Origin: Pontibacter rufus
GTDB taxonomy: Bacteria > Bacteroidota > Bacteroidia > Cytophagales > Hymenobacteraceae
Direction: 5' to 3'
Assembly: GCF_015694705.1 (NCBI RefSeq)
Contig: NZ_JADQDR010000010.1
Span: 124,001 to 188,000, forward strand
DNA length: 64,000 nucleotides
The notes under the pieces were generated by a model that saw nothing but the letters and a program-made list of their open reading frames with translations, was not told the origin of the DNA and ran no database searches. The position numbers and the translations under genes were made by a program. The first letter of the stretch is position 1. Each line of letters opens with the position of its first letter. This document shows, piece by piece, positions 1 to 64,000 of the stretch.

Positions 1-32
1 GAAGTCAGGTAAGCGGCACCAAAAGCGGTCAT
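1..32 (-). CDS. possible 5' end of a gene running off the window
   Basis: A minus-strand ATG at 30-32 opens a frame reading MTAFGAAYLT to the window edge. The GAAYL string is reminiscent of the C-terminal helix of FGGY sugar kinases, but ten codons are too few to identify a protein. It would lie just downstream of the SDR gene on the same strand. Confidence 0.2.
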   Translation of the reverse strand, partial: MTAFGAAYLT

Positions 33-81
33 TTACCAGGGCTTCTATAGGATATTTGTAAACCCGTGTACTCTATACTTT

Positions 82-852
82 TCAATCGTAGGGCGATGGA
101 CTGATGGAGGTCCACCCGCCGTCGATGACGAGGCACTGCCCCGTAATGTGCCTGGCGTTTTCTGAAACCAGGAATAGGGCCGCATGCGCGATGTCGGACG
201 GGTAAGCCGGCCGGCCCATGGGCGTGATAGCAGACCATGTTTTCTCGTAATCCCTGTCCTCCGCCGTTCGCTCGGTAAGCGTTGCGCCGGGCGCCAGCGC
301 ATTTACACTGATCCCATAGGCCGATAATTCAATGACAAGGTTCCGGGCGAGCATCTCGAGTGCAGCTTTGGTCATGCCATAAGCCGCCAGGTTTTTGTGC
401 GCCTGGTGCCCCGTTACGGAAGACATAAACAGGATGCTTCCGCCGGACTGCTGCTTAATTATTTGCTTTGCTGCTGCCTGCGCCAGGAAAAAGCTTCCGC
501 CGAGGTTGGTCTGCGTTACTTTCTGTAGGTTTTCAGGTGTGTAGGTCAGAAAGTCTCCGAACACGGTGATACCTGCATTTGCAATGGCAACCGTTAACTT
601 CCCAAATTCCGAAACGGCCATATCTACCATTTGCTGGATAAAATGGGGATCTGCAGCGTCTCCGGCCAAGCCGATACAACTTCCATACTGCTCGTTTATA
701 CTTGCAGCGGCTTTTGCTGTCAGTGCTTCATCAATATCGTTTAGCAATACCGCCGTACCATGCTTTGCCAGCTCCTGGCATATTCTGAAGCCGATGCCCT
801 GCCCTGCTCCGGTTACAATGGCTACCTGTTGTTTTAATGACGCTGTCAGCAT
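82..852 (-). CDS. SDR family oxidoreductase (NAD(P)-dependent sugar/alcohol dehydrogenase type)
   Basis: Classical short-chain dehydrogenase of 256 residues, the usual length. The Rossmann glycine motif TGAGQGIG is at residues 14-21, NAG at 92-94, the catalytic serine near 144-145, and the YxxxK pair is Y158/K162. These enzymes interconvert hydroxyl and keto groups in the cytoplasm; the substrate cannot be read from sequence. It lies downstream of, and on the same strand as, an IlvD/Edd-type aldonate dehydratase, separated by 335 bases holding a repeat, so a shared role in oxidative sugar or sugar-acid breakdown is inferred. The start is the ATG at 850-852. Confidence 0.85.
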   Translation of the reverse strand: MLTASLKQQVAIVTGAGQGIGFRICQELAKHGTAVLLNDIDEALTAKAAASINEQYGSCIGLAGDAADPHFIQQMVDMAVSEFGKLTVAIANAGITVFGDFLTYTPENLQKVTQTNLGGSFFLAQAAAKQIIKQQSGGSILFMSSVTGHQAHKNLAAYGMTKAALEMLARNLVIELSAYGISVNALAPGATLTERTAEDRDYEKTWSAITPMGRPAYPSDIAHAALFLVSENARHITGQCLVIDGGWTSISPSPYD

Positions 853-1012
853 AGTATGATTTTAAAGGTTTATTCAGAGATAAAAGTCTTTTATACTTAA
901 TAGATGTAAATAGACACAAGTATCAAGACGTTAGACTTAAGACTTATTTATATATTATTCATTTGATAATCAGGAATCTATACTTAATAAGAGCATATTT
1001 AAATTTATAATT

Positions 1013-1128
1013 TAACTCAAGTTGCGATTTACCAGCGATGTTGAAATTTAACCCACCCCTAGCCCCTCCGGGGAGGGGAATTTCTGCATCAGATATTAAC
1101 CCATTTCTGTAAATCGCAACTTGAGTTA
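1013..1128. repeat. MITE-like element with 19-bp terminal inverted repeats
   Basis: A perfect 19-bp inverted repeat (arms 1013-1031 and 1110-1128) encloses 78 bases. Inside are a second small GC-rich palindrome (cccctccggggagggg, about 1063-1078) and no ORF. It occupies the gap between the dehydratase and the SDR gene. It may be a non-autonomous repeat or a strong hairpin separating the two genes. The GC-rich core resembles the small intergenic palindrome at 48447-48466. Confidence 0.6.
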
Positions 1129-1187
1129 TTTATACTAGGTCTTGTGTCTTTCATCCCGATACTTATATCCTCTGATTGAGGAGGATG

Positions 1188-2915
1188 TTAATGGGAATCC
1201 CTGGTTACCTCACTACCTGACATGCCTTTCAGGAAATCAAAGTCAGCGCCCAGGTTTGCCTGCTCCACATGCTTCGTAAACAAGCTTACATAGCCCCGTG
1301 CTGTATGCTCCGGCTGCGGCTTCCAGTTGCGCTTCCGCTCCTCCAGTTCCTCCGCCGGTACCTCAACAGCGAGCAGGCGGTTCGGCACGTCCAGCACAAT
1401 AATGTCTCCGGTACGAACCACCGCGAAGTTGCCTCCGGCGGCAGCTTCCGGCGATGCGTGCAGCACCACGGTTCCGAACCCGGTGCCGCTCATCCTGCCA
1501 TCGGAGATACGTACCATATCCGTTATGCCTTTGTCGAGCAGCCTGCCCGGAAGCCCCATGTTGCCCACCTCGGGCATGCCCGGATATCCTTTCGGACCCA
1601 CGTTCTTCAGCACCAGCACGCTGCTTTCATCTACCTCCAGGCCTGGATCGTCGATGCGGTGCTTGTAATCGTCAATGTTTTCAAAAACAACGGCCCTGCC
1701 CCTGTGCTGCATCAGGTGAGGGCTGGCCGCGGAAGGCTTGATAACAGCGCCGTTCTCGCAAAGATTGCCCTGCAGCACCACAATACCCGAAACCTCGTTG
1801 AACGGATTATCTGCTCTTGCTATCACCGCCTCGTTGTAGCAGCAGGCATTGCTGAAGTTTTCTGCAATAGTTTTCCCGTTTGCCGTTATACAGCCAGTAT
1901 GCAGGTGCGCCTGGAGTTCTCTCATAATCACCTGCAAGCCTCCTGCATAATAGAGATCCTCCATAAAAAATTCGCCGGATGGCTGCAGGTTGGCCATAAG
2001 CGGAATGCCTGCGGAGAACTTGTCGAAATCTTCCAGCGCCAGGGGCACGCCAATTCTTCCGGCGATGGCGAGTAAGTGAATCACAAAGTTGGTGGAGCCG
2101 CCTATGGCTGCGTTTACCCTTATCGCATTCTCAAAAGCCTCCCTTGTCAGGATGTCAGATGGCTTGCGGTCTGCCCGCACCATTTTCACAATCTCTATCC
2201 CGGACAGGTGAGACAGCACTTTGCGGGCGCTGTCGGGTGCAGGGATGGCAGCATTATCAGGTAGAGAGAGGCCCAAGGCTTCCACCATACAGGCCATCGT
2301 GGAGGCAGTACCCATCACCGCGCAATGGCCGTCGCTCCGGCACATGCCGGCTTCTGCCAGTGTCAGTTCCTCATCCGTCATCCTGCCGGCACGCAAATCC
2401 TCGCTGAAGCGCCAGATATCGCTGGTGCCGATGCTGCGGCCCTTGTGCCTGCCTGTGAGCATGGGCCCGCCGGAAACCACAATAGCAGGTATGTTTACAC
2501 TGCACGCGCCCATCACCAGCGCAGGCGTCGTTTTATCGCAGCCGCACAACAGCACCACACCATCCAGGGGGTTGGCCCGGATAGATTCTTCCACATCCAT
2601 ACTTACCAGGTTGCGGTAAAGCATGGCTGTGGGCTTCATCAGCGTCTCACCCAGCGACATCACTGGAAATTCCACCGGATAGCCGCCTGCTTCGAGCACG
2701 CCCCGCTTCACCGACTCAGCCAATTCACGGAAATGCGAATTGCAGGGCGTCAGCTCCGACCAGGTATTGCAGATGCCGATGATGGGTTTGCCTTCCAGTT
2801 CATAGGCCGGTATCCCCTGCTTCTTCATCCAGGCCCGGTAAATAAAGCCATCCTTGCCGGACCTTCCGAACCAGTCGCGGCTACGCAGCATTAATTCCCC
2901 GTTCTTCATACGCAT
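1188..2915 (-). CDS. IlvD/Edd family dehydratase, aldonate (pentonate) dehydratase type
   Basis: Iron-sulfur dehydratase of 575 residues. It opens with RSRDWFGRSGKDGF, typical of the sugar-acid branch (L-arabinonate/D-xylonate dehydratases) rather than of biosynthetic IlvD. Probable cluster cysteines are C58 (TPCNSH), C126 (CGCDKTTPA) and C192 or C198 (GMCRSDGHCAVMG). The DGRMSGTGFG segment near the C-terminus carries the catalytic serine of the family. The reaction would turn an aldonate into a 2-keto-3-deoxy acid. The downstream SDR on the same strand fits a sugar-acid pathway. Two ATGs (2915 and 2909) are possible starts. A promoter with a good match to the Bacteroidota consensus lies at 3031-3060. 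Exact substrate unknown. Confidence 0.85.
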   Translation of the reverse strand: MRMKNGELMLRSRDWFGRSGKDGFIYRAWMKKQGIPAYELEGKPIIGICNTWSELTPCNSHFRELAESVKRGVLEAGGYPVEFPVMSLGETLMKPTAMLYRNLVSMDVEESIRANPLDGVVLLCGCDKTTPALVMGACSVNIPAIVVSGGPMLTGRHKGRSIGTSDIWRFSEDLRAGRMTDEELTLAEAGMCRSDGHCAVMGTASTMACMVEALGLSLPDNAAIPAPDSARKVLSHLSGIEIVKMVRADRKPSDILTREAFENAIRVNAAIGGSTNFVIHLLAIAGRIGVPLALEDFDKFSAGIPLMANLQPSGEFFMEDLYYAGGLQVIMRELQAHLHTGCITANGKTIAENFSNACCYNEAVIARADNPFNEVSGIVVLQGNLCENGAVIKPSAASPHLMQHRGRAVVFENIDDYKHRIDDPGLEVDESSVLVLKNVGPKGYPGMPEVGNMGLPGRLLDKGITDMVRISDGRMSGTGFGTVVLHASPEAAAGGNFAVVRTGDIIVLDVPNRLLAVEVPAEELEERKRNWKPQPEHTARGYVSLFTKHVEQANLGADFDFLKGMSGSEVTRDSH

Positions 2916-3030
2916 GGTTTTTATCCTCTAAAGGTAATGACAGATGCCCGCAGCAAACAGCAGCGTTTTGTGGTCGCAGTTAATTGTGCTTAAAACAGCC
3001 GTTTAATCTCCTGGCATATACATATATTTC

Positions 3031-3060
3031 CAAAGCTAATCCTGTAAGGGAAAAATCAAA
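3031..3060 (-). promoter_or_regulatory. Bacteroidota-type promoter of the dehydratase gene
   Basis: On the minus strand the -7 element TAGCTTTG (3031-3038) matches TAnnTTTG, and a TTTG -33 element (3057-3060) lies 18 bases upstream. Transcription would start about 90-100 bases before the dehydratase ATG. Confidence 0.55.
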
Positions 3061-3086
3061 AGGATTTAAATAAAATATAGTTATTT

Positions 3087-3099
3087 TATGCCTGGCATA
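3087..3099. promoter_or_regulatory. 13-bp palindrome upstream of the dehydratase promoter
   Basis: TATGCC-T-GGCATA is a perfect palindrome with 6-bp arms, about 27 bases upstream of the -33 box. A partial copy (ctggcatata) lies at 3011-3020, downstream of the -7 box. The position suits an operator for a sugar-acid-responsive regulator; no regulator gene is visible here. The rest of the 2916-3266 gap shows nothing else recognisable. Confidence 0.3.
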
Positions 3100-3266
3100 C
3101 AGATAACCGGCAGGGCTTTAAATTTGATACCGGCAGGCAGCAGATGAAGCTGAGATTTATAAGGAAGCTGCTCGCGGTGTTGTTCACGCAGGCTGGTGTT
3201 TAGCAGTGCATCGGAAAAGACAAGAGATGATTTTAGGTAAACGCCTCCATTGCCTGGATTTCATAC

Positions 3267-3770
3267 TTAATTGTCCATGCCCAGGTACACGCGCCAGTCG
3301 TTGTTCTGTGGCGTGAGGTGCAGCTGCAGGAACGATAGCAGCGAGGGCCTGCCGGGTTTGGAGCGCAGTTTCAGGCCGGCTTCCTCGGGTGTGCGGTTGC
3401 CTTTGCGGGCATTGCAGCGCGAGCAGGCCGTTATCAGGTTTTGCCAATTGGTAGCGCCTCCCCGGGAGCGCGGCAGCAGGTGATCAAGGGTAAGGTTGCG
3501 GACAGCGCCGCAGTATTGGCAGCTATAGTTGTCGCGGCGCATAACGTTGTGGCGGCTGAGCGCAATGCCATAGTAAGGCACCCGCACATAATGCTGCAAC
3601 CGGATAACGGAGGGCACCGGAAAAGTGCAGCTGACAGAGTGCAGGAAGGCTCCCTCAGCAGTAGAAACGGCTTCCGCTTTGTCCAGGTATACCAGCAAAA
3701 AAGCCTTTTGCACCGTGCAAACGGCTATGGCGCTGAAGTCTTGGTTCAGGATTAGAACTTTATCTTTCAT
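3267..3770 (-). CDS. HNH endonuclease family protein
   Basis: Protein of 167 residues with a complete HNH/zinc module: C84xxC87, then D96-H97 in LTLDHLLPRSRGG, then C116xxC119-N120 with KG following. This is the treble-clef nuclease fold with its structural zinc and catalytic histidine. The N-terminal half (LNQDFSAIAV, VPYYGIALSRHNVMRRD) is the conserved lead-in of the stand-alone HNH proteins common in Bacteroidota. Its role in the cell is not established from sequence. The start is the ATG at 3768-3770. Confidence 0.85.
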   Translation of the reverse strand: MKDKVLILNQDFSAIAVCTVQKAFLLVYLDKAEAVSTAEGAFLHSVSCTFPVPSVIRLQHYVRVPYYGIALSRHNVMRRDNYSCQYCGAVRNLTLDHLLPRSRGGATNWQNLITACSRCNARKGNRTPEEAGLKLRSKPGRPSLLSFLQLHLTPQNNDWRVYLGMDN

Positions 3771-3852
3771 GGCTGCTCTCGCTTTTACGCTATACTTCTA
3801 CGGGAATTAAATCCACTATTATAGTATAAATCGAAAGAAAAAGCAACAAAAG

Positions 3853-4626
3853 TTAAAAGATGCGTTTGATGATCCGCAACTGGTGGGTATAGCGCTTAAA
3901 ATCGCTGTTGTAAATGCCATTATGGTCCAGGGTGTCGATGCGCACTTCGCCGTGGGCATGCATAATTTTCTGTTCTTCCAGCATCAGCCCCACATGCGTG
4001 ATGCGGCCCTCGCTGTTCGCAAAAAAAGCTAAATCGCCGGGCTGCGTTTGGGTGACAAAGTGCACTTCCTGCCCATGTTCGACCTGCTGCCAGGCATCGC
4101 GCGGTAGCTGGTAGCCGCAGATGCCGTATACCTGCTGTACAAAACCCGAGCAGTCGATGCCGAAAACGGATTTGCCGCCCCACAGGTAGGGCGCTTTCAG
4201 AAAGCTTTTCGCCACTTCTGCCAGTTGTGTGGCATTTGCCTTGGCTGCTGGATCAGAGGCATGGCCATGATAGTGGAGGCGCTGATCATTTACGCGGATA
4301 GCTGTTCCATCGAAGAAAGGCAGATAGCTGCCTATGCCGACCGGAATACGGGTTTCGGCATTGCCCACCACCTGCACCAAATCGGTAGCGCGCGGATGTG
4401 TGACTGCCCGCCATTCTTCAAAGTATGCAACCGGAACAGGCGTGTGTTGCTTGTGATCAATCCAGCCGCGGTAGCCATCAGTGGCCAGCTGCACATACAA
4501 CCAGTTGTCCTGCCTGTCCACCAGCTCATAGCACTCTCCGAAAAGCAGCTGCGTTACCAGTTCCGCTTTGTCAGATGTTTCGGCGCGCAAAGGCACCAGG
4601 CTCAACATGCAAATTCCGTAGTCCAC
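3853..4626 (-). CDS. C40 (NlpC/P60) family cell-wall peptidase with N-terminal SH3-like domain
   Basis: Protein of 257 residues. Residues 1-60 look like a bacterial SH3 domain (ending YRGWIDHKQ), followed by a second SH3-like stretch and the NlpC/P60 domain from about 130. The catalytic cysteine is C159 in GIDCSGFVQQVYG and the catalytic histidine H211 in ITHVGLML, with a further polar residue in MHAHG. This layout is that of YkfC-type gamma-D-glutamyl-diamino-acid endopeptidases, which cut peptidoglycan stem peptides. No signal peptide is evident, so it may act on recycled muropeptides. Confidence 0.85.
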   Translation of the reverse strand: MDYGICMLSLVPLRAETSDKAELVTQLLFGECYELVDRQDNWLYVQLATDGYRGWIDHKQHTPVPVAYFEEWRAVTHPRATDLVQVVGNAETRIPVGIGSYLPFFDGTAIRVNDQRLHYHGHASDPAAKANATQLAEVAKSFLKAPYLWGGKSVFGIDCSGFVQQVYGICGYQLPRDAWQQVEHGQEVHFVTQTQPGDLAFFANSEGRITHVGLMLEEQKIMHAHGEVRIDTLDHNGIYNSDFKRYTHQLRIIKRIF

Positions 4627-4638
4627 TTTTTGAATTTT

Positions 4639-4785
4639 GAATTAAGAATTACGAATGGAGGGCTAATGATTATTTCTGCTATACTAAAACCGCTATACAT
4701 ATGCCCTCAGTTTATACTTATACTTTATACTTCCTAAAATACTCTTTCCGAATACATTCGTAATTCGGAATTCTTAATTCGGAAT
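4639..4785. repeat. imperfect inverted repeat between the NlpC/P60 gene and smpB
   Basis: The arm gaattaagaattacgaatg (4639-4657) recurs in reverse complement at 4755-4780 with a seven-base insertion. AT-rich aattcgtaattc repeats also occur near 11920. The element fills most of the intergenic space and contains no ORF. Confidence 0.45.
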
Positions 4786-4797
4786 TGCGCATCAGCG

Positions 4798-5265
4798 CTA
4801 ATATCCGCTCCTGTCCATTTCGCGCTGTACGTCCTTTTCTTTGATGTCCTGGCGCTTGTCGTACAGCTTCTTACCGCGTGCCAGTGCAATCTCTACTTTA
4901 GCAAATCCCCTGTCGTTGATAAACACACGCGTGGGAATGATGGTGACGCCCTGCTCCTCCGCTTTTCCCTCCAGCCGCCGCAGTTCCTTTTTGTTCAGCA
5001 GCAGTTTGCGGGTGCGCATCGGCTCGTGGTTGTAGTGCGTGCCTTCGGTGTAAGTGGCAATATGTAAATTATGCAGCCACAGCTCTCCGTTCTGGAACAC
5101 ACAGTAACCATCCTGCATGTTCACCTTGCCCTCGCGTATCGATTTGATTTCAGTGCCTTTCAGCATAATGCCTGCCGTATACTTATCCAGGAACTGGTAC
5201 TCGAAGGAAGCCTTGCGGTTTACAATGTTTACAAACTTCTGAATCCTGTCTTTCTCTTTCGCCAT
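4798..5265 (-). CDS. smpB: SsrA-binding protein SmpB
   Basis: SmpB of 155 residues, the normal length. It binds tmRNA and delivers it to stalled ribosomes for trans-translation. Recognisable segments are VNRKASFEYQFLDKYTAGI at the N-terminus, LKGTEIKSIREGKVNMQDGY, and the basic C-terminal tail KLYDKRQDIKEKDVQREMDR that folds in the decoding site. The gene begins one base after the stop codon of the upstream thioesterase gene, so the two are probably co-transcribed and translationally coupled. The tmRNA gene itself is not in the window. Confidence 0.95.
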   Translation of the reverse strand: MAKEKDRIQKFVNIVNRKASFEYQFLDKYTAGIMLKGTEIKSIREGKVNMQDGYCVFQNGELWLHNLHIATYTEGTHYNHEPMRTRKLLLNKKELRRLEGKAEEQGVTIIPTRVFINDRGFAKVEIALARGKKLYDKRQDIKEKDVQREMDRSGY

Positions 5266-5652
5266 TTATACTTGCTTAGAAGCCAAAACTTTGGCTAATT
5301 TTTCTTTTTTCAAAATTTTCTGGCCCGTTTCTCCGTCTGCTACCAGGCGCGTGCCCACGCTGGCCGTAAAGCTACAGACAACTTCATTGCCTTCGTGCCT
5401 GATAAGGGTTGCCACAATCTTCACCGTCTCTCCTGCAAAGGCAGGCGCTTTATGGTTGATTGTCAGAAAAGTACCTATACCTTCTTCATCTTCTCCTTTG
5501 ATGTCCAGCACAAACAGACGGCCGGCCCATTCGGCAGCCTGCGCCAGCGCAAACGTAGCGCAAACGGCATGTACCAGCCCATCTTCAAACCGGGCAAAGT
5601 CTGCTTCCGTTACGTGTTTGCTGTAGGTGCGGGTGTCGCCTGGCTGTATCAT
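5266..5652 (-). CDS. hotdog-fold thioesterase family protein
   Basis: Protein of 128 residues resembling the single-domain hotdog thioesterases of the fluoroacetyl-CoA thioesterase type: HAVCATFALAQAAEWAGR forms the long hotdog helix, followed by strands such as IGTFLTINHKAPAFAGETV. It probably hydrolyses an acyl-CoA; the substrate is unknown. It is directly upstream of smpB with no spacer, an arrangement suggesting co-expression rather than shared function. The start is the ATG at 5650-5652. Confidence 0.7.
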   Translation of the reverse strand: MIQPGDTRTYSKHVTEADFARFEDGLVHAVCATFALAQAAEWAGRLFVLDIKGEDEEGIGTFLTINHKAPAFAGETVKIVATLIRHEGNEVVCSFTASVGTRLVADGETGQKILKKEKLAKVLASKQV

Positions 5653-5720
5653 TTGTCTGAATCAGGATTATCAGGATGAGAAGATTAACCCGATAAAAAT
5701 CTGTGATTTATACTTCCCCT

Positions 5721-6188
5721 TTACTTATCATTAGGCACCCATCCCTTATTTATTTTCTTGATTAACTCTGCAATTCTTTTTTCAGATCTTTCTCTGCCTG
5801 CATCAAGACAGAACACTGTTTTGATTTCCTGCTCTTCATCTCGAGCCAAAAAGGTAGCAAACCAAACTCCATCTTCAAAATCAGTATGCCAAGTAGTCAT
5901 TATATCGTAATCTGGAAGGTGAGCCTTCTCAATATCTGCTTTTCTGAGGGCTATTATTTCATCAAAAGTATCATGAAATTCTTCTGCCTGCTTCCCAAGA
6001 GTACAGACGAAACAAACGTCCCTATCTATACTTTTCCTTACTATTTCGTCTAAAATAGTTGAGGTTTTATCATCTGATATGGCCATCAAAAGCCAATTCT
6101 CTGTTGGCATTTCTACTGCCCAATTGTCTGAGGTGTTGTGCCTTTGATAATGTATAATTTTGTTATTAACTTTTCCGAGCTTCTTCAT
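5721..6188 (-). CDS. hypothetical protein, AT-rich orphan
   Basis: A 155-residue acidic protein I do not recognise with confidence. It has no signal peptide or membrane segment. WLLMAISDDKTSTILDEIVRKSI and DYDIMTTWHTDFEDGVWFAT suggest a mixed alpha/beta fold, similar in feel to small immunity-type or DUF proteins of Bacteroidota. Base composition is visibly more AT-rich than smpB and tsaD on either side, so recent acquisition is likely. No partner toxin gene adjoins it. Confidence 0.6.
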   Translation of the reverse strand: MKKLGKVNNKIIHYQRHNTSDNWAVEMPTENWLLMAISDDKTSTILDEIVRKSIDRDVCFVCTLGKQAEEFHDTFDEIIALRKADIEKAHLPDYDIMTTWHTDFEDGVWFATFLARDEEQEIKTVFCLDAGRERSEKRIAELIKKINKGWVPNDK

Positions 6189-6300
6189 GAATTTCTATAG
6201 CAAATAACTGATCCAGTTAAATCTTAATTACACCTCCATAAAATCAGATCAACCACAGTCCAGACAAAATCCTACAATCCCTTGATCCTAAAAATCCTAG

Positions 6301-7308
6301 TCAAATTCTCAGCCTTGGCTCCGGACTTACGTACTGTGTGGCAAAGTCGCCTTTAAGGTATTGGTAATGAGCTGCTATGGCTATCATGGCTGCATTATCG
6401 GTACAATACTGGAAAGCCGGAATGTATACGTTCCAGCCATACTTGCTGCCATCATTCTGCAATGCCTGCCGCAGGCCCGTATTTGCCGAAACGCCCCCGG
6501 CAATGGCAATTTCTTTTATCCCTAAATCCTGCGATGCCTGCACCAGCTTCTTCAGCAATGTTTTGATGAGCGTATGCTGCACACTGGCACAGATATTGGC
6601 TATGTTGTCCTGCACAAAATCCGGGTTTTCTTTCGTTTGATTTTTCAGGAAGTATAACACGGAGGTTTTGATGCCACTGAACGAATAATCGTAGCCGGGC
6701 ATGTTGCCGACCGGAAAAGAAAAAGCCTCCGGATTGCCTTGTGCAGCCATTTTGTCGAGCATGGGGCCGCCGGGATAAGGCAGCCCCAGCATTTTGGCGG
6801 TTTTATCGAAGGCCTCGCCGACGGCATCGTCGGTGGTTTGCCCGATGATTTCCATGTCGAGGTGGTCTTTAACGAGCACAATCTGGGTATGGCCGCCGCT
6901 CACGGTCAGGCACAGGAACGGGAAAGCCGGCTTCGGATCGTCGATAAAATGCGCCAGGATGTGCGCCTGCATGTGGTTTACTTCGATAAGGGGAATGCCC
7001 AGGCCCAGCGCAAAAGATTTGGCAAAAGAGCAGCCCACCAGCAGTGCGCCCAGCAGGCCCGGACCGCGCGTAAAAGCAACGGCATTTAGCTCATTTTTCG
7101 CTACATTTGCCCCAAGCATGGCCTGCGAAACGACTGGGATAATATTCTGCTGATGGGCGCGGGAGGCCAGTTCAGGCACCACGCCGCCATACTGCTCGTG
7201 CACAGCCTGGGTAGCGACTATGTTTGACAACACTTTGCCGCCACGGATCACGGCGGCAGCGGTTTCGTCGCAGGAAGATTCTATTGCTAAAATTGTAGGT
7301 TCAGTCAT
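6301..7308 (-). CDS. tsaD: tRNA N6-adenosine threonylcarbamoyltransferase TsaD
   Basis: TsaD (Gcp/Kae1) of 335 residues, full length. It transfers the threonylcarbamoyl group to A37 of tRNAs reading ANN codons. The N-terminal LAIESSCDETAAAV forms the ASKHA nucleotide-binding start; H112 and H116 in NHMQAH bind the metal; ELASRAH, VSGGHTQ and the late AGGVSANTGLR segment are typical. Its ATG (7306-7308) is only three bases from the TTG start of the divergent tamB-like gene, so each gene's promoter must lie inside the other's coding region. Confidence 0.97.
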   Translation of the reverse strand: MTEPTILAIESSCDETAAAVIRGGKVLSNIVATQAVHEQYGGVVPELASRAHQQNIIPVVSQAMLGANVAKNELNAVAFTRGPGLLGALLVGCSFAKSFALGLGIPLIEVNHMQAHILAHFIDDPKPAFPFLCLTVSGGHTQIVLVKDHLDMEIIGQTTDDAVGEAFDKTAKMLGLPYPGGPMLDKMAAQGNPEAFSFPVGNMPGYDYSFSGIKTSVLYFLKNQTKENPDFVQDNIANICASVQHTLIKTLLKKLVQASQDLGIKEIAIAGGVSANTGLRQALQNDGSKYGWNVYIPAFQYCTDNAAMIAIAAHYQYLKGDFATQYVSPEPRLRI

Positions 7309-7311
7309 CTT

Positions 7312-10300
7312 TTGGAAAAGGAACAGTCCATAAATTACTTCAAAGTTATAGGAAAAGCACTTCTAAAAATAGTGTTGGGGCTCTTCCTGTTCCTTTTGCT
7401 GCTCTTTGCCACCGTTTTCGTGGCTATCCGGCTGCCATCGGTGCAAACCAAAGTAGCCCAAAAGGCGGCGGCATACTTATCTGAAACGCTGAACCACCAG
7501 GTAACCATCGGCAGCGTGGACATTGAGTTTTTCAGCAATGTGATACTGGAGAAGGTGCGCGTGCTGGACCGCCACGACGAGGAAATGTTTTACGTGGGCC
7601 GTGCCGAGGCTGATATCAGCGCCTTTTCCATCCTTCACCCGAACAAACTCAGTATAGCCTCGCTCGAACTGCAGCAGCCCCACGCCAACCTTGTGAAGTA
7701 TGAAGGTTCCGATTCGCTCAACCTGAGTACCTTTATCAGCGCCCTGAACAAACTTATTGTTAAAGACACCACCAAAACGTCGCAGCCGTTCGATTTTTCC
7801 ATTGACGAGCTTATACTTCAAAACGGCCATTTCACTTACGACGACTTCAACAAACCCCGCGCTGCTAATGGTATGGATTACTTCCACCTGCGCCTCGACA
7901 GCATTTCGGGCAGCTTTGATGCGTTCGTGCTGGAAGATACCCTCAAAGTAAATATTACGGACCTGAGCGCCATCGAAACGCGCTCCAACACGCATTTGCA
8001 TAACCTGGATACGCGCATGACGTATGCGCCAACCTTCTGGGAGTTTGATTCGCTGGATTTAAAGCTGAACAAAAGCAACCTGCAGCACTACGTGCGCTTC
8101 GACTATAACCAGTTCAGTAACTTTACTTCGTTTATTGACAGCGTAACGATGACCATCAACCTGCGTGACTCTAAACTGTACGCGCAGGATATTGCCACTT
8201 TTGCCCCGCAGTTAAAAGCGTATGACGAGAACCTGCTGGTAAGTTCCGGTGAGTTTAAGGGCAAAGTAAAGGATTTCTCGGCCCGCAATGTAGACCTGAA
8301 GTATGGCCGGCATACGCATATTGTCGGGAACATCAACGCTGATGGCTTGCCCAACACGGAGGAAACTTTTGCCAGCCTGCTCCTGAAGCCCTCTACCATC
8401 AATGCCAGTGACATCAAACAGTTTTTGCCGCAGAATGTCTATGAAGTAGCGGCAAGGCTGGGCACAGTACAGCTCGAAGGCCGCTTCCTGGGCTTCTACG
8501 ATGACTTTGTGGCCAACGGCAGCTTTGCTACCGCGCTCGGCAATGTGCAATCAGACATCAACCTGAAGATAGACGACAATACCCGCGCCTCGTCCTACAA
8601 AGGCTACCTGAAGACCAGCGGCTTTAACCTGGGCAAGTTGCTGAATACCGATCAAATCCGGACTGTATCGCTGGCGGGCCGCGTGGCCGGCTCGGGTTTT
8701 ACGCTGCAGGATGCCAACCTGACCCTGGATGCGACTATCAACCAGGCACAGTTGCTGGACTACAACTATAAAAACATTGTGGCGAAGGGCAGCCTCCGCA
8801 ACCAGACTTTTACCGGTAAAGTATCTTCCAGCGACCCTAACCTGACATTCACCGCCGATGGATCGGTAAGTATGGCCAGCGGCAAAAAGGCCTTTAACCT
8901 GGTTGCCGACCTGGAGCGGGTTGATTTACAGGCACTACACCTTTCTAAGCAGCCGCTCGTTATCAGCGCCGAGGCTGATCTTAATTTTGAAGGCCTGCAA
9001 CTGGATGCCTTTGAAGGCGCCGCCCGGTTCGACAGCGCCTACGTTATGTATAACGGTAAAACGCTGCCCATCGATTCTGTGGTTATCCATTCGGAGATAG
9101 ACGGCGGCAGCCGCAGCCTGCAACTCAGTTCCGACCTGCTCGCTTTAAGCGTAAACGGCAACTTCGATTATTCTATACTTATAAACGACCTGCAGCAGCT
9201 TGCGCAGGAGTATGAGCTTAATTTCGAAAGCGACGAGGCAGCTACCGCAGCTTATTACCGCCGCAAGCCCAACACCAACACAGACGAGTATGCCCTGAGC
9301 TATGACATTTACCTGAAGCACATTAACCCGGCATTGCAATTGTTTATGCCTGATTTGGTTATTTCAGATTTTTCGAAAGTAGAAGGCTCTTTCCGGCACA
9401 GCAGCACCATTATCCTGGAAGCCTATGCTACGCTGGATACCATCCTGTACAACGACTTTAAACTGTATGGCAACAAGCTGGAACTCAATACCTCCAAGCT
9501 GCAGCAAAAACCCGATGTGCTCGCTTCTGCCCTGTTTACCTCTGCCAGGCAGGTGCTGCCGGGCGCGGGTGAAACGCAGGACTTTTATGTGGAAGGCATC
9601 TGGAACGAACGTACCATCAATTTTGCCACGAGTTTAAGGCAACCGGAGCAAAGCAATCGTGCCACCATTACGGGCGACCTTAACTTCCTGGAAAACCAGG
9701 TGCAGGTCGTGTTCGACAAATCCAACATCACCCTGCGTGAGAATCCCTGGGTTTTTAATCCCGGCAACACTTTATACATAAGCGATAACGGCCGCCAGCT
9801 GGTATTCGAGAATTTCGTGCTATCCAACCAAAACCAGACCATCAGCGCACAGGGCACCATATCGGATGCGCCGGACAGCAAGCTGCTGGTGCAGGTGGAA
9901 AACTTCGATTTAAGCAACCTCAACCCGCTCATCACCATGAACATTGCCGGCAGGCTAAACGGGGAGCTGGTGGCGCAGGATGTGTATAGCCAGGCCCTGC
10001 TCGACGCCTCCATACAGGCAGATTCCTTCCGGATGGATACCATTTACATCGGCAACGTGAACGGCAGCACCAACTGGAGCAAAGCCAGCGAGCTGGCCAC
10101 CGTGGATATAGGCATTGTGCGTAACGACAAAAAAGTGCTTTCGGTAACGGGCAATTACAATCCGCAGGCGCAGGAAGATCAGCTGGACCTGCTCGCTGTG
10201 ATGGATAATGCAAACCTGAAACTGGTGGAGCCGATACTGAATCCGATTATGTCGGACCTGGATGGCGGCATGGAAGGCCGCATCCGGGTGCTGGGGCGCC

Positions 10301-11850
10301 TCGATTATCCTATCCTCAAGGGGTCTGTGATGGTCAACAACGGGCAGTTTACGTTTGATTACCTGAACACCACCTATAAGTTTTCAGACAGGGTATACTT
10401 TGGCCCCAACAGCATCAGTTTCCGAAACGCCCAGTTGCAGGATGTTTTTGGCAACAAAGCCACTGTGTCGGGCGGCATTGCACATGATGGTTTCCAGAAC
10501 ATGGTAATTGACCTGCAGGCGCAGTACCGCGACTTTATGGTGCTGAACACCACCAGCGAACAGAACGAGTTGTTTTACGGTACCGCTTTTGCCACAGGCA
10601 CCGCCAGCGTGCTGGGCCCTGTAGAAAATCTCAGCATAAACGTAGATGCCCGCAGCAACGAGAACACCCGCATTGTGCTGCCGCTCGACAACCAGACGGA
10701 AGTAGCACGCAAAGACTTCATCAAATTTGTAAACCACAACGAAACCGACAGCACCGGCACAGCTGTGGCTGTGGAGCAGGACAAAGTTGATCTGTCGGGC
10801 ATTAACCTGAACTTTAACCTGGGAGTAACGGATGACGCGTATTTTGAGATTATCATCGACCGCACGACGGGCGACGTGATCCGTGGTTCCGGCAACGGCG
10901 ATATCCGCATGACCATCGATACACGCGGCGATTTTAACATGTTTGGCACCTTCGAGATCACGAACGGCGCCTATAACCTGAACCTGCTGGAAGGCCTTGT
11001 TACGCGCGAGTTCGATATCAGCCCCGGTGGCACCATCACCTGGAACGGCGATCCGCTGGCCGGCGTGATGGATATTACCGCAACTTATACCCAGATGGCC
11101 TCGCTCAGCGGCCTGCTGCCAAACGATGAAACGGGCGTGCTGCAGGGCCGCTATCCCATAACAGCCATCATTGACTTAAACGGGCAACTGCTCAGTCCGC
11201 AGATAGAATTAGGCATCAGCTTCGACCAGCTGCCGCAAAATGTGCAGATCACGCTGTCGAGCCTTATCAGCTCCATTAAAAACGACGAGAGTGAACTGAA
11301 CAGGCAGGTGTTCAGCCTGCTGGTGCTGCAGCGCCTGTCGCCGCAGGGTACCTTTGCCGCAGAAGGCGCGGGAGCTGTGGCCGTGGGCGGCAGCCTGGGC
11401 AGCCTGCTCTCCAGCCAGCTTGGCAACTTCCTCAACACCATCGACAACAACCTGGAAATAGATATCGGCCTGGGGGCGCTCGACCAGAATGCCTTGTCCG
11501 CGTTGCAGGTGAGGCTTAGCTATACTTTTCTGCAGGGCAGGCTGCGTGTCACCAGCGAAGCAGGCATTGGCAACGGCACCTCCGCCGATGGCACCACCAC
11601 GGGCAGCGGCTACCAGGGTGACTGGTCGGTAGAATATTACCTGACAAAAAGCGGGGAGCTGCGGCTGCGGCTGGAGTATAATACTATTCCGCAACGACTG
11701 GGCGCCAGTGGTGCTACCACCAGGCAAAGTATAAGCGTGCTGCACACCAAACGCTTCGACAGTTTCCGGGAGATTTTTACCCGCAACAAACCACGCAACG
11801 AACCCCGTGAGCAGATTATACTTGATTCGGATCCAAGGTTGGAACTGTAA
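7312..11850 (+). CDS. tamB: translocation/assembly module TamB-like (DUF490) giant protein
   Basis: A 1512-residue protein with one N-terminal membrane anchor (VLGLFLFLLLLFATVFVAI, about residues 22-40) and a long repetitive beta-rich body typical of the AsmA/TamB family, which bridges the periplasm and moves lipids or assembles outer-membrane proteins. The C-terminal 400 residues carry the TamB domain (GDIRMTIDTRGDFNMFGTFE, then GTITWNGDPLAG and IDLNGQLLSPQIELGISF). No ATG is available upstream of the membrane segment; the TTG at 7312 is the likely start, three bases from the divergent tsaD start. Confidence 0.9.
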   Translation: MEKEQSINYFKVIGKALLKIVLGLFLFLLLLFATVFVAIRLPSVQTKVAQKAAAYLSETLNHQVTIGSVDIEFFSNVILEKVRVLDRHDEEMFYVGRAEADISAFSILHPNKLSIASLELQQPHANLVKYEGSDSLNLSTFISALNKLIVKDTTKTSQPFDFSIDELILQNGHFTYDDFNKPRAANGMDYFHLRLDSISGSFDAFVLEDTLKVNITDLSAIETRSNTHLHNLDTRMTYAPTFWEFDSLDLKLNKSNLQHYVRFDYNQFSNFTSFIDSVTMTINLRDSKLYAQDIATFAPQLKAYDENLLVSSGEFKGKVKDFSARNVDLKYGRHTHIVGNINADGLPNTEETFASLLLKPSTINASDIKQFLPQNVYEVAARLGTVQLEGRFLGFYDDFVANGSFATALGNVQSDINLKIDDNTRASSYKGYLKTSGFNLGKLLNTDQIRTVSLAGRVAGSGFTLQDANLTLDATINQAQLLDYNYKNIVAKGSLRNQTFTGKVSSSDPNLTFTADGSVSMASGKKAFNLVADLERVDLQALHLSKQPLVISAEADLNFEGLQLDAFEGAARFDSAYVMYNGKTLPIDSVVIHSEIDGGSRSLQLSSDLLALSVNGNFDYSILINDLQQLAQEYELNFESDEAATAAYYRRKPNTNTDEYALSYDIYLKHINPALQLFMPDLVISDFSKVEGSFRHSSTIILEAYATLDTILYNDFKLYGNKLELNTSKLQQKPDVLASALFTSARQVLPGAGETQDFYVEGIWNERTINFATSLRQPEQSNRATITGDLNFLENQVQVVFDKSNITLRENPWVFNPGNTLYISDNGRQLVFENFVLSNQNQTISAQGTISDAPDSKLLVQVENFDLSNLNPLITMNIAGRLNGELVAQDVYSQALLDASIQADSFRMDTIYIGNVNGSTNWSKASELATVDIGIVRNDKKVLSVTGNYNPQAQEDQLDLLAVMDNANLKLVEPILNPIMSDLDGGMEGRIRVLGRLDYPILKGSVMVNNGQFTFDYLNTTYKFSDRVYFGPNSISFRNAQLQDVFGNKATVSGGIAHDGFQNMVIDLQAQYRDFMVLNTTSEQNELFYGTAFATGTASVLGPVENLSINVDARSNENTRIVLPLDNQTEVARKDFIKFVNHNETDSTGTAVAVEQDKVDLSGINLNFNLGVTDDAYFEIIIDRTTGDVIRGSGNGDIRMTIDTRGDFNMFGTFEITNGAYNLNLLEGLVTREFDISPGGTITWNGDPLAGVMDITATYTQMASLSGLLPNDETGVLQGRYPITAIIDLNGQLLSPQIELGISFDQLPQNVQITLSSLISSIKNDESELNRQVFSLLVLQRLSPQGTFAAEGAGAVAVGGSLGSLLSSQLGNFLNTIDNNLEIDIGLGALDQNALSALQVRLSYTFLQGRLRVTSEAGIGNGTSADGTTTGSGYQGDWSVEYYLTKSGELRLRLEYNTIPQRLGASGATTRQSISVLHTKRFDSFREIFTRNKPRNEPREQIILDSDPRLEL

Positions 11851-11863
11851 ATCGCGTTTCGTG

Positions 11864-11888
11864 TGCTGCCCTGCTTTAAGCAGGCAGC
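11864..11888 (+). terminator. possible hairpin after the tamB-like gene
   Basis: gctgccctgct / agcaggcagc forms a stem with a one-base bulge, 14 bases after the stop codon, but no T-run follows, so terminator function is uncertain. Confidence 0.3.
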
Positions 11889-11948
11889 GCCGGCAGAGGA
11901 GCACAAATTCGGAACCTGGAAGTCGTAATTCGGAAAAGCTGCTCTACA

Positions 11949-11974
11949 TTGTTAAATAATAATCTCTATTTTTG
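11949..11974 (+). promoter_or_regulatory. probable promoter of the ftsX operon
   Basis: TATTTTTG at 11967-11974 matches the Bacteroidota -7 element TAnnTTTG; a TTG at 11949-11951 may be the -33 element, although the spacing is a little short. It lies 15 bases before the ATG chosen for ftsX, supporting 11990 rather than the TTG at 11972 as the start. Confidence 0.5.
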
Positions 11975-11989
11975 CAGGAAGCATTCGTT

Positions 11990-12886
11990 ATGGCAAACCA
12001 ACGTAAATCAATCAGGAAAAAGAAACTCGGAAATTACCCGCACGCCATGGTCGTGTTCAGTATTACGCTGGCCCTGTTTGTTATCGGGGTGTTCGGCTTG
12101 CTGCTCATACATGCCCATACACTTTCGGAGAACGTCAAGGAAAGTATAGAAATGCAGGTATACCTGGACCGCGACCTGTCGGAAGTACAGCTGGCACGCA
12201 TGCAGAAAAGTTTTGCCGCTAAAGAATACGTGGCTTACAAAGCTGATACGGCGCAGGTGCGTTTTGTATCGAAAGACGAAGCTGCCAAACTGCTGCTGAA
12301 TGAAACAAATGAGGACTTCCTGACGCTGCTGGGCGAAAACCCGCTGCGCGATGCTTATGTGCTGCGGATTGATGCCGACCACGCCGGCACGCCCGAGCTC
12401 AAAAGTATAAAGCTTGACCTGCAGGACACGGATGGCGTATACGAAGTGCAGTATGTGGAAAGTCTGATTCAGTCCATCAACAGTAACCTGCAGAAAATCA
12501 GCATCATACTACTGGGGTTTGCCGCTATCCTGGTATTGGTGGTCATCATCCTGATAAACAACACGATTAAACTGGCGCTCTACTCGCAACGCTTCCTGAT
12601 ACGGAGTATGCAGCTGGTGGGGGCTACCTCATACTTCATACAGCGTCCTTTCCTGAACCGCGCCACATGGCAGGGTATTGTGAGCGGCCTTATTGCCTCT
12701 GCCCTGCTGTTTGCCCTGATGCAATACGCCTACCACGAAATAACGGAGCTGCAACTGCTGCGCAACGACGAACAGACTTATCTGCTGATGGGGGCCCTGG
12801 TGGTAATTGGCTGTGTGATAGGTTTCCTGAGCTCTTACAGATCTGTGCGGAAATACCTGCGCATGTCATTAGACGAATTATACTAA
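11990..12886 (+). CDS. ftsX: cell division protein FtsX
   Basis: FtsX, 298 residues from the ATG at 11990. The frame also extends to a TTG at 11972, but that codon falls inside the -7 promoter element. FtsX is the membrane part of the FtsEX complex that activates peptidoglycan hydrolases at the septum. One membrane segment lies near residues 20-40, followed by an extracytoplasmic domain (QVYLDRDLSEVQ), then three membrane segments, with the late RSMQLVGATSYFIQRPFL motif typical of the family. ftsE is not adjacent. The gene leads an operon with a DUF3098 gene, uppP, truB and ribF, a gene order I know from Bacteroidota. Confidence 0.93.
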   Translation: MANQRKSIRKKKLGNYPHAMVVFSITLALFVIGVFGLLLIHAHTLSENVKESIEMQVYLDRDLSEVQLARMQKSFAAKEYVAYKADTAQVRFVSKDEAAKLLLNETNEDFLTLLGENPLRDAYVLRIDADHAGTPELKSIKLDLQDTDGVYEVQYVESLIQSINSNLQKISIILLGFAAILVLVVIILINNTIKLALYSQRFLIRSMQLVGATSYFIQRPFLNRATWQGIVSGLIASALLFALMQYAYHEITELQLLRNDEQTYLLMGALVVIGCVIGFLSSYRSVRKYLRMSLDELY

Positions 12887-12887
12887 T

Positions 12888-13103
12888 ATGGAAAATAAAA
12901 GTAAGCTTGCCTTTGGCAGAAAAAATTATGTATTAATGCTGATCGGCATTGTGGTACTGGCTGTTGGTTTCATCATCATGACACTGGATGATGAGCAGTA
13001 TGGCCTCGGCTTTTTAGGTATTACGCTGGGCCCGATGGTGGTGCTGGCCGGCTTCGTGGTGGAGCTTTTTGCTATTCTTGTGAAAGACAAAAAGCAGGTA
13101 TAA
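12888..13103 (+). CDS. DUF3098 family small membrane protein
   Basis: A 71-residue protein with two membrane segments (about residues 15-33 and 41-64). FGRKNYVLMLIGIVVLAVGF and the FLGITLGPMVVLAGF segment match the DUF3098 family, which sits between ftsX and uppP in Bacteroidota. Function unknown; the position suggests a cell-envelope role. It starts one base after the ftsX stop codon and abuts uppP directly, so all three are probably translated from one message. Confidence 0.85.
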   Translation: MENKSKLAFGRKNYVLMLIGIVVLAVGFIIMTLDDEQYGLGFLGITLGPMVVLAGFVVELFAILVKDKKQV

Positions 13104-13937
13104 ATGGATGTATGGCAGGCTATTATTTTAGCCATTGTAGAAGGACTGACAGAGTTTCTGCCTGTTTCCTCTACCGGACACATGATCATTGCGGCCAGCC
13201 TGATGGGCATCAACGAGCTTCCGATCACAAAGATATTTGAGGTGAACATACAATTCGGCGCTATCCTGTCGGTGGTGGTGCTGTACTGGCGGCGTTTTGT
13301 GCAGGGCTTCACCTTTTATAAAAAGCTGTTGCTGGCCTTTATACCGGCTGCTGTCATCGGCTTTGCCCTCAATGATTTTATAGATGCCATGCTGGAAAGT
13401 GTGGCCGTGGTGGCCATTATGCTCGTAATCGGTGGCGTAGTACTGCTATACGTGGATAAGTGGTTCCGCCATGCCACCGAAGACCACATCTCGTACAAAA
13501 ATGCATTCCTGATTGGCCTGGCGCAATGCGTGGCCATGATCCCGGGCGTGTCGCGCTCGGCGGCTTCCATCATTGGTGGTATGGCGCAGGGCATCAACCG
13601 CAAAGCCGCGGCAGAGTTTTCTTTCTTTCTGGCTGTACCGACCATGCTGGCTGCAGCCAGCTATAAACTCGTAACCGACCTGCTGGGCCTCGAAATTTCG
13701 GATCTGGTAAAGTTTGACTGGGTAAAAATTCAGAACAGCTTTGAGGTAATCAGGCCGGATGATCTGAAGCTGCTGCTGATTGGTAATTTTGTGGCTTTTA
13801 TTGTCGCGATGATTGCCATCCGCTTCTTTATCAGCGTGCTGACCAGGTATGGCTTTAAGCTGTTTGGCTATTACCGGATTGCCCTGGGTGTGGCGTTGCT
13901 GGCGCTGCTGGCGATGGGTATTGATTTAAAAGTATAA
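13104..13937 (+). CDS. uppP: undecaprenyl-diphosphatase UppP (BacA)
   Basis: UppP of 277 residues, normal length. This integral membrane enzyme dephosphorylates undecaprenyl diphosphate to recycle the lipid carrier for peptidoglycan and O-antigen; it can confer bacitracin tolerance. The first active-site motif [16 protein letters not shown] has E13, E17, S22 and H26; the second is [14 protein letters not shown] with its arginine. About eight membrane segments are visible. It directly follows the DUF3098 gene without a spacer. Confidence 0.96.
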
Positions 13938-13939
13938 TT

Positions 13940-14638
13940 ATGGCGTATGATTTTGCCGCAGGCGAAATACTGTTGATAAACAAGCCGCTGGACTGGACCT
14001 CGTTTGACGTGGTGAAGAAAGTGCGCAACATTATCCGGGAGAAGAAGGTGGGGCATGCCGGCACTTTAGATCCGCTGGCTACCGGCCTGCTGATACTTTG
14101 CACCGGCAAGTATACCAAGCGCATCGACGAGATTCAGGGGCAGGAAAAGGAATATACCGGTACCATCATACTGGGCAAAACCACCCCTTCTTACGACCGC
14201 GAAACAACCATAACCGAAACGCGCGACATCAGCCATATCACACCTGAAGCCATAAAAGCGGCAGCAGATAGTTTTGTGGGCACGATAGAACAGATACCGC
14301 CCATCTACAGCGCCGTGATGGTGGACGGCAAACGCGCCTACGATCTGGCCCGTAAAGGCAAAGCCGCCGAGCTCAAACCACGCACCATTACGATCAAGGC
14401 TTTCGATATTACGGCCATAGAAGGCGAAGTAATAACGTTCCGGGTAGTATGCAGCAAAGGCACCTACATCCGCAGCCTGGCCCATGATTTGGGTGAACGG
14501 TTGGGCTGCGGCGCTTTCCTGGGCTCACTGGAACGGACGCGCATTGGTGCGTATACTCTGGCAGATGCCCTGACGATAGAAGATGTGCAGCAGATAAGAC
14601 GACAGCAGCTAGAAGAGGCAAATGGAAGTAATCCGTGA
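13940..14638 (+). CDS. truB: tRNA pseudouridine(55) synthase TruB
   Basis: TruB of 232 residues. It makes pseudouridine 55 in the T-loop of tRNAs. The catalytic aspartate is D44 in GHAGTLDPLATGLL; the KYTKRIDEIQGQEKEYTG and YSAVMVDGKRAYDLARKG segments are also diagnostic. The gene starts two bases after uppP and its end overlaps the start of ribF by 17 bases, so it is co-translated with the operon. It is short compared with E. coli TruB because the C-terminal PUA extension is missing, as is common in this phylum. Confidence 0.96.
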   Translation: MAYDFAAGEILLINKPLDWTSFDVVKKVRNIIREKKVGHAGTLDPLATGLLILCTGKYTKRIDEIQGQEKEYTGTIILGKTTPSYDRETTITETRDISHITPEAIKAAADSFVGTIEQIPPIYSAVMVDGKRAYDLARKGKAAELKPRTITIKAFDITAIEGEVITFRVVCSKGTYIRSLAHDLGERLGCGAFLGSLERTRIGAYTLADALTIEDVQQIRRQQLEEANGSNP

Positions 14639-15551
14639 TATAGCTGATTTCCCGAAACTGAAGTATGCCGTTGTCACCAGCGGTACTTTCGATGGCGCGC
14701 ACATTGGCCACCAGAAAATATTGCGCCGTGTAACAGAGCGGGCAAAGGAAACAGGCGGGCAAAGCGTGGTGATTACATTCTGGCCGCATCCCCGCCTGGT
14801 ACTTTTTCCGGAGGATAACGACCTGAAACTACTCTCCACCATCGACGAGCGCATACAGGAGCTCAGCAGCTTCGGCATCGACTACCTGCTCATCATACCT
14901 TTCACCAAAGCATTTTCGCGCACCAGCTCCCGCAGCTTTATCACTGATATCCTGGTAAAAGCCATCAATACCAAGGTGCTGATTATTGGTTATGATCACC
15001 GCTTCGGCAAGAACCGCGAAGGCAGCTTCGAGAACCTGAAAGCGCGGGCGCAACAGTATGGCTTTGAGGTAGAAGAAATTCCGCGGCAGGACGTGGACGA
15101 CGTAGCCGTAAGCTCCACCAAAATCAGAAAAGCCCTGGAAAGCGGCGACGTTGAAACCGCCAGCCGCTACCTGGGCCGGCATTATACCCTGACCTCCACC
15201 GTAGAGGAAGGAAATAAACTTGGCCGCACCATTGGCTATCCCACAGCCAACCTGGCCTTGCCCGCGCCGCACAAACTGGTACCTGCCAATGGCGTGTATG
15301 CCGTATGGGTGTGGGTGGGCGAAACGCGCTATGCGGGGATGATGAACATCGGCGTGCGCCCCACCATAGATGGCAAAAAACTGACACTGGAAGTGCATAT
15401 TCTCAACTTCGATCAGGACATTTATGGCCAAAGCATAAGGGTTGAATTTGTAAAACAGCTGCGGCTGGAACAGAAATTTAACGGCCTGGAGGCGCTGAAA
15501 GCGCAACTGGCAAAAGACAAAGAGGCGGCGGAACAGGCATTAATGGGCTAA
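14622..15551 (+). CDS. ribF: bifunctional riboflavin kinase/FAD synthetase RibF
   Basis: RibF of 309 residues, normal length. It phosphorylates riboflavin to FMN and adenylates FMN to FAD. The N-terminal adenylyltransferase half carries TSGTFDGAHIGHQKIL (the GxHxGH nucleotide-binding motif) and, later, SSTKIRKAL; the C-terminal kinase half has KLGRTIGYPTANLA and GVYAVWV. It is the last gene of the ftsX-uppP-truB operon and overlaps truB by 17 bases. A repeat array starts on its stop codon, and a terminator lies at 15684-15714. Confidence 0.96.
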   Translation: MEVIRDIADFPKLKYAVVTSGTFDGAHIGHQKILRRVTERAKETGGQSVVITFWPHPRLVLFPEDNDLKLLSTIDERIQELSSFGIDYLLIIPFTKAFSRTSSRSFITDILVKAINTKVLIIGYDHRFGKNREGSFENLKARAQQYGFEVEEIPRQDVDDVAVSSTKIRKALESGDVETASRYLGRHYTLTSTVEEGNKLGRTIGYPTANLALPAPHKLVPANGVYAVWVWVGETRYAGMMNIGVRPTIDGKKLTLEVHILNFDQDIYGQSIRVEFVKQLRLEQKFNGLEALKAQLAKDKEAAEQALMG

Positions 15552-15575
15552 TGATTTAATGTACTGATGGGCTAA
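15541..15575 (+). repeat. TAATG-type repeat array, left arm (decayed copy)
   Basis: taatgggctaatg and variants are repeated from the ribF stop codon onward. Part of it (gctaatgatttaatgtact) is the reverse complement, with two differences, of the array just upstream of scoA (about 15803-15826). The layout copies the better-preserved pair that flanks the four-helix-bundle gene at 16530-17001. Confidence 0.5.
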
Positions 15576-15683
15576 TTAATTTTGAGTGAATGAGTGTATT
15601 CATGCGGCATGAACTTCCGCTGTTCCGGTTACATTTATCGCAATTCTGTTAATGTTTTCATCCCTGCCTTGCCAGGTATTCTT

Positions 15684-15714
15684 AAAGCCATGTCAAATTT
15701 CGATATGGCTTTTT
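15684..15714 (+). terminator. rho-independent terminator after ribF
   Basis: The stem aaagccat / atggcttt (15684-15691 and 15705-15712) has a 13-base loop and is followed by a T-run (ttttta). It lies 130 bases after the ribF stop codon. The remainder of the 15552-15833 gap holds only repeat arrays. Confidence 0.6.
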
Positions 15715-15802
15715 TATATCTATCTTACCTTTCCATCAACTTAATTGCGTAAATGATTAATGGCAAGAGATCGCTATGGTATACATTCCTTAGCAACATA
15801 GC

Positions 15803-15832
15803 AGCACATTAAACCATTAGCACACTATCAAC
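15803..15832 (-). repeat. TAATG-type repeat array, right arm upstream of scoA
   Basis: agcacattaaaccattagcac ends about ten bases before the scoA ATG and is the inverted partner of the array at the ribF stop codon. No ORF lies between the two arms. Confidence 0.45.
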
Positions 15833-15833
15833 T

Positions 15834-16532
15834 ATGATAAATAAAACTGTAAAAGACGCGCAGGAAGCGCTGCAGGGCATTACGGATGGCATGACGCTGA
15901 TGCTGGGCGGTTTCGGTCTCTGTGGCATCCCCGAAAATTCCATTCAGGAACTGCTCCGTTTGGGAGTAAAAAACCTCATCTGCATCTCTAACAACGCCGG
16001 AGTAGATGATTTCGGCATCGGTCTGCTATTGCAGAAGCACCTGGTAAAAAAAATGATTGCCAGCTATGTAGGCGAGAATGCCGAGTTTGAGCGCCAGCTG
16101 CTGTCTGGCGAACTGGAAGTGGAACTGACACCACAGGGTACGCTGGCCGAGCGCATCAGAGCCGGTGGCGCGGGCATCCCCGCTTTTTTCACGCCAGCTG
16201 GGTATGGCACAGAGATAGGCGAAGGCAAAGAAACCCGTGAATTTTACGGCAAAATGTACCTGCTGGAAAGCTGGCTGAAAGCGGACTTCGCTCTCGTGAA
16301 AGCCTGGAAAGGCGACACCGCCGGTAACCTGATCTACAAAGGCACGGCCCGCAACTTTAACCCGATGATGGCCGCTGCCGGCAAAATCACGGTAGCTGAA
16401 GTGGAAGAACTGGTGCCTGCCGGCGAGCTGGACCCGAACCAGATTCATACGCCGGGCATTTACGTGCAGCGCATTTACCAGGGCGAAACGTATGAAAAGC
16501 GCATTGAGCAGCGGACGGTACGGACTTCTTAA
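15834..16532 (+). CDS. scoA: 3-oxoacid CoA-transferase subunit A
   Basis: Alpha subunit of a class I CoA-transferase, 232 residues. With ScoB it moves CoA from succinyl-CoA to a 3-oxoacid such as acetoacetate (ketone-body or branched-chain degradation). Typical motifs are [26 protein letters not shown], and [20 protein letters not shown]. In most bacteria scoA and scoB are adjacent; here 471 bases, holding a four-helix-bundle gene within inverted repeats, separate them. The first repeat arm begins exactly on the scoA stop codon. Confidence 0.93.
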
Positions 16533-17001
16533 TGTGCTGATTTTCTAATGTGCTAATGTGCTGTCTCTATGGCTAGGGATGAAATTAAACTGGAGAGTAC
16601 TGAAAATAATCCTGTTCTAAATAAATCTTTTCAATTTGCCTTGGATATTATCCGATATGCCGAGGCTCTTGAAAATGACCGGAAGTATATTATCTCAAAT
16701 CAACTGCTCAAAAGCGGAACATCTATCGGTGCAAATATAAGAGAAGCTCAACATGCAGAAAGCAAAGCCGATTTCATACATAAGCTGAAAATTGCCGCGA
16801 AAGAAGCAAGCAAAACTGAATATTGGCTATTACTCTGCAAATATAGCCCTGGCTACCCTGATATTGCAGGTAGGCTTGAAAAGTTACTGGAAATTCAAAA
16901 ACTTTTATCCAAAATCATATCTAACTCTAAGAAAAGTTAATACATTAAGAAAGCAACGCAATAAGGGTTAGCACATTAGCACATTAAAAATCAGCACATT
17001 A
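16530..17001. mobile_element. inverted-repeat cassette carrying a four-helix-bundle (S23/IVP) gene
   Basis: The left arm (16530-16562, 33 bases) and right arm (16970-17001, 32 bases) are reverse complements apart from one inserted base and are built of taatgtgct units. The cassette starts on the scoA stop codon and ends two bases before the scoB ATG. It is AT-rich compared with scoA and scoB. Four-helix-bundle proteins of this family are known from intervening sequences in 23S rRNA genes; the cassette looks like an insertion of that kind into a protein operon. No transposase is present. Confidence 0.6.
16569..16940 (+). CDS. four helix bundle protein (S23/23S rRNA intervening-sequence family)
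   Basis: A 123-residue protein of the S23/IVP family: NKSFQFALDIIRYAEAL, QLLKSGTSIGANIREAQHA and IAAKEASKTEYWLLL are the conserved helices. The fold is a pentameric four-helix bundle, also seen in the Avd accessory protein of diversity-generating retroelements; its cellular function is unknown. The gene lies inside an inverted-repeat cassette that splits scoA from scoB, in the same direction, so it is probably transcribed with them. Its codons are AT-rich relative to its neighbours, pointing to transfer. No reverse transcriptase or variable repeat is nearby. Confidence 0.88.
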   Translation: MARDEIKLESTENNPVLNKSFQFALDIIRYAEALENDRKYIISNQLLKSGTSIGANIREAQHAESKADFIHKLKIAAKEASKTEYWLLLCKYSPGYPDIAGRLEKLLEIQKLLSKIISNSKKS

Positions 17002-17003
17002 CT

Positions 17004-17657
17004 ATGGATAAACACGGAATTGCGAAACGTATTGCCAGAGAGGTAGAAAGCGGCATGTACGTAAACCTGGGCATTGGCATCCCGACACTGGTGTCTAATT
17101 ACATACCCGAAGGTGTAGAAGTTGTGCTGCAGTCAGAAAACGGGCTGCTGGGCATGGGCCCCTTCCCCACAGATGAGGAAGTAGACGCCGATCTGATCAA
17201 TGCAGGCAAGCAAACGGTTACCACACTGCCCGGCTCCGCCCTGTTCAGCTCTGCCGAAAGCTTTGGCATGATCCGCGGCGAACACATAAACCTGACGATT
17301 CTGGGCGCCATGGAGGTGTCGGAGAACGGCGATATTGCCAACTGGAAGATACCGGGCAAAATGGTAAAAGGAATGGGCGGCGCCATGGATCTGGTAGCTT
17401 CTGCCAAAAACATCATTGTCGCCATGCAACATACCGCCCGCGACGGATCTTCCAAGCTTCTGCCGGAATGTACCCTGCCTATCACGGGTGTGCACTGCGT
17501 AAAGAAAATTGTAACGGACCTGGCGGTGCTGGAGGTGCTTCCGGAAGGCGGATTTAAGCTGCTGGAACGCGCGCCGGGTGTTACGGTAGAAGACATACAG
17601 GCAGCCACAGCGGGTAAACTCATCGTGGAAGGCGATATCCTGGAGATACAATTCTAA
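17004..17657 (+). CDS. scoB: 3-oxoacid CoA-transferase subunit B
   Basis: Beta subunit of the CoA-transferase, 217 residues. The catalytic glutamate that forms the CoA thioester is E45 in [47 protein letters not shown] and [20 protein letters not shown] are family signatures. The ATG at 17004 follows the right arm of the repeat cassette by two bases, so the insertion has left the reading frame whole but has replaced the normal scoA-scoB junction. Confidence 0.94.
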
Positions 17658-17674
17658 CTCGTCCGGACCGCCAA

Positions 17675-17709
17675 GCAAAAAGCGCAGCCTGAGCACTGCG
17701 CTTTTTTGT
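17675..17709 (+). terminator. rho-independent terminator after scoB
   Basis: gcaaaaagcgcag pairs with ctgcgcttttttgt around an 8-base loop and ends in a T-rich run, 18 bases after the scoB stop codon. Confidence 0.75.
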
Positions 17710-17821
17710 TAATTTTGTGTACCCCAAAGTATAGAAATAAGCTTTGCTTCTTTTATACTATACCATAATCATACTTACAGCACGTATAGGCTTACAGGTA
17801 TAACAGACTTATACATTACAA

Positions 17822-19372
17822 ATGAGCGAAAAAATAGAAACGAATTTTGAACATAGATTACTGCTGCGCCAACTGGTGCTGAAAGATTACAACGAGGTAA
17901 AGGAAATTATGGACATGGTTTACCGTAGCATTGACGGTGCCTGGACCCGCAAAGAATTTTCTAACCTGCTGAAGAAGTTTCCGGAAGGGCAGATTTGCAT
18001 TGAAGACAACGGAAAGGTAGTGGCCGCCGCTCTCAGCCTGATCATCAACTATGATAAGTATGGCGACAAACACACCTATGAGCAAATCATCGATAATGGC
18101 ACTTTTAAGTCGCATGACCCTGATGGCGCTACCTTGTATGGCATTGATGTGTTTGTACACCCCGAGTACCGCAACCTGCGCCTGGGCCGCCGCCTATACG
18201 ACGCCCGCAAAGAAATATGCGAGAACCTGAACCTGCGCGGCATTATTGCCGGCGGCCGCATACCGGGATATAAAGACTATGCCGACAAGCTGACACCAGC
18301 CAAGTATATTGAGATGGTGCGCAACAAGGAGCTCTCAGACCCGGTGCTTTCTTTCCAGCTCAGCAATGATTTCCACGTCCGCAAAATCCTGAAGAATTAC
18401 CTGCCCGACGACAAGGAATCCCGCTCGTACGCTACGCTGCTGGAGTGGATCAACGTGTATTACGAGGAGAAAGAGGAACTGATAGGCGGCCGTAAAACCG
18501 TGGTGCGCATTGGTATTGTGCAGTGGCAGATGCGGGCGGTGAAGGATCTCGATGATTTTATGCAGCAGGTAGAGTTCTTTGTAGATACCGTCAGTTCCTA
18601 TAAATCGGATATTGTGGTGTTTCCGGAGTTCTTTAACGCCCCGCTGATGGCGCTCACCAACGAGGAATCTCCTTCTGAAGCTATCAGAAGTATGGCAGAG
18701 TATACCGAGGAGATACGGGAGCGCATGATCCACCTGGCACTCTCTTATAACATAAACATTATAGCTGGCAGTATGCCGGAGTACTACGATAACAAGCTGT
18801 ACAACGTAAGCTACCTTTGCCGCCGCGATGGCACCTATGATTCGCAGTATAAGCTGCACGTAACGCCCGACGAATCGCACTACTGGGGCATGCGTGGCGG
18901 CCACAAGCTGAAGATTTTCGACACAGACATCGGTAAAATCGGCATCCTGATTTGCTACGACGTGGAGTTTCCGGAGCTGGCGCGTATGCTTTCCGATATG
19001 GATATGAAAATCCTATTTGTGCCTTTCTGGACCGACACCAAGAATGCGTACCTGCGCGTGCGCCTCTGCTCGCAGGCCCGCGCCATCGAAAACGAGTGCT
19101 ATGTGGCCATCACCGGCAGTGTAGGCAACCTGCCCAAAGTAGAGAACATGGACATCCAGTATTCGCAGTCTGCTGTGTTCTCCCCTTCCGACTTTGCCTT
19201 CCCGCACGATGCGGTTATTGCCGAAGCTACGCCTAATACGGAGATGACGCTGATTGCCGATTTGGATCTGGACTTACTCAAAGACCTGAACTCCGGCGGC
19301 AGCGTGCGCAACCTGAAAGACCGCAGGAAAGATCTGTATAATCTGAGCTGGGTAACACGTAAGGAAGAGTAA
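17822..19372 (+). CDS. GNAT acetyltransferase fused to a carbon-nitrogen hydrolase (nitrilase family)
   Basis: A 516-residue two-domain protein. Residues 12-200 are a GNAT acetyltransferase (GIDVFVHPEYRNLRLGRRLY holds the acetyl-CoA loop). Residues 227-510 are a nitrilase-superfamily amidase with the full triad E269 (VVFPEFFN), K344 (YKLHVTPDE) and C378 (ILICYDVEFPE). The fusion is known in Bacteroidota and other bacteria; its substrate is undefined, possibly an omega-amide or an acylated amine. It stands alone, with a convergent neighbour and a long bidirectional terminator behind it. Confidence 0.9.
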   Translation: MSEKIETNFEHRLLLRQLVLKDYNEVKEIMDMVYRSIDGAWTRKEFSNLLKKFPEGQICIEDNGKVVAAALSLIINYDKYGDKHTYEQIIDNGTFKSHDPDGATLYGIDVFVHPEYRNLRLGRRLYDARKEICENLNLRGIIAGGRIPGYKDYADKLTPAKYIEMVRNKELSDPVLSFQLSNDFHVRKILKNYLPDDKESRSYATLLEWINVYYEEKEELIGGRKTVVRIGIVQWQMRAVKDLDDFMQQVEFFVDTVSSYKSDIVVFPEFFNAPLMALTNEESPSEAIRSMAEYTEEIRERMIHLALSYNINIIAGSMPEYYDNKLYNVSYLCRRDGTYDSQYKLHVTPDESHYWGMRGGHKLKIFDTDIGKIGILICYDVEFPELARMLSDMDMKILFVPFWTDTKNAYLRVRLCSQARAIENECYVAITGSVGNLPKVENMDIQYSQSAVFSPSDFAFPHDAVIAEATPNTEMTLIADLDLDLLKDLNSGGSVRNLKDRRKDLYNLSWVTRKEE

Positions 19373-19374
19373 CA

Positions 19375-19442
19375 TCAGGAAGTATAAAATAAAACGGCCG
19401 CTGTTCGGAGGAACAGCGGCCGTTTTATTTTATACTTCCTGA
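19375..19442. terminator. long perfect bidirectional terminator hairpin
   Basis: A perfect 32-bp inverted repeat (19375-19406 and 19411-19442) with a four-base loop ggag lies between two convergent genes and occupies the whole gap. A-runs and T-runs flank the GC-rich core on both sides, so it can stop transcription in both directions. The outer stem includes aagtata/tatactt. Confidence 0.9.
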
Positions 19443-19443
19443 A

Positions 19444-20361
19444 CTAGTATGACAATTTCTCTCTTTTAACAGCTTCACGCCTGAGTGCGATGATTAATCC
19501 TATAATAAAACCTAAAAGAGCCCCAATCAGAAGGTATTTAAGCAACTTAGGCCCGGTAGGGTTTAATCTCGATACAAATCCAGTCACCACCTCCACATTA
19601 TCTAACCGCTCCAGTTCTGCCTGTAATGCAATCTGCCGCTGGTACATATCTATACTCTCTCTGTAAAGATTGGCAGGATCAATGGGCTGGCCATATACAA
19701 AGCCATTTACAGGCCCTCTAGGGTTTACGACTGCTGTTTTTACGCTATCCAATGATGCAATTTCATCTTTATACTTAGAGATCAGGCTTATAATCTGTTG
19801 CTGGCGAATGCGCTTCTGCTTCGAAAAGTAACGGTTATTTTCCAGGTAGTTTGCCAAAGCTGGCTCCATCGTACTAAAGAGGGCGTTGTTGTATAACTGA
19901 AGTTCTATCCGGAAAGGGGATCCCGTCAGAATGCTGTCTTCCGCTACTCTATCCTGATCCAGATTATAGAAATTCATCCCTTTAATTTGCCCGGCGGCAT
20001 CAGGGCTTATATCCAGGCTCTTTGAAACAGCTTCAAAGTTATCTTCATTTATCATAACTGAAAGCTTGTCAAGCTGGGTTTCCATAAACTCATTCCGGAT
20101 GTTAGACAGAATCAAGGTCATGGATGAAGTATAGTATGGCTTGGTTACATAATATGCAGCATAACCGAGCCCTATACCAAGCAAAACAACCAGCGACACA
20201 ACCTTCAGATTGTTATAAACAGCTTTAAAAGTATACTTAAGCCGGTTTCCTACCTTTTGTGGTATTCTGCCAATGCGCTCAAAAATAACTCCCAAATCTA
20301 TTTCATCCTGATTTTCAAGCCTTTTGTGCTTATCCCGTTCCTCTAACTGATACATATTCAT
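19444..20361 (-). CDS. Wzz/chain-length determinant family protein
   Basis: A 305-residue inner-membrane protein of the polysaccharide co-polymerase family, which sets O-antigen or capsule chain length. An N-terminal membrane segment lies near residues 55-73 (VVSLVVLLGIGLGYAAYYV), a periplasmic coiled-coil region (SKQKRIRQQQIISLISKYKD) follows, and a C-terminal membrane segment is near 274-294. No kinase domain is present. It is transcribed away from wbpE, and both are probably controlled from the 20362-20518 gap. Confidence 0.8.
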   Translation of the reverse strand: MNMYQLEERDKHKRLENQDEIDLGVIFERIGRIPQKVGNRLKYTFKAVYNNLKVVSLVVLLGIGLGYAAYYVTKPYYTSSMTLILSNIRNEFMETQLDKLSVMINEDNFEAVSKSLDISPDAAGQIKGMNFYNLDQDRVAEDSILTGSPFRIELQLYNNALFSTMEPALANYLENNRYFSKQKRIRQQQIISLISKYKDEIASLDSVKTAVVNPRGPVNGFVYGQPIDPANLYRESIDMYQRQIALQAELERLDNVEVVTGFVSRLNPTGPKLLKYLLIGALLGFIIGLIIALRREAVKREKLSY

Positions 20362-20369
20362 TGTTTTTG

Positions 20370-20377
20370 CAAATATA
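20370..20377 (-). promoter_or_regulatory. -7 promoter element of the chain-length gene
   Basis: On the minus strand TATATTTG matches TAnnTTTG. It lies only nine bases before the ATG, so the message would have almost no leader. No clear -33 box was seen. Confidence 0.4.
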
Positions 20378-20430
20378 CAAGTATAGTTCTATAAGGCATA
20401 ATAGTCTTATTTCTTTCTATTTAATTTTAT

Positions 20431-20438
20431 TACTTTTG
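20431..20438 (+). promoter_or_regulatory. -7 promoter element of the polysaccharide operon
   Basis: TACTTTTG matches the Bacteroidota TAnnTTTG element, about 80 bases before the wbpE ATG; the -33 box is weak. A promoter here would drive the polysaccharide genes that follow. Confidence 0.45.
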
Positions 20439-20518
20439 CGGAGTGATTACATTTTTTACTGTTCCAGGATTTTCTCAAACAAAGGTTTAGATCCGTTTTG
20501 CTACCCTCAGATTACCCT

Positions 20519-21658
20519 ATGATAATACAAATGGTTGACCTACAGCGTCAATATCAAAGATTGAAGCAGGATATTGACGCAGCAATGTCAGAAATTCTTC
20601 AGGCTACCTCCTTTATCAATGGTCCGGCCGTTGAACTCTTCGCAAAAGAGCTTGCTGATTATAACAACGCAAAGCATGTAATTCCCTGCGCAAACGGCAC
20701 CGACGCTTTACAACTTGCCATGATGGCGCTCGATCTGAAGCCCGGAGATGAAGTGATTGTTCCTGCCTTCACTTATGTCGCCACTGCCGAAGTAATTGCT
20801 TTGCTGGGTCTTACGCCTGTCTTCGTCGATGTATATCCGGATACTTTTCTGATATCAGTAGAGGAGATTGAGAAAAATATTACACCCAAAACAAAGGCCA
20901 TAGTTCCTGTGCATCTATTTGGCCAGTGTGCCGATATGGAAGGCATTATGGCTATAGCGCAAAAGCATGATATCTTTGTGATAGAAGACACGGCGCAGGC
21001 TATCGGCGCAGATTATACTTTCCCGGATGGAACAACCCGGAAAGCCGGCACAATAAGCCACATCGGCACGACCTCTTTCTTTCCCTCTAAAAACTTAGGC
21101 TGCTACGGGGACGGCGGCGCGTTGTTTGTAAATGACGATGCGCTAGCCATTAAATTAAAGATGATTGCCAACCATGGGCAAAGGATAAAGTATCATCACG
21201 ACATCGTTGGCGTAAATTCCAGGCTTGATACCTTGCAGGCAGCTATACTAAGGGTAAAATTGCCCCAGCTGAATGACTTCAGCCTCAGAAGAAGCAAGTC
21301 CGCAGCTTTTTACGATGCTGAGCTAAAAGGCTTTGATGCTATCAGTATACCTGCACGTGCCCAAAACACCAGTCATGTCTTCCACCAGTACACCATAAAA
21401 TGCAATACCTTTGAGAGAGAAGCACTCCGTTCTTTTCTCCAGGTAAAGGGCATCCCTACTATGGTGTATTATCCTGTGCCGCTGCATCTTCAGAAAGCCT
21501 ATACAAACTATGGGTATACGCAGGGAGACTTTCCTGTTTCAGAACAGCTCTCGGCCCAGGTTCTGTCTATTCCCATCCATACAGAACAGACCGAAGAAGA
21601 ACTGCAGTATATTACAGACAGCATCAAGGAATTTTTAGCAGCTAATAATTTAAATTAA
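20519..21658 (+). CDS. wbpE: DegT/DnrJ/EryC1/StrS aminotransferase, WbpE-like
   Basis: PLP-dependent sugar aminotransferase, 379 residues from the ATG at 20519; an upstream TTG at 20498 is in frame, but the family usually starts with the MVDLQRQY region. WbpE aminates UDP-3-keto-GlcNAcA at C3. The internal lysine that binds PLP is in [15 protein letters not shown] (K191 from this start); [12 protein letters not shown] and EDTAQAIGA are also typical. Its stop overlaps the start of the acetyltransferase gene (TAATG). With wbpD and wbpB it forms the pathway to UDP-2,3-diacetamido-2,3-dideoxyglucuronic acid. Confidence 0.88.
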
Positions 21659-22230
21659 TGGAGTATTATAATCATGAAACTGCCATTATAGATGAGGGTT
21701 GTAAGATTGGAGATGGCACAAAAATCTGGCATTTTTCTCATATTATGTCGAATTGTACCATTGGCCAGAATTGCAACATCGGCCAGAATGTGGTAATATC
21801 TCCCGAGGTTATACTGGGCAACAATGTAAAGGTGCAGAACAATGTCTCGATTTATACAGGTGTTACCTGTGGAGATGATGTCTTTCTGGGCCCATCCATG
21901 GTTTTCACAAATGTCACGAATCCCCGCAGTGCTGTAAACAGGCGCGGGCAGTATGCTAAAACCCATGTGGGCAAAGGTGCCTCAATCGGCGCTAATGCTA
22001 CGATAGTTTGTGGCCATGATATAGGAGAATATGCTTTTATTGGGGCGGGAGCAGTTGTGACAAAAGATGTACCTGCTTATGCATTGGTAGTAGGAAACCC
22101 TGCTAAACAAACCGGCTGGATGAGTGAATTTGGTCATAAACTAAAGTTCAGCACATCCGGAGAGGCTTTATGCCCGGAGAGTAACCAGAAATATATTTTA
22201 GTATCAGGCCGCGTTCAAAAAATAAGCTAA
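21658..22230 (+). CDS. wbpD: hexapeptide-repeat sugar N-acetyltransferase, WbpD-like
   Basis: A 190-residue left-handed beta-helix acetyltransferase. Hexapeptide turns run from residue 9 to about 155 ([19 protein letters not shown], then [16 protein letters not shown]). [15 protein letters not shown] is the signature of the WbpD/WlbB group that acetylates the 3-amino group of UDP-GlcNAc3NA. The ATG overlaps the wbpE stop. The enzyme would follow WbpE in the pathway. Confidence 0.88.
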
Positions 22231-22237
22231 AAACAAA

Positions 22238-23251
22238 ATGAGTGACAAAGTAAAATTTGCAGTAGTTGGCTGTGGCCATATTGGCAAAAGGCATGCGCAA
22301 ATGATAACGGAAAATGAGGAGTCTGAGTTGGTAGCCCTCGTTGACATTAAAAATAAGGAGCAGCTTGGCATTGATCAGTTTAACGTGCCTCTTTTTAAAA
22401 CGCTGGAAGAATTGCTGGCAAGTGGCATAGAGGTGGATGTTGTTAATATTGCTTCACCAAACGGGCTTCATGCCAGGCAGGCCATGACCAGCCTGGAGGC
22501 ACGCAAGCACATTGTGGTGGAAAAGCCGATGGCCCTAACCAAGCTTGATGCAGAAAAGCTCATCTTCAAGGCCCTGCATGTGCATAAGCATGTATTCGCG
22601 GTGATGCAGAACAGGTACTCGCCACCCTCCGTCTGGATAAAAGAATTGATAGAAGACGGTGTATTGGGTAAGATTTTTATGGTGCAGCTTAACTGCTACT
22701 GGAACAGGGATGATCGCTATTACAAAGCTGATAGCTGGCATGGCAAGCAGGAACTGGATGGCGGAACTTTGTTTACACAGTTTTCGCACTTTATAGATAT
22801 CATGTACTGGCTCTTCGGGGACATCGAAAACATAAGCGCTAAATTCAAAGATTTTAATCATCAGCATTCCACTGATTTCGAGGATTCGGGCTTTGTAAGC
22901 TTTGACTTCGTAAACGGAGGTATGGGTTCCTTGAATTATTCGACCTCGATATGGAACCAGAACTTTGAGAGCAGCATGACCATAATTGCTGAAAACGGCA
23001 GTATCAAAATTGGCGGCCAGTACATGAATGAGGTGGAATATTGCCATATCAGGGATTACATGATGCCTGAACTGGCACCCACCAACCCCGGAAACGATTA
23101 TGGCGCTTACAAAGGCTCTGCACAGAACCATCACTATGTAATTGAGAATGTGGTAGATACTTTGAAAGGCAGAAACACGATTACGACTAACGCGCTGGAA
23201 GGATTGAAAGTAGTTGACATCATTGAAAGAATATATGCGCTCAAGCATTAA
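22238..23251 (+). CDS. wbpB: Gfo/Idh/MocA oxidoreductase, WbpB/WlbA-like
   Basis: A 337-residue NAD-dependent sugar dehydrogenase. The nucleotide motif is VVGCGHIGKRHAQMI at the N-terminus; EKPMALTKLDAEKL is the family's EKP motif, and GGTLFTQFSHFIDIMYWLFG carries the conserved catalytic His region. WbpB/WlbA oxidises UDP-GlcNAcA at C3, giving the keto sugar used by WbpE. The UDP-GlcNAc 6-dehydrogenase that makes UDP-GlcNAcA (wbpA) is not in this window. Confidence 0.88.
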   Translation: MSDKVKFAVVGCGHIGKRHAQMITENEESELVALVDIKNKEQLGIDQFNVPLFKTLEELLASGIEVDVVNIASPNGLHARQAMTSLEARKHIVVEKPMALTKLDAEKLIFKALHVHKHVFAVMQNRYSPPSVWIKELIEDGVLGKIFMVQLNCYWNRDDRYYKADSWHGKQELDGGTLFTQFSHFIDIMYWLFGDIENISAKFKDFNHQHSTDFEDSGFVSFDFVNGGMGSLNYSTSIWNQNFESSMTIIAENGSIKIGGQYMNEVEYCHIRDYMMPELAPTNPGNDYGAYKGSAQNHHYVIENVVDTLKGRNTITTNALEGLKVVDIIERIYALKH

Positions 23252-23296
23252 GCTGCTCTCTGCTATTTTCCGAATCAATCTGAAAAGATATCTGCC

Positions 23297-25027
23297 ATGA
23301 ACCTTATGAAAGCTGCTTTAGGAAGTATAGTTGCCTGCCTGGTCCTTTTAATTCAAACCGCGGGCTTTGCACAGAATATAAGTGATGATGCAATTTTACA
23401 GGCTGGCTTTACAGTCCCTATCAATCATTCCTTTGAGCTGGTTAACCCGGAAGTAAACACCATAGAAGAACTTAACAGGCAGTTAAGCTCCTATTATGTG
23501 CCGGCCAAGTCATTTTACGGCGCCTACGACTCTCTGGAACTAGCAACTGCTTCCAGCCTGAACGAAAACATCTTTAAGCTGGAGTATAATATCGACAGCA
23601 GCTTGTATAACTCTTATTCCCTGACCAAATACCATGACGCGGGTACCAAATCAAAAACGGCAATACTGATTATTCCCGGCTCAGGGAACAACCAGGCGAC
23701 AGAAATTTTTCAGGGTATAGGGTATCATGGCGATATTGTAAATCAGGTATCAGATTTTGGAGATATTTATATTTCGGTAAAACCCAATGAGGATTTCCTG
23801 GCCATTCACCGAAAAGGATATAAGCTGAATTTCTCTTTTATAACCAATTATTATATAAATGTAGGCGGCTCTTATTCTGCCAGCTACCTTATTAATGCTA
23901 TTGCAACGGCTAAGTATTTAAAGCAAAATTACGACAGGGTTTTTATACTTGGTTTATCACAGGGCGCTTCGGCTGCTTTGTTAGTTTCCCTTCAATCTGC
24001 TCCTGCTGCTACAGTTGTTGCTTCCGGATTTACTATCACCAGAGATGACTTTGAGTGGGCTAACCAGGATCAGATAGTGATTCCTGATCTGGTAACGACT
24101 TATTCCAATGAGTATCTTCATGAAACGATAAAGAAGCAGCATACCAATTACTTTTTTAGCTGGGCCAGAAATGAGTATGGTATCTATCAAATCGAGGCCT
24201 TCAACGGCTATACAAAAACTTTCTTCCAGGATGTAGAAAATACGGAATTCGTATCACATACTCAGGGCCATAGCTTTCCGCAGCCAATGGTAAATAACTT
24301 CCTGAGTAGTATTCCTTCTGCAAAAATCTCTTTAATTTCTAATGTAGTTGGGGTTTGTGATAATCAGTTGTATCTGAAAGCAGCCGCTGCCGACCCTGAC
24401 AGCATCGTTCAGTACCAATGGTACAAGGACAACCTGCCGCTTGAAGGGAATAACAGCGACTCTTTATATCTTTTAACAGGCGGCGAGTACCAGCTGGTAG
24501 TTAAAAATAACCGCGGTAAAATTTTTGCCACAAACACAATCAGGCTGAACAAAAAGAACTTCAGGAAGCAGATTACTTTAAAAGAAAGAATCATTACGGC
24601 TCCGGCAGGTTATGATGCTTACGAGTGGTATGCTGATAATAAACTTATACCCGGTGCAGATAGCAGCCTGGTTGTTACAGCGCCCGGTAACTATCATGTG
24701 GTGCTAACAGATGAGTTTGGCTGTAAAACATCAAACGTGATAAGCATTGCCAAAGACTATCCCTTGTTTGCCGATTTCATAACATCCATTATATACCCGA
24801 ACCCGAACGAGGGGAATTTCAGGGTTGAGCTTGTTTCTCCTTATAGCGAAGAAGTGAAATTAGTACTGTATGATGCAGTTGGCAGAAGTATGTATGAAAA
24901 GAGCTTTATGAAGGACATCAACCAGGATTTCTTAGATCTGAGCATACACACCCTTAAACCAGGTATGTACTATCTTAAAGTACAGTCGGCCCGAAACGAG
25001 CAGGTCTCGCCTGTACTGATACGATAG
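23297..25027 (+). CDS. secreted alpha/beta-hydrolase-like protein with T9SS type A sorting domain
   Basis: A 576-residue exported protein embedded in the polysaccharide operon. Residues 1-25 are a signal peptide ending GFAQ. Residues 120-330 look like an alpha/beta hydrolase: IIPGSGNN as oxyanion region, GLSQGAS with nucleophile S221, and HTQGHSFP as a possible catalytic histidine. Two Ig-like segments with YQWYKDN and YEWYADN follow. Residues 495-576 (IYPNPNEGNFRVEL to the end) are a type IX secretion sorting domain, so it is exported across the outer membrane and perhaps anchored to A-LPS-type polysaccharide. Substrate unknown; esterase on the surface sugar is possible. Confidence 0.75.
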   Translation: MNLMKAALGSIVACLVLLIQTAGFAQNISDDAILQAGFTVPINHSFELVNPEVNTIEELNRQLSSYYVPAKSFYGAYDSLELATASSLNENIFKLEYNIDSSLYNSYSLTKYHDAGTKSKTAILIIPGSGNNQATEIFQGIGYHGDIVNQVSDFGDIYISVKPNEDFLAIHRKGYKLNFSFITNYYINVGGSYSASYLINAIATAKYLKQNYDRVFILGLSQGASAALLVSLQSAPAATVVASGFTITRDDFEWANQDQIVIPDLVTTYSNEYLHETIKKQHTNYFFSWARNEYGIYQIEAFNGYTKTFFQDVENTEFVSHTQGHSFPQPMVNNFLSSIPSAKISLISNVVGVCDNQLYLKAAAADPDSIVQYQWYKDNLPLEGNNSDSLYLLTGGEYQLVVKNNRGKIFATNTIRLNKKNFRKQITLKERIITAPAGYDAYEWYADNKLIPGADSSLVVTAPGNYHVVLTDEFGCKTSNVISIAKDYPLFADFITSIIYPNPNEGNFRVELVSPYSEEVKLVLYDAVGRSMYEKSFMKDINQDFLDLSIHTLKPGMYYLKVQSARNEQVSPVLIR

Positions 25028-25082
25028 CCTTAACGCTGAACATAACTCCGATTTATACTTACAGGAATTCCCAGCTACAAAT

Positions 25083-26336
25083 TTGCTACTTAAATTCAGG
25101 GACAGGTTAAAGGAAAATATATTCTTAAAGAATATAATTACGCTGTTTTCAGGCACCTTAATAGCACAGGTAATCCCTATGCTGTTATCACCTGTAATAG
25201 CGCGCATCTACTCTCCTGCTGCTTTCGGAAGCCTCACGTTATTTGTCAGCATCATCACCGTAGTCGGAAGTGTTTCAGCAGCCAAGTATGAGATGGCTAT
25301 TATTCTACCGGCGAAGCGGCTTGAAGGCCAGCTCCTGGCCTGGGTTTCGGTGCTGTTAGTGGCCTGCACAACTATACTATCTGCAGCAGCAATTCTTATC
25401 TTCTCATCAGAGCTTTCTGTCCACTTAAACGAAGGTTTATACTTTATCCCGCTTTCAATTGCCCTGTTAGGCTTAACCAATGTGCTCACGTACTGGCACG
25501 GCAGAAGCAAGAAGTATATGCTGCTGTCTCAAAGCAAAGTAGCACAATCGGTAGGCAATGGCACCGCACAGGTAGGTTTAAGCCAGCTGCAGGGCAGCTA
25601 TTTTAATGGATTGATAGTTGCCTATTTACTGGGGCAGGTGCTGTTTGTTGGGGTAGCCGGCAAAAAATTCTTTATACAACTATGGCGGTTCAGGCATTTA
25701 TTAACCAAGGATGCTATACGGGGGATATTACGGAAATACAGGAGGTTTCTTAGCTTTTATACTCCTTCGGCGCTACTTGATAACGCTTCGATGCAGGCGC
25801 CGGTTTTTATACTTTCAACTTATTTCAGTATTGCATCAGCGGGGCTTTTCGGTTTAACCTACCGGATTGTTAACATTCCCTTGTCCTTGATTAGCAGCGC
25901 AGTAGGCCAAGTTTATTACCAGAAGATAGCAGAATTAAAAAATGAAGGGCAGGATTTAAGACCTTTAGTTATCGACACAGCTAAAAAGCTTTTCTTCCTG
26001 TCTATCCCGCCTACAGTTGTTTTACTTTTTGCCGGGGAGTTCCTGTTTTCCTATATTTTTGGAGAAGAATGGACTGCTTCCGGGCATTATGCACAGGTGC
26101 TGGCTATCCCTTTTGCCGTAAGGTTTATTGCTTCTCCGCTGAGTTCTGTTCTTGTGGTTAATGACAAGTTAAAGGTGCTTTCACTCTGGCAATTTTTCTA
26201 CTTTATCACTACTGTAAGTATACTTTACATTGGTACTTTTCAACCTCTTACAACTTTTATCTATCTTTACGGCATAAACGAAGTTGTACAGTACCTGTTT
26301 TACCTCTTTCTTATAATAAAATACTCTAAAAGATAA
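25083..26336 (+). CDS. oligosaccharide flippase family protein (Wzx-like)
   Basis: A 417-residue membrane protein with 11-12 membrane segments of the MATE-like polysaccharide transporter fold. It opens with IITLFSGTLIAQVIPMLLSPVIARIYSP, typical of Wzx flippases that move undecaprenyl-linked repeat units across the inner membrane. No ATG precedes the first helix; a TTG at 25083 is the likely start. Its stop overlaps the asnB ATG (TAATG), tying it to the operon. Confidence 0.85.
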   Translation: MLLKFRDRLKENIFLKNIITLFSGTLIAQVIPMLLSPVIARIYSPAAFGSLTLFVSIITVVGSVSAAKYEMAIILPAKRLEGQLLAWVSVLLVACTTILSAAAILIFSSELSVHLNEGLYFIPLSIALLGLTNVLTYWHGRSKKYMLLSQSKVAQSVGNGTAQVGLSQLQGSYFNGLIVAYLLGQVLFVGVAGKKFFIQLWRFRHLLTKDAIRGILRKYRRFLSFYTPSALLDNASMQAPVFILSTYFSIASAGLFGLTYRIVNIPLSLISSAVGQVYYQKIAELKNEGQDLRPLVIDTAKKLFFLSIPPTVVLLFAGEFLFSYIFGEEWTASGHYAQVLAIPFAVRFIASPLSSVLVVNDKLKVLSLWQFFYFITTVSILYIGTFQPLTTFIYLYGINEVVQYLFYLFLIIKYSKR

Positions 26337-28201
26337 TGTGTGGTATAAGCGGAATTATAAGTTTAAAAGAAAAGCAGGTTGATTCTTCTCTAATCAAAGC
26401 TTACAATGATATCATCTCCCATCGGGGTCCGGATGATGACGGTTTCTTCTTTTATAAGAATTTAGCCTTTGGCCACCGGAGGCTTTCCATACTTGATCTT
26501 AGCCCCGCTGGCCACCAGCCAATGCACCTTGGCGAAAAATATACACTTGTATTTAACGGCGAAATATTTAATTATTTAGAAATAAAGCAGGAGCTGCAAA
26601 AAGCGGGTTACAGCTTTGTATCCGGTACAGATTCAGAAGTTATTCTGGCAGCTTACGATTACTGGCAGGAAACATGTGTGAAGCGGTTCAACGGCATGTG
26701 GGCTTTCGCCATTCTGGACAGAAGCAACGATACCCTGTTTTGCAGCCGCGATCGGTTTGGCGTAAAGCCTTTCTACTACCGTAAAACAGAAGCTTACTTT
26801 GCTTTTGCCTCTGAAATAAAGCAATTCAGCACGTTACCCGACTGGCAGCCGGTTCTGCATACTTCCAGGGCGGCAGATTTTATCAGGCACGGCATTTTCG
26901 ACCACACAGCAGACACACTTTTTTCTGATGTAAAGCAGCTGCGTGGCGGTCATAACCTGGTATTTAACCTTTCGGACAGCAGTGTTAGTGTGTATCAATG
27001 GTATAATCTCCGGGAAAACGTTGCGCCTTATAAAGGTACTTTCCAGGAGGCAAAGCAGGAATTTTTCGACCTGTTTACAGATGCTGTAAAGCTCAGGCTT
27101 CGTTCTGATGTAAAAGTCGGCTCCTGTTTGTCCGGCGGCCTGGATAGCACTTCGATTGTGTGCTCTGTTAATAAAGTTTTAAGAGAAGAGAACAAGCACG
27201 ACATACAAGAGACTGTATCTGCCTGCTCAAGTATAAAAAAGTATGATGAGCAGCAGTTTATTGATGAAGTAATAAATAAAACAGGGGTAAAATCTCATAA
27301 GGTTTACCCGGATTTAGATACTTTGTTTGATGCACTTGATACATTAGTCTGGCACCAGGATGAGCCTTTTTCCTCGTCCAGCATTTTTGCACAATGGTGC
27401 GTATTTGAGGAAGCACGCAAAAACGGCCTTATAGTGATGTTAGATGGCCAGGGCGCCGATGAGTCGCTGGCCGGCTACCCTCCCTTTCATGATGCCCACC
27501 TGATGGGTTTACTGAAGGACCTTAAACTGGGGCGGATTATGGAAGAAACTGCTGCCCTGCAAAACCTGCACGGGTACAGCGCAAAAAAAGCATGGCAGTT
27601 TGTAGCCAAGTCTATTATGCCTTCCGGGTTAGCTCAGAAACTTCGCCAAACCAGCACGCCGATACTTCAAGATAGCATTAGCAACACAGAAGATTGTTAT
27701 AGCCCTGCTTTCTTTTCCAGCATTACCGACATGTCCTACGACCAGTTGTGCGTCTCCAACCTTCCGATGCTGCTGCATTATGAAGACAGAAACTCAATGG
27801 CGCATTCTATTGAGTCGCGGGTGCCCTTTTTGGACTACAGGCTTGTAGAATTTATAGTTAGTTTGCCCGACGACTATAAAATACATAATGGTAAAACAAA
27901 GTATGTGCTGCGCGAAGCGCTGGATGCGACCATCCCCGATAAGATTAAAAACAGGCATGATAAAATGGGCTTTGTTACTCCGGAAACTGTCTGGATTCAG
28001 CAACATAAAGACGCAGTACGGCAGAAATTAACGGAAGCCTGCAAGGATTTAAACCAGCTTGTAAACCCTGACCAGATTATGGCTTCGTTTGACAAGCTCA
28101 TAAAAGGAGAAGAGGATATTCATATTGGCTCAGTTTACTTCAGATTATTAACATTTCATCAGTGGTTTAAAAAATTCGGGATAGTTCTAAAAAATAATTA
28201 A
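26336..28201 (+). CDS. asnB: asparagine synthase (glutamine-hydrolysing), AsnB type
   Basis: A 621-residue class II amidotransferase. The N-terminal MCGISGIISL supplies the catalytic C2 of the glutaminase; RGPDDDG is the expected motif. The synthetase half has the PP-loop SGGLDSTS in VKVGSCLSGGLD. In polysaccharide loci such AsnB homologues (WbpS type) often amidate a uronic acid rather than make free asparagine; that role is inferred here from the wbpEDB uronic-acid genes. It overlaps wzx by TAATG and is itself overlapped by the epimerase remnant (TAATG). Confidence 0.88.
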   Translation: MCGISGIISLKEKQVDSSLIKAYNDIISHRGPDDDGFFFYKNLAFGHRRLSILDLSPAGHQPMHLGEKYTLVFNGEIFNYLEIKQELQKAGYSFVSGTDSEVILAAYDYWQETCVKRFNGMWAFAILDRSNDTLFCSRDRFGVKPFYYRKTEAYFAFASEIKQFSTLPDWQPVLHTSRAADFIRHGIFDHTADTLFSDVKQLRGGHNLVFNLSDSSVSVYQWYNLRENVAPYKGTFQEAKQEFFDLFTDAVKLRLRSDVKVGSCLSGGLDSTSIVCSVNKVLREENKHDIQETVSACSSIKKYDEQQFIDEVINKTGVKSHKVYPDLDTLFDALDTLVWHQDEPFSSSSIFAQWCVFEEARKNGLIVMLDGQGADESLAGYPPFHDAHLMGLLKDLKLGRIMEETAALQNLHGYSAKKAWQFVAKSIMPSGLAQKLRQTSTPILQDSISNTEDCYSPAFFSSITDMSYDQLCVSNLPMLLHYEDRNSMAHSIESRVPFLDYRLVEFIVSLPDDYKIHNGKTKYVLREALDATIPDKIKNRHDKMGFVTPETVWIQQHKDAVRQKLTEACKDLNQLVNPDQIMASFDKLIKGEEDIHIGSVYFRLLTFHQWFKKFGIVLKNN

Positions 28202-28310
28202 TGAAAATAGTTACCATTATTGGAGCGCGCCCTCAGTTTATAAATAAAGAATCCGGGCAGCATTTTGCGACGGACATGCCGCAGGTAAAATCGTAGCTTT
28301 TACAAAATAG
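28201..28310 (+). pseudogene. deletion scar of a UDP-GlcNAc 2-epimerase (WbpI/WecB type)
   Basis: The ATG at 28201 overlaps the asnB stop codon (TAATG). The first 14 codons read MKIVTIIGARPQFI, the hallmark N-terminus of non-hydrolysing UDP-GlcNAc 2-epimerases. After a short junction, the final codons in another frame (28269-28310) read DGHAAGKIVAFTK and stop, matching the C-terminal end (GDGxAxxKIV) of the same family. More than 300 codons between are missing. The N-terminal frame ends at 28296 after 31 residues. An intact gene here would have converted the GlcNAc3NAcA sugar to the ManNAc3NAcA form. Confidence 0.8.
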
Positions 28311-28316
28311 AAAGTA

Positions 28317-29447
28317 ATGAGGATTGCATACCTAGTCGAAGTAGACATCACCGAAGAAACAGGCGTTACAAAAAAAATAAAAGGCCAGACAAACTCATGG
28401 GCACAGGAAGGGCATGATGTAAAAATTTTCTCATTCCCTTCAGTCCTTAGCTCTGAAGTAAGAAACAGGAAGAATATTATTGATGTAAGCTCAGAAACTT
28501 TCTTGAACCCTATAGCATCTTTTTTTAGTGGACAAGTACAAAATTACCTTAACAAGATTTTAAGCAGTCAAGCAATTGCCAGGAGTCTGCAAGACTTTTC
28601 TCCTGATATAATTTATTATCGGCAGGGAATCTGGTTTCCAGGCATACACAGAATTTTTTCTCAAAAAGCACCTATAATTTTAGAGGCAAACACCAATGAT
28701 TTAGAAGAAATAAAGCTGGAGGGTAAAGTCAGAAGAATTATATATACCTATGGCCGCAAAAAGATTTTAAAGCATGTACTTGGAGTTGTAAGTGTGACCA
28801 ATGAAATTGGGGAATATTATCAGGGCTTAGTTCCATATATCAAAACAGTTAGCAATGGCTTCGTTTTTAATGATGAAATACCTGCTCATACCCTCACTGC
28901 TAGCTTTTCTAATAAGCCCTCTCTGATATTTGTTGGAATGCCAGGTTACTCGTGGCATGGTGTGGATAAAATTTTAAGATTAGCCAGCTTGCTACCAGAG
29001 TTTACTTTTCATCTGGTTGGCTATGAAAAAGCCAATCTACCTGAGATGACTGATAATATTATTTGCCATGGTTACTTACGAAAAGATTCCCTTAAAACTT
29101 TGTATGCTACTGCCGACATAGGTATTGGTACATTAGCACTGCATAGAAAGAATATGGACGAGGCCTGCCCATTAAAAGTACGGGAATACTGTGCTTTTGG
29201 CCTGCCTGTTATTTTGGGCTACAAAGACACTGATCTGGAAGGGCAGGATTTCATATTGGATATTGGTAATTTCGAGGAAAATGTAGTTCAGAGCATTGAC
29301 AGCATAAAAAACTTTGTCAGAGCCTGGCACGGAAAGAAAACTGAAAGGTCGGTAGTAGAACCGTTGATAGGATTAAATGCAAAAGAGAAAGAACGTTTAG
29401 CGTTTTTCAAAAGCGTACAAAATGCATCTGAAAATCAGGCTAAATAA
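28317..29447 (+). CDS. glycosyltransferase, GT4-like
   Basis: A 376-residue GT-B glycosyltransferase. IIYYRQGIWFPGI and ILEANTNDLEEIKL lie in the N-terminal half; LIFVGMPGYSWHGVDKIL and KVREYCAFGLPVILG (the sugar-nucleotide site, with the EACPLK element before it) lie in the C-terminal half. It would add one sugar of the repeat unit. The gene starts six bases after the epimerase remnant and its end overlaps the next gene by 26 bases. Donor and acceptor are unknown. Confidence 0.8.
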   Translation: MRIAYLVEVDITEETGVTKKIKGQTNSWAQEGHDVKIFSFPSVLSSEVRNRKNIIDVSSETFLNPIASFFSGQVQNYLNKILSSQAIARSLQDFSPDIIYYRQGIWFPGIHRIFSQKAPIILEANTNDLEEIKLEGKVRRIIYTYGRKKILKHVLGVVSVTNEIGEYYQGLVPYIKTVSNGFVFNDEIPAHTLTASFSNKPSLIFVGMPGYSWHGVDKILRLASLLPEFTFHLVGYEKANLPEMTDNIICHGYLRKDSLKTLYATADIGIGTLALHRKNMDEACPLKVREYCAFGLPVILGYKDTDLEGQDFILDIGNFEENVVQSIDSIKNFVRAWHGKKTERSVVEPLIGLNAKEKERLAFFKSVQNASENQAK

Positions 29448-30819
29448 GTTAAACTGGCTTTTTCTGCTTCTGGTAGTCTTTTTGCTCCCTTTTACCGGAG
29501 TACCGGGGCTTCCATTCTTAGGTGAGCTTCAGGCTGATGCTTCTGCACACATTCTTCTGTTTATTTCTGTGCCGCTATTTGTGGCAACCATCCTCTTTCA
29601 GAAACGAATAAGAATCATATCAGACAGGTATTATTTTTTATTCCTCCTTTTTATCCTGCTGGTATTTGCCAATTCTGTTGTATCTCTAAACAGCTTCGAC
29701 CATATTTTTAAAGGTAAAAGCGGTTACGGCAAGTTTATACTTCAGTATTTCCTGCTTCTTTTTTATGGCGTAATTGTCTGCCATATCTTCTATAATATCT
29801 TATGCCACATAAGTTTTGAGAAGATATTGTTCCGCATAAGAAAGGCAATTGTACTATCTTATTTTATTGTATTAGGCTATGCTTTTTTCGAGATAATGCA
29901 TATCTATCATATAGAACTCTTTACGCCCTTTCTGAAAAGCATAGACCCAATCATCAGAACCGGGCAGAAATTCCACTATGTGGCTTACGGAAGAATACGA
30001 TCGATTACGCCAGAGCCTCCTTTTCTGACCCTGTACCTGGTTTTTGCCGTGCCCTGGCTGTTAAGTTACTTTCTGACTCAGCCCGGTAAACTTTTCAGGA
30101 ACTGCTTTCTCCTGCTCTCTATATTAGTTCTGGTATACTTCTCCGGCTCCAGATCGGGTCTGGTGATTATCAGTCTACAGGTTATTTTATTTTTTGCCCT
30201 GCAGGTAAAGCGCAGAATTACCGGCCGGAAGTTTAAAAAGGCTATTTACCTGTCTCCGTTTATTTTAGCGGCCCTGGCAATAATGCTGTATGTTTCAAGT
30301 GACAAGATTATTGAGCGTATCAAGTCCATCTCTGTATCGGAAGACAGCAACTTGCAGGAATCCAGCATATCGCGGTGGAGCACCCAGGAAGCCGCACTGG
30401 AAATAGCCTTGGATAATCCGGTATTCGGCGTTGGCTTTGGCCAGCAGGGCTTCTACTTTCCTGCCTATTACTCCATTTGGTCCTATAATAACAGCTATGA
30501 AATCAGGAACTGGGCCAATACGAATCTTCCTATATGGCCGCCGGGCTTCTCCATGTTTACCAGGTTAGCTGCAGAAACAGGATTCTTTACCGCCTTCTTC
30601 TTCTTCGCCATTAATTTACTGTTAGCATTGAAGTTGTTTTTAATAAGAAAGAGGTTTAAAGCACAATCTTTCGTGCTGACCATCTTAGCAACGATAAGCC
30701 TCATTACTATAGTTGGCTATATATTTGTTTATCTGCAGTGGGATTCGTTCAGATTAACAGGGTATTGGTTAGCTTTGTCCTTATCCATAATTCTTATCAA
30801 AAATGAGAGATCATCGTAA
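29422..30819 (+). CDS. O-antigen polymerase/ligase-like membrane protein (Wzy candidate)
   Basis: A 465-residue protein with about ten membrane segments and a large periplasmic loop (about residues 305-375) before the last helices. YFSGSRSGLVIISLQ followed by NPVFGVGFGQQGF is the Wzy_C/WaaL-type signature. It either polymerises repeat units or ligates them to lipid A core; a second such protein lies at 32714. It overlaps the neighbours on both sides (26 and 17 bases). Confidence 0.75.
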   Translation: MHLKIRLNKLNWLFLLLVVFLLPFTGVPGLPFLGELQADASAHILLFISVPLFVATILFQKRIRIISDRYYFLFLLFILLVFANSVVSLNSFDHIFKGKSGYGKFILQYFLLLFYGVIVCHIFYNILCHISFEKILFRIRKAIVLSYFIVLGYAFFEIMHIYHIELFTPFLKSIDPIIRTGQKFHYVAYGRIRSITPEPPFLTLYLVFAVPWLLSYFLTQPGKLFRNCFLLLSILVLVYFSGSRSGLVIISLQVILFFALQVKRRITGRKFKKAIYLSPFILAALAIMLYVSSDKIIERIKSISVSEDSNLQESSISRWSTQEAALEIALDNPVFGVGFGQQGFYFPAYYSIWSYNNSYEIRNWANTNLPIWPPGFSMFTRLAAETGFFTAFFFFAINLLLALKLFLIRKRFKAQSFVLTILATISLITIVGYIFVYLQWDSFRLTGYWLALSLSIILIKNERSS

Positions 30820-31618
30820 GGCAGTTGTTCTCATTCCGCATTACAACGATCCTGAAGGCCTGCAAAAAACAATTGCTTCCTTTTCAGAGAATGAACCCTG
30901 CGATGTACTGGTGGTGGATGATGGAAGTATAGCGCCGATTGATGAAAATAAAATTCAGGAATTATTTAAGGCCACAGGAGAAGTATTCTTTTTATATCTG
31001 GAGCAAAACAGTGGAATCGAAACTGCCCTTAACAAAGGATTAGACTGGATAAAGGAAAACGATTACCAGTTTATAGCCAGGTTGGATTGCGGCGATATCA
31101 ATATGCCTCAGCGCATCCATAAACAACTGGAGTTCATGGAAAACAACGCTGATATTCAGTTGCTGGGCACCTGGGCAGAAGCTATAGATGTAAATGGCAA
31201 TCCCCTCTATCAGCTGCATTTGCCTGCGGCACATGAAGATATCGAAAAGAAGATGTTCTTAAACAACATGTTTATACACCCCACGGTGATGTTCCGGAAA
31301 GAGGCGCTGGATGTTATCAAAGAATATCCTTACGATTACCCTGCTGCAGAGGATTATGCCTTTTTTTTTAAATTTGTCCGGAATTTTAAAACAGCGAATT
31401 TACCCGAAGTGCTGGTACGCTTCGAGATCAATACCGCAGGCGGTATTTCTTCAACCAGAAGAAGTACGCAACTCCAAACCAGAATTAAAATAATAAAGGA
31501 AAACTTTAAGTTTGGCTACTACCCCATCATGGGAATCACCAGGGCGAGCATCTTATTGTTCATTCCCAGAAACATTGTAGAATCTCTCAAAAAGCGGATA
31601 CTTTGGAAAGGAAAGTAA
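30803..31618 (+). CDS. glycosyltransferase family 2 protein
   Basis: A 271-residue GT-A transferase. VVLIPHYNDPEGLQKTIASF begins the fold, VLVVDDGS carries nucleotide-binding aspartates, and ARLDCGDINMPQRI resembles the DxD metal site (D-C-G-D). HPTVMFRKEAL and AEDYAFFFKFV complete the acceptor side. It overlaps the adjoining genes by 17 and 16 bases in a tight operon. Sugar unknown. Confidence 0.85.
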   Translation: MRDHRKAVVLIPHYNDPEGLQKTIASFSENEPCDVLVVDDGSIAPIDENKIQELFKATGEVFFLYLEQNSGIETALNKGLDWIKENDYQFIARLDCGDINMPQRIHKQLEFMENNADIQLLGTWAEAIDVNGNPLYQLHLPAAHEDIEKKMFLNNMFIHPTVMFRKEALDVIKEYPYDYPAAEDYAFFFKFVRNFKTANLPEVLVRFEINTAGGISSTRRSTQLQTRIKIIKENFKFGYYPIMGITRASILLFIPRNIVESLKKRILWKGK

Positions 31619-32724
31619 AGGTCTTACATATAGCACTGGTACTTAGCGGCGTAGAGACTTATATCAGATTGGTGGCAGCAAATATTGATGAGGCTAAGTT
31701 TGAGTTGATCATTCTCAGAGATAATGAGCAGAACCAGCTACCCATCACGTACAAATCGGGCAGAGTTGTTAAAACCTATACTTTAGACTTTGAGAGAGAC
31801 ATCCGTCTTTTAAAAGATACAAAGCTGCTGGGCCAGGCACTTAAAATAGTAAAGGCCGAATCGCCAGATATTATTCATTGCCATAGCGCTAAAAGCGGAA
31901 TAACAGGCAGAACCATCGGAGCAATATTACAAATACCTGCTTTCTATACGCCTCATGCTTTTTCGTTTTTAAGTGCCGGCAACAGTCTCAAAAGCTTTGT
32001 TTTCAAGTCTCTGGAAAGGCTTTACAGCTATACAAACAGTTATGTAATAGCGTGTTCCGAATCCGAAGGCCGGCGTGCTGTTCAGGATGCCCATTATCCG
32101 CAGGAAAGAACCTTTGTGATAAATAATTCTTTGCCAAGGCCTTCGCAGGAGCCTGTTTTTGATAATACCAGCAATTATATCTGCACCGTTGGGCGTCCTT
32201 CTTACCAGAAGAACACGCTTTACCTGCTGCAGGCTTTCAGGGAAATACATAAAGCTCTCCCCGCTTTAAAGTTATACATGCTGGGGGTGGGGCATTACTC
32301 TCCGGATCTGGAAAAGGCAAAAGAGTTTATTGCAGCAAATAACCTGGAGCATGTTGTCCGATTTTTTGAATGGACCTCCCGGGAGGAAACGCTTTCGATC
32401 CTGAGCCATAGTTTGCTTTACATCTCTCTTTCAAGGTATGAAGGTTTGTCTTACGCCGTTCTGGAAGCCATGTCTTTGGGCAAGCCCTGTATCTTGTCGG
32501 ATGTTGATGGCAATAAGGATTGTGTGGCAGATCAAAACAGCGGTCTTTTAATTGATATTGATTTACCAGCACAGGAAAGCGCTGCTGCTATTATTGATTT
32601 GCTCAGGAACAGAGACAAAGTAACAGAGATGGGGAAAGGCGCCTATAATGAGTTTCTTAGGCATTTTATTATAGATAAAAACATACAGGCTTTAGAAAGT
32701 TTATACCTTCAGTATGCTAAATAG
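31603..32724 (+). CDS. glycosyltransferase, GT4 family
   Basis: A 373-residue GT-B enzyme. KVLHIALVLSGVETYIRLV opens the N-terminal domain, IIHCHSAKSGITGRTIG follows, and SRYEGLSYAVLEAMSLGKPC is the classical GT4 E-x7-E donor-sugar motif. There is no ATG in the right place; the TTG at 31603, overlapping the previous gene by 16 bases, is the likely start. It adds a sugar to the undecaprenyl-linked repeat unit. Confidence 0.85.
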   Translation: MERKVKVLHIALVLSGVETYIRLVAANIDEAKFELIILRDNEQNQLPITYKSGRVVKTYTLDFERDIRLLKDTKLLGQALKIVKAESPDIIHCHSAKSGITGRTIGAILQIPAFYTPHAFSFLSAGNSLKSFVFKSLERLYSYTNSYVIACSESEGRRAVQDAHYPQERTFVINNSLPRPSQEPVFDNTSNYICTVGRPSYQKNTLYLLQAFREIHKALPALKLYMLGVGHYSPDLEKAKEFIAANNLEHVVRFFEWTSREETLSILSHSLLYISLSRYEGLSYAVLEAMSLGKPCILSDVDGNKDCVADQNSGLLIDIDLPAQESAAAIIDLLRNRDKVTEMGKGAYNEFLRHFIIDKNIQALESLYLQYAK

Positions 32725-33952
32725 ACTAACTGCACAGGCAATTTCATTTGAAAGGATATTAATCTGGCTGTGCATATTTTTGTTGCCGTTTAAACCAATC
32801 TACGCCAATATCCCCCTTATTATTTTTATACTGCTTGTGCTTGTGCAGCACTATAAAAACATCCATAACTTTAAACACCACGCAGGTTTATACCTCTTCT
32901 TGTCTATTTTCCTTTTGTATTTAACAGGTCTGTTTTATGCCAAAGATTTTCATACCGAATACAAGATAGTTGAGAAGAGCTTTGCTTTGCTCTTTATGCC
33001 TTTGGCCTTCGGTTTAATGCCGCAGGCTAAAGTCCACCTGGTCAGAAAAGGGTTTTGGCAGGGGCTTTTCAGCCTGGCGCTTATACTTGGCATTTATTCC
33101 TTCTATTCCGCTTACAGAATTTACAGCGAGCTTGGTTATTTACCAACAGTCGGGGCCCGGGTAAATGAGATTACGTATATTCACAGGCCATACTTTGGAT
33201 TAATCCAAACGCTAAGTTTCAGTTATGTTTTATCCCTGCTTTTCAGAAAAGGGCTTAAGATTCATCCTGTCTACTACCTGGGGCTCGCGATAGCAATTAT
33301 ATCAGTTTTCCTGGTTGTAGCCCGCTTGTCGGTCGTTGCGCTGATAATTGTTTGCTTATACTTTGTTTATGAATATTTAAGGAAAAGAGGAATCCTGAAT
33401 TTAAAGACGATAGCCGGGCTTATTCTTTTTATGGTCCTGAGCATTTCGGTGCTGAGCCAGTACAACCGGTTCAGCGAACGTTTTATTTATCTGCTGCAGG
33501 GCAAGGGCGAACCCAGAATTCTAATCTGGGAATGCGCATACCGGCAATTTACGGACAGGGACTTTAATATATTTTTAGGAAACAGAAGCGCCAGCACCAC
33601 CCAGGATAAACTTAACAACTGTTATAAAGAAGAATCTATAAATAAAACTTACTGGGCCTGGATTTATGAGTCTAAAGAGAATTTTAACACGCATAACGAA
33701 TACCTGAATATGCTCTTAAGTTATGGCATCCTGGGTTTGATTCTGCTCTTAGCATTATTCCTTTACTTATTTTTCAAATCAAGGAAAGAGGCGGATCTGG
33801 CAGCTCAGTTTTTTGTAATCGTTTTTGCATTTAATTGTTTTACAGAAAATTTGCTGGCACGCCAGGATTCCATTTTTATTTTTTGCATCTGCGCAGCCAT
33901 CATAATTTACTATAAAAAGGATGAAATTACGGTCTCCGCTCATCCTGAATAA
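32714..33952 (+). CDS. O-antigen ligase/polymerase family membrane protein
   Basis: A 412-residue protein with about ten membrane helices and a periplasmic loop near residues 265-330 containing NRSASTTQDKLNNC and NTHNEYLNMLLSYGILGL; the H-N-E element before a hydrophobic helix is the O-antigen ligase (WaaL) hallmark. Of the two such proteins in the locus this looks more like the ligase and 29422-30819 the polymerase, but that assignment is tentative. It overlaps the upstream glycosyltransferase by 11 bases. Confidence 0.75.
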   Translation: MLNRLTAQAISFERILIWLCIFLLPFKPIYANIPLIIFILLVLVQHYKNIHNFKHHAGLYLFLSIFLLYLTGLFYAKDFHTEYKIVEKSFALLFMPLAFGLMPQAKVHLVRKGFWQGLFSLALILGIYSFYSAYRIYSELGYLPTVGARVNEITYIHRPYFGLIQTLSFSYVLSLLFRKGLKIHPVYYLGLAIAIISVFLVVARLSVVALIIVCLYFVYEYLRKRGILNLKTIAGLILFMVLSISVLSQYNRFSERFIYLLQGKGEPRILIWECAYRQFTDRDFNIFLGNRSASTTQDKLNNCYKEESINKTYWAWIYESKENFNTHNEYLNMLLSYGILGLILLLALFLYLFFKSRKEADLAAQFFVIVFAFNCFTENLLARQDSIFIFCICAAIIIYYKKDEITVSAHPE

Positions 33953-34117
33953 AACTGTAAGTACGTTATTAAATTTCCGGTACGAAGTATGCTGCTATTT
34001 GCAGGCAGATACAATTGCAGCCTGAAGTTACTACAGCCATATACCTATAAGCCAGGCCCTGTTTCGCTAACCAGGTGCATTTCTAAATTAAAGCTGTCCT
34101 ATATCATAGTTATACAT

Positions 34118-34125
34118 TATTTTTG
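34118..34125 (+). promoter_or_regulatory. -7 promoter element upstream of the sugar-phosphate transferase
   Basis: TATTTTTG matches TAnnTTTG, about 100 bases before the ATG at 34227. The gap 33953-34226 holds no ORF; accagc/gctggt forms a weak stem near 34157-34194 in the leader. Confidence 0.4.
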
Positions 34126-34226
34126 AGCACAGGACAATGTTCGTTTTTAATCATTACCAGCCAACTTAGTTAATAAAGTGCGCTTGCTGGTTCTAATCCG
34201 AATTTATACTATCTGACTACTTAAAA

Positions 34227-35600
34227 ATGTCTGGTTTATATTCAAAATACATTAAGTTAATTCACTTCTTAGGTGATATTGCCGCCATAGCAATATCCAT
34301 TGTTCTGGCATATGTCCTTAGCCACTCAGTGACAGATGAACCCAATTATCTGGTATCATTTCTCTTTTCTTTAACCAGTTGGCTGCTTTGCACGGCTTTA
34401 CTAGGTACTTATAAAGTAAATCGCGTCACCAGAAGAATAAATGTGGTGTTTACGGCTCTGAAAGCGATATTGCTTTACATTGTTTTAATTGAAGCAGGGC
34501 TTAACCTGGCTGAAATTGTATCTGTGCCGCGGGAAGCTCTTTTCTTGCACTACCTGATTTTAACATGCCTGATAGTTTTCTGGAGAGTTGCCGTCACCAC
34601 GGCGCTGAGAATTTACAGGAGAAATGGCTACAACCTGCGCAATGTCATCATCGCCGGCCTGAACGATACCGGACTGGAACTTGAATACTTTTTCAAAATG
34701 CACCCCGAGTATGGCTATAACTTCCTGGGCTTTTTTGATAATAAAAGCACGGACGGAGTCACCTTAAAAGGCCGGATCAGCGAAATAGAAACTTTTGCCC
34801 TGCTAAATGATGTGGATGAGATTTATTGCTGCCCTTATGAATTAGACAAGCATGAAATAACGCAGCTTCTTGATTTCGCAGACAATAACCTGATTCGCAT
34901 TAAATTTTTACCGGTACCCGGCAGCCAGCCCTACCAGAAATTGAAAATAGATTTTAATGACGTTTTCCCGGTGCTCCTTGTCCGGGCACTGCCCCTGGAT
35001 GATGTCATTAATAAATTCATCAAAAGAGCTTTTGATATCGTCTTCTCTCTTGCCGTTATACTTTTTGTTTTGTCGTGGCTGATACCATTGGTGGCGCTGG
35101 CGATTAAAATCACGTCTAAAGGTCCTGTTTTCTTCAAGCAGACGCGTTCGGGCATAGATAACAAAGATTTCCAGTGTTATAAACTGAGAAGTATGTATGT
35201 GAATGATGATGCCAACCTGCTGCTTGCACGCAAAGGAGACTCCCGCATTACGCCTGTCGGGGCTTTTATCCGAAAAACGAGTATAGACGAGCTTCCCCAG
35301 TTTTTTAATGTGTTGTTAGGCCAGATGTCCATAGTCGGGCCAAGGCCGCATATGTTGAAGTTAGGGGAAGAATACGCGCAGGTAGCGAACAAATACATGG
35401 TGCGCCACTTCATCAAGCCTGGTATTACGGGCCTCTCGCAGGTGCGCGGCTATCGGGGCGACACCTCTGAGCTATACCAGATACGGGGCCGTGTAAAGCT
35501 GGATATCTTCTATCTTGTAAACTGGTCGTTTTTGCTTGACCTGAAGATAATTTTTTATACCATTTATAATGTTGTTAAAGGCGATAAAGCTGCTTTTTAA
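34227..35600 (+). CDS. polyprenyl glycosylphosphotransferase (WcaJ/WbaP-like initiating enzyme)
   Basis: A 457-residue membrane enzyme that transfers a sugar-1-phosphate to undecaprenyl phosphate, the first step of repeat-unit synthesis. Four N-terminal helices (about residues 10-120) precede a CoA-binding-like middle domain (NVIIAGLNDTGLELEYFF). The C-terminal bacterial sugar transferase domain starts at KRAFDIVFSLAVIL and includes FKQTRSGIDNKDFQCYKLRSM, KTSIDELPQFFNVL and MSIVGPRPHM. It has its own promoter and ends the polysaccharide region. Confidence 0.92.
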   Translation: MSGLYSKYIKLIHFLGDIAAIAISIVLAYVLSHSVTDEPNYLVSFLFSLTSWLLCTALLGTYKVNRVTRRINVVFTALKAILLYIVLIEAGLNLAEIVSVPREALFLHYLILTCLIVFWRVAVTTALRIYRRNGYNLRNVIIAGLNDTGLELEYFFKMHPEYGYNFLGFFDNKSTDGVTLKGRISEIETFALLNDVDEIYCCPYELDKHEITQLLDFADNNLIRIKFLPVPGSQPYQKLKIDFNDVFPVLLVRALPLDDVINKFIKRAFDIVFSLAVILFVLSWLIPLVALAIKITSKGPVFFKQTRSGIDNKDFQCYKLRSMYVNDDANLLLARKGDSRITPVGAFIRKTSIDELPQFFNVLLGQMSIVGPRPHMLKLGEEYAQVANKYMVRHFIKPGITGLSQVRGYRGDTSELYQIRGRVKLDIFYLVNWSFLLDLKIIFYTIYNVVKGDKAAF

Positions 35601-35679
35601 ATTTGCCCTTCTGCACAGCTGAAAGTAAACTACTGCATCTTCTCAACTCTCCACCCGCTTTTGCTACAGTTTTAGTAAC

Positions 35680-35699
35680 TTCGCCGGCAAACTGGCGAA
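35680..35699 (+). promoter_or_regulatory. small inverted repeat before the hisS start
   Basis: ttcgcc / ggcgaa (6-bp arms, 8-base loop) ends three bases before the hisS ATG. A stem so close to the start could affect ribosome access, but no function is shown. Confidence 0.25.
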
Positions 35700-35702
35700 A
35701 GC

Positions 35703-37100
35703 ATGAGCAAAGAGAAACCAAGTATACCCAAAGGAACACGCGATTTTGGCCCTGCTGTGGTGGTCAAACGTAATTATATTTTCGGCATTATCAGGCGCAC
35801 CTTCGAGAAATTTGGCTACCTGCCCCTCGAAACCCCGGCCATGGAGCAACTGTCGGTGCTGACGGGCAAGTATGGCGAGGAAGGCGATCAGCTGATCTTC
35901 AAAATCCTGAATTCCGGCGATTTCCTAGCTAAGACCACTCCTGAAGACATCAGCAAAGGGCACAAACACCTGACACGCAAAGTATCAGAAAAGGCGCTGC
36001 GCTACGACCTGACAGTACCTTTTGCCCGCTTCGTGGTGATGAACCGCAACGAGATTACATTTCCGTTTAAGCGCTACCAGATTCAGCCCGTATGGCGTGC
36101 CGACAGGCCGCAAAAAGGTCGTTACCGCGAGTTTTACCAGTGCGACGCCGACGTAGTTGGCACCAGTTCACTGCTCTGCGAAGCCGAGATTGTGCAGATG
36201 ATAAACGAAGTGCTTAGCACCCTCGGCCTTACAGATTTCACTATCAAAATAAACCACCGCGGTGTGCTGGCAGGTATAGCCGAAGCCATTGGCGAAAAAG
36301 GCCGCGAGAGCGATATCTGTGTAGCCATTGACAAGCTGGATAAAATCGGGCCGGAAGGCGTGCGCAAGGAGCTGCTGGAGCGCGGCATTTCTGAAAAAGC
36401 TGTTGACAAGCTGGAGCCCCTTTATACTTTGAGCGGCAGCAACGAAGAGCTGCTGGAGCAATTGCAGGTTATACTTGGCGAAACAGCAGAAGGGCAGCGC
36501 GGCCTGAAAGATCTGCGCGAAGTGTGGGCATACTTACTGGGTCTCAACAGCCAGGCATTATCAGCGCAAAATGCGTCCGGTATTCCGCGCCTGCTGCTGG
36601 ACGTAACCCTGGCACGGGGCCTCTCCTATTACACCGGCTGCATCTTCGAGGTAAAAGTTAACAATGTAAGTATGGGCAGCATCAGCGGGGGCGGCCGCTA
36701 CGATAACCTGACGGGCATGTTTGGACTGCCGGGTGTGTCGGGCGTGGGCTTTTCGTTTGGCGTAGACCGTATTTACGATGTGCTGGACGAATTGCAGCTC
36801 TTCCCGGACAGCAGCCAGGCAGGCACCAAAGTGCTAATCGTACAGTTCGATAAGGAATCGGAGTTGTATGCTTTGCCTTTGCTGCAGCAACTGCGCGATG
36901 CAGGCATTGCCGCCGAACTATACCCCGAAGCAGCCAAACTGAAAAAGCAGTTGAGTTATGCCGATCAGAAAAACATCCCTTATGCGCTGCTGATTGGCTC
37001 TGAGGAAATGGCAAGCGGGCGGCTTAAACTGCGCAACATGCAACGCGGCGAACAGCAGGAACTGGCTATCAACGATGTTATCGCCCATCTCACCAGATAA
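35703..37100 (+). CDS. hisS: histidine--tRNA ligase
   Basis: Class II aminoacyl-tRNA synthetase of 465 residues, normal length. KPSIPKGTRDFGP is the N-terminus; motif 2 is in FQIQPVWRADRPQKGRYREFYQCDADVVG-type sequence (about residues 120-145); LARGLSYYTGCIFEV is the HisA histidine-binding motif; GGGRYDNLTGMFG and GVGFSFGVDRIYDVL include motif 3. The C-terminal anticodon domain begins near VLIVQFDKES. It lies eight bases upstream of hutH, so the two histidine genes are probably co-transcribed. Confidence 0.97.
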   Translation: MSKEKPSIPKGTRDFGPAVVVKRNYIFGIIRRTFEKFGYLPLETPAMEQLSVLTGKYGEEGDQLIFKILNSGDFLAKTTPEDISKGHKHLTRKVSEKALRYDLTVPFARFVVMNRNEITFPFKRYQIQPVWRADRPQKGRYREFYQCDADVVGTSSLLCEAEIVQMINEVLSTLGLTDFTIKINHRGVLAGIAEAIGEKGRESDICVAIDKLDKIGPEGVRKELLERGISEKAVDKLEPLYTLSGSNEELLEQLQVILGETAEGQRGLKDLREVWAYLLGLNSQALSAQNASGIPRLLLDVTLARGLSYYTGCIFEVKVNNVSMGSISGGGRYDNLTGMFGLPGVSGVGFSFGVDRIYDVLDELQLFPDSSQAGTKVLIVQFDKESELYALPLLQQLRDAGIAAELYPEAAKLKKQLSYADQKNIPYALLIGSEEMASGRLKLRNMQRGEQQELAINDVIAHLTR

Positions 37101-37108
37101 ACGGCTCC

Positions 37109-38599
37109 ATGGATAACATACATTACATTTCCGGCGAGTACCTGACACTGGAGACTGTTGAAACGGTGCTGACGCAGAAGTATACGCTGGCACTTTCGGA
37201 AGAAGCGGAGCACCGCATTGTGCGTTGCTACGAGTACCTGCACCAAAAAATCGGCGGCGCTGAAGGCAGCATCTACGGTATTAACACGGGTTTTGGCGCA
37301 CTGTGCAACCGTAAAATTCCCACCAGCGATGTAGAGCAACTGCAGCGTAATCTGATGATGTCGCATGCCTGCGGCACCGGCGCCGAAGCACCGCATGAGG
37401 TGGTAAAACTCATGCTGCTGCTCAAAATTCAGTCGCTGGCTTATGGCCACAGCGGGGTGCAGCTGAAAACGGTAAAGCGCCTCATCGACTTCTATAACCG
37501 CGATATTTACCCGATAGTATACCAGCAGGGATCGTTGGGCGCAAGCGGCGACCTGGCGCCATTGGCACACCTGTGCCTGCCGCTGCTGGGTTTGGGCGAA
37601 GTATACTTTCAGGGCTATAAGCTGGCCAGCGAGCACGTACTGGAAATGTTCAGTTGGGAGCCCATTACTTTGAAGGCAAAGGAAGGTCTGGCTCTGCTCA
37701 ACGGCACGCAGTTTATGAGCGCTTATGGTGTGTATACTTTGCTGATGGCAAACCGCCTGTCTGCACAGGCCGACATGGTGGGCGCGCTATCGCTGGATGC
37801 CTTTGATGGCCGCATAGAACCGTTTAACGAACTCATTCACCGCATCAGGCCGCACCAGGGGCAGCTGGAAACAGCGCAGGTTGTCCGGGAGCTATTGGAG
37901 GGCAGTGAAATTATTGTGCGCGAGAAGCAGCACGTGCAGGACCCCTACTCTTTCCGCTGTATGCCGCAGGTGCACGGGGCTTCCAAAGATGCTATCCGCT
38001 ACGCAGGGCAGGTGTTTCTGACAGAAATAAATTCGGTAACGGATAACCCGAACATCTTTCCGGAGGAAGACACCATTATTTCAGGTGGTAACTTTCATGG
38101 GCAGCCGCTGGCACTGGCGCTGGACTTTCTGGCTATCGCGGTGACCGAACTGGGCAGCATCTCCGAGCGCCGCACTTATCAGCTGATTTCCGGTTTGCGC
38201 GGGCTGCCCGAGTTTCTGGTAGCAGAGCCGGGGCTGAATTCAGGCTTTATGATTAGCCAGTACACGGCAGCTTCTATCGTAAGCCAGAGCAAGCAGTTGT
38301 GTACGCCCGCCTCTGTCGACTCTATCCCATCGTCCAACAACCAGGAAGACCATGTAAGTATGGGTGCCAACGCGGCTACCAAACTTTACCAGGTGGTACA
38401 CAACACTGAACGTGTGCTGGCTATTGAACTGATGAATGCGGTGCAGGCGCTGGATTTCCGGAGGCCGCTGCAAACCTCACCTATACTTGAAAAGCTGGTA
38501 GCCGCTTACCGCGATAAGATACCGTTTGTGTCTACTGATCGCGTGCTGCACCACGATATCATGCAAAGCATCGCTTTTCTTCATACTTATACTTTTTAA
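37109..38599 (+). CDS. hutH: histidine ammonia-lyase
   Basis: HutH of 496 residues, normal length; it removes ammonia from histidine to give urocanate, the first step of histidine breakdown. The MIO cofactor forms from A145-S146-G147 in GSLGASGDLAPLAH. YGINTGFGALCNRKI, SVTDNPNIFPEEDT and SSNNQEDHVSMGANAA are further active-site motifs. The other hut genes are not in the window. Pairing with hisS links histidine use in translation and catabolism, but any shared regulation is inference. Confidence 0.95.
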   Translation: MDNIHYISGEYLTLETVETVLTQKYTLALSEEAEHRIVRCYEYLHQKIGGAEGSIYGINTGFGALCNRKIPTSDVEQLQRNLMMSHACGTGAEAPHEVVKLMLLLKIQSLAYGHSGVQLKTVKRLIDFYNRDIYPIVYQQGSLGASGDLAPLAHLCLPLLGLGEVYFQGYKLASEHVLEMFSWEPITLKAKEGLALLNGTQFMSAYGVYTLLMANRLSAQADMVGALSLDAFDGRIEPFNELIHRIRPHQGQLETAQVVRELLEGSEIIVREKQHVQDPYSFRCMPQVHGASKDAIRYAGQVFLTEINSVTDNPNIFPEEDTIISGGNFHGQPLALALDFLAIAVTELGSISERRTYQLISGLRGLPEFLVAEPGLNSGFMISQYTAASIVSQSKQLCTPASVDSIPSSNNQEDHVSMGANAATKLYQVVHNTERVLAIELMNAVQALDFRRPLQTSPILEKLVAAYRDKIPFVSTDRVLHHDIMQSIAFLHTYTF

Positions 38600-38640
38600 C
38601 AGCATCATTAAGCCTTACTGTAAAGGAAATCTATAACCCA

Positions 38641-39099
38641 ATGGAAGCTCAGCCAATTGACAGGGTTGAATCTAAAAGAATGGAGAAGTTTAAAAAGCTA
38701 TTCTTTTATATAGGTTTTATTTCTGTAATAATATTAGCATATAAAGTTTCTACCAGAACAAACCATTCTGGTACAACGGGTTTTTTGCTTGACTGTCTGT
38801 TGATAGTATTCTCGATCTATTTGACCTTCAGAAGCTTTAGAAATGCCATAGGCCGAACAGGACAATTCATTGAATGGCGCGAATTTGATATCCAATACAA
38901 ATTAAAAGAAGATGACTCAGTTAAAACTATACCAATTAAAACTATCAAGAATATAAACATTGGTCTGGACAAGATTATAGTTGAAACTACCACGAATTCC
39001 TATAGGCTTGACATTGAAGACTTCACTAAGTATGAAACAATAAAACGTATCAAGAATAACTTTGAAAGAATAAAAATATCCGTGTCTAAGCACACCTAA
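38641..39099 (+). CDS. hypothetical membrane protein, AT-rich orphan
   Basis: A 152-residue protein I do not recognise. Two membrane helices lie at about residues 18-38 (KLFFYIGFISVIILAYKV) and 50-68, followed by a soluble C-terminal domain of short beta strands (NINIGLDKIIVETTTNSYRL) resembling a PH-like fold of small membrane DUFs. It is clearly more AT-rich than hutH upstream. No partner gene adjoins it. Confidence 0.6.
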   Translation: MEAQPIDRVESKRMEKFKKLFFYIGFISVIILAYKVSTRTNHSGTTGFLLDCLLIVFSIYLTFRSFRNAIGRTGQFIEWREFDIQYKLKEDDSVKTIPIKTIKNINIGLDKIIVETTTNSYRLDIEDFTKYETIKRIKNNFERIKISVSKHT

Positions 39100-39213
39100 A
39101 CTTCAGCTTCGTTACCATTTATCCAACAAGTATGTAAAAGCATCCCTCTACACAATAATTTTTTGTGTTTGTACATTATGTAAATAAAAGAAGCAGCCAA
39201 ACTGATATCATTT

Positions 39214-41136
39214 TTGAAATTCCTGTTCGCCATATTATTTATACTTGCAGGCTTCTTCTCTGCTTCGGCACAGAGCGAAACCCCCGGCTGCTTTAAAGCC
39301 TACGATGCGCAGGGGCAGGAAATCACAACGCTGTGCGCAGATCAGGAAGTCTCTTTTCAGGACTGTGGCAACAAGGTGCCCGACGAGAACGAGTACTATG
39401 TATTTGACTACAAAAATGGCAGCGCAATTCCGACACCGGCATCGCCGGAGAAAAAACATACCTACCATGCTCCCGGCAAATACCGGGTGCTGCAGATTGC
39501 CAATTATGGCGGCGCCACCCTCACCGACACCGTATCGCAGGTATATGAAGTAAAGGAGGTAATACCGCCTGATTTTACAACTACCGCCTGCGCCAGCCGG
39601 AACATCAACGTTTCTATAACCGACCAGCGCTACGACCGCTACATCCTGAACTTTGGCGACGGGCAGCAACAGCCGGCAATACCAGGCGGCCAGTACAGCC
39701 ATACTTACGCCACTGAAGGTACTTACACGCTTACCCTTACCGGTTCCTTTACCGGCGCTCCCTGCCAGGGCACAGCCACACAGGAAATTACTGTACAAGG
39801 AAAAATACCGGCGCCGAAGCTCGCCAAACTTGAGGTGCAGCAACAGGCAGTATCAGGGCAGTTGCAGCTCACTTTACAGAACCTGCAGCCGGGCCGGAGC
39901 TATTTGATTGAGCAGCAAAAAAACACAAGCATCGGTTTCAGGGTCATCGCAACCATCAGCAAGGTGGTGCAGGCGACGTTTGTGCACCAGCTCACCGGCA
40001 TCAATACAACAGAAAGCGCTTTGTATCGCATCCGCCCCATAGACGATTGCGGCACTGTGTTAAATGAATTCTCTAATGTTATAGGCAACGTTGTGCTGAG
40101 CGCTACCCCTGCAGAAAAGGAAATAGCGCTGAACTGGAATTCCTTGCCCGGCGCTTCGGAAGGCTATGCACTTTACCGCAACGGCAGCCTCCTTAAAACC
40201 ATAGATAAAGCTACTACCAGTTACTCCGATACAGACGTAAGTTGTGGCCAAAACTATACTTACCAGCTGATAGCTTTATATCCGGACGATGTGCAGTCAG
40301 CTTCCGTGACGCAGCAGGCAGAGATTTCTTCAACGGCTACGCCACCCAAGGGCCATTTAGTTTCTACTTTCGATTTAAATAACCAGTTACAACTCACACT
40401 GGATGTTCCGCAGGGGCAACAGGCGCAGCAGGTTACTTTTGAGCGAAGTATAGCCGGCGCAAACTATGAAGCATTGGCCTCATCGCCGCAAAACACTTAT
40501 ACGGATGCGGCTATAGACATAAACAAAGCACCCTGCTACCGCGCCGGTTACACCGACGCCTGCGGCAACAGCTCCGCCCCCAGCAATATCACCTGCCCCA
40601 TACTCCTGCAGGCCGCGAGCGCTGCAGACGGAAGCACCAACCTGAACTGGACCAAGTATGAAGGCTTTACGGATGGCGTGGAACAGTATACAGTAGAGCT
40701 GCTAAGCCCGGATAAACAGCTTATTGCCAGCTACCCGGCCAGCGGCAACGCTTACACCGACAGAATCCTTGGCGCTGAATCACTCCTGCTTTATCGCATC
40801 AAAGCCTCCGCAAAAAATGATACGGCTATCACCTACTCCAACATCCGGACACTGGAGCAGCCGCTGCAACTTTACATACCAAGCGCCTTTACGCCCAACA
40901 ATGACGGTCTGAACGATGTATTTGAAGTGAAAGGCCGTTTTTTTGAAAATTTCAGGATGCGTATTTACAACAGCATGGGAAACGTGGTATACGAATCGTC
41001 GGACGCGACGGCAGGCTGGGACGGCACTTACAAAGGCACGCAGGCGCCTGCCGGAGCCTATGCCTACGATATCAGCATAACGACAGCCGCAGGCAGCCCC
41101 AAACAACGAACCGGCACAGTCACGCTGCTGCGATAG
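39214..41136 (+). CDS. secreted PKD-domain protein with gliding-motility (T9SS type B) C-terminal domain
   Basis: A 640-residue exported protein. A signal peptide (residues 1-20, ending ASAQS) starts at a TTG; no ATG is available in frame downstream of the preceding stop. Two PKD-like domains follow (about 25-110 and 115-195, with LNFGDGQQQPAIPGG), then fibronectin-type-III-like segments. The C-terminal 85 residues from IPSAFTPNNDGLNDVFEVKG to the end are the gliding motility-associated sorting domain used for type IX secretion. Probably a surface adhesin or structural protein. Confidence 0.85.
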   Translation: MKFLFAILFILAGFFSASAQSETPGCFKAYDAQGQEITTLCADQEVSFQDCGNKVPDENEYYVFDYKNGSAIPTPASPEKKHTYHAPGKYRVLQIANYGGATLTDTVSQVYEVKEVIPPDFTTTACASRNINVSITDQRYDRYILNFGDGQQQPAIPGGQYSHTYATEGTYTLTLTGSFTGAPCQGTATQEITVQGKIPAPKLAKLEVQQQAVSGQLQLTLQNLQPGRSYLIEQQKNTSIGFRVIATISKVVQATFVHQLTGINTTESALYRIRPIDDCGTVLNEFSNVIGNVVLSATPAEKEIALNWNSLPGASEGYALYRNGSLLKTIDKATTSYSDTDVSCGQNYTYQLIALYPDDVQSASVTQQAEISSTATPPKGHLVSTFDLNNQLQLTLDVPQGQQAQQVTFERSIAGANYEALASSPQNTYTDAAIDINKAPCYRAGYTDACGNSSAPSNITCPILLQAASAADGSTNLNWTKYEGFTDGVEQYTVELLSPDKQLIASYPASGNAYTDRILGAESLLLYRIKASAKNDTAITYSNIRTLEQPLQLYIPSAFTPNNDGLNDVFEVKGRFFENFRMRIYNSMGNVVYESSDATAGWDGTYKGTQAPAGAYAYDISITTAAGSPKQRTGTVTLLR

Positions 41137-41350
41137 CTATACTTATAACGTGCAAGTATAAAAGCATTTTGGCGATAAATTTTATAGTGCTCCTCGCTCA
41201 GGTTTCGTATTTGTCTGAATCCGGATTATCAGGATTTTGGGATGGACAGGATGTATGAAGTACAAATTTTGAAACAGGTCTAATTTAATTTTACTGCCTT
41301 TACTCTATAAGACAGATGCAGTTAAGGCTTATTTGAGTTGTAAGAATTTG

Positions 41351-41410
41351 TCATCCTGGAAGGATCTTGTGAGCTACATGCAGGTAACTCACAAGATCCC
41401 TCCAGGATGA
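41351..41410. repeat. intergenic inverted repeat
   Basis: Arms 41351-41373 and 41388-41410 (23 bases each) pair with one mismatch around a 14-base loop. There is no T-run, and the element is about 175 bases before ybaB and over 200 after the previous gene, so it is more likely a dispersed palindromic repeat than a terminator. The rest of the 41137-41585 gap holds only a promoter. Confidence 0.6.
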
Positions 41411-41520
41411 TAGAACCAAAAAGACGTATTATTCTTTTGGCAAAAAGGAAGTAACATAAAGTATCATTCCTGGAATCCCAATTCAGATACTCTATACTTA
41501 TACTTTAGATATTATGCTTG

Positions 41521-41528
41521 TATCTTTG
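41521..41528 (+). promoter_or_regulatory. -7 promoter element of ybaB
   Basis: TATCTTTG matches TAnnTTTG and lies 57 bases before the ybaB ATG. No clear -33 element was found. Confidence 0.45.
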
Positions 41529-41585
41529 CGTGCGCCACAGGCAAAGATGCTTTAGCCTCGTACAGATACTTTAAAAAGAAAAACT

Positions 41586-41921
41586 ATGTTTGATATGTTC
41601 GGCATGATGGGCAAGATGAAAGAAGTCCAGGCCAAAATGAAAGAAGCACAGGATAATTTACAGCACATCACAGTTACGGCAGAATCCGGTGCCGGGCTGG
41701 TGAAAGCGACGGTAAACGGACAGCGCAAGCTCCTGAAAATAGAAATAGACGAATCGATTCTGAATACCAACGACCAGGACATGGTGAATGATCTGGTGGT
41801 TGCGGCCGTGAACAATGCCATGCTGACAGCCGGGGAACGCGCGCAGGAAGAGATAAAAAAGCAGACAGAAGGCTTGTTGCCCAATATTCCGGGTTTAGAC
41901 CTCGGCAGCCTTGGCCTTTAG
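41586..41921 (+). CDS. ybaB: YbaB/EbfC family nucleoid-associated protein
   Basis: A 111-residue DNA-binding protein of the YbaB family. MFGMMGKMKEVQAKMKEAQDNL forms the coiled-coil arm and LVKATVNGQRKLLKIEID the core beta sheet; such proteins bind DNA as dimers. The usual partner genes dnaX and recR are not next to it. The end overlaps the probable TTG start of the downstream glycosyltransferase by 11 bases. Confidence 0.92.
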   Translation: MFDMFGMMGKMKEVQAKMKEAQDNLQHITVTAESGAGLVKATVNGQRKLLKIEIDESILNTNDQDMVNDLVVAAVNNAMLTAGERAQEEIKKQTEGLLPNIPGLDLGSLGL

Positions 41922-42933
41922 TACGCCGCACACAGCCGTTGTTATACTTAACTGGAACGGGCTCCGCTACCTGCAGCAGTTTCTGCCGTCGGTTGTAGCA
42001 AACAGTTCAGGCTGCGAAATCATTGTGGCCGACAATGCTTCCACCGATGGTTCTGTTGCTTTTCTGCAGGCACATTTTCCACAGGTGCGCCTCATCCTGC
42101 TACCCGAAAATTATGGCTTCTGCGAAGGGTACAACCGGGCGCTGCGCCAGGTACAGGCCTCCTACTACGTGCTGCTGAATTCTGATGTGGACGTTCCGCC
42201 CGGCTGGACAATTCCGATCCTGAACCTGATGGAGTCCGATGCAGGTATAGCCGTTTGCCAGCCGAAAATAAATGCGCAGCAGCACCCCTGTTTCCTGGAA
42301 TATGCCGGTGCCGGTGGCGGTATGATAGATGCTGTCGGGTATCCGTTTTGCCGTGGCCGCCTGTTCGAAACGCTGGAAGAGGACTACGGGCAGTATAATG
42401 ATGTGCAGGAGATCTTCTGGGCAACCGGCGCCTGCCTGTTTGTGCGCAGCGAAGTATACCATACCCTGGGTGGGCTGGAACCGGAATTTTTCGCGCACAT
42501 GGAGGAAATTGACTTTTGCTGGCGTGCCCAGAATGCCGGTTATAAAGTGATGTATAACGGCCACAGCCAGGTATACCACGTAGGCGGCGGCACGCTGCAT
42601 AAATCCAATCCGCGCAAAACCTTCCTTAATTTCCGCAACGGGCTGGCACTGCTGTATAAAAACCTGCCTGCCCGGGAGCTTTTCCCGACCATGGCTCTGC
42701 GTATAGTACTCGACTGGACTGCGGCTTTACGGATGCTGCTGGCCGGGCAGCAGGGCGATGCCAAAGCGGTGCTGGACGCCCACCTGGCTGTATTCCGCAA
42801 GCGCCATTACTGGCGCAGCCGCCGCAAAGCGCAACCACATAAAAGTAATTTCCCGTACATGGCAGGCGTTTACAGGGGCAGCGTGGTATGGGCCTATTTT
42901 GTCAGGCAAAAGCGGACGGTGCAGGAGCTATAG
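41911..42933 (+). CDS. glycosyltransferase family 2 protein
   Basis: A 340-residue GT-A enzyme of the rhamnosyltransferase-like group. AVVILNWNGLRYLQQFLPSV opens the fold; IIVADNASTDGS binds the nucleotide; LLNSDVDVP is the DxD metal site; EEIDFCWRAQNAGYKVMY carries the putative catalytic acid region. No ATG or GTG lies before the fold, so the TTG at 41911, inside the end of ybaB, is the likely start. A hydrophobic C-terminal segment suggests membrane association. Confidence 0.85.
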   Translation: MAFSTPHTAVVILNWNGLRYLQQFLPSVVANSSGCEIIVADNASTDGSVAFLQAHFPQVRLILLPENYGFCEGYNRALRQVQASYYVLLNSDVDVPPGWTIPILNLMESDAGIAVCQPKINAQQHPCFLEYAGAGGGMIDAVGYPFCRGRLFETLEEDYGQYNDVQEIFWATGACLFVRSEVYHTLGGLEPEFFAHMEEIDFCWRAQNAGYKVMYNGHSQVYHVGGGTLHKSNPRKTFLNFRNGLALLYKNLPARELFPTMALRIVLDWTAALRMLLAGQQGDAKAVLDAHLAVFRKRHYWRSRRKAQPHKSNFPYMAGVYRGSVVWAYFVRQKRTVQEL

Positions 42934-43146
42934 GTCCCAGACGGTGCTGCGCTCACGGCGCAGGTGCTTTCGCACGTTCATCCAGAAAGCCAGCGCCAGG
43001 TAAATAATCACCGGCGAACCCATCGTCAGGAACGAAAGGTAGATAAAGGTCAGGCGAATGCTGCTGCTGGCAAAACCTAATTTTTCACCCAGCATCGTAC
43101 AAACACCAAACGCCCGTGATTCGATAAAGTACTGAAGCCTTTTCAT
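42928..43146 (-). CDS. PspC domain-containing protein
   Basis: A 72-residue protein. ESRAFGVCTMLGEKLGFASSSIRLTFIY is the PspC (phage-shock-protein C) signature, followed by one membrane helix (FLTMGSPVIIYLALAFWM) and a basic tail. It may sense envelope stress or act as a small membrane regulator. It is convergent with the upstream glycosyltransferase and overlaps its end by six bases. It starts at the ATG 43144-43146. Confidence 0.85.
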   Translation of the reverse strand: MKRLQYFIESRAFGVCTMLGEKLGFASSSIRLTFIYLSFLTMGSPVIIYLALAFWMNVRKHLRRERSTVWDL

Positions 43147-43479
43147 TTAAAGGAATGTTATTCTGAACAAAATACTGTCATCTATGCTTCAGCTAAAAAT
43201 TATTAGCTTAGGCAAGTATAACCAATAACGTACAAATATAGTTTACGATGTATTTTTTACGGCGAAAGTTTACGAGAAGATGTGTCACCATTACCTGTAA
43301 AGCAAAATAAGATTTCTGATGGCCTGTAGCAGGCAAAACAAATAAGTGCTGAAAAGCAGTGCTGATTTGCAAAAGTTATAAGCATGATGCAGCACAGGTA
43401 TGGCGATGTGTCATTTAACATCAGCCGCGTAAAATGTGCCTGCAGGAGGAACTTATGCAGCAGAAATGTGGCAAGTACA

Positions 43480-43509
43480 TTGTAAATTGACAGACTTCTC
43501 TTAATTTTA
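43480..43509 (+). promoter_or_regulatory. promoter of pdhB
   Basis: TTG (43480-43482) and TAATTTTA (43502-43509, one base off TAnnTTTG) are separated by 19 bases, the expected Bacteroidota spacing. The ATG follows 28 bases later. No gene was seen in the rest of the 43147-43537 gap. Confidence 0.45.
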
Positions 43510-43537
43510 CCCACTGAACCGAGAATGAAATATTTAT

Positions 43538-44521
43538 ATGCGAAGTATACAATTTAGAGAAGCCCTGCGCGAAGCCTTGTCGGAGGAAATGCGCCGCGAT
43601 GAGCGCGTATTTCTGATGGGTGAGGAAGTAGCGGAGTATAACGGCGCCTACAAAGTGAGCCAGGGTATGCTGGACGAATTTGGTCCGGAGCGCGTAGTGG
43701 ATACCCCTATTGCTGAACTTGGTTTCGCCGGTATCGGTGTGGGCGCTGCCATGAACGGCCTGCGTCCTGTTATCGAGTTTATGACTTTCAACTTCTCGTT
43801 GGTGGCCATCGACCAGGTAATCAACGCTGCTGCTAAATTAATGTCCATGTCCGGTGGCCAGTATGGTGCGCCGATGGTGTTCCGCGGCCCTACAGGCAGC
43901 GCCGGTATGTTGTCGTCGCAGCACTCGCAGAACTTCGAGAACTGGTACGCCAACACGCCCGGCCTGAAAGTAGTGGTGCCTTCTAACCCTTACGATGCCA
44001 AAGGCCTGCTGAAATCTGCCATTCGCGACAACGATCCGGTTATTTTTATGGAATCGGAGCAGATGTATGGCGACAAAGGCGAGGTGCCGGAAGAAGAATA
44101 CCTGCTGCCAATTGGCGTAGCCGATATCAAGCGCGAAGGCACGGATGTAACCATCGTGTCGTTTGGCAAGATAATGAAAGTAGCGCTTGCCGCTGCCGAC
44201 GAACTGGCCAAAGAAGGTATAAACGCAGAAGTAATCGACCTGCGTACTGTTCGCCCCATTGACTATAAAACGCTGGTGGAATCTGTAAAGAAAACCAACC
44301 GCATGGTAGTAGTAGAAGAAGCCTGGCCGCTGGCATCCATCTCTGCGGAGCTGGCTTACCATATCCAGAGCAATGCTTTCGACTACATGGATGCACCGGT
44401 AAAACGCGTTACCTGTCGCGATGTGCCGCTTCCGTATGCACCAACCCTGATCGAAGCCTCGCTGCCCAATGTAGCACGCACCGTAGAAGCCGTAAAGCAA
44501 GTAATGTATAAGAAAGCTTAA
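43538..44521 (+). CDS. pdhB: pyruvate dehydrogenase E1 component subunit beta
   Basis: A 327-residue transketolase-type beta subunit. It works with an alpha subunit and thiamine diphosphate to decarboxylate pyruvate (or a branched-chain 2-oxoacid). [35 protein letters not shown]-type N-terminus, [20 protein letters not shown] and [16 protein letters not shown] are diagnostic; [17 protein letters not shown] is in the C-terminal domain. The alpha subunit is not adjacent, so the complex genes are dispersed. Promoter upstream, strong terminator downstream. Confidence 0.94.
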
Positions 44522-44542
44522 GCTGCTCTTACTCTAAAAAAT

Positions 44543-44580
44543 ACAGAAAAGGCGAAGCTGTGCAGCTTCGCCTTTTCTGT
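44543..44580 (+). terminator. rho-independent terminator after pdhB
   Basis: A perfect 18-bp inverted repeat (44543-44560 and 44563-44580) with a GC-rich core and a T-rich right side, 21 bases after the stop codon. The flanking A-run could also allow function on the opposite strand. Confidence 0.9.
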
Positions 44581-44771
44581 TTATACTCCTCCTTACTTTA
44601 TACGTAGCGCGCTGCTGAGCTTAACCAATCCTGTCGTCGAGCTAATTAAATCCGGAACTGATAAGCTGCTGGGCAAAAAGATAAGCTGAACAGATCCTTG
44701 TTCTTTTTACCTGAAAGCAGGATAAAACAGTATTACAGCCGGGCCTGCAGCAAGTATGGTATTGCATCTAA

Positions 44772-45710
44772 TCAGCTTTCCTTTTCAACCTTCTTCACCT
44801 CTACTTTAACAGCATTATCCTGCGGGATGATGCCGCGATCATTCTCGCGGGAGTAGACCTGGGTGAACTCTGCTCCCAGCAAAAAAATAATAGAAGTATA
44901 GTATACCCATATCAGAATCAGCACCAGCGAACCCGCCGCGCCATAGGTATCGGCCAGCGGTTCGTGCTGAAAGTATAAGCTCAGGATGTACTTGCCAAGC
45001 ACAAATAGAACTGCCGTAACAGTAGCGCCTATCCACACATTGTACCACTTTATTTTGGCATCCGGCAGCACTTTAAAGATAGCGGCAAAAATAACAATGC
45101 TGATAAATACCGACACCAGGATGTTGCCTGTGGTGATGAGGTAAATGGCGAAGCCTGAAAATTGTTCCCGCAGGAAATCATTCACCACGCCCAGTACAAT
45201 GTCTATCGTGAGCGATACCAGCAGCAGGAAGCCGAGGCTCACCACCAGCGCCAGCGAAAGCACCCTGTCCACAATCAGCTTCAGCCAGCCTTTCTCTGGT
45301 TTGGCTTGTACTTCCCAGATGACATTCAGCGAATCCTGCAAGGCTACAAACACGGTGGTTGCAGTAAAAATCATGGTACACACCCCTACAATGGTACCTA
45401 CCGTACTGGCCGGCGACAAGCTTGCATTTTCAATGATGCTCTGGATCTGTGCTGCACTGTCGTGCCCCACAATGCCGCTAATCTGCTGCACAACCTGCCC
45501 CCGCACGGCGTCATCTCCAAACACGGCCCCCGCTATGCGGATAGTGATAATGAGCACTGCCGGAAGCGAGAAGATAGTATAGAAACCTATCATGGCAGCA
45601 CGATCCAGCGCCGCATCCTCTATGAAATCCGAAAAGGTCAGCTTCGTTAACTCCCAGGTAGATTTTAATCTTTTATACATGCGCTTTTTGAGGATATGAT
45701 AGTTCTGCAT
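44772..45710 (-). CDS. YihY/virulence factor BrkB family membrane protein
   Basis: A 312-residue inner-membrane protein with six helices of the YihY/BrkB (UPF0761) family. AAMIGFYTIFSLPAVLIITIRIAG is helix one, and the late KWYNVWIGATVTAVLFVLGKYIL plus YGAAGSLVLILIWVYYTSIIFLLGAEFTQVY pattern is characteristic. Function is not firmly known; it was once wrongly called RNase BN. The tail is basic and charged (KVEVKKVEKES). Confidence 0.9.
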   Translation of the reverse strand: MQNYHILKKRMYKRLKSTWELTKLTFSDFIEDAALDRAAMIGFYTIFSLPAVLIITIRIAGAVFGDDAVRGQVVQQISGIVGHDSAAQIQSIIENASLSPASTVGTIVGVCTMIFTATTVFVALQDSLNVIWEVQAKPEKGWLKLIVDRVLSLALVVSLGFLLLVSLTIDIVLGVVNDFLREQFSGFAIYLITTGNILVSVFISIVIFAAIFKVLPDAKIKWYNVWIGATVTAVLFVLGKYILSLYFQHEPLADTYGAAGSLVLILIWVYYTSIIFLLGAEFTQVYSRENDRGIIPQDNAVKVEVKKVEKES

Positions 45711-45871
45711 CTCAGCAAGTATAAACAGGCCTTGTTCCTATTGCAACTCCTCTTTAAACTAAGCCGGAAATGCAGTGGCTTGCATCATTTATACCAAAGA
45801 ACGGAAAAGTGATGATGATAGGCAACTATTTTGTACAGGCATATCCTACTGCAGTATGGCAAAACAGGATC

Positions 45872-46591
45872 TTATACTTGTTCCGGAGTAAGCCTGGCCA
45901 GGTAATTCCCGAATTCCCCCTCGTACAGCAGCTCCATGGCATAACCGTGCTTGCCGGCATAATCCTGCAGGATGGCCGCATCTACAAAAAGCCAGTCAAA
46001 CCAGCCGCTTTCCTGGTCTTTATACAGCATGTTATACTTTACTTCACCATAATAGCCCGCGTTCAGGTCCAGCAGCACTGAGCCATCCTCCTCTTCATAC
46101 ATGTAGAGGATATCGGCCGATTCGAGCAGAATTTGCCCGTTTGGGTGCAGCAGCGTTCTGGCATGTGCCAGCAGCCGGTCCAGCCCCGCCAGCGTGCCGG
46201 CAATGCCGATGCCGTTCATCAGCAACAGCAAGGTATCGTAGCGTTGATTTTTCAAATCGAAGAAATCGCGGTGTACGACCTGTTTTATTCCCTGCTGCCG
46301 CATGGCTTCTATGGCGCCGGCTGAGGTATCGAGGGCAGTTACTGCCAAGCCCTGCTGCTGCAAAGCAAGCGCGTGGCAACCTGCCCCCGCCCCTACATCC
46401 AGCACATGTCCCCGGCAGGCCTCCAAAGCAAACTGCTCCAATTCAGGCATTTCCTCCACAGTACGGAACAGGTATGCTACCGGAATTGTGTCGTCTTCGG
46501 CCAGATTGCTTTCCACGATAATGTCCGCAGGCGCAGGGGCTTGCAGGTAGTCCAGCATGGCGGTGCCCAGGGGGTCGTTTTTTTCTTTCAT
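45872..46591 (-). CDS. class I SAM-dependent methyltransferase
   Basis: A 239-residue Rossmann methyltransferase. Motif I is VLDVGAGAGCHALALQQQGL (about residues 70-90), the acidic residue after strand two is in VTALDTSAGAI, and LLLMNGIGIAGTLAGLDRLL corresponds to motif IV and the following helix. The substrate is unknown; Bacteroidota relatives are annotated only as methyltransferases. The ATG is at 46589-46591. The 46592-46955 gap upstream holds only a TAATTTTG box at 46861 that may belong to the next gene. Confidence 0.85.
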   Translation of the reverse strand: MKEKNDPLGTAMLDYLQAPAPADIIVESNLAEDDTIPVAYLFRTVEEMPELEQFALEACRGHVLDVGAGAGCHALALQQQGLAVTALDTSAGAIEAMRQQGIKQVVHRDFFDLKNQRYDTLLLLMNGIGIAGTLAGLDRLLAHARTLLHPNGQILLESADILYMYEEEDGSVLLDLNAGYYGEVKYNMLYKDQESGWFDWLFVDAAILQDYAGKHGYAMELLYEGEFGNYLARLTPEQV

Positions 46592-46955
46592 TTCTTTAGA
46601 TTAGCAGGCAAAGTACGCAACAAAACAGTAGCTGACCAACAATATACACCAATCCGCTTCAGCAACCCAAACAGACGCTTTCAGCTGTGAGCCAGCAGCA
46701 TTTCTATACTTATGGGCGTGCCTTGCAATAAGTAAAAGTACATAAGTATCAAGTGGAACATCCCGATTATTTCGGGGACATCAGGCACAAGACTTTATTT
46801 CTGTTTATACTTAATAATCGAGTTTTTCTACTGCACGATAAGATACTTAGAACGCAGCATTAATTTTGTCCGGTTACTTAATCAGATTTTGATTAGCTTT
46901 AACATTATGTTAGCCATAATTAGTATAATTCGTCTTTTGTAACCCTGTCCGTTTT

Positions 46956-47489
46956 ATGAATGCAGCCCTGGAAGCAAAATACTTACGGTTGGAGCAGTCG
47001 CGCAACCTCCTGCTGGACGAACTCGAAGGCCTGGGCGATAACCTGCTGAACACCTATCCGGCAGCAGGCAAATGGTCTATCAACCAAATAATAGCGCATC
47101 TGGTGCTGGCCGAGAAGCAGACGGTAAACTACGTGGAGCACAAGATAGCCAGGCAGGCAGAACTGCACAGCGCAACGCTTTCCAATAGTATCAAATCTTT
47201 CCTTTTAACACTGGCCCTGAAATCCGGCAGGAAATATAAAGCGCCCGAATCAGTTGCTACTGTGCCTGCCATATCTTCCCTGCCGGTGCTGCGCTCCGAA
47301 TGGGATCAGGTGCGGTTTAAGCTGGAGGATGTGCTTTCGGAGCTGCCGCAGGACTTAAGCAACAAATGCCTCTTCAGGCACCCACACATAGGGCCGCTCA
47401 CCATGCAGCAAACCCTCACCTTCCTGCAGGACCACTTTAACCACCACCTTCGCCAGGTACACCATATCAAACGCAACCTGCTGAAATAA
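46956..47489 (+). CDS. DinB family protein
   Basis: A 177-residue four-helix-bundle protein of the DinB/YfiT superfamily. AAGKWSINQIIAHLVLAEK has the first metal-binding histidine, and GPLTMQQTLTFLQDHFNHHLRQVHHI the others (H in DHFNHH). Members include metal-dependent thiol transferases such as bacillithiol S-transferase; the substrate here is unknown. It stands alone. Confidence 0.85.
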   Translation: MNAALEAKYLRLEQSRNLLLDELEGLGDNLLNTYPAAGKWSINQIIAHLVLAEKQTVNYVEHKIARQAELHSATLSNSIKSFLLTLALKSGRKYKAPESVATVPAISSLPVLRSEWDQVRFKLEDVLSELPQDLSNKCLFRHPHIGPLTMQQTLTFLQDHFNHHLRQVHHIKRNLLK

Positions 47490-47592
47490 AAGGTAGACAT
47501 CTCCATTGCAGCAGCCTGTGCCGGTGCGGTGTGCTGTTTTGTTCTGCTAAACCAACTACCGGCGACTGCTCGTAAAGCATCAGTAAAAAGCG

Positions 47593-48291
47593 ATGCACTT
47601 ACACAAAGAAGAACACCTGCGCAGCTCCGACTTTATCAGGGATATGGTCATAGGCATGTCCGATGGGCTGACGGTGCCTTTTGCACTGGCTGCCGGTTTA
47701 AGCGGAGCGGTGCAAAGTAATGCCGTTATCATCACGGCCGGTATCGCCGAAATTGTGGCGGGCAGCATTGCCATGGGGCTGGGCGGTTACCTGGCTGGCA
47801 GAACGGAGCTGGATCATTACCAGGCCGAGTTGGATCGGGAATATGCGGAGGTGGCCCATGTGCCTGAAAAAGAGAAAGCAGAGATCAAGGAGATTTTTGC
47901 CGGTTACGGCCTGAGCCCGGGCATACAGCAGATGATAGCCGATGAGCTGGCAAAAGATAAAAAGCAGTGGGTTGAATTTATGATGCGTTATGAACTGGGC
48001 CTGGAGGAACCGCACCCGGAAAGGGCGCGCAACAGCGCCGTTACCATTGGCTTGTCTTATGCAGTTGGCGGCCTAATTCCGCTGGCAGGTTATATTTTCA
48101 CGTCTGCGCCGTCGCAAGGCCTGCTGGTATCTGCTATACTTACCATCCTGTGCCTGATGATTTTCGGCTATTTCAAAAGCAAAGTTACCGGACAGCCAGC
48201 CTTGGCCGGAGCCCTGAAAGTAACGCTGATTGGTGTGGCCGCCGCAACCGCTGCTTTTCTGGTTGCCAAAGCCTTTGGGGAGGTCATGTAG
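47593..48291 (+). CDS. VIT1/CCC1 family iron/manganese transporter
   Basis: A 232-residue membrane protein of the CCC1/VIT1 family, which exports Fe2+ or Mn2+ from the cytoplasm. RDMVIGMSDGLTVPFALAAGL is the first helix motif, GGYLAGRTELDHYQAEL the connecting segment, and an acidic cytoplasmic loop with E and EKEKAEIKEIFAGYGL binds metal. Five membrane helices are visible. It has no regulator adjacent except the unrelated LysR gene downstream. Confidence 0.9.
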   Translation: MHLHKEEHLRSSDFIRDMVIGMSDGLTVPFALAAGLSGAVQSNAVIITAGIAEIVAGSIAMGLGGYLAGRTELDHYQAELDREYAEVAHVPEKEKAEIKEIFAGYGLSPGIQQMIADELAKDKKQWVEFMMRYELGLEEPHPERARNSAVTIGLSYAVGGLIPLAGYIFTSAPSQGLLVSAILTILCLMIFGYFKSKVTGQPALAGALKVTLIGVAAATAAFLVAKAFGEVM

Positions 48292-48446
48292 CGCCGTTGC
48301 GCTGCTTGTTTTGGTGCCATACCTTCACAGGCAGGTCTCTGAAAAAATTCGCGGACTTTAAGTTAACGGCTCACATTAATCAAGTATAAACAGCAATGAG
48401 TATACCTGACGTTATGCAAAAGGATGAGAAATACACTTGCTAAAAA

Positions 48447-48466
48447 GTTCCCCTTCAGAGGGGGAC
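48447..48466. repeat. small G/C-rich intergenic palindrome
   Basis: gttcccc / gggggac around ttcaga, with one mismatch. The same sort of palindrome lies inside the inverted repeat at 1013-1128, so it may belong to a dispersed repeat family. Confidence 0.4.
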
Positions 48467-48507
48467 AAGATGAACCTGCATAACATCAGATCAAAGTATA
48501 AAACCTG

Positions 48508-48515
48508 TATCTTTG
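48508..48515 (+). promoter_or_regulatory. -7 promoter element of the LysR gene
   Basis: TATCTTTG matches TAnnTTTG, 34 bases before the ATG at 48550. Confidence 0.4.
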
Positions 48516-48549
48516 ATCTCATTGCTGTACCTGGTATCTTCTCTTTCTT

Positions 48550-49467
48550 ATGATCTCTTACAAGCACGAAGTTTTTATGGAGGTAGCCCGCCTGCTGAGT
48601 TTTACCAAAGCCAGCCAGACGCTCTACATCAGCCAGTCTGCTATCAGCAAGCAGGTAAAAGCGCTGGAGGAACAGTATAAAACCGGCCTTTTTGAGCGGC
48701 TGGGCAATACGGTGGCATTAACGCAAGCCGGCAAACTGCTGTATAAAAAGTTACTCGAAGCCCGGCAGCTGCAAAACGAACTGTACCAGGAACTACGGGC
48801 GCTGGACGAGCAGTTTTCGCCGCAGGTAAGTATGGTGCTCGGGGCCAGCACTACTATTTCCCTCTACGTACTGCCGCCCCTTATGTCGGCTTACCTGCAG
48901 CTGCATCCCAACGTGCAGCTCACACTCAAAAACCGCAACAGCGAAAATATCCTGAAAGCACTGTTAGACCATGAAATAGATATGGGCATTGTGGAAGGCA
49001 TCAACAAAGTGAGCAACGTAACTTATACCCCCTTCCTGACGGATGACGTAATTGCCGTTTGCTCCTCTAAAAACCCTATCAAGAAACACCCGCTGGAAGT
49101 AAACGACCTGTTTGATACACCGCTGGCCCTGCGTGAGTCCGGCTCGGGTACCCTGGCGGTGCTGGAAGAGGCACTGGCTGCTAAAGGCATACGGCTGCTG
49201 GACCTGCCCCTTAAAATACGACTGGGCGGCACCGAGGCCCTGAAAAACTTTGTCCGCGTGGATACCTGCCTTTCTTTTTTGCCGCGGCAGGCCGTGAGCA
49301 AAGAGCTGCAGTCGGGCGAGCTGGTAGAGGTGCCAATCCAGGGCCTGACAGTGAAACGCACTTTTAATTTTATTCAGCGCAAGGGCACCGAAAACAACTT
49401 TCCTTACAAAGATTTCGTGCAGTTCACCAAACGCCAGTATTCTGATGTGGAAAACCTATTGCATTAA
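48550..49467 (+). CDS. LysR family transcriptional regulator
   Basis: A 305-residue LTTR. The N-terminal winged helix-turn-helix is FMEVARLLSFTKASQTLYISQSAISKQVKALEEQ (about residues 9-42, recognition helix SQSAISKQVKALE); the C-terminal periplasmic-binding-like effector domain begins near VSMVLGASTTISLYVLPPLM. It resembles the CysL group, but the ligand is not known. The last 85 bases of its gene recur, decayed, at 50088-50173 beyond an AT-rich gene. Confidence 0.93.
   Translation: MISYKHEVFMEVARLLSFTKASQTLYISQSAISKQVKALEEQYKTGLFERLGNTVALTQAGKLLYKKLLEARQLQNELYQELRALDEQFSPQVSMVLGASTTISLYVLPPLMSAYLQLHPNVQLTLKNRNSENILKALLDHEIDMGIVEGINKVSNVTYTPFLTDDVIAVCSSKNPIKKHPLEVNDLFDTPLALRESGSGTLAVLEEALAAKGIRLLDLPLKIRLGGTEALKNFVRVDTCLSFLPRQAVSKELQSGELVEVPIQGLTVKRTFNFIQRKGTENNFPYKDFVQFTKRQYSDVENLLH
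49376..49460 (+). repeat. direct repeat copy A: 3' end of the LysR gene
   Basis: The last codons of the LysR gene (49376-49460) are the intact copy of a sequence repeated at 50088-50173. The two copies bracket the AT-rich gene 49533-50075. Confidence 0.6.
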
Positions 49468-49532
49468 TGAAGGTTTAGTACAGAAATGTAATATGGCATA
49501 CAATAACTATTTTTATCGATTATTTAAATGAT

Positions 49533-50075
49533 ATGATAAATGCCAATTCTATCCATTATTATGAGAAAGCTTTAGCTTTGTTAATTGCGAGTAAAAGCAT
49601 CATACTTGAAGATATAGTCTCAGTTTGTAATGGTAACACAGCATTAGCGAAGCAGATAGCATACAAATTTCAAGATAAAGGCTTTGTGAAAGTCGATGCG
49701 GAATCACCTTGGATCTTTAATTTAGATTCCGAAATATCAGCAACTCAGGTATCAGTATTCAATGTAGGATTAGTAGATGATGGTAAAGCTGAAATATTCT
49801 TCCAAAATGGTGGCTTTAAAGTTGAGTTCGAAAAAGAGCAGAATAGAGTTGAAGAAGAAAATGAATCGAAGAGATTACAGAAAGAAAATTTGATACTACA
49901 AAATGAAAATTTTGAATATGCTCAGACTCTAAGAGAGCAAGAGAGCCGAATACGTATTCTTGATGAAAAGCTTAAAGAGTTCGAAAAAGTAAAGAACATT
50001 TGGTGGGTATTCGAAAGATATTGGTGGGCATTTACAATTGGAAGTGGAATCATTGGATACTTGATAGGAAAGTAA
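49533..50075 (+). CDS. hypothetical coiled-coil protein with C-terminal membrane anchor, probable inserted gene
   Basis: A 180-residue protein I do not recognise. Residues 1-60 look like a small winged-helix or helical domain (IHYYEKALALLIASKSIILEDIVSV). A long charged coiled coil spans about 100-150 (EEENESKRLQKENLILQNENF), and a tryptophan-rich segment plus one membrane helix (WWVFERYWWAFTIGSGIIGYL) ends the chain. It is far more AT-rich than both neighbours and is bracketed by the LysR gene 3' end and a decayed duplicate of it, so it was probably acquired. Anchoring suggests a membrane-tethered sensor or effector, but this is inference. Confidence 0.65.
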   Translation: MINANSIHYYEKALALLIASKSIILEDIVSVCNGNTALAKQIAYKFQDKGFVKVDAESPWIFNLDSEISATQVSVFNVGLVDDGKAEIFFQNGGFKVEFEKEQNRVEEENESKRLQKENLILQNENFEYAQTLREQESRIRILDEKLKEFEKVKNIWWVFERYWWAFTIGSGIIGYLIGK

Positions 50076-50087
50076 GGAGTGAGTAGG

Positions 50088-50173
50088 AGCGCAAGGTCAC
50101 TGAAAACAACTTTCCTATCTAGGATTTCGTGCAGTTTACCAAACGCCAGTATTCCATTATGGAATAGCCTATT
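50088..50173 (+). pseudogene. decayed duplicate of the LysR gene 3' end (direct repeat copy B)
   Basis: Aligned with 49376-49460 at roughly 80% identity with one gap. Read in the LysR frame it gives KVTENNFPI, a TAG stop, DFVQFTKRQYSIME and another TAG. It cannot be translated as part of a regulator and lies just downstream of the AT-rich gene. Confidence 0.7.
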
Positions 50174-50228
50174 CCGAAACACTATTTTGTTTCGTCATAA
50201 CTGTTAGGCTACTTCGCATCGTATTTAT

Positions 50229-51428
50229 ATGATGATGGAAACTACTATTGCCACCAAAAGCCGCCTCTACACGCTCACCTGTGCTGCCTGCGGCACCCGT
50301 TACTCCCCTTTTGAGCTGCAAACGGTTTCAGTATGCTGCGCCATGCCCCTCGTAAGCCAGTATGATCTGAAGCGGCCGCTCTTTAAAGACAAACTTCAGC
50401 TCCGGGAAGCAACCATGTGGCGCTACCGCGAGTTATTGCCTGTATTGGCAGATGAAAATATTGTGAGCCTGTGTGAAGGCTTTACCCCTGTTTTATCCCT
50501 GCAAAACCTGAGCAGCAAGTATGATTTTGCGCATCTGCAGCTGAAAGACGAAGGCCAGAACCCAACCGGCTCCTTTAAAGCGCGGGGCTTAAGTATGGCT
50601 ATCTCCAAAGCAAAGGAATTTGGCGTGGAGGGTTGCATTATACCTACCGCCGGCAATGCAGGCGTGGCGATGGCTGCTTACTGTGCCAAAGCCGGTATGC
50701 GGGCCGTGGTAGTAATGCCGCGCCATACGCCCAAGGCATTTAAAGAAGAGTGTTACTGGTATGGCGCCGAAGTGGTACTGGTAGATGGCCTCATCAACGA
50801 CTGTGCCGCCAAGGCCAAAAGTATAAATGCCGGCAATCAACTGCTGGATGTATCGACACTAAAGGAGCCATACCGCCTGGAGGGGAAAAAGACAATGGGC
50901 TACGAAATTGCAGAGCAACTGAACTGGACCTTGCCCGATGTGATATTGTACCCCGCTGGCGGCGGCACCGGCCTGATCGGCATTTGGAAAGCTTTCCGGG
51001 AAATGCAGGCGCTGGGCTGGCTGCCGCAAAGTATAAAATTGCCGCGCATGATAGCCGTGCAGGCCGCCAACTGCCAACCCCTGGTAGACACCTTTATGGG
51101 CCGGCAGGCAAATGCGCAGCAATATGTTGGCAAGTCCACCATCGCGAATGGCCTGGCCGTGCCGCGCCCCTTAGGCGAGCAGATGATGCTGCAGGTGCTT
51201 CGCGAATCCGGAGGCACTGCCATAAGTATAACCGACGAGCAGATGCTGGAAGGATTGCGGGAACTGAGCCGACATGAAGGCTTGTTTGTGGCACCGGAAG
51301 GCGCAGCGCTCTGGATGGCCGCCCGCCAGCTGGCAGCCACAGGCGACTTAAATCCGGATAGCCACATCCTGCTGCTCAATACCGGCTCAGGTCAGAAGTA
51401 TATGGAAAATATTGAGGGACAATACTAA
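50229..51428 (+). CDS. thrC: threonine synthase (PLP-dependent)
   Basis: A 399-residue fold-type II PLP enzyme that converts O-phosphohomoserine to threonine. The cofactor lysine is K117 in DEGQNPTGSFKARG. TAGNAGVAMAAYCAKAGM and YPAGGGTGLIGIWKA bind the phosphate of PLP; NTGSGQKY is near the end. An N-terminal segment with C18, C21, C36 and C37 may form a zinc ribbon, as in the thrC branch found in archaea and many bacteria. A terminator follows. Confidence 0.85.
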   Translation: MMMETTIATKSRLYTLTCAACGTRYSPFELQTVSVCCAMPLVSQYDLKRPLFKDKLQLREATMWRYRELLPVLADENIVSLCEGFTPVLSLQNLSSKYDFAHLQLKDEGQNPTGSFKARGLSMAISKAKEFGVEGCIIPTAGNAGVAMAAYCAKAGMRAVVVMPRHTPKAFKEECYWYGAEVVLVDGLINDCAAKAKSINAGNQLLDVSTLKEPYRLEGKKTMGYEIAEQLNWTLPDVILYPAGGGTGLIGIWKAFREMQALGWLPQSIKLPRMIAVQAANCQPLVDTFMGRQANAQQYVGKSTIANGLAVPRPLGEQMMLQVLRESGGTAISITDEQMLEGLRELSRHEGLFVAPEGAALWMAARQLAATGDLNPDSHILLLNTGSGQKYMENIEGQY

Positions 51429-51433
51429 GCAGA

Positions 51434-51490
51434 AATAAGCCTCTGAAGTATGGAAGATATGCCTGAATTTTCATACTTTAGAGGCTTATT
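51434..51490. terminator. hairpin between thrC and the deacetylase gene
   Basis: Arms 51434-51452 and 51472-51490 (19 bases) pair with one mismatch around a 19-base loop, directly after the thrC stop codon. It ends with ttatt. The stem includes aagtatg/catactt. Confidence 0.6.
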
Positions 51491-51501
51491 CAGCTAACCT
51501 T

Positions 51502-52437
51502 ATGCTTACCCGGACAGGCTTGGCCACTACCCTCATCAGCTTATCTGCTGCCATTCTTTTTTCCTGCGATCAACACAAAACGGCTGACTCGCAGCAGGAA
51601 GCAGGAGCACATTCAACTGCTGCTGCAGTTCCGGACTCCAGCGTGTCAGCCGTTACGGTTGCAACCACTGCTCCGCCAGCTGATACAATTCCAGCCGATG
51701 CAGCCACCATTTATGCCCGGCCGCAGGTGCCCATTCTGTGCTATCATCAAATCCGCGACTGGCGCGCTTCAGACTCAAAGCAGGGCAAAGATTATATTGT
51801 ACCGGTGGCACGTTTCGAGGAGCACATCAAAATGCTCGCCGACAGCGGTTATCACGCCATACTGCCCGACCAGCTACTCGATTATCTAAACTATGGCAAG
51901 CCGCTGCCGCCTAAGCCTGTCATGCTCACCTTCGATGATACCAACCTCGACCAGTACACCAATGCCTTACCCGTGCTGGACAAGTATGGCTTTAAAGGTG
52001 TGTTCTTTGTGATGACGGTATCGCTGGGGAGGCCACGTTATATGACCAGGGCGCAGGTAAAAGAGCTCTCAGATAAAGGCCACGTAATTGGCTCGCATAC
52101 CTGGGACCACCACAACGTGAAGAAATTTGCTGGCAATGACTGGGTAACGCAGGTAGAAAAACCCACCCGGCAACTAGAGGAGATTACGGGCAAGCCTGTG
52201 TTATACTTTGCCTACCCTTTCGGGCTGTGGAACGAGCAAGCCATTCCGGAACTCAAACAGCGCGGCTTTGTGGCTGCCTTTCAATTGGCCACCCACCGCG
52301 ATGCACAGGAGCCCCTTTATACCATTCGCCGTACCATTGCCAGCGGTTATTGGAACGCCGGTACTTTATACAAAACTATGCGCAGTCGTTTTGAACCCGA
52401 TACCACTACACCTTCAGGGGCAATTGCTGTACAATAA
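51502..52437 (+). CDS. polysaccharide deacetylase family lipoprotein
   Basis: A 311-residue predicted lipoprotein. Residues 1-21 are a signal peptide with lipobox LFSC (lipid cysteine C22), then an Ala/Thr-rich linker to about 70. The NodB domain holds VMLTFDDTNLDQYT (catalytic and metal-binding aspartates), SHTWDHHNVKKF (the HxxxH metal histidines) and YFAYPFGLWNE. It probably removes acetyl groups from a surface or wall polysaccharide. Its end overlaps the convergent phzF-like gene by 32 bases. Confidence 0.88.
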   Translation: MLTRTGLATTLISLSAAILFSCDQHKTADSQQEAGAHSTAAAVPDSSVSAVTVATTAPPADTIPADAATIYARPQVPILCYHQIRDWRASDSKQGKDYIVPVARFEEHIKMLADSGYHAILPDQLLDYLNYGKPLPPKPVMLTFDDTNLDQYTNALPVLDKYGFKGVFFVMTVSLGRPRYMTRAQVKELSDKGHVIGSHTWDHHNVKKFAGNDWVTQVEKPTRQLEEITGKPVLYFAYPFGLWNEQAIPELKQRGFVAAFQLATHRDAQEPLYTIRRTIASGYWNAGTLYKTMRSRFEPDTTTPSGAIAVQ

Positions 52438-53290
52438 CGGCCTTGCCTCCTGCCTTTAGCTCTGTTATACGCCCGGCGGCATCTGTTTGTAGTTGCACCT
52501 CCAGCTGGCTAGGCGATGGCGGCTGCATAAGATAGCCCTGGTGAATAAGGTAATTCGTTTTGCTAAAGCCGGAGTAATCGTGTAAGTAGCAGGCCAGCGG
52601 TCCGGCTGCCATACCTGTAGCCGACTCTTCCGGTATGCCGTAACCCGGCGCAAACATGCGTGTGGTTGCATCAGCTCCCTGGGCAGCTGTCGTGAAAACA
52701 TAATATCCCACCACGTTTAGCCTTTCGGAGATACGGGCAATACTTTCCTGATCCGGCTGCAATGCCTGCAGTTCGCTTGCATGCTGTAGTTGCACCAGCA
52801 AGAAGCCTAAGCCAGTGCTGGCAACGACAGGTTCAGCAGGAAACTTATACTTAGAAGGCAGGTTTAAGGACCTAGCTATTTCATCTGCTGTAACAGTGGT
52901 TTCGGACAGGTGCGTATACTTTGGAGCCAGCTGCGCCTGGTATACTTTGCCGTGTAGCAAGTCAATCTGCCGCGGCCCTTCAATGGACTCTTTAACAGCG
53001 CCGGGCTCCTGCACTAGCCCTTTTTGCAGCAGCAGGCTAAAAGTAGCAATGGTCGCATGGCCGCAGTGCGGAATCTGTCGGTTTGGCGTAAAAAACTCCA
53101 CTTTCACATCTCCTATTTCAGATGCAGATACAAAGGCAGTTTCGGAGAAACCCAGGCCGGCGGCTATTTGCTGTTTCTGCTGCTGCGCCAGTGTATCGGC
53201 ATGCAGCACCACACCAGCGGCATTTCCACCTTCTTTCGTCTCTGTAAAAGCTTTAACCAGGTATAACTCAGGAGATTTGTGCGTATTCAT
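52406..53290 (-). CDS. PhzF family isomerase
   Basis: A 294-residue protein of the PhzF/DapF-like fold. The catalytic glutamate is E50 in GLGFSETAFVSAS; the NRQIPHCGHATIATFSLLL segment and GYGIPEESATGMAAGPLACYL are typical of the family. Most members have no known substrate and are not part of phenazine synthesis. It is transcribed convergently with the deacetylase gene and the two coding ends overlap by 32 bases. Confidence 0.9.
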   Translation of the reverse strand: MNTHKSPELYLVKAFTETKEGGNAAGVVLHADTLAQQQKQQIAAGLGFSETAFVSASEIGDVKVEFFTPNRQIPHCGHATIATFSLLLQKGLVQEPGAVKESIEGPRQIDLLHGKVYQAQLAPKYTHLSETTVTADEIARSLNLPSKYKFPAEPVVASTGLGFLLVQLQHASELQALQPDQESIARISERLNVVGYYVFTTAAQGADATTRMFAPGYGIPEESATGMAAGPLACYLHDYSGFSKTNYLIHQGYLMQPPSPSQLEVQLQTDAAGRITELKAGGKAVIVQQLPLKV

Positions 53291-53484
53291 GAAATCAAAA
53301 AGCTGTAATGAAGTATAAATTAACTGAACATGGCTCCGGAAACGAAGTATAAGGCATCATACCCGCTCCTGGTAACGGGCCTCTCCCGGCCGGCATTGGG
53401 TTGACAAGATACACAAACCGGATGATGTAGCTAAATTTGTCTCACAACAATCATTACCCCTCATCATAAGTATAACAAAGAATT

Positions 53485-54084
53485 ATGAAAAACTTGCCGG
53501 TACACATGGGTATAGATTATGGCGCTAAACTGGCAGGCACCACCGCGGCCGCTATGGTTGTGGAGCAGCAATTACAAGTATGGCAAATCGAACAGGGGCA
53601 GGATGCAGACGCTTTTATACTTAACATAGTTAAACAACTTAAGCCAGCCATTATCTTTATAGATGCTCCCCTTACTTTACCGGTAGTGTATGGGCAGGCT
53701 CCTGCTACACCTGCTGCTGACTTCTTTTACCGTGCCGCCGACCGCGAAGTGCAGGCTATGTCGCCGATGTTTATTGGCGGCCTGACCGCAAGGGCTATAA
53801 AACTCCGGACGCAACTGGCAGCGCAGGGCACAGCCATGCTGGAAACCTATCCGGCACAACTTGTAAGGCTGTTGCTACCGCAACTGAACGGCTATAAAAA
53901 AAATGCTGCAGCGCTCCCGTCTTTCGCCGATGCACTGCAGCAAATGCTGCCTTATACTTTAAAGCAGCCGCCAAAAAACTGGCACCAACTCGAATGCCTG
54001 CTGGCCTGGTATAGCGGTTACAGACATTTACAGGGGCAGGCACAATTATATGGCGATGCCGCCGAAGGGCGCATCATCGTTTAA
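53485..54084 (+). CDS. DUF429 domain-containing protein
   Basis: A 199-residue protein with an RNase H-like start MGIDYGAKLAGTTAAAMV and FIDAPLTLPVVYG, both features of DUF429. The mid-section FYRAADREVQAMSPMFIGGLTARAIKLR and the final LECLLAWYSGYRHL complete the family pattern. These are predicted nucleases or structure-specific nucleic-acid proteins of unknown role. Its stop overlaps the convergent lipoprotein gene by four bases. Confidence 0.8.
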   Translation: MKNLPVHMGIDYGAKLAGTTAAAMVVEQQLQVWQIEQGQDADAFILNIVKQLKPAIIFIDAPLTLPVVYGQAPATPAADFFYRAADREVQAMSPMFIGGLTARAIKLRTQLAAQGTAMLETYPAQLVRLLLPQLNGYKKNAAALPSFADALQQMLPYTLKQPPKNWHQLECLLAWYSGYRHLQGQAQLYGDAAEGRIIV

Positions 54085-54686
54085 TCTGTTACGTCGGCTG
54101 CTGTTTCTAAAGTATGAAATTCGAGCTGCAGCGCTTTTATCTTCACTTCCGTGTCAGTCGGAATGTCGCCGTTTATTTCTTTTTTGTGTTCGTTTAAGGT
54201 GTTCATCACCATTTCAGCCATTTCCCATTCCTGGTCCGTCCAGCTCTGGTGCTTTGCACGCACGTTTTCCATAAATGCGACATAAGCCTCCTGCACATTT
54301 GTTTCGTTGATGGAAGCTAAATCGGCCCAGCGGCCCAACAGGTTATGTTCCCATTCCGCCTTTTTGGCCTCCTGGTGGCTGCGCGTATACATCTCGTCGG
54401 TATCTATAAACTCTTGCTTTAGCTCCTGGTAATCTTGTTTTATGTCTTCAGAGAATTCGTTTTGCTTCTGGTCGAGTTCCTGCGTGCGCATCCTGAAATC
54501 CTGCCTGGCCTGCTCCCAGTCCTCTTCTGTTCTATTGGCCACATCAGCCGTCGTGGTGCTAACCCAGCTCCTGAAATCAGCCAGTTCGTCCTGTACATCG
54601 TCTTCAACTTCTTTTGTTGTGGAGCATGCGCCAAATATTGTCAGGAATAGCAGCATGCCGAGCCACGTTGTTGCTTGTTTTTTCAT
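54081..54686 (-). CDS. hypothetical lipoprotein, helical
   Basis: A 201-residue protein with a signal peptide and lipobox (FLTIFGACSTT), followed by a long acidic alpha-helical region (WEQARQDFRMRTQELDQKQ) that is probably coiled coil. It resembles small helical periplasmic lipoproteins of Cytophagales; function unknown. It begins at the ATG 54684-54686 and ends within the last four bases of the convergent DUF429 gene. The upstream gap 54687-55108 holds a 13-bp inverted repeat and no convincing gene. Confidence 0.7.
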   Translation of the reverse strand: MKKQATTWLGMLLFLTIFGACSTTKEVEDDVQDELADFRSWVSTTTADVANRTEEDWEQARQDFRMRTQELDQKQNEFSEDIKQDYQELKQEFIDTDEMYTRSHQEAKKAEWEHNLLGRWADLASINETNVQEAYVAFMENVRAKHQSWTDQEWEMAEMVMNTLNEHKKEINGDIPTDTEVKIKALQLEFHTLETAADVTD

Positions 54687-54957
54687 CTTTTTATTTAATT
54701 TATAGTTGGAATCCTAGCCTTTGATACGCAGCCATCAGGTATAAGATACCAGGTGCCAGTGTCGCACCCTATCAGCTACAGGCAGGATAATGTTCCCTGC
54801 CGGCCAAAATAGAGTGCTAACATGATAAGCCGAACCAAGCGCAAACTGCCGCGTATAGCTATAGACAGGGTTTGAATAATTAAATTTTATAATGGTATAG
54901 GAATACACCTTGCTGAATTGATATTGCCCGTTATTTTCAGCGGGTAAAAGACCGTAG

Positions 54958-55007
54958 TAGCTTACACCACGAGTATGCAGGAAATGGCACAAGTGTGGTG
55001 TAAGCTA
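54958..55007. repeat. 13-bp inverted repeat upstream of the guanine deaminase gene
   Basis: tagcttacaccac (54958-54970) and gtggtgtaagcta (54995-55007) are perfect reverse complements around 24 bases. On each side a coding-like stretch starts with the residues GVSY in opposite strands, suggesting that fragments of a lost gene flank it. Confidence 0.45.
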
Positions 55008-55108
55008 TTTTGCGTTACATGAAAGCTATGACTTTTATATCGGCTCTACGGGCAAGCTGCCGTATACCATACAACTGAACAAGTATAAAATAAAGATTAG
55101 CAAAAAGA

Positions 55109-55606
55109 ATGATTTCAGGCACAATTGAAACAACGGAACAAAGAAAAGTATTTATGCAGGAAGCTATCCGCCTGTCCGTAGAAAAAATGGAAGAAGGATA
55201 TGGCGGCCCCTTCGGGGCGGTAGTGGTGCGCCACGGCGAAATTATAGCGCGGGGCTTTAACAATGTACTTCGCTCCAACGACCCCACTGCGCATGCCGAA
55301 GTGGATGCCATCCGGAAAGCAAGCCATTTTTTAGGCACCCACGAGCTGACCGACTGCGATCTGTATACCAGTTGTGAGCCCTGCCCTATGTGCCTGGGAG
55401 CCATTTACTGGGCCCGCTTCCGCAAGGTATACTATGGCAACACCAAGCAGGATGCCGCCGCCATAGGCTTTGATGATGCGTTTATATACCAGGAACTGGA
55501 AAAGGATTTGCCTTATCGCGCCATACCGATGGAGCAACTGCTGCCTGAAGAGGCGCAGCAGGCTTTTAAAACCTGGGAGCGCAAAGAAGATAAAAGAAAG
55601 TACTGA
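55109..55606 (+). CDS. nucleoside/guanine deaminase (GuaD-like)
   Basis: A 165-residue zinc deaminase of the cytidine-deaminase superfamily. H62-A-E64 (zinc ligand and proton shuttle) and PC92PMC95 are the zinc motifs. Length, GGPFGAVVVRHGEIIARGFN and the C-terminal segment with ALxAW-like MEQLLPEEAQQAFKTWERK match the GuaD type rather than tRNA-specific TadA. It would convert guanine to xanthine. Confidence 0.82.
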   Translation: MISGTIETTEQRKVFMQEAIRLSVEKMEEGYGGPFGAVVVRHGEIIARGFNNVLRSNDPTAHAEVDAIRKASHFLGTHELTDCDLYTSCEPCPMCLGAIYWARFRKVYYGNTKQDAAAIGFDDAFIYQELEKDLPYRAIPMEQLLPEEAQQAFKTWERKEDKRKY

Positions 55607-55699
55607 AAGTCCGGGCCATACTTACGCAAATCCGGAGGATCGCAGGGCACAAAGGCTGAGGTTAATATTTCGCCTGAAAGTGCAGCAAACTATAGTTTA

Positions 55700-55753
55700 T
55701 TATAAAAAAGAAGTCCGTTATACTTTGAAGTATAACGGACTTCTTTTTTATAA
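55700..55753. terminator. bidirectional terminator between guaD-like gene and ffh
   Basis: A perfect 26-bp inverted repeat (55700-55725 and 55728-55753) with a two-base spacer lies between two convergent genes. Its centre is ttatactt-tg-aagtataa. A-run and T-run flanks make it usable in both directions. Confidence 0.9.
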
Positions 55754-55762
55754 ATGATGTAA

Positions 55763-57097
55763 TTAGCGCTTCATCATGTTGGCCATGTTGGCAAGGCCGC
55801 CGCGCTTGCCGGACATTTTGTTCATCGAACGCATCATTTTGCGCATGTCGTTAAACTGCTTCATCAGGTTGTTTACCTGCGTAATGTCGGTGCCGCTACC
55901 TTTTGCTATACGGGCCCGGCGGCTGCCGCTGATTACGTCCGGATTTTCGCGCTCGTGGGGTGTCATCGACTTGATGATGGCCTCGATCGGCTTAAAGGCA
56001 TTTTCGTCAATCTCCACATCCTTCAAAGCTTTGCCCACACCCGGAATCATACCTACCAGATCTTTGATGTCGCCCATCTTCTTGATTTGCTCCAGCTGCG
56101 TCAGGAAGTCGTCGAAGTTGAACTGATTTTTGCGGATTTTCTTGTTGATACGCTTCGCCTCGTCCTCATCGAAAGCCTGTTGCGCACGCTCTACCAGCGA
56201 GATAACGTCGCCCATACCCAGGATACGCTGCGCCATCCTATCGGGGTAGAACAGGTCGAGCGCCTCCATTTTTTCACCTGTCGAGATAAACTTGATTGGC
56301 TTTTCTACAATGGCACGGATCGAAAGGGCCGCCCCGCCACGCGAGTCACCGTCCAGCTTGGTCAGTACCACGCCGTCGAAGTTAATGCGCTCGTTAAAGG
56401 TTTTGGCTGTGTTTACCGCATCCTGGCCCGTCATGGCATCCACCACAAACAAGGTTTCGGTTGGCTTCACGGCCGCTTTTATTTCAGCTATTTCTTTCAT
56501 CATCGCCTCGTCCACGGCCAAACGACCAGCGGTATCAATGATGACTACTTTCTTGTTATTTTTCTTCGCAAACTCAATCGCATTCAGGGCAATCTGCACC
56601 GGGTTCTTGTTTTCCAGTTCTGTGTAGGCTTCCACACCCACCTGACCGGCCAGCACCTGCAGTTGGTTTATGGCAGCGGGGCGGTACACGTCGCAGGCTG
56701 CTACCAACACATTGCGGTTTTGCTTTTTGAGGTAGTTGGCCAGCTTGCCCGTAAAGGTTGTTTTACCGGAACCCTGCAAACCGGCAATCAGGATAACAGC
56801 CGGATCGCCTTTAATGGTGATGTCCTGCTTCTCGCCACCCATCAGCTGCGTCAGCTCCTCGTATACGATTTTCACCATCAACTGTCCCGGCGATACGGCA
56901 ATCAAAACATCGCGGCCCATGGCCTCTTCTTTGATTTTGTCGGTAACAGTTTTAGCTACTTTATAGTTAACATCAGCATCTACCAGCGCGCGGCGCACCT
57001 CTTTTATAGTTGCTGCTACGTTTATTTCGGTGATGCTGCCCTGGCCTTTAAGTGTTTTAAAGGCACGATCTAGTTTGTTACTTAAATTATCAAACAT
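55763..57097 (-). CDS. ffh: signal recognition particle protein Ffh
   Basis: SRP GTPase of 444 residues, normal length. It binds signal sequences and 4.5S RNA and targets proteins to the membrane via FtsY. The N domain is residues 1-90; the G domain has AGLQGSGKTTFTGKLA (P-loop), DTAGRLAVD, and LTKLDGDSRGGAAL. The methionine-rich M domain ends in MRKMMRSMNKMSGKRGGLANMANMMKR-type sequence. The promoter element lies at 57119-57126. Confidence 0.97.
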   Translation of the reverse strand: MFDNLSNKLDRAFKTLKGQGSITEINVAATIKEVRRALVDADVNYKVAKTVTDKIKEEAMGRDVLIAVSPGQLMVKIVYEELTQLMGGEKQDITIKGDPAVILIAGLQGSGKTTFTGKLANYLKKQNRNVLVAACDVYRPAAINQLQVLAGQVGVEAYTELENKNPVQIALNAIEFAKKNNKKVVIIDTAGRLAVDEAMMKEIAEIKAAVKPTETLFVVDAMTGQDAVNTAKTFNERINFDGVVLTKLDGDSRGGAALSIRAIVEKPIKFISTGEKMEALDLFYPDRMAQRILGMGDVISLVERAQQAFDEDEAKRINKKIRKNQFNFDDFLTQLEQIKKMGDIKDLVGMIPGVGKALKDVEIDENAFKPIEAIIKSMTPHERENPDVISGSRRARIAKGSGTDITQVNNLMKQFNDMRKMMRSMNKMSGKRGGLANMANMMKR

Positions 57098-57118
57098 CTC
57101 TTTCTCTGGATTTACCTA

Positions 57119-57126
57119 CAAAAATA
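57119..57126 (-). promoter_or_regulatory. -7 promoter element of ffh
   Basis: On the minus strand TATTTTTG matches TAnnTTTG, 21 bases upstream of the ffh ATG. No clear -33 box. Confidence 0.45.
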
Positions 57127-57472
57127 AGGAAATATAAGTTAATTATAAATTGTCAGCCCCTCTGATTGCCGAGATTTATGTAATACATCATAAGTATAAA
57201 TATGCGGTCTGGTTTATCTTTTAAGTACGCTGCTGTACAGGAAGGTTAACGTATGGGCTGCAAAAATATCGCTTAATTGCTACTAGGATGCATGCAGAAA
57301 AGCACTGTCTGGCCTCTTTTGGAGTTACGCACCTTCAACATACCTGATAGCGGCCATACTGTTTTAACAATTTCAGCTCTTTTGCCCTCATATCAATCAG
57401 TTTACATACAGATTATAACCGTACACAACAGCAGGCACATCCGTTCGTAAAGCCATACTGGTATAATTTTTT

Positions 57473-57480
57473 TATATTTG
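57473..57480 (+). promoter_or_regulatory. -7 promoter element of the glycosyltransferase gene
   Basis: TATATTTG matches TAnnTTTG, 26 bases before the TTG start. Apart from the two promoters, nothing else was seen in the 57098-57506 gap. Confidence 0.45.
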
Positions 57481-57506
57481 AGAACTCAGCTCACAAAACG
57501 AAAACT

Positions 57507-58829
57507 TTGAAAAAGCAAGACGCTCTCCATCTCTTATACATCTCCTACTACTGGCCTCCTTCAGGCGGCCCGGGTGTGCAGCGCGGACTCAAGTTTGTAA
57601 AATATTTTCCGCAGTCCGGCATTATCCCCACCATACTTACAGTAGATGAAAAGCAGGCCTCCTACCCGCTGCTGGACAATACGTTGCTGGACGAAGTTCC
57701 TGAAGGTCTGGAGGTTTACAAAACAGCTACGTCTGAACCATTTGAGTATTACAAAAAACTGTCCGGAAAAAAAGAGATTCCGTACAGCGGCTTTGCCAAC
57801 CAGGAGTCGGAAGATTCCTTTTTAGATAAGGTCTTCAAATTTGTGCGCGGTAACCTGTTTATACCGGATGCCCGGGTGGGCTGGAACAAACATGCCTTAA
57901 AAAAAGCCGGCGAGTTGCTGAAAGATGGCAGGTATAGAGCCATCATCACCACTAGTCCACCACATTCTACACAGCTGATCGGCCTGAAACTGCGCAAAAA
58001 GTATAACCTGAAATGGATAGCCGACCTGCGTGACCCCTGGACGAACATCCATTATTACGATCAGCTTTACCACACACAGCTAGCCAAAAGCGTCGACGAA
58101 AAGTATGAGCGCCAGGTGCTGGCAGAGGCTGATGCCATAATTGTTACCAGCGAGGACACCAAGCGCCTTTTCCTGAACAAGCCGGTAAGTATAAGCGCAG
58201 ACAAGATCCATGTGATTCCGAACGGCTTCGATGAGGATGATTTTAGATACCCTTCTGTGCCACCCAAAGATACATTTCTGATAACGTACGCCGGCACCAT
58301 TACCGAAAACTACAACATTGATGTATTCCTGAAAGTAATGGCGCATCTGCTATCGGTGCACAGCGAGATAAACTACAAGCTCCGTTTTGTGGGCAAAGTA
58401 TCGGAGGGCATAAAGCAGCGGATTGAGAAAGCAGGCGTGCTGGGCATCACCGAATTTATACCTTATGTGCCGCACGATCAGGCCATCAAATACCTGATGG
58501 AAAGCACTGCGCTCCTGCTGGCGATGGCCGATGTGCCGAGCGTGTACGCCAACGTACCCGGAAAATTATTCGAATACCTGGCCTCCAACAAGCAAATTAT
58601 CTGCCTGGGCCCCGTGCATTCCGATACCGACCATATTATAGACGAGTGCGGGGCAGGCCGCCTTTTCCACTACGCTGCCTACGACCTGATGCTCGACCAT
58701 ATGATCCAGATGAGCAAAGCCTGGAAGATCAACCCGAACCTGGATTTACCTTACATCAACTATGCCCGATACTCCAGAAGAGCGCTAACCGAAAAGCTGG
58801 CAGAAGTAATTAAAGAGTTGCTAATGTAA
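57507..58829 (+). CDS. glycosyltransferase, GT4-like
   Basis: A 440-residue GT-B enzyme. LLYISYYWPPSGGPGVQRGLKF opens the N-terminal domain and is characteristic of a group of Bacteroidota glycosyltransferases; ITYAGTITENYNIDVFLKVM begins the C-terminal domain and VPGKLFEYLASNKQIICLGP is the donor-binding segment. No ATG is in the right place; TTG at 57507 is the likely start, 26 bases after a good -7 element. It stands outside the main polysaccharide locus. Sugar unknown. Confidence 0.85.
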   Translation: MKKQDALHLLYISYYWPPSGGPGVQRGLKFVKYFPQSGIIPTILTVDEKQASYPLLDNTLLDEVPEGLEVYKTATSEPFEYYKKLSGKKEIPYSGFANQESEDSFLDKVFKFVRGNLFIPDARVGWNKHALKKAGELLKDGRYRAIITTSPPHSTQLIGLKLRKKYNLKWIADLRDPWTNIHYYDQLYHTQLAKSVDEKYERQVLAEADAIIVTSEDTKRLFLNKPVSISADKIHVIPNGFDEDDFRYPSVPPKDTFLITYAGTITENYNIDVFLKVMAHLLSVHSEINYKLRFVGKVSEGIKQRIEKAGVLGITEFIPYVPHDQAIKYLMESTALLLAMADVPSVYANVPGKLFEYLASNKQIICLGPVHSDTDHIIDECGAGRLFHYAAYDLMLDHMIQMSKAWKINPNLDLPYINYARYSRRALTEKLAEVIKELLM

Positions 58830-58904
58830 GGCTAACTTTGCCTTGTATCAGGGATGAATTTTGAAAGCATGCTGCATTACCAGAAGCCTCCAAAAATGCG
58901 GTTT

Positions 58905-59010
58905 ATACAAACAATGGGGCTAAAGGGGCTCAGGAGCAAGTGCTACGGAGACAAGGGCTATCTTTCTTCTCTGGTGAGGAACTCCTGCAAGAGAGCGTAT
59001 TATAAAATAC
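58905..59010 (+). mobile_element. remnant of an IS982-like transposase
   Basis: The frame reads LKGLRSKCYGDKGYLSS, then continues after a frameshift as GEELLQESVL and stops. The xYGDKGYLS segment with its EELLQ follow-on matches the DDE region of IS982-type transposases. No intact frame or terminal repeats remain. The fragment borders the downstream end of the AT-rich minus-strand island and is evidence of past insertion. Confidence 0.55.
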
Positions 59011-59046
59011 CTGAAGCCGCAATATTTTATGCGTCTCTTTTATACA

Positions 59047-59424
59047 TCACTTTTTCATCTTCTTCAGGAACTCTCTGCCAATGTCATTGGCGTCCTCAAT
59101 AAATTTATTCTTTATTTCAACCTGTTCATCTTCAGAGCAATGAGACTTTCCTGCTTGAGAGGTTTGAACATCCAGATTAGGCATTCTGATTTTTTGCGCC
59201 GTATCTTCCGGCATTATGGATTTCCCCACGCCGCTTGTTCTAGGTATGTAATTCTCCTCTTTAAGATGAACAACTATAGTATACCTTTCACCATCATGTG
59301 AAATTTTACCATAGAGAATGGCATCCTGTTCTGATATCTTTATATCAGAAGCACAATTAAATTCCTTTAGACAACCTTGTAAGTTGTTAAGAAGGTCTTT
59401 GAAGAAATGACTTGAATTTTCCAT
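59047..59424 (-). CDS. hypothetical protein, last gene of the isoprenoid-like island
   Basis: A 125-residue hydrophilic protein I do not recognise. No signal peptide or membrane helix is visible. Residues 1-60 read as a small alpha/beta domain (FFKDLLNNLQGCLKEFNCAS, then ILYGKISHDGERYTIVVHL), followed by a polar linker and a helical tail (IKNKFIEDANDIGREFLKKM). It is 18 bases behind the upstream gene on the same strand, so it is probably the final gene of the island operon. Low GC. Confidence 0.55.
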   Translation of the reverse strand: MENSSHFFKDLLNNLQGCLKEFNCASDIKISEQDAILYGKISHDGERYTIVVHLKEENYIPRTSGVGKSIMPEDTAQKIRMPNLDVQTSQAGKSHCSEDEQVEIKNKFIEDANDIGREFLKKMKK

Positions 59425-59442
59425 TATAGTATACTTTAGGGG

Positions 59443-60123
59443 TTAACGGGGAAGTAAAGCCAGTGAAACTCGGTCGTTTACGTTCGTAGTTCCAGAACCG
59501 GACTTCTCCGCGCTGCCAGGTAAATAATAGAGTAGGTCAAACTGTCTCCTGCCTAAAAGGCCCAGAAAATTATCTAATTGTTCCTGGAGGGTGCCGATTG
59601 CACCTGGTACTGCTGAACTTAACCTGCCTGATATCTCACCTGTACAAAACGGACCGCCACCATCATAGTCATATGCCCAGCCATCAACACGAGCGCCAAC
59701 GGTGCCAGTACTATCTAAAAAGCAAGCAATAATATAATCTATGTGCCCGTCAGCATCAGTACAATACCAGGGTGTAGAAATGTGGAAATTGAAAGACAGG
59801 CGAAGAAACAAATCCAAAGCTCCGCCTGATGATGAATATGGCAGATATTTTCTCGGCACCCATCCAATCCTTAAATCTGATGTGCGTTGTGCATCTCCTA
59901 AACTGCTGTCTATCAAATTCAGAACAATAGGATTATTCAGAAGACTTACTAAGTCGTAAGTTACTTCTCTATCTTCACGTTCCCAGGTGAGCGTGCTGCG
60001 TTTCTCCCCAATGTTTGACCAGTTAATCCAAGCCCAGCCGCCGGCGGGATGCTGAATACTTAAAAAAACAGTTTCACCACGAAAGTCTGTATCCTTGAAC
60101 CAGTAATTTGAAAGTGTAGGCAT
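59443..60123 (-). CDS. hypothetical beta-rich protein of the isoprenoid-like island
   Basis: A 226-residue protein I do not recognise. It is tryptophan- and glycine-rich with predicted beta strands (GETVFLSIQHPAGGWAWINW; LRLSFNFHISTPWYCTD; ARVDGWAYDYDGGGPFCTG), and has no signal peptide. Its ATG is preceded by aaggaggttgtt, a full Shine-Dalgarno sequence, unusual in this phylum and absent from the neighbouring genes. The island order places it downstream of the cyclase-like gene, separated by 61 bases. Confidence 0.55.
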   Translation of the reverse strand: MPTLSNYWFKDTDFRGETVFLSIQHPAGGWAWINWSNIGEKRSTLTWEREDREVTYDLVSLLNNPIVLNLIDSSLGDAQRTSDLRIGWVPRKYLPYSSSGGALDLFLRLSFNFHISTPWYCTDADGHIDYIIACFLDSTGTVGARVDGWAYDYDGGGPFCTGEISGRLSSAVPGAIGTLQEQLDNFLGLLGRRQFDLLYYLPGSAEKSGSGTTNVNDRVSLALLPR

Positions 60124-60184
60124 AACAACCTCCTTGTTTTAAATTGAACTTGAATAAGAGCTGGTGTTTAAAACAGCTTATTGC

Positions 60185-61234
60185 TTAGTTAAGAAACATT
60201 TTATTGTATAGATGCAGGGCTGAACTTATGGTTGCAGTCGTAAATAGCTTATTCTGGTCTTCGATAATTACACCAGTACCCATTTCACCTGTTCTCCACT
60301 GTATCAGGGTTTCAGGATTAGAGATCATAGGTGGCGGAATCCGGAGGATGGGTGCAGAAGGCCAGCTACCATCCGTAAGCTGGCTTTGTAAAAGATAGTC
60401 AATACACTTTGAAACAGTTTTTATTCTTCTTTTATCAGGCAAAAGCAGTACTGTTCGTAAGAACAGGGCAGTATTAAACAGGCTCCTTTCGTTGTTTTCT
60501 ACCCAATAACCTTCGACAGACATTCTGCTGATAACTACGTCTATAATTTTTTTTGCATCCCTGATAGAAATATGTTTTGCCAGCAACAAGGCTTTCAGGC
60601 AATGGAAAGTGCTATAGGCATTGCCCTGCCACCAATAAGAGTTCCAGAGTTTATTGGATTGCTGGTTCTCCGTTAAAAACCGGCAGGCCCTGTTAACAAT
60701 TTGCTGGTCTGAATAAAGCTTATTAAATAAAAGGCTTTGCACTGCCACTGCCGTTACGCATGTATGAGAACCCAGCCATCCCTTTGTCAGATTTTTGTTT
60801 GCTTCAATATATTGCTCGATATGATCTTTTGGCGCATAAGTTGTAAAACCACCATCATCGGTATTAAAATGATCTCTGATAAAATTAATACCCCTGATCA
60901 TCGCTGAAGGCCGCCAGAGTGGCAAACCACTGAAAGCCATCATTACCCAGGAAGTGCTATCTGCATCTGTCGGGACTTTGTGATTATAGGCCCAGCCACC
61001 ATTTGCTCTCTGTCTGGTTAAAAGTATTTTATGTGCCTTGTCAATCGGGCAAGAGTAATCAGCCAAAAGAGACAAAGAGCTCAAGACAAAACCACTAACC
61101 CATTCGGATGATGCACCAGCCAAGGTGTCAAAATCATACCAGAGTCCATCCGGCGCCCTTTTCCCATGGATGTACCGGGTGCCAAGGTTAATGCTCCTTT
61201 TAAGTTCTTCCTGTAACGATTCACTTACAACCAT
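60185..61234 (-). CDS. prenyltransferase/squalene-oxidase-repeat protein (class II terpene-cyclase-like)
   Basis: A 349-residue alpha/alpha-toroid protein. QW-like repeats are DGLW (29-32), RQRANGGWAYN (74-84) and SQLTDGSWPS near the end. A DADST motif at D90-A91-D92-S93-T94 occupies the place of the DxDD acid of class II cyclases such as squalene-hopene cyclase, in which the middle Asp protonates the substrate. At about half the length of a squalene cyclase it would form a single toroid. It starts eight bases after the class I-like gene, so the two should be co-translated and could act in sequence. Confidence 0.75.
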   Translation of the reverse strand: MVVSESLQEELKRSINLGTRYIHGKRAPDGLWYDFDTLAGASSEWVSGFVLSSLSLLADYSCPIDKAHKILLTRQRANGGWAYNHKVPTDADSTSWVMMAFSGLPLWRPSAMIRGINFIRDHFNTDDGGFTTYAPKDHIEQYIEANKNLTKGWLGSHTCVTAVAVQSLLFNKLYSDQQIVNRACRFLTENQQSNKLWNSYWWQGNAYSTFHCLKALLLAKHISIRDAKKIIDVVISRMSVEGYWVENNERSLFNTALFLRTVLLLPDKRRIKTVSKCIDYLLQSQLTDGSWPSAPILRIPPPMISNPETLIQWRTGEMGTGVIIEDQNKLFTTATISSALHLYNKMFLN

Positions 61235-61242
61235 ATGGAGAT

Positions 61243-62343
61243 TTAACTAAGCCAGTCTCTTATATAAAATAGTAGTATTTGCCTGAACCGTAGATCTGCT
61301 TCATTATCTGTTCCTGAGGAAGAAATTGAAAGTTCCACTCTTTGAATTTTCGAGCAAAGATGATTTACTAAACGAGGCAGATTATCTGTCGCCAGGATTT
61401 GCGTGATGGCGCCTTCACCCATTATACAACCCTTACCTTCCTGATTACAGAAAAGTGAATTCAATTGATTGGTTTGATAATCAGAAACCGCATCCGCCAG
61501 ATCATCGAGCAACCAAAAGATCTCTCCTATTGTATAGGACAGCCTTTCAACAGATTGCTCAATGTTTTTATCTGCTTTCGTTTGCGCAACAGCTATATTC
61601 TTTATAATTCTGAACGGTAATGTTGATTTGCTTTTCGATACCTGTCTTAAATTTACTTCCTCATTTATATCCTCCTGTAATTGGGAATTTATCTCGGCCT
61701 GATAAGCCTGTAACAATAATTGGTTGATTTTTTTTAAAGCATGTCTGTTATCAGCTTCTTGAACAGTTGAATAAAGGGTTTGATAAAAGCAGGCGATCAC
61801 CTTCAACAAGATCCTGATTTCATTTTGCTCTATTGTGTCACAGCGCTTATAAAAGATCGAACCTGCGTGCTTATTGCCTTGGATCTCATGAAGAGCCTGG
61901 CTGTTAAAAATCGATTTAAATTCATCTTTTACTTCTTCTTCCGAGCTATCCAGGAAAAAATCAAATAATGAAATACCTAAATTGAACAGGGAAGTAGTTT
62001 GCGCTATCTGGTGCTTCCGCTCCTGATCTCCTGAAACTAATGTGTGAAAGCCGGCTCCTAATTCATACCCGAAGGCAAGGGAAAAAGGCAGTTTATGTTT
62101 CAATACATGGTTAAGCTTTCCGAAAGCTGCTTCGGAGTTAATTACAGCAAAATCATCCGGCCCGAGGGCATCTTTAAGGAGGCTATTCCTAAGTACCAGC
62201 CCCTCCTCCTTTTGTCCACTCCATAGCGCGCTGTACTCATCTGAATTCAACCACAAGCTCTTTTCTTCAAGTTTGTGTACAATGGTCCGGCGGGTTTTTA
62301 GCCACAATTCATCCAGTAAAAAAGGTACGGGCCAGTCGCTCAT
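61243..62343 (-). CDS. class I isoprenoid-biosynthesis-like enzyme
   Basis: A 366-residue all-alpha protein. Two aspartate-rich motifs are spaced as in trans-isoprenyl synthases: D128-FFL-D132 followed by SSEEE, and D280-DLA-D284 in WLLDDLADAVSDYQ. DxxxD motifs of this form are found in head-to-head (squalene/phytoene) synthases and related class I prenyl enzymes; they bind diphosphate through magnesium. Overall identity to known families is not apparent by eye. It lies directly upstream of the toroid cyclase-like gene on the same strand. Confidence 0.65.
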   Translation of the reverse strand: MSDWPVPFLLDELWLKTRRTIVHKLEEKSLWLNSDEYSALWSGQKEEGLVLRNSLLKDALGPDDFAVINSEAAFGKLNHVLKHKLPFSLAFGYELGAGFHTLVSGDQERKHQIAQTTSLFNLGISLFDFFLDSSEEEVKDEFKSIFNSQALHEIQGNKHAGSIFYKRCDTIEQNEIRILLKVIACFYQTLYSTVQEADNRHALKKINQLLLQAYQAEINSQLQEDINEEVNLRQVSKSKSTLPFRIIKNIAVAQTKADKNIEQSVERLSYTIGEIFWLLDDLADAVSDYQTNQLNSLFCNQEGKGCIMGEGAITQILATDNLPRLVNHLCSKIQRVELSISSSGTDNEADLRFRQILLFYIRDWLS

Positions 62344-62446
62344 TTAGAAGCCGTTTAGAATTTAAGTATATGGGTTACCCGGATAAACAGGAAAATAAAG
62401 CAACGCAGGGAGAGAAAACGAACCCCTCACCTCTCAAAACTTTATA

Positions 62447-62707
62447 TTAAATGTTTCTGTATGGATGAGTATTGTTGTGGTTATCAGCTCCTTTCTGGTC
62501 CGATAGTCTATATTTTCTTGGTAACTGGTCTTGATCTAAGAGTATACTCGCTCTAATTTGAGCTGCCAGATCTCTGGATACCTGCTTCCTGTTTCTGATA
62601 CTGATAGCTATAGGGCTTATGCTTTGTTTTAAGTCTAAGCTTCGGAATGATTTTGTAGATTTATCTATTGTACATTCTTTAGGTATTTTAATAAACAGTT
62701 TTACTGC
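62447..62707 (-). other. 86-codon open frame without ATG between island genes
   Basis: An open frame runs 86 codons from a stop at 62708-62710 to the TAA at 62447-62449, with no ATG, GTG or TTG that would use most of it (first rare candidate: ATT at 62690-62692). The translation is hydrophilic and protein-like (for example SLDLKQSISPIAISIRNRKQ). It lies in the 401-base gap between the repeat protein and the class I-like gene. It may be a chance frame, a gene with an unusual start, or a degenerate gene. Confidence 0.2.
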
Positions 62708-62744
62708 TTAATAGGCAACAGAGAAAATAACAATAGCAAAGACC

Positions 62745-63332
62745 TTAATCCCTGACGATTAGAGGCCTGTTAACCATTACTGACATTATTTTCATCTCAA
62801 AATCTTCAGGAGATTCAAAGGGGAATACCTCTTCCGGTATTTTTTTGATCATTTCCCGGGCATTTACATACCTACCTTGAAAGGCATATTGTTCGTTTTC
62901 ATTCATTTGCCTGGATAATTCCTCAGCTGAACGGATAGGAAATTGAAGATGGGCCACATATCGTCTAATCGATTCCATTTCTCTTGGCACATCTACCTGC
63001 TTGCGGTTATCTCTTATAAGATCTGCTAATTTTTCAATAAAATTTTCGATTGAGGCGATGGGAAAATAGTAAGAGGGCATGTATTTAATCATCCGCATTG
63101 GATCTACATTTACTTCTGCAATCGTGTATTCCTTTCCCGAGCCACCCAGTTTTTCTATCAGCTCAGCAGCGCTGTTTATAGGGAAGTCCAGGGAGGGAAT
63201 ACTGCGGAACACTTTCTCAATTTCTAGCATGTCATGCTCATGAACTAACGGAATGTAATTTACATGTGCAATTCTCTGTACTATTTCTGAAACTCTTTGA
63301 TTGTTCCTGGGATCAAGTCTGGAATATGCCAT
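62745..63332 (-). CDS. four-repeat F-P protein of the isoprenoid-like island
   Basis: A 195-residue protein I do not recognise, built from four units with a period of 39-41 residues. Each unit centres on an F-P pair followed by an acidic helix: F50-P51 (LDFPINSAAELIEKL), F90-P91 (YYFPIASIENFIEKL), F131-P132 (LQFPIRSAEELSRQM) and F170-P171 (EVFPFESPEDFEMKI). No signal peptide or membrane helix is seen. It comes between the 58-residue peptide gene and the isoprenoid enzymes, so a scaffold or peptide-binding role is imaginable but unproven. Confidence 0.6.
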   Translation of the reverse strand: MAYSRLDPRNNQRVSEIVQRIAHVNYIPLVHEHDMLEIEKVFRSIPSLDFPINSAAELIEKLGGSGKEYTIAEVNVDPMRMIKYMPSYYFPIASIENFIEKLADLIRDNRKQVDVPREMESIRRYVAHLQFPIRSAEELSRQMNENEQYAFQGRYVNAREMIKKIPEEVFPFESPEDFEMKIMSVMVNRPLIVRD

Positions 63333-63436
63333 TGATTTAAAATTTAAAAGGAAAATAGAATAAGTAGTAAAGTATGAAAGAAATGGAGCTTATAGTAACA
63401 GATATGGCCAGTTCAGGAAATGGCCATATATTAAAA

Positions 63437-63613
63437 TTACCACCCTCCACTACTCTGTCTATGGTCTTCGTATTTTATTAACCATCCACCGCTATCGTAT
63501 TGAGGGCAAGGTTCATCCGAGTCCCGGCACCACGTTTGCCACTCCCCAGAAACCGATCCGTAATAACAGGAAAAGTTTCGATCATCCTGACAATTACCTG
63601 AAATCCATGACAT
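63437..63613 (-). CDS. 58-residue Cys/Trp/Gly-rich small peptide
   Basis: A short frame on the minus strand, ATG at 63611-63613 to TAA at 63437-63439, 58 codons. It has four cysteines (C8, C16, C29, C36), five tryptophans (W3, W25, W28, W44, W58) and ends SSGGW. It has no hydrophobic signal segment. It is the first gene upstream of the repeat protein, on the same strand, 104 bases away. Size, residue bias and position suggest a secreted or modified peptide precursor. The upstream 63614-64000 region shows no clear gene. Confidence 0.5.
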   Translation of the reverse strand: MSWISGNCQDDRNFSCYYGSVSGEWQTWCRDSDEPCPQYDSGGWLIKYEDHRQSSGGW

Positions 63614-64000
63614 AATTTCAAAAATTAAAATGAAGAACGTATCCCTAAATCTACTCTGACCAGTAACAATATAAATTACTCGAAATGCATTATAGTGTTA
63701 GTGCACAGAAGCAACAAGAAAGGTGTAGTTAATTAGAAGGAGTAAGAGAAAAACCGACATTTACCTTTAATACAAAAGACAATTGTGGTACCAGTAGAGG
63801 GAGTTGTCAGAGAATAAAGCCAGGAGTTACTTATCTCACATTTCATCTAAGAAATAGCTCTATGACTAGTTTTAGTATACTTTAAAAATATTTTTATGTT
63901 ACGTTTATTACCTGGTAAATAGATGATCTGATTTGCGACATCTATCTTGTTTACAGTTTGTGTAAACCTATTTTAGGACGAGACATAATTTCAGAACGTA

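Follow-up and report, generated by a model that had tools for sequence, protein, structure and literature searches.

The minus strand of the window, a 64,000-nt stretch of Pontibacter rufus DNA (assembly GCF_015694705.1, contig NZ_JADQDR010000010.1, positions 124,001-188,000 of the forward strand) whose positions serve as coordinates here, carries six ORFs in one orientation at 59047-63613, as a sequence-only reading of this DNA had described. Their products are 58, 195, 366, 349, 226 and 125 amino acids long.

63437..63613, minus strand: 58-aa peptide that opens the unit, a putative substrate (from conservation and linkage)
62745..63332, minus strand: tandem MTH865-like protein, 195 aa (PF07747)
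61243..62343, minus strand: class I isoprenoid-synthase-fold enzyme, 366 aa, a proposed peptide prenyltransferase (from motifs and a fold model)
60185..61234, minus strand: monodomain class II terpene cyclase, 349 aa, MstE-like (from PDB profile and single-sequence matches)
59443..60123, minus strand: 226-aa protein without a family, non-conserved, probably accessory or unrelated
59047..59424, minus strand: 125-aa protein without a family, non-conserved, probably unrelated

The class I and class II genes are separated by 8 bases, in agreement with the earlier reading, and the remaining spacers within the six-gene stretch measure 104, 401, 61 and 18 bases. The low GC content noted earlier is also evident: it is 0.404 in the stretch and 0.476 elsewhere in the window, and none of 119 windows of the same size has a lower value. 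The site occupied by these genes is variable and adjoins a conserved glycosyltransferase gene. A transposase remnant had been suspected at one border, yet the plus-strand ORF at 58854-59102 has no Pfam match (E 0.01, this frame), and a genome search with the DNA of this interval returns only itself.

Four of the six genes, encoding the peptide, the MTH865-like protein and the class I and class II enzymes, are conserved as a set. This order is kept in four loci from two phyla, which beyond the window are those of Rhodocytophaga aerolata, the alphaproteobacterium Oceaniovalibus sp. ACAM 378 and one Proteobacteria MAG; proteins of the syntenic loci are 27-59% identical. Streptomyces rubellomurinus has a reduced form consisting of a short peptide, class I and class II. 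In the related loci the genes stay linked. The four genes are a real module. The 226- and 125-aa genes, which the sequence-only reading had counted as part of a six-gene unit, fall outside it because they have no counterpart in related loci. At the limits used, family searches with the 226-aa protein gave no match apart from one at E 0.1, and those with the 125-aa protein gave none.

The peptide has the form MSWI...GGW, with the GGW codons at 63440-63448. Across the four full-length peptides, 24 residues, including four Cys, are identical, and each peptide ends in Gly-Trp; W3, W28 and W58 are invariant among them, and the other full-length copies are 47-59% identical to the peptide of the window. 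A profile of the peptide matches 2 of the 261 genomes of the order, both of which carry the unit, and the peptide accompanies the enzymes in all five loci, although the Streptomyces form is short and lacks the Gly-Trp end. A fold model of the peptide has moderate confidence. Its best match among PDB structures (E 1.3) is noise, and the best match of the peptide profile to PDB sequences (E 0.029 over 30 columns) was also discounted.

The assignment of the 366-aa protein as a class I enzyme holds for fold and motifs. Its structure model (pLDDT 86.4, pTM 0.88) has the isoprenoid-synthase fold, close to prenyl synthases (VIA Z 17.9 against a prenyl diphosphate synthase) and to terpene synthases such as epi-isozizaene synthase. 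The enzyme carries D128-x3-D132 and D280 D281 x2 D284 x3 D288, and these D-x3-D and DDxxD-x3-D motifs are invariant in all five class I enzymes encoded by separate, or split, genes. The polyprenyl synthetase model PF00348 scores 21.9 bits, under its gathering cut-off of 27, and the class I profile finds nothing better than E 0.24 among PDB sequences.

The 349-aa protein matches PF13243 (2.6e-11), and its profile matches the PDB entries 8paj (1.7e-56) and, over the full length, MstE (4.7e-50), so that the earlier class II call is well founded. The single sequence also matches MstE (1.9e-31), and a DADST motif at 60953-60967 aligns with DADTT of MstE. By sequence, this protein is an MstE-like monodomain terpene cyclase, a predicted single toroid with the DxD[DTS]T motif. 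A squalene-hopene cyclase was considered and rejected: TIGR01507 scores 32.4 bits versus an equivalog threshold of 431.1, and 349 aa is below the length of double-domain cyclases. MstE acts on a substrate whose prenyl chain is already on an aromatic ring, geranylgeranyl-dihydroxybenzoate (PMC9401909, available part). The cyclase of the window is instead linked to a peptide gene.

The 195-aa protein, previously described as an F-P repeat protein, proves to be a tandem of MTH865-like domains (PF07747, 1.2e-11; 44.6 bits versus a gathering cut-off of 25, in two stretches) and is 36-45% identical to its three counterparts. Its genome has no other PF07747 match, and among 14 control genomes only three archaea have one. 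It differs from the family as a tandem protein in bacteria. MTH865-like domains are without known function according to the accessible part of one report (PMC9674854), and in the literature searched MTH865 is mentioned only in work on Methanoperedens plasmids. No PDB sequence matches the MTH865-like profile at E 0.1.

Other Bacteroidota encode fusions of class I and class II enzymes that reside in RiPP-like gene clusters. A mixed class I profile matches 37 of 395 genomes of the phylum. Counts exclude 26 of these, with ranks below G586 (E 2.3e-7), which were taken as ordinary prenyl synthases; most of these matches cover 63-109 profile columns, and two cover 142 and 154. Two better-scoring genomes, G429 (L055) and G409 (L056), were inspected and left outside the fused count, whereas locus L051 was counted as fused although its frame stops at 10766, short of the end of its class II match at 10964. 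The fusions adjoin precursor-like peptides with a leader motif in 10 of 11 fused loci, and a Trp follows the leader motif in all 17 peptides of these loci (chance about 2e-6). A tree of 17 class II sequences places the fused enzymes on one side of a low-support branch (47/37); it leaves the order of the split enzymes unresolved and has three long branches that were flagged.

ChrPC is a prenyltransferase-cyclase fusion of Bacteroidota RiPPs, in which a C10-C20 chain is placed on an internal Trp and then cyclised (PMC13290415, available sections). By this review description, ChrPC and the present cassette both pair a trans-IDS-like class I with an MstE-like class II enzyme, and ChrPC has a peptide substrate. 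There are several differences. The cassette has two genes 8 bases apart rather than one fused protein, and its class I enzymes form another branch with weak profile similarity to the fused class I parts (an alignment of 70 columns only, at 12.7% probability). Fused loci have the leader motif, whereas the four-gene loci have invariant Trp residues, and neither a leader motif nor genes for an M50 protease or a radical SAM protein were found in them. The cassette peptide resembles a small folded domain ending in GW. Finally, the cassette includes the tandem MTH865-like protein and reaches beyond Bacteroidota. The best reading is that it represents a split, mobile relative of ChrPC-type peptide chemistry, in which a chain is attached and then cyclised. 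The proposal that peptide prenylation would be new for Bacteroidota therefore fails, since the fused loci and ChrPC are of the same kind. The general chemistry is known, and the gene set and small protein look new: the four-gene set is not described in the titles and abstract openings covered by our literature search, a coverage that takes in few subscription papers.

Two other systems offer partial parallels. Like PalQ, which prenylates a C-terminal Trp, the class I enzyme belongs to the isoprenoid-synthase superfamily, has the D-x3-D spacing (D89/D93 in PalQ; PMC10853753, part) and is accompanied by a peptide ending in Trp; GW and GGW ends are favoured by PalQ (PMC13290415, part). However, PalX has an NHLP leader, and the Paenibacillus alvei cluster, as far as the available text describes it, contains a histidine kinase and no cyclase (PMC10853753). 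The ComQ/ComX system of Bacillus likewise places a class I-like enzyme beside a small Trp peptide, but lacks a cyclase and an MTH865-like protein, and the abstract of a census (PMC4008528) reports comQXPA-like loci from Firmicutes only. ComQ is a distant analogue only.

The sequence-only reading had offered either a compact terpenoid pathway or a peptide-prenylation system. Peptide prenylation is better supported, because the peptide is conserved and turned up nowhere except next to the enzymes, and because related fusions lie in RiPP-like clusters; a free-standing terpenoid pathway is retained as a rival. The observations comprise the genes and their consistent linkage, the identities of fold and motifs, and the conserved peptide. 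From them we infer a substrate (the peptide), an acceptor residue, an order of steps and a role for the MTH865-like protein. We favor, at a probability of about 0.58, a cassette gained by horizontal transfer, which equips its own small protein with a polycyclic terpenoid anchor through class I and then class II activity. The class I enzyme, with Mg2+, would transfer the chain of a prenyl diphosphate to a residue exposed on the 58-aa peptide. This residue is most likely a Trp, either in the C-terminal GGW or at W3. The class II enzyme would then protonate the attached chain at its distal end and cyclise it as MstE does for a geranylgeranylated benzoate. Recognition or presentation of the C-terminal half of the peptide is the probable role of the tandem MTH865-like protein. 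The end product would be a small protein that probably bears a ring-shaped terpene anchor.

Trp is a provisional choice of acceptor. A Gln that precedes the second Asp motif and helps to determine Trp recognition (PMC13290415, part) occurs at -3 or -1 in 9 of 10 fused class I parts and also distinguishes PalQ, but is absent from all five split enzymes, which are only weakly similar to the fused prenyltransferase domains. Its absence would fit S-prenylation by the class I enzyme of one of the four Cys invariant in full-length peptides, as in protein prenylation, and the cyclase profile has a weak match (E 0.0015) to geranylgeranyltransferase beta subunits. We nevertheless regard a Cys acceptor as improbable: the three Trp residues are equally invariant, the four Cys may instead form disulfides or a metal site, and characterised trans-IDS-like peptide prenyltransferases all target Trp in the available sections of PMC13290415.

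The missing Gln also suits a small-molecule terpenoid or meroterpenoid pathway using free prenyl substrates, in which the peptide and MTH865-like protein would be regulators or accessory subunits. The kinship of the class I fold with prenyl synthases and epi-isozizaene synthase, and that of the cyclase with MstE, which uses a small prenylated acid, agree with such a pathway, as does a canonical prenyl diphosphate synthase gene that overlaps the class II end at the MAG locus (PF00348, 2.8e-44), a gene that counts for the peptide-modifying cassette as well. However, all five loci keep the peptide beside the enzymes and the fused relatives have a RiPP-like setting, which points away from it. ORFs next to the unit in the four-gene loci (annotated by eye and partly by Pfam) also showed neither an aromatic prenyltransferase nor a P450. 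This pathway is unlikely, though slightly less so than a Cys acceptor. A chance neighbourhood or decayed insertion without joint function might be imagined for a rare, AT-rich set in a variable position next to a conserved glycosyltransferase gene, but synteny makes this very improbable: all four reading frames are open in the window, and their order persists between phyla despite the protein divergence.

If peptide modification by the cassette is correct, terpene-on-peptide chemistry reaches past the fused RiPP enzymes and includes a split, mobile cassette, present in two phyla and, in reduced form, in a third; MTH865-like domains would gain a first testable role. Proteins could also be terpenylated at a short C-terminal tag with class I and class II activities available as individual enzymes. 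A more specific and quite tentative version is a bacterial counterpart of C-terminal prenylation, in which a folded Cys4 mini-protein, presented by a dedicated tandem MTH865-like protein, is prenylated on the Trp of its loose GGW tail and the chain is cyclised into a polycyclic terpenoid anchor, the four-gene cassette moving between phyla.

The sole PADLOC match, a Cas13a model on the MTH865-like protein (E 0.0024), was discounted as evidence of a defence system. A phage origin was also rejected: the five proteins scanned, which did not include class II, have no PHROGs match, and no viral contig was found to encode a relative of class II or the peptide. Plasmid searches with class I, the MTH865-like protein and the peptide matched nothing, and the search with class II returned 3 weak matches of 25-29% identity.

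The sequence-only reading placed six minus-strand ORFs at 59047-63613, and these positions are borne out. The lower GC content that it described also holds, with 0.404 for the island versus 0.476 for the remaining window, the minimum among 119 windows of equal size. A transposase remnant suspected at the island border was not confirmed. The arrangement is as follows:

57507-58829, strand opposite to the island: glycosyltransferase gene, past the downstream end
59047-63613, minus strand: island, with ORFs for a 58-aa peptide and for 195-aa tandem MTH865-like, 366-aa class I, 349-aa class II, 226-aa and 125-aa proteins
Past the upstream end of the island: cupin gene and alcohol dehydrogenase gene

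Another stretch rich in AT lies at 19001-36000, with a GC of about 0.38-0.45 per 2-kb window.

Although all six genes had been proposed to form one unit, only four are conserved as such. The peptide, MTH865-like, class I and class II genes occur in the same order and direction in four loci: the window, Rhodocytophaga aerolata (L009, the same as L044), which is a relative of the same order such as had been suggested as a check, Oceaniovalibus sp. ACAM 378 (L046) and the Proteobacteria MAG WH4.bin15 (L047). Nothing equivalent to the 226-aa and 125-aa genes is present in the related loci compared. A contig search with the class II pair, which yielded six loci, was combined with an order search with class II, and the distant scan matches L048 and L049 were left out. 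Overlaps of a few bases join the three larger genes in both proteobacterial loci, and in L047 a canonical prenyl diphosphate synthase gene (PF00348, 2.8e-44) overlaps the class II end. A fifth locus, in Streptomyces rubellomurinus (L045), carries a 30-aa version of the peptide together with class II and a class I gene in divergent orientation; the MTH865-like protein, searched as a two-sequence profile, has no match in that genome.

The distribution of the four-gene unit is sporadic. Class II matches at E <= 0.001 occur in 35 of 70 genomes of the Streptomyces locus's genus, and class II matches occur in 3 of 248 genomes of the Oceaniovalibus locus's family; the sole close match is each time the starting genome (6.5e-68, next 4.5e-14; and 4.4e-72, next 1.9e-10). 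At order level, class II has matches in 6 genomes out of 390, its own counted; class I matches a single genome both among 204 of the family and among 395 of the phylum, each time its own. All 25 other genomes of the genus that were searched have a match to the flanking glycosyltransferase, which is 79-84% identical in the 8 whose flank was compared. With the five larger island proteins as query, leaving the peptide out, the ~10 kb behind the glycosyltransferase gave no match in these 8 genomes. Because these flanks lack the five larger island proteins and class I and class II matches are rare, the unit is most simply an acquired insertion. The stretch behind the conserved glycosyltransferase is a variable site. 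It differs from that of the window in all 8 genomes (L098-L105), where it often holds apparent sugar-nucleotide genes.

A five-sequence class II profile aligns nearly end to end with monodomain terpene cyclases in the PDB (8paj, 1.7e-56; MstE, 4.7e-50; 6ij1, 3.6e-45), and far more weakly with squalene-hopene cyclase (1.6e-23). DxDST is conserved in all five split class II enzymes, and DADST of the window enzyme aligns with DADTT of MstE, which is described as cyclising a geranylgeranyl chain already attached to dihydroxybenzoate (PMC9401909).

Sequence comparison places the class I protein less readily. It scores 21.9 bits against Pfam, under the cut-off of 27; Pfam scans of three counterparts (L009, L046 and L045) came back empty at E 0.01, and the profile has no match among PDB sequences (best E 0.24). 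Structure prediction, proposed earlier as a check, yielded a confident AlphaFold2 model (pLDDT 86.4, pTM 0.88) with an isoprenoid-synthase fold. Foldseek gave six matches at E <= 0.001, every one a prenyl diphosphate synthase (best 3.7e-4), and VIA gave Z 17.9 over 274 residues (rmsd 4.1), whereas unrelated helical models usually reach about 14 at best. All five split class I enzymes share D128-x3-D132 and D280-D281-x2-D284-x3-D288 without variation. The two Asp of the first motif are spaced like D89/D93 in PalQ, an enzyme that prenylates peptide Trp (PMC10853753). PalQ is described as remaining active without two Asp of its second motif (PMC10853753), so that motif alone is no proof of prenyl transfer.

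Order and phylum searches found eleven proteins with class I and class II fused (L010, L012, L013, L050-L054 and L057-L059), which by architecture are ChrPC-type, ChrPC being known here by description. Ten have leader-motif peptides nearby (exception L059), and Trp follows the motif in 17/17 of these peptides; the chance of this is ~2e-6, counting one peptide per locus at background Trp frequency, with the motif chosen after some peptides had been seen. M50 protease homologues lie near 10 of the 11 (exception L051) and radical SAM homologues near 6. Of the M50 proteins scanned, two hit the daptide metalloprotease model (2.7e-39 and 3.2e-39), and RiPP maturase models are hit by two radical SAM proteins; each of these matches is under the equivalog cut-off of its model. 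In the four-gene loci the search turned up neither a leader motif nor an M50 or radical SAM match. At 27-31% identity, the window class II protein is clearly related to three fused cyclases and to that of L011, a two-gene pair. The split and fused class I profiles align over 70 columns (probability 12.7%, E 0.0023); this weak alignment indicates that, although the cyclases are kin, the partner of the window cyclase belongs, as judged from sequence, to another class I branch.

The three other full-length peptides are 47-59% identical to that of the window, with 24 columns invariant across the four, including MSWI, GNCQ, four Cys and the final Gly-Trp. A peptide profile matches 2 of 261 order genomes, precisely the two carrying the unit. 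AlphaFold2 predicts three strands with modest confidence (pLDDT 75, pTM 0.55; last three residues below 50). Judged from these four sequences, the peptide resembles a small domain that folds and ends in a loose Trp tail more than it does a leader-core precursor. W3 is conserved in all five peptides and C-terminal GW in four. The GW half and the MTH865-like gene are both missing from the Streptomyces locus and from no other; with five loci, this hints at a role of the MTH865-like protein on the C-terminal half of the peptide.

The most likely mode of action of the four-gene unit is that of a ChrPC-type system in split form. In ChrPC a trans-IDS-like P domain is described as placing a C10-C20 donor on an internal Trp, after which the C domain cyclises the chain (PMC13290415). 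Class I and class II are fused there and separate in the window, so the unit is not classed as a ChrPC-type member, and ChrPC is compared by description. We give a probability of roughly 0.6 to the peptide being the prenyl acceptor and its chain being cyclised. PalQ is described as preferring GW and GGW ends, and Trp recognition as determined in part by a Gln shortly before the second Asp motif (PMC13290415). Nine of the 10 fused enzymes compared have this Gln, at -3 or -1 (L050 lacks it; L052 was not among the ten), and it is missing in all five split enzymes. The acceptor may be Trp recognised in another mode, or Cys; should the enzymes produce a free terpenoid, there would be no acceptor.

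The reduced Streptomyces unit (L045:3081-11121) lies within an apparent wider RiPP neighbourhood, with a PatG-like subtilase (PatG_C, 3.6e-30), a tetrapyrrole-methylase-family protein (YabN model, 2.8e-11) of the kind known from borosins, an NHLP-like protein under its cut-off, and several small ORFs with a common LP-x-LAPP-like start. L013:7714-16736 and L050:2635-10410 are alike in having a fused enzyme, an M50 homologue, a radical SAM protein and a P450; their precursor-like peptides end in CWIG or CWLA, with three near-identical copies in L013. In L011:9241-11817 the pair is in reversed order, class II-class I, behind a 207-aa protein with a HEIxH motif and a GSGSWV end that has no Pfam match. 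L055:21-4221 has a class I-like gene, no cyclase match, and Cys-rich leader-motif peptides without Trp. In L056:8802-10776 a class I-like gene adjoins one for a 300-aa DLDDT-motif protein, which has no Pfam match at E 0.01; this is perhaps another split pair.
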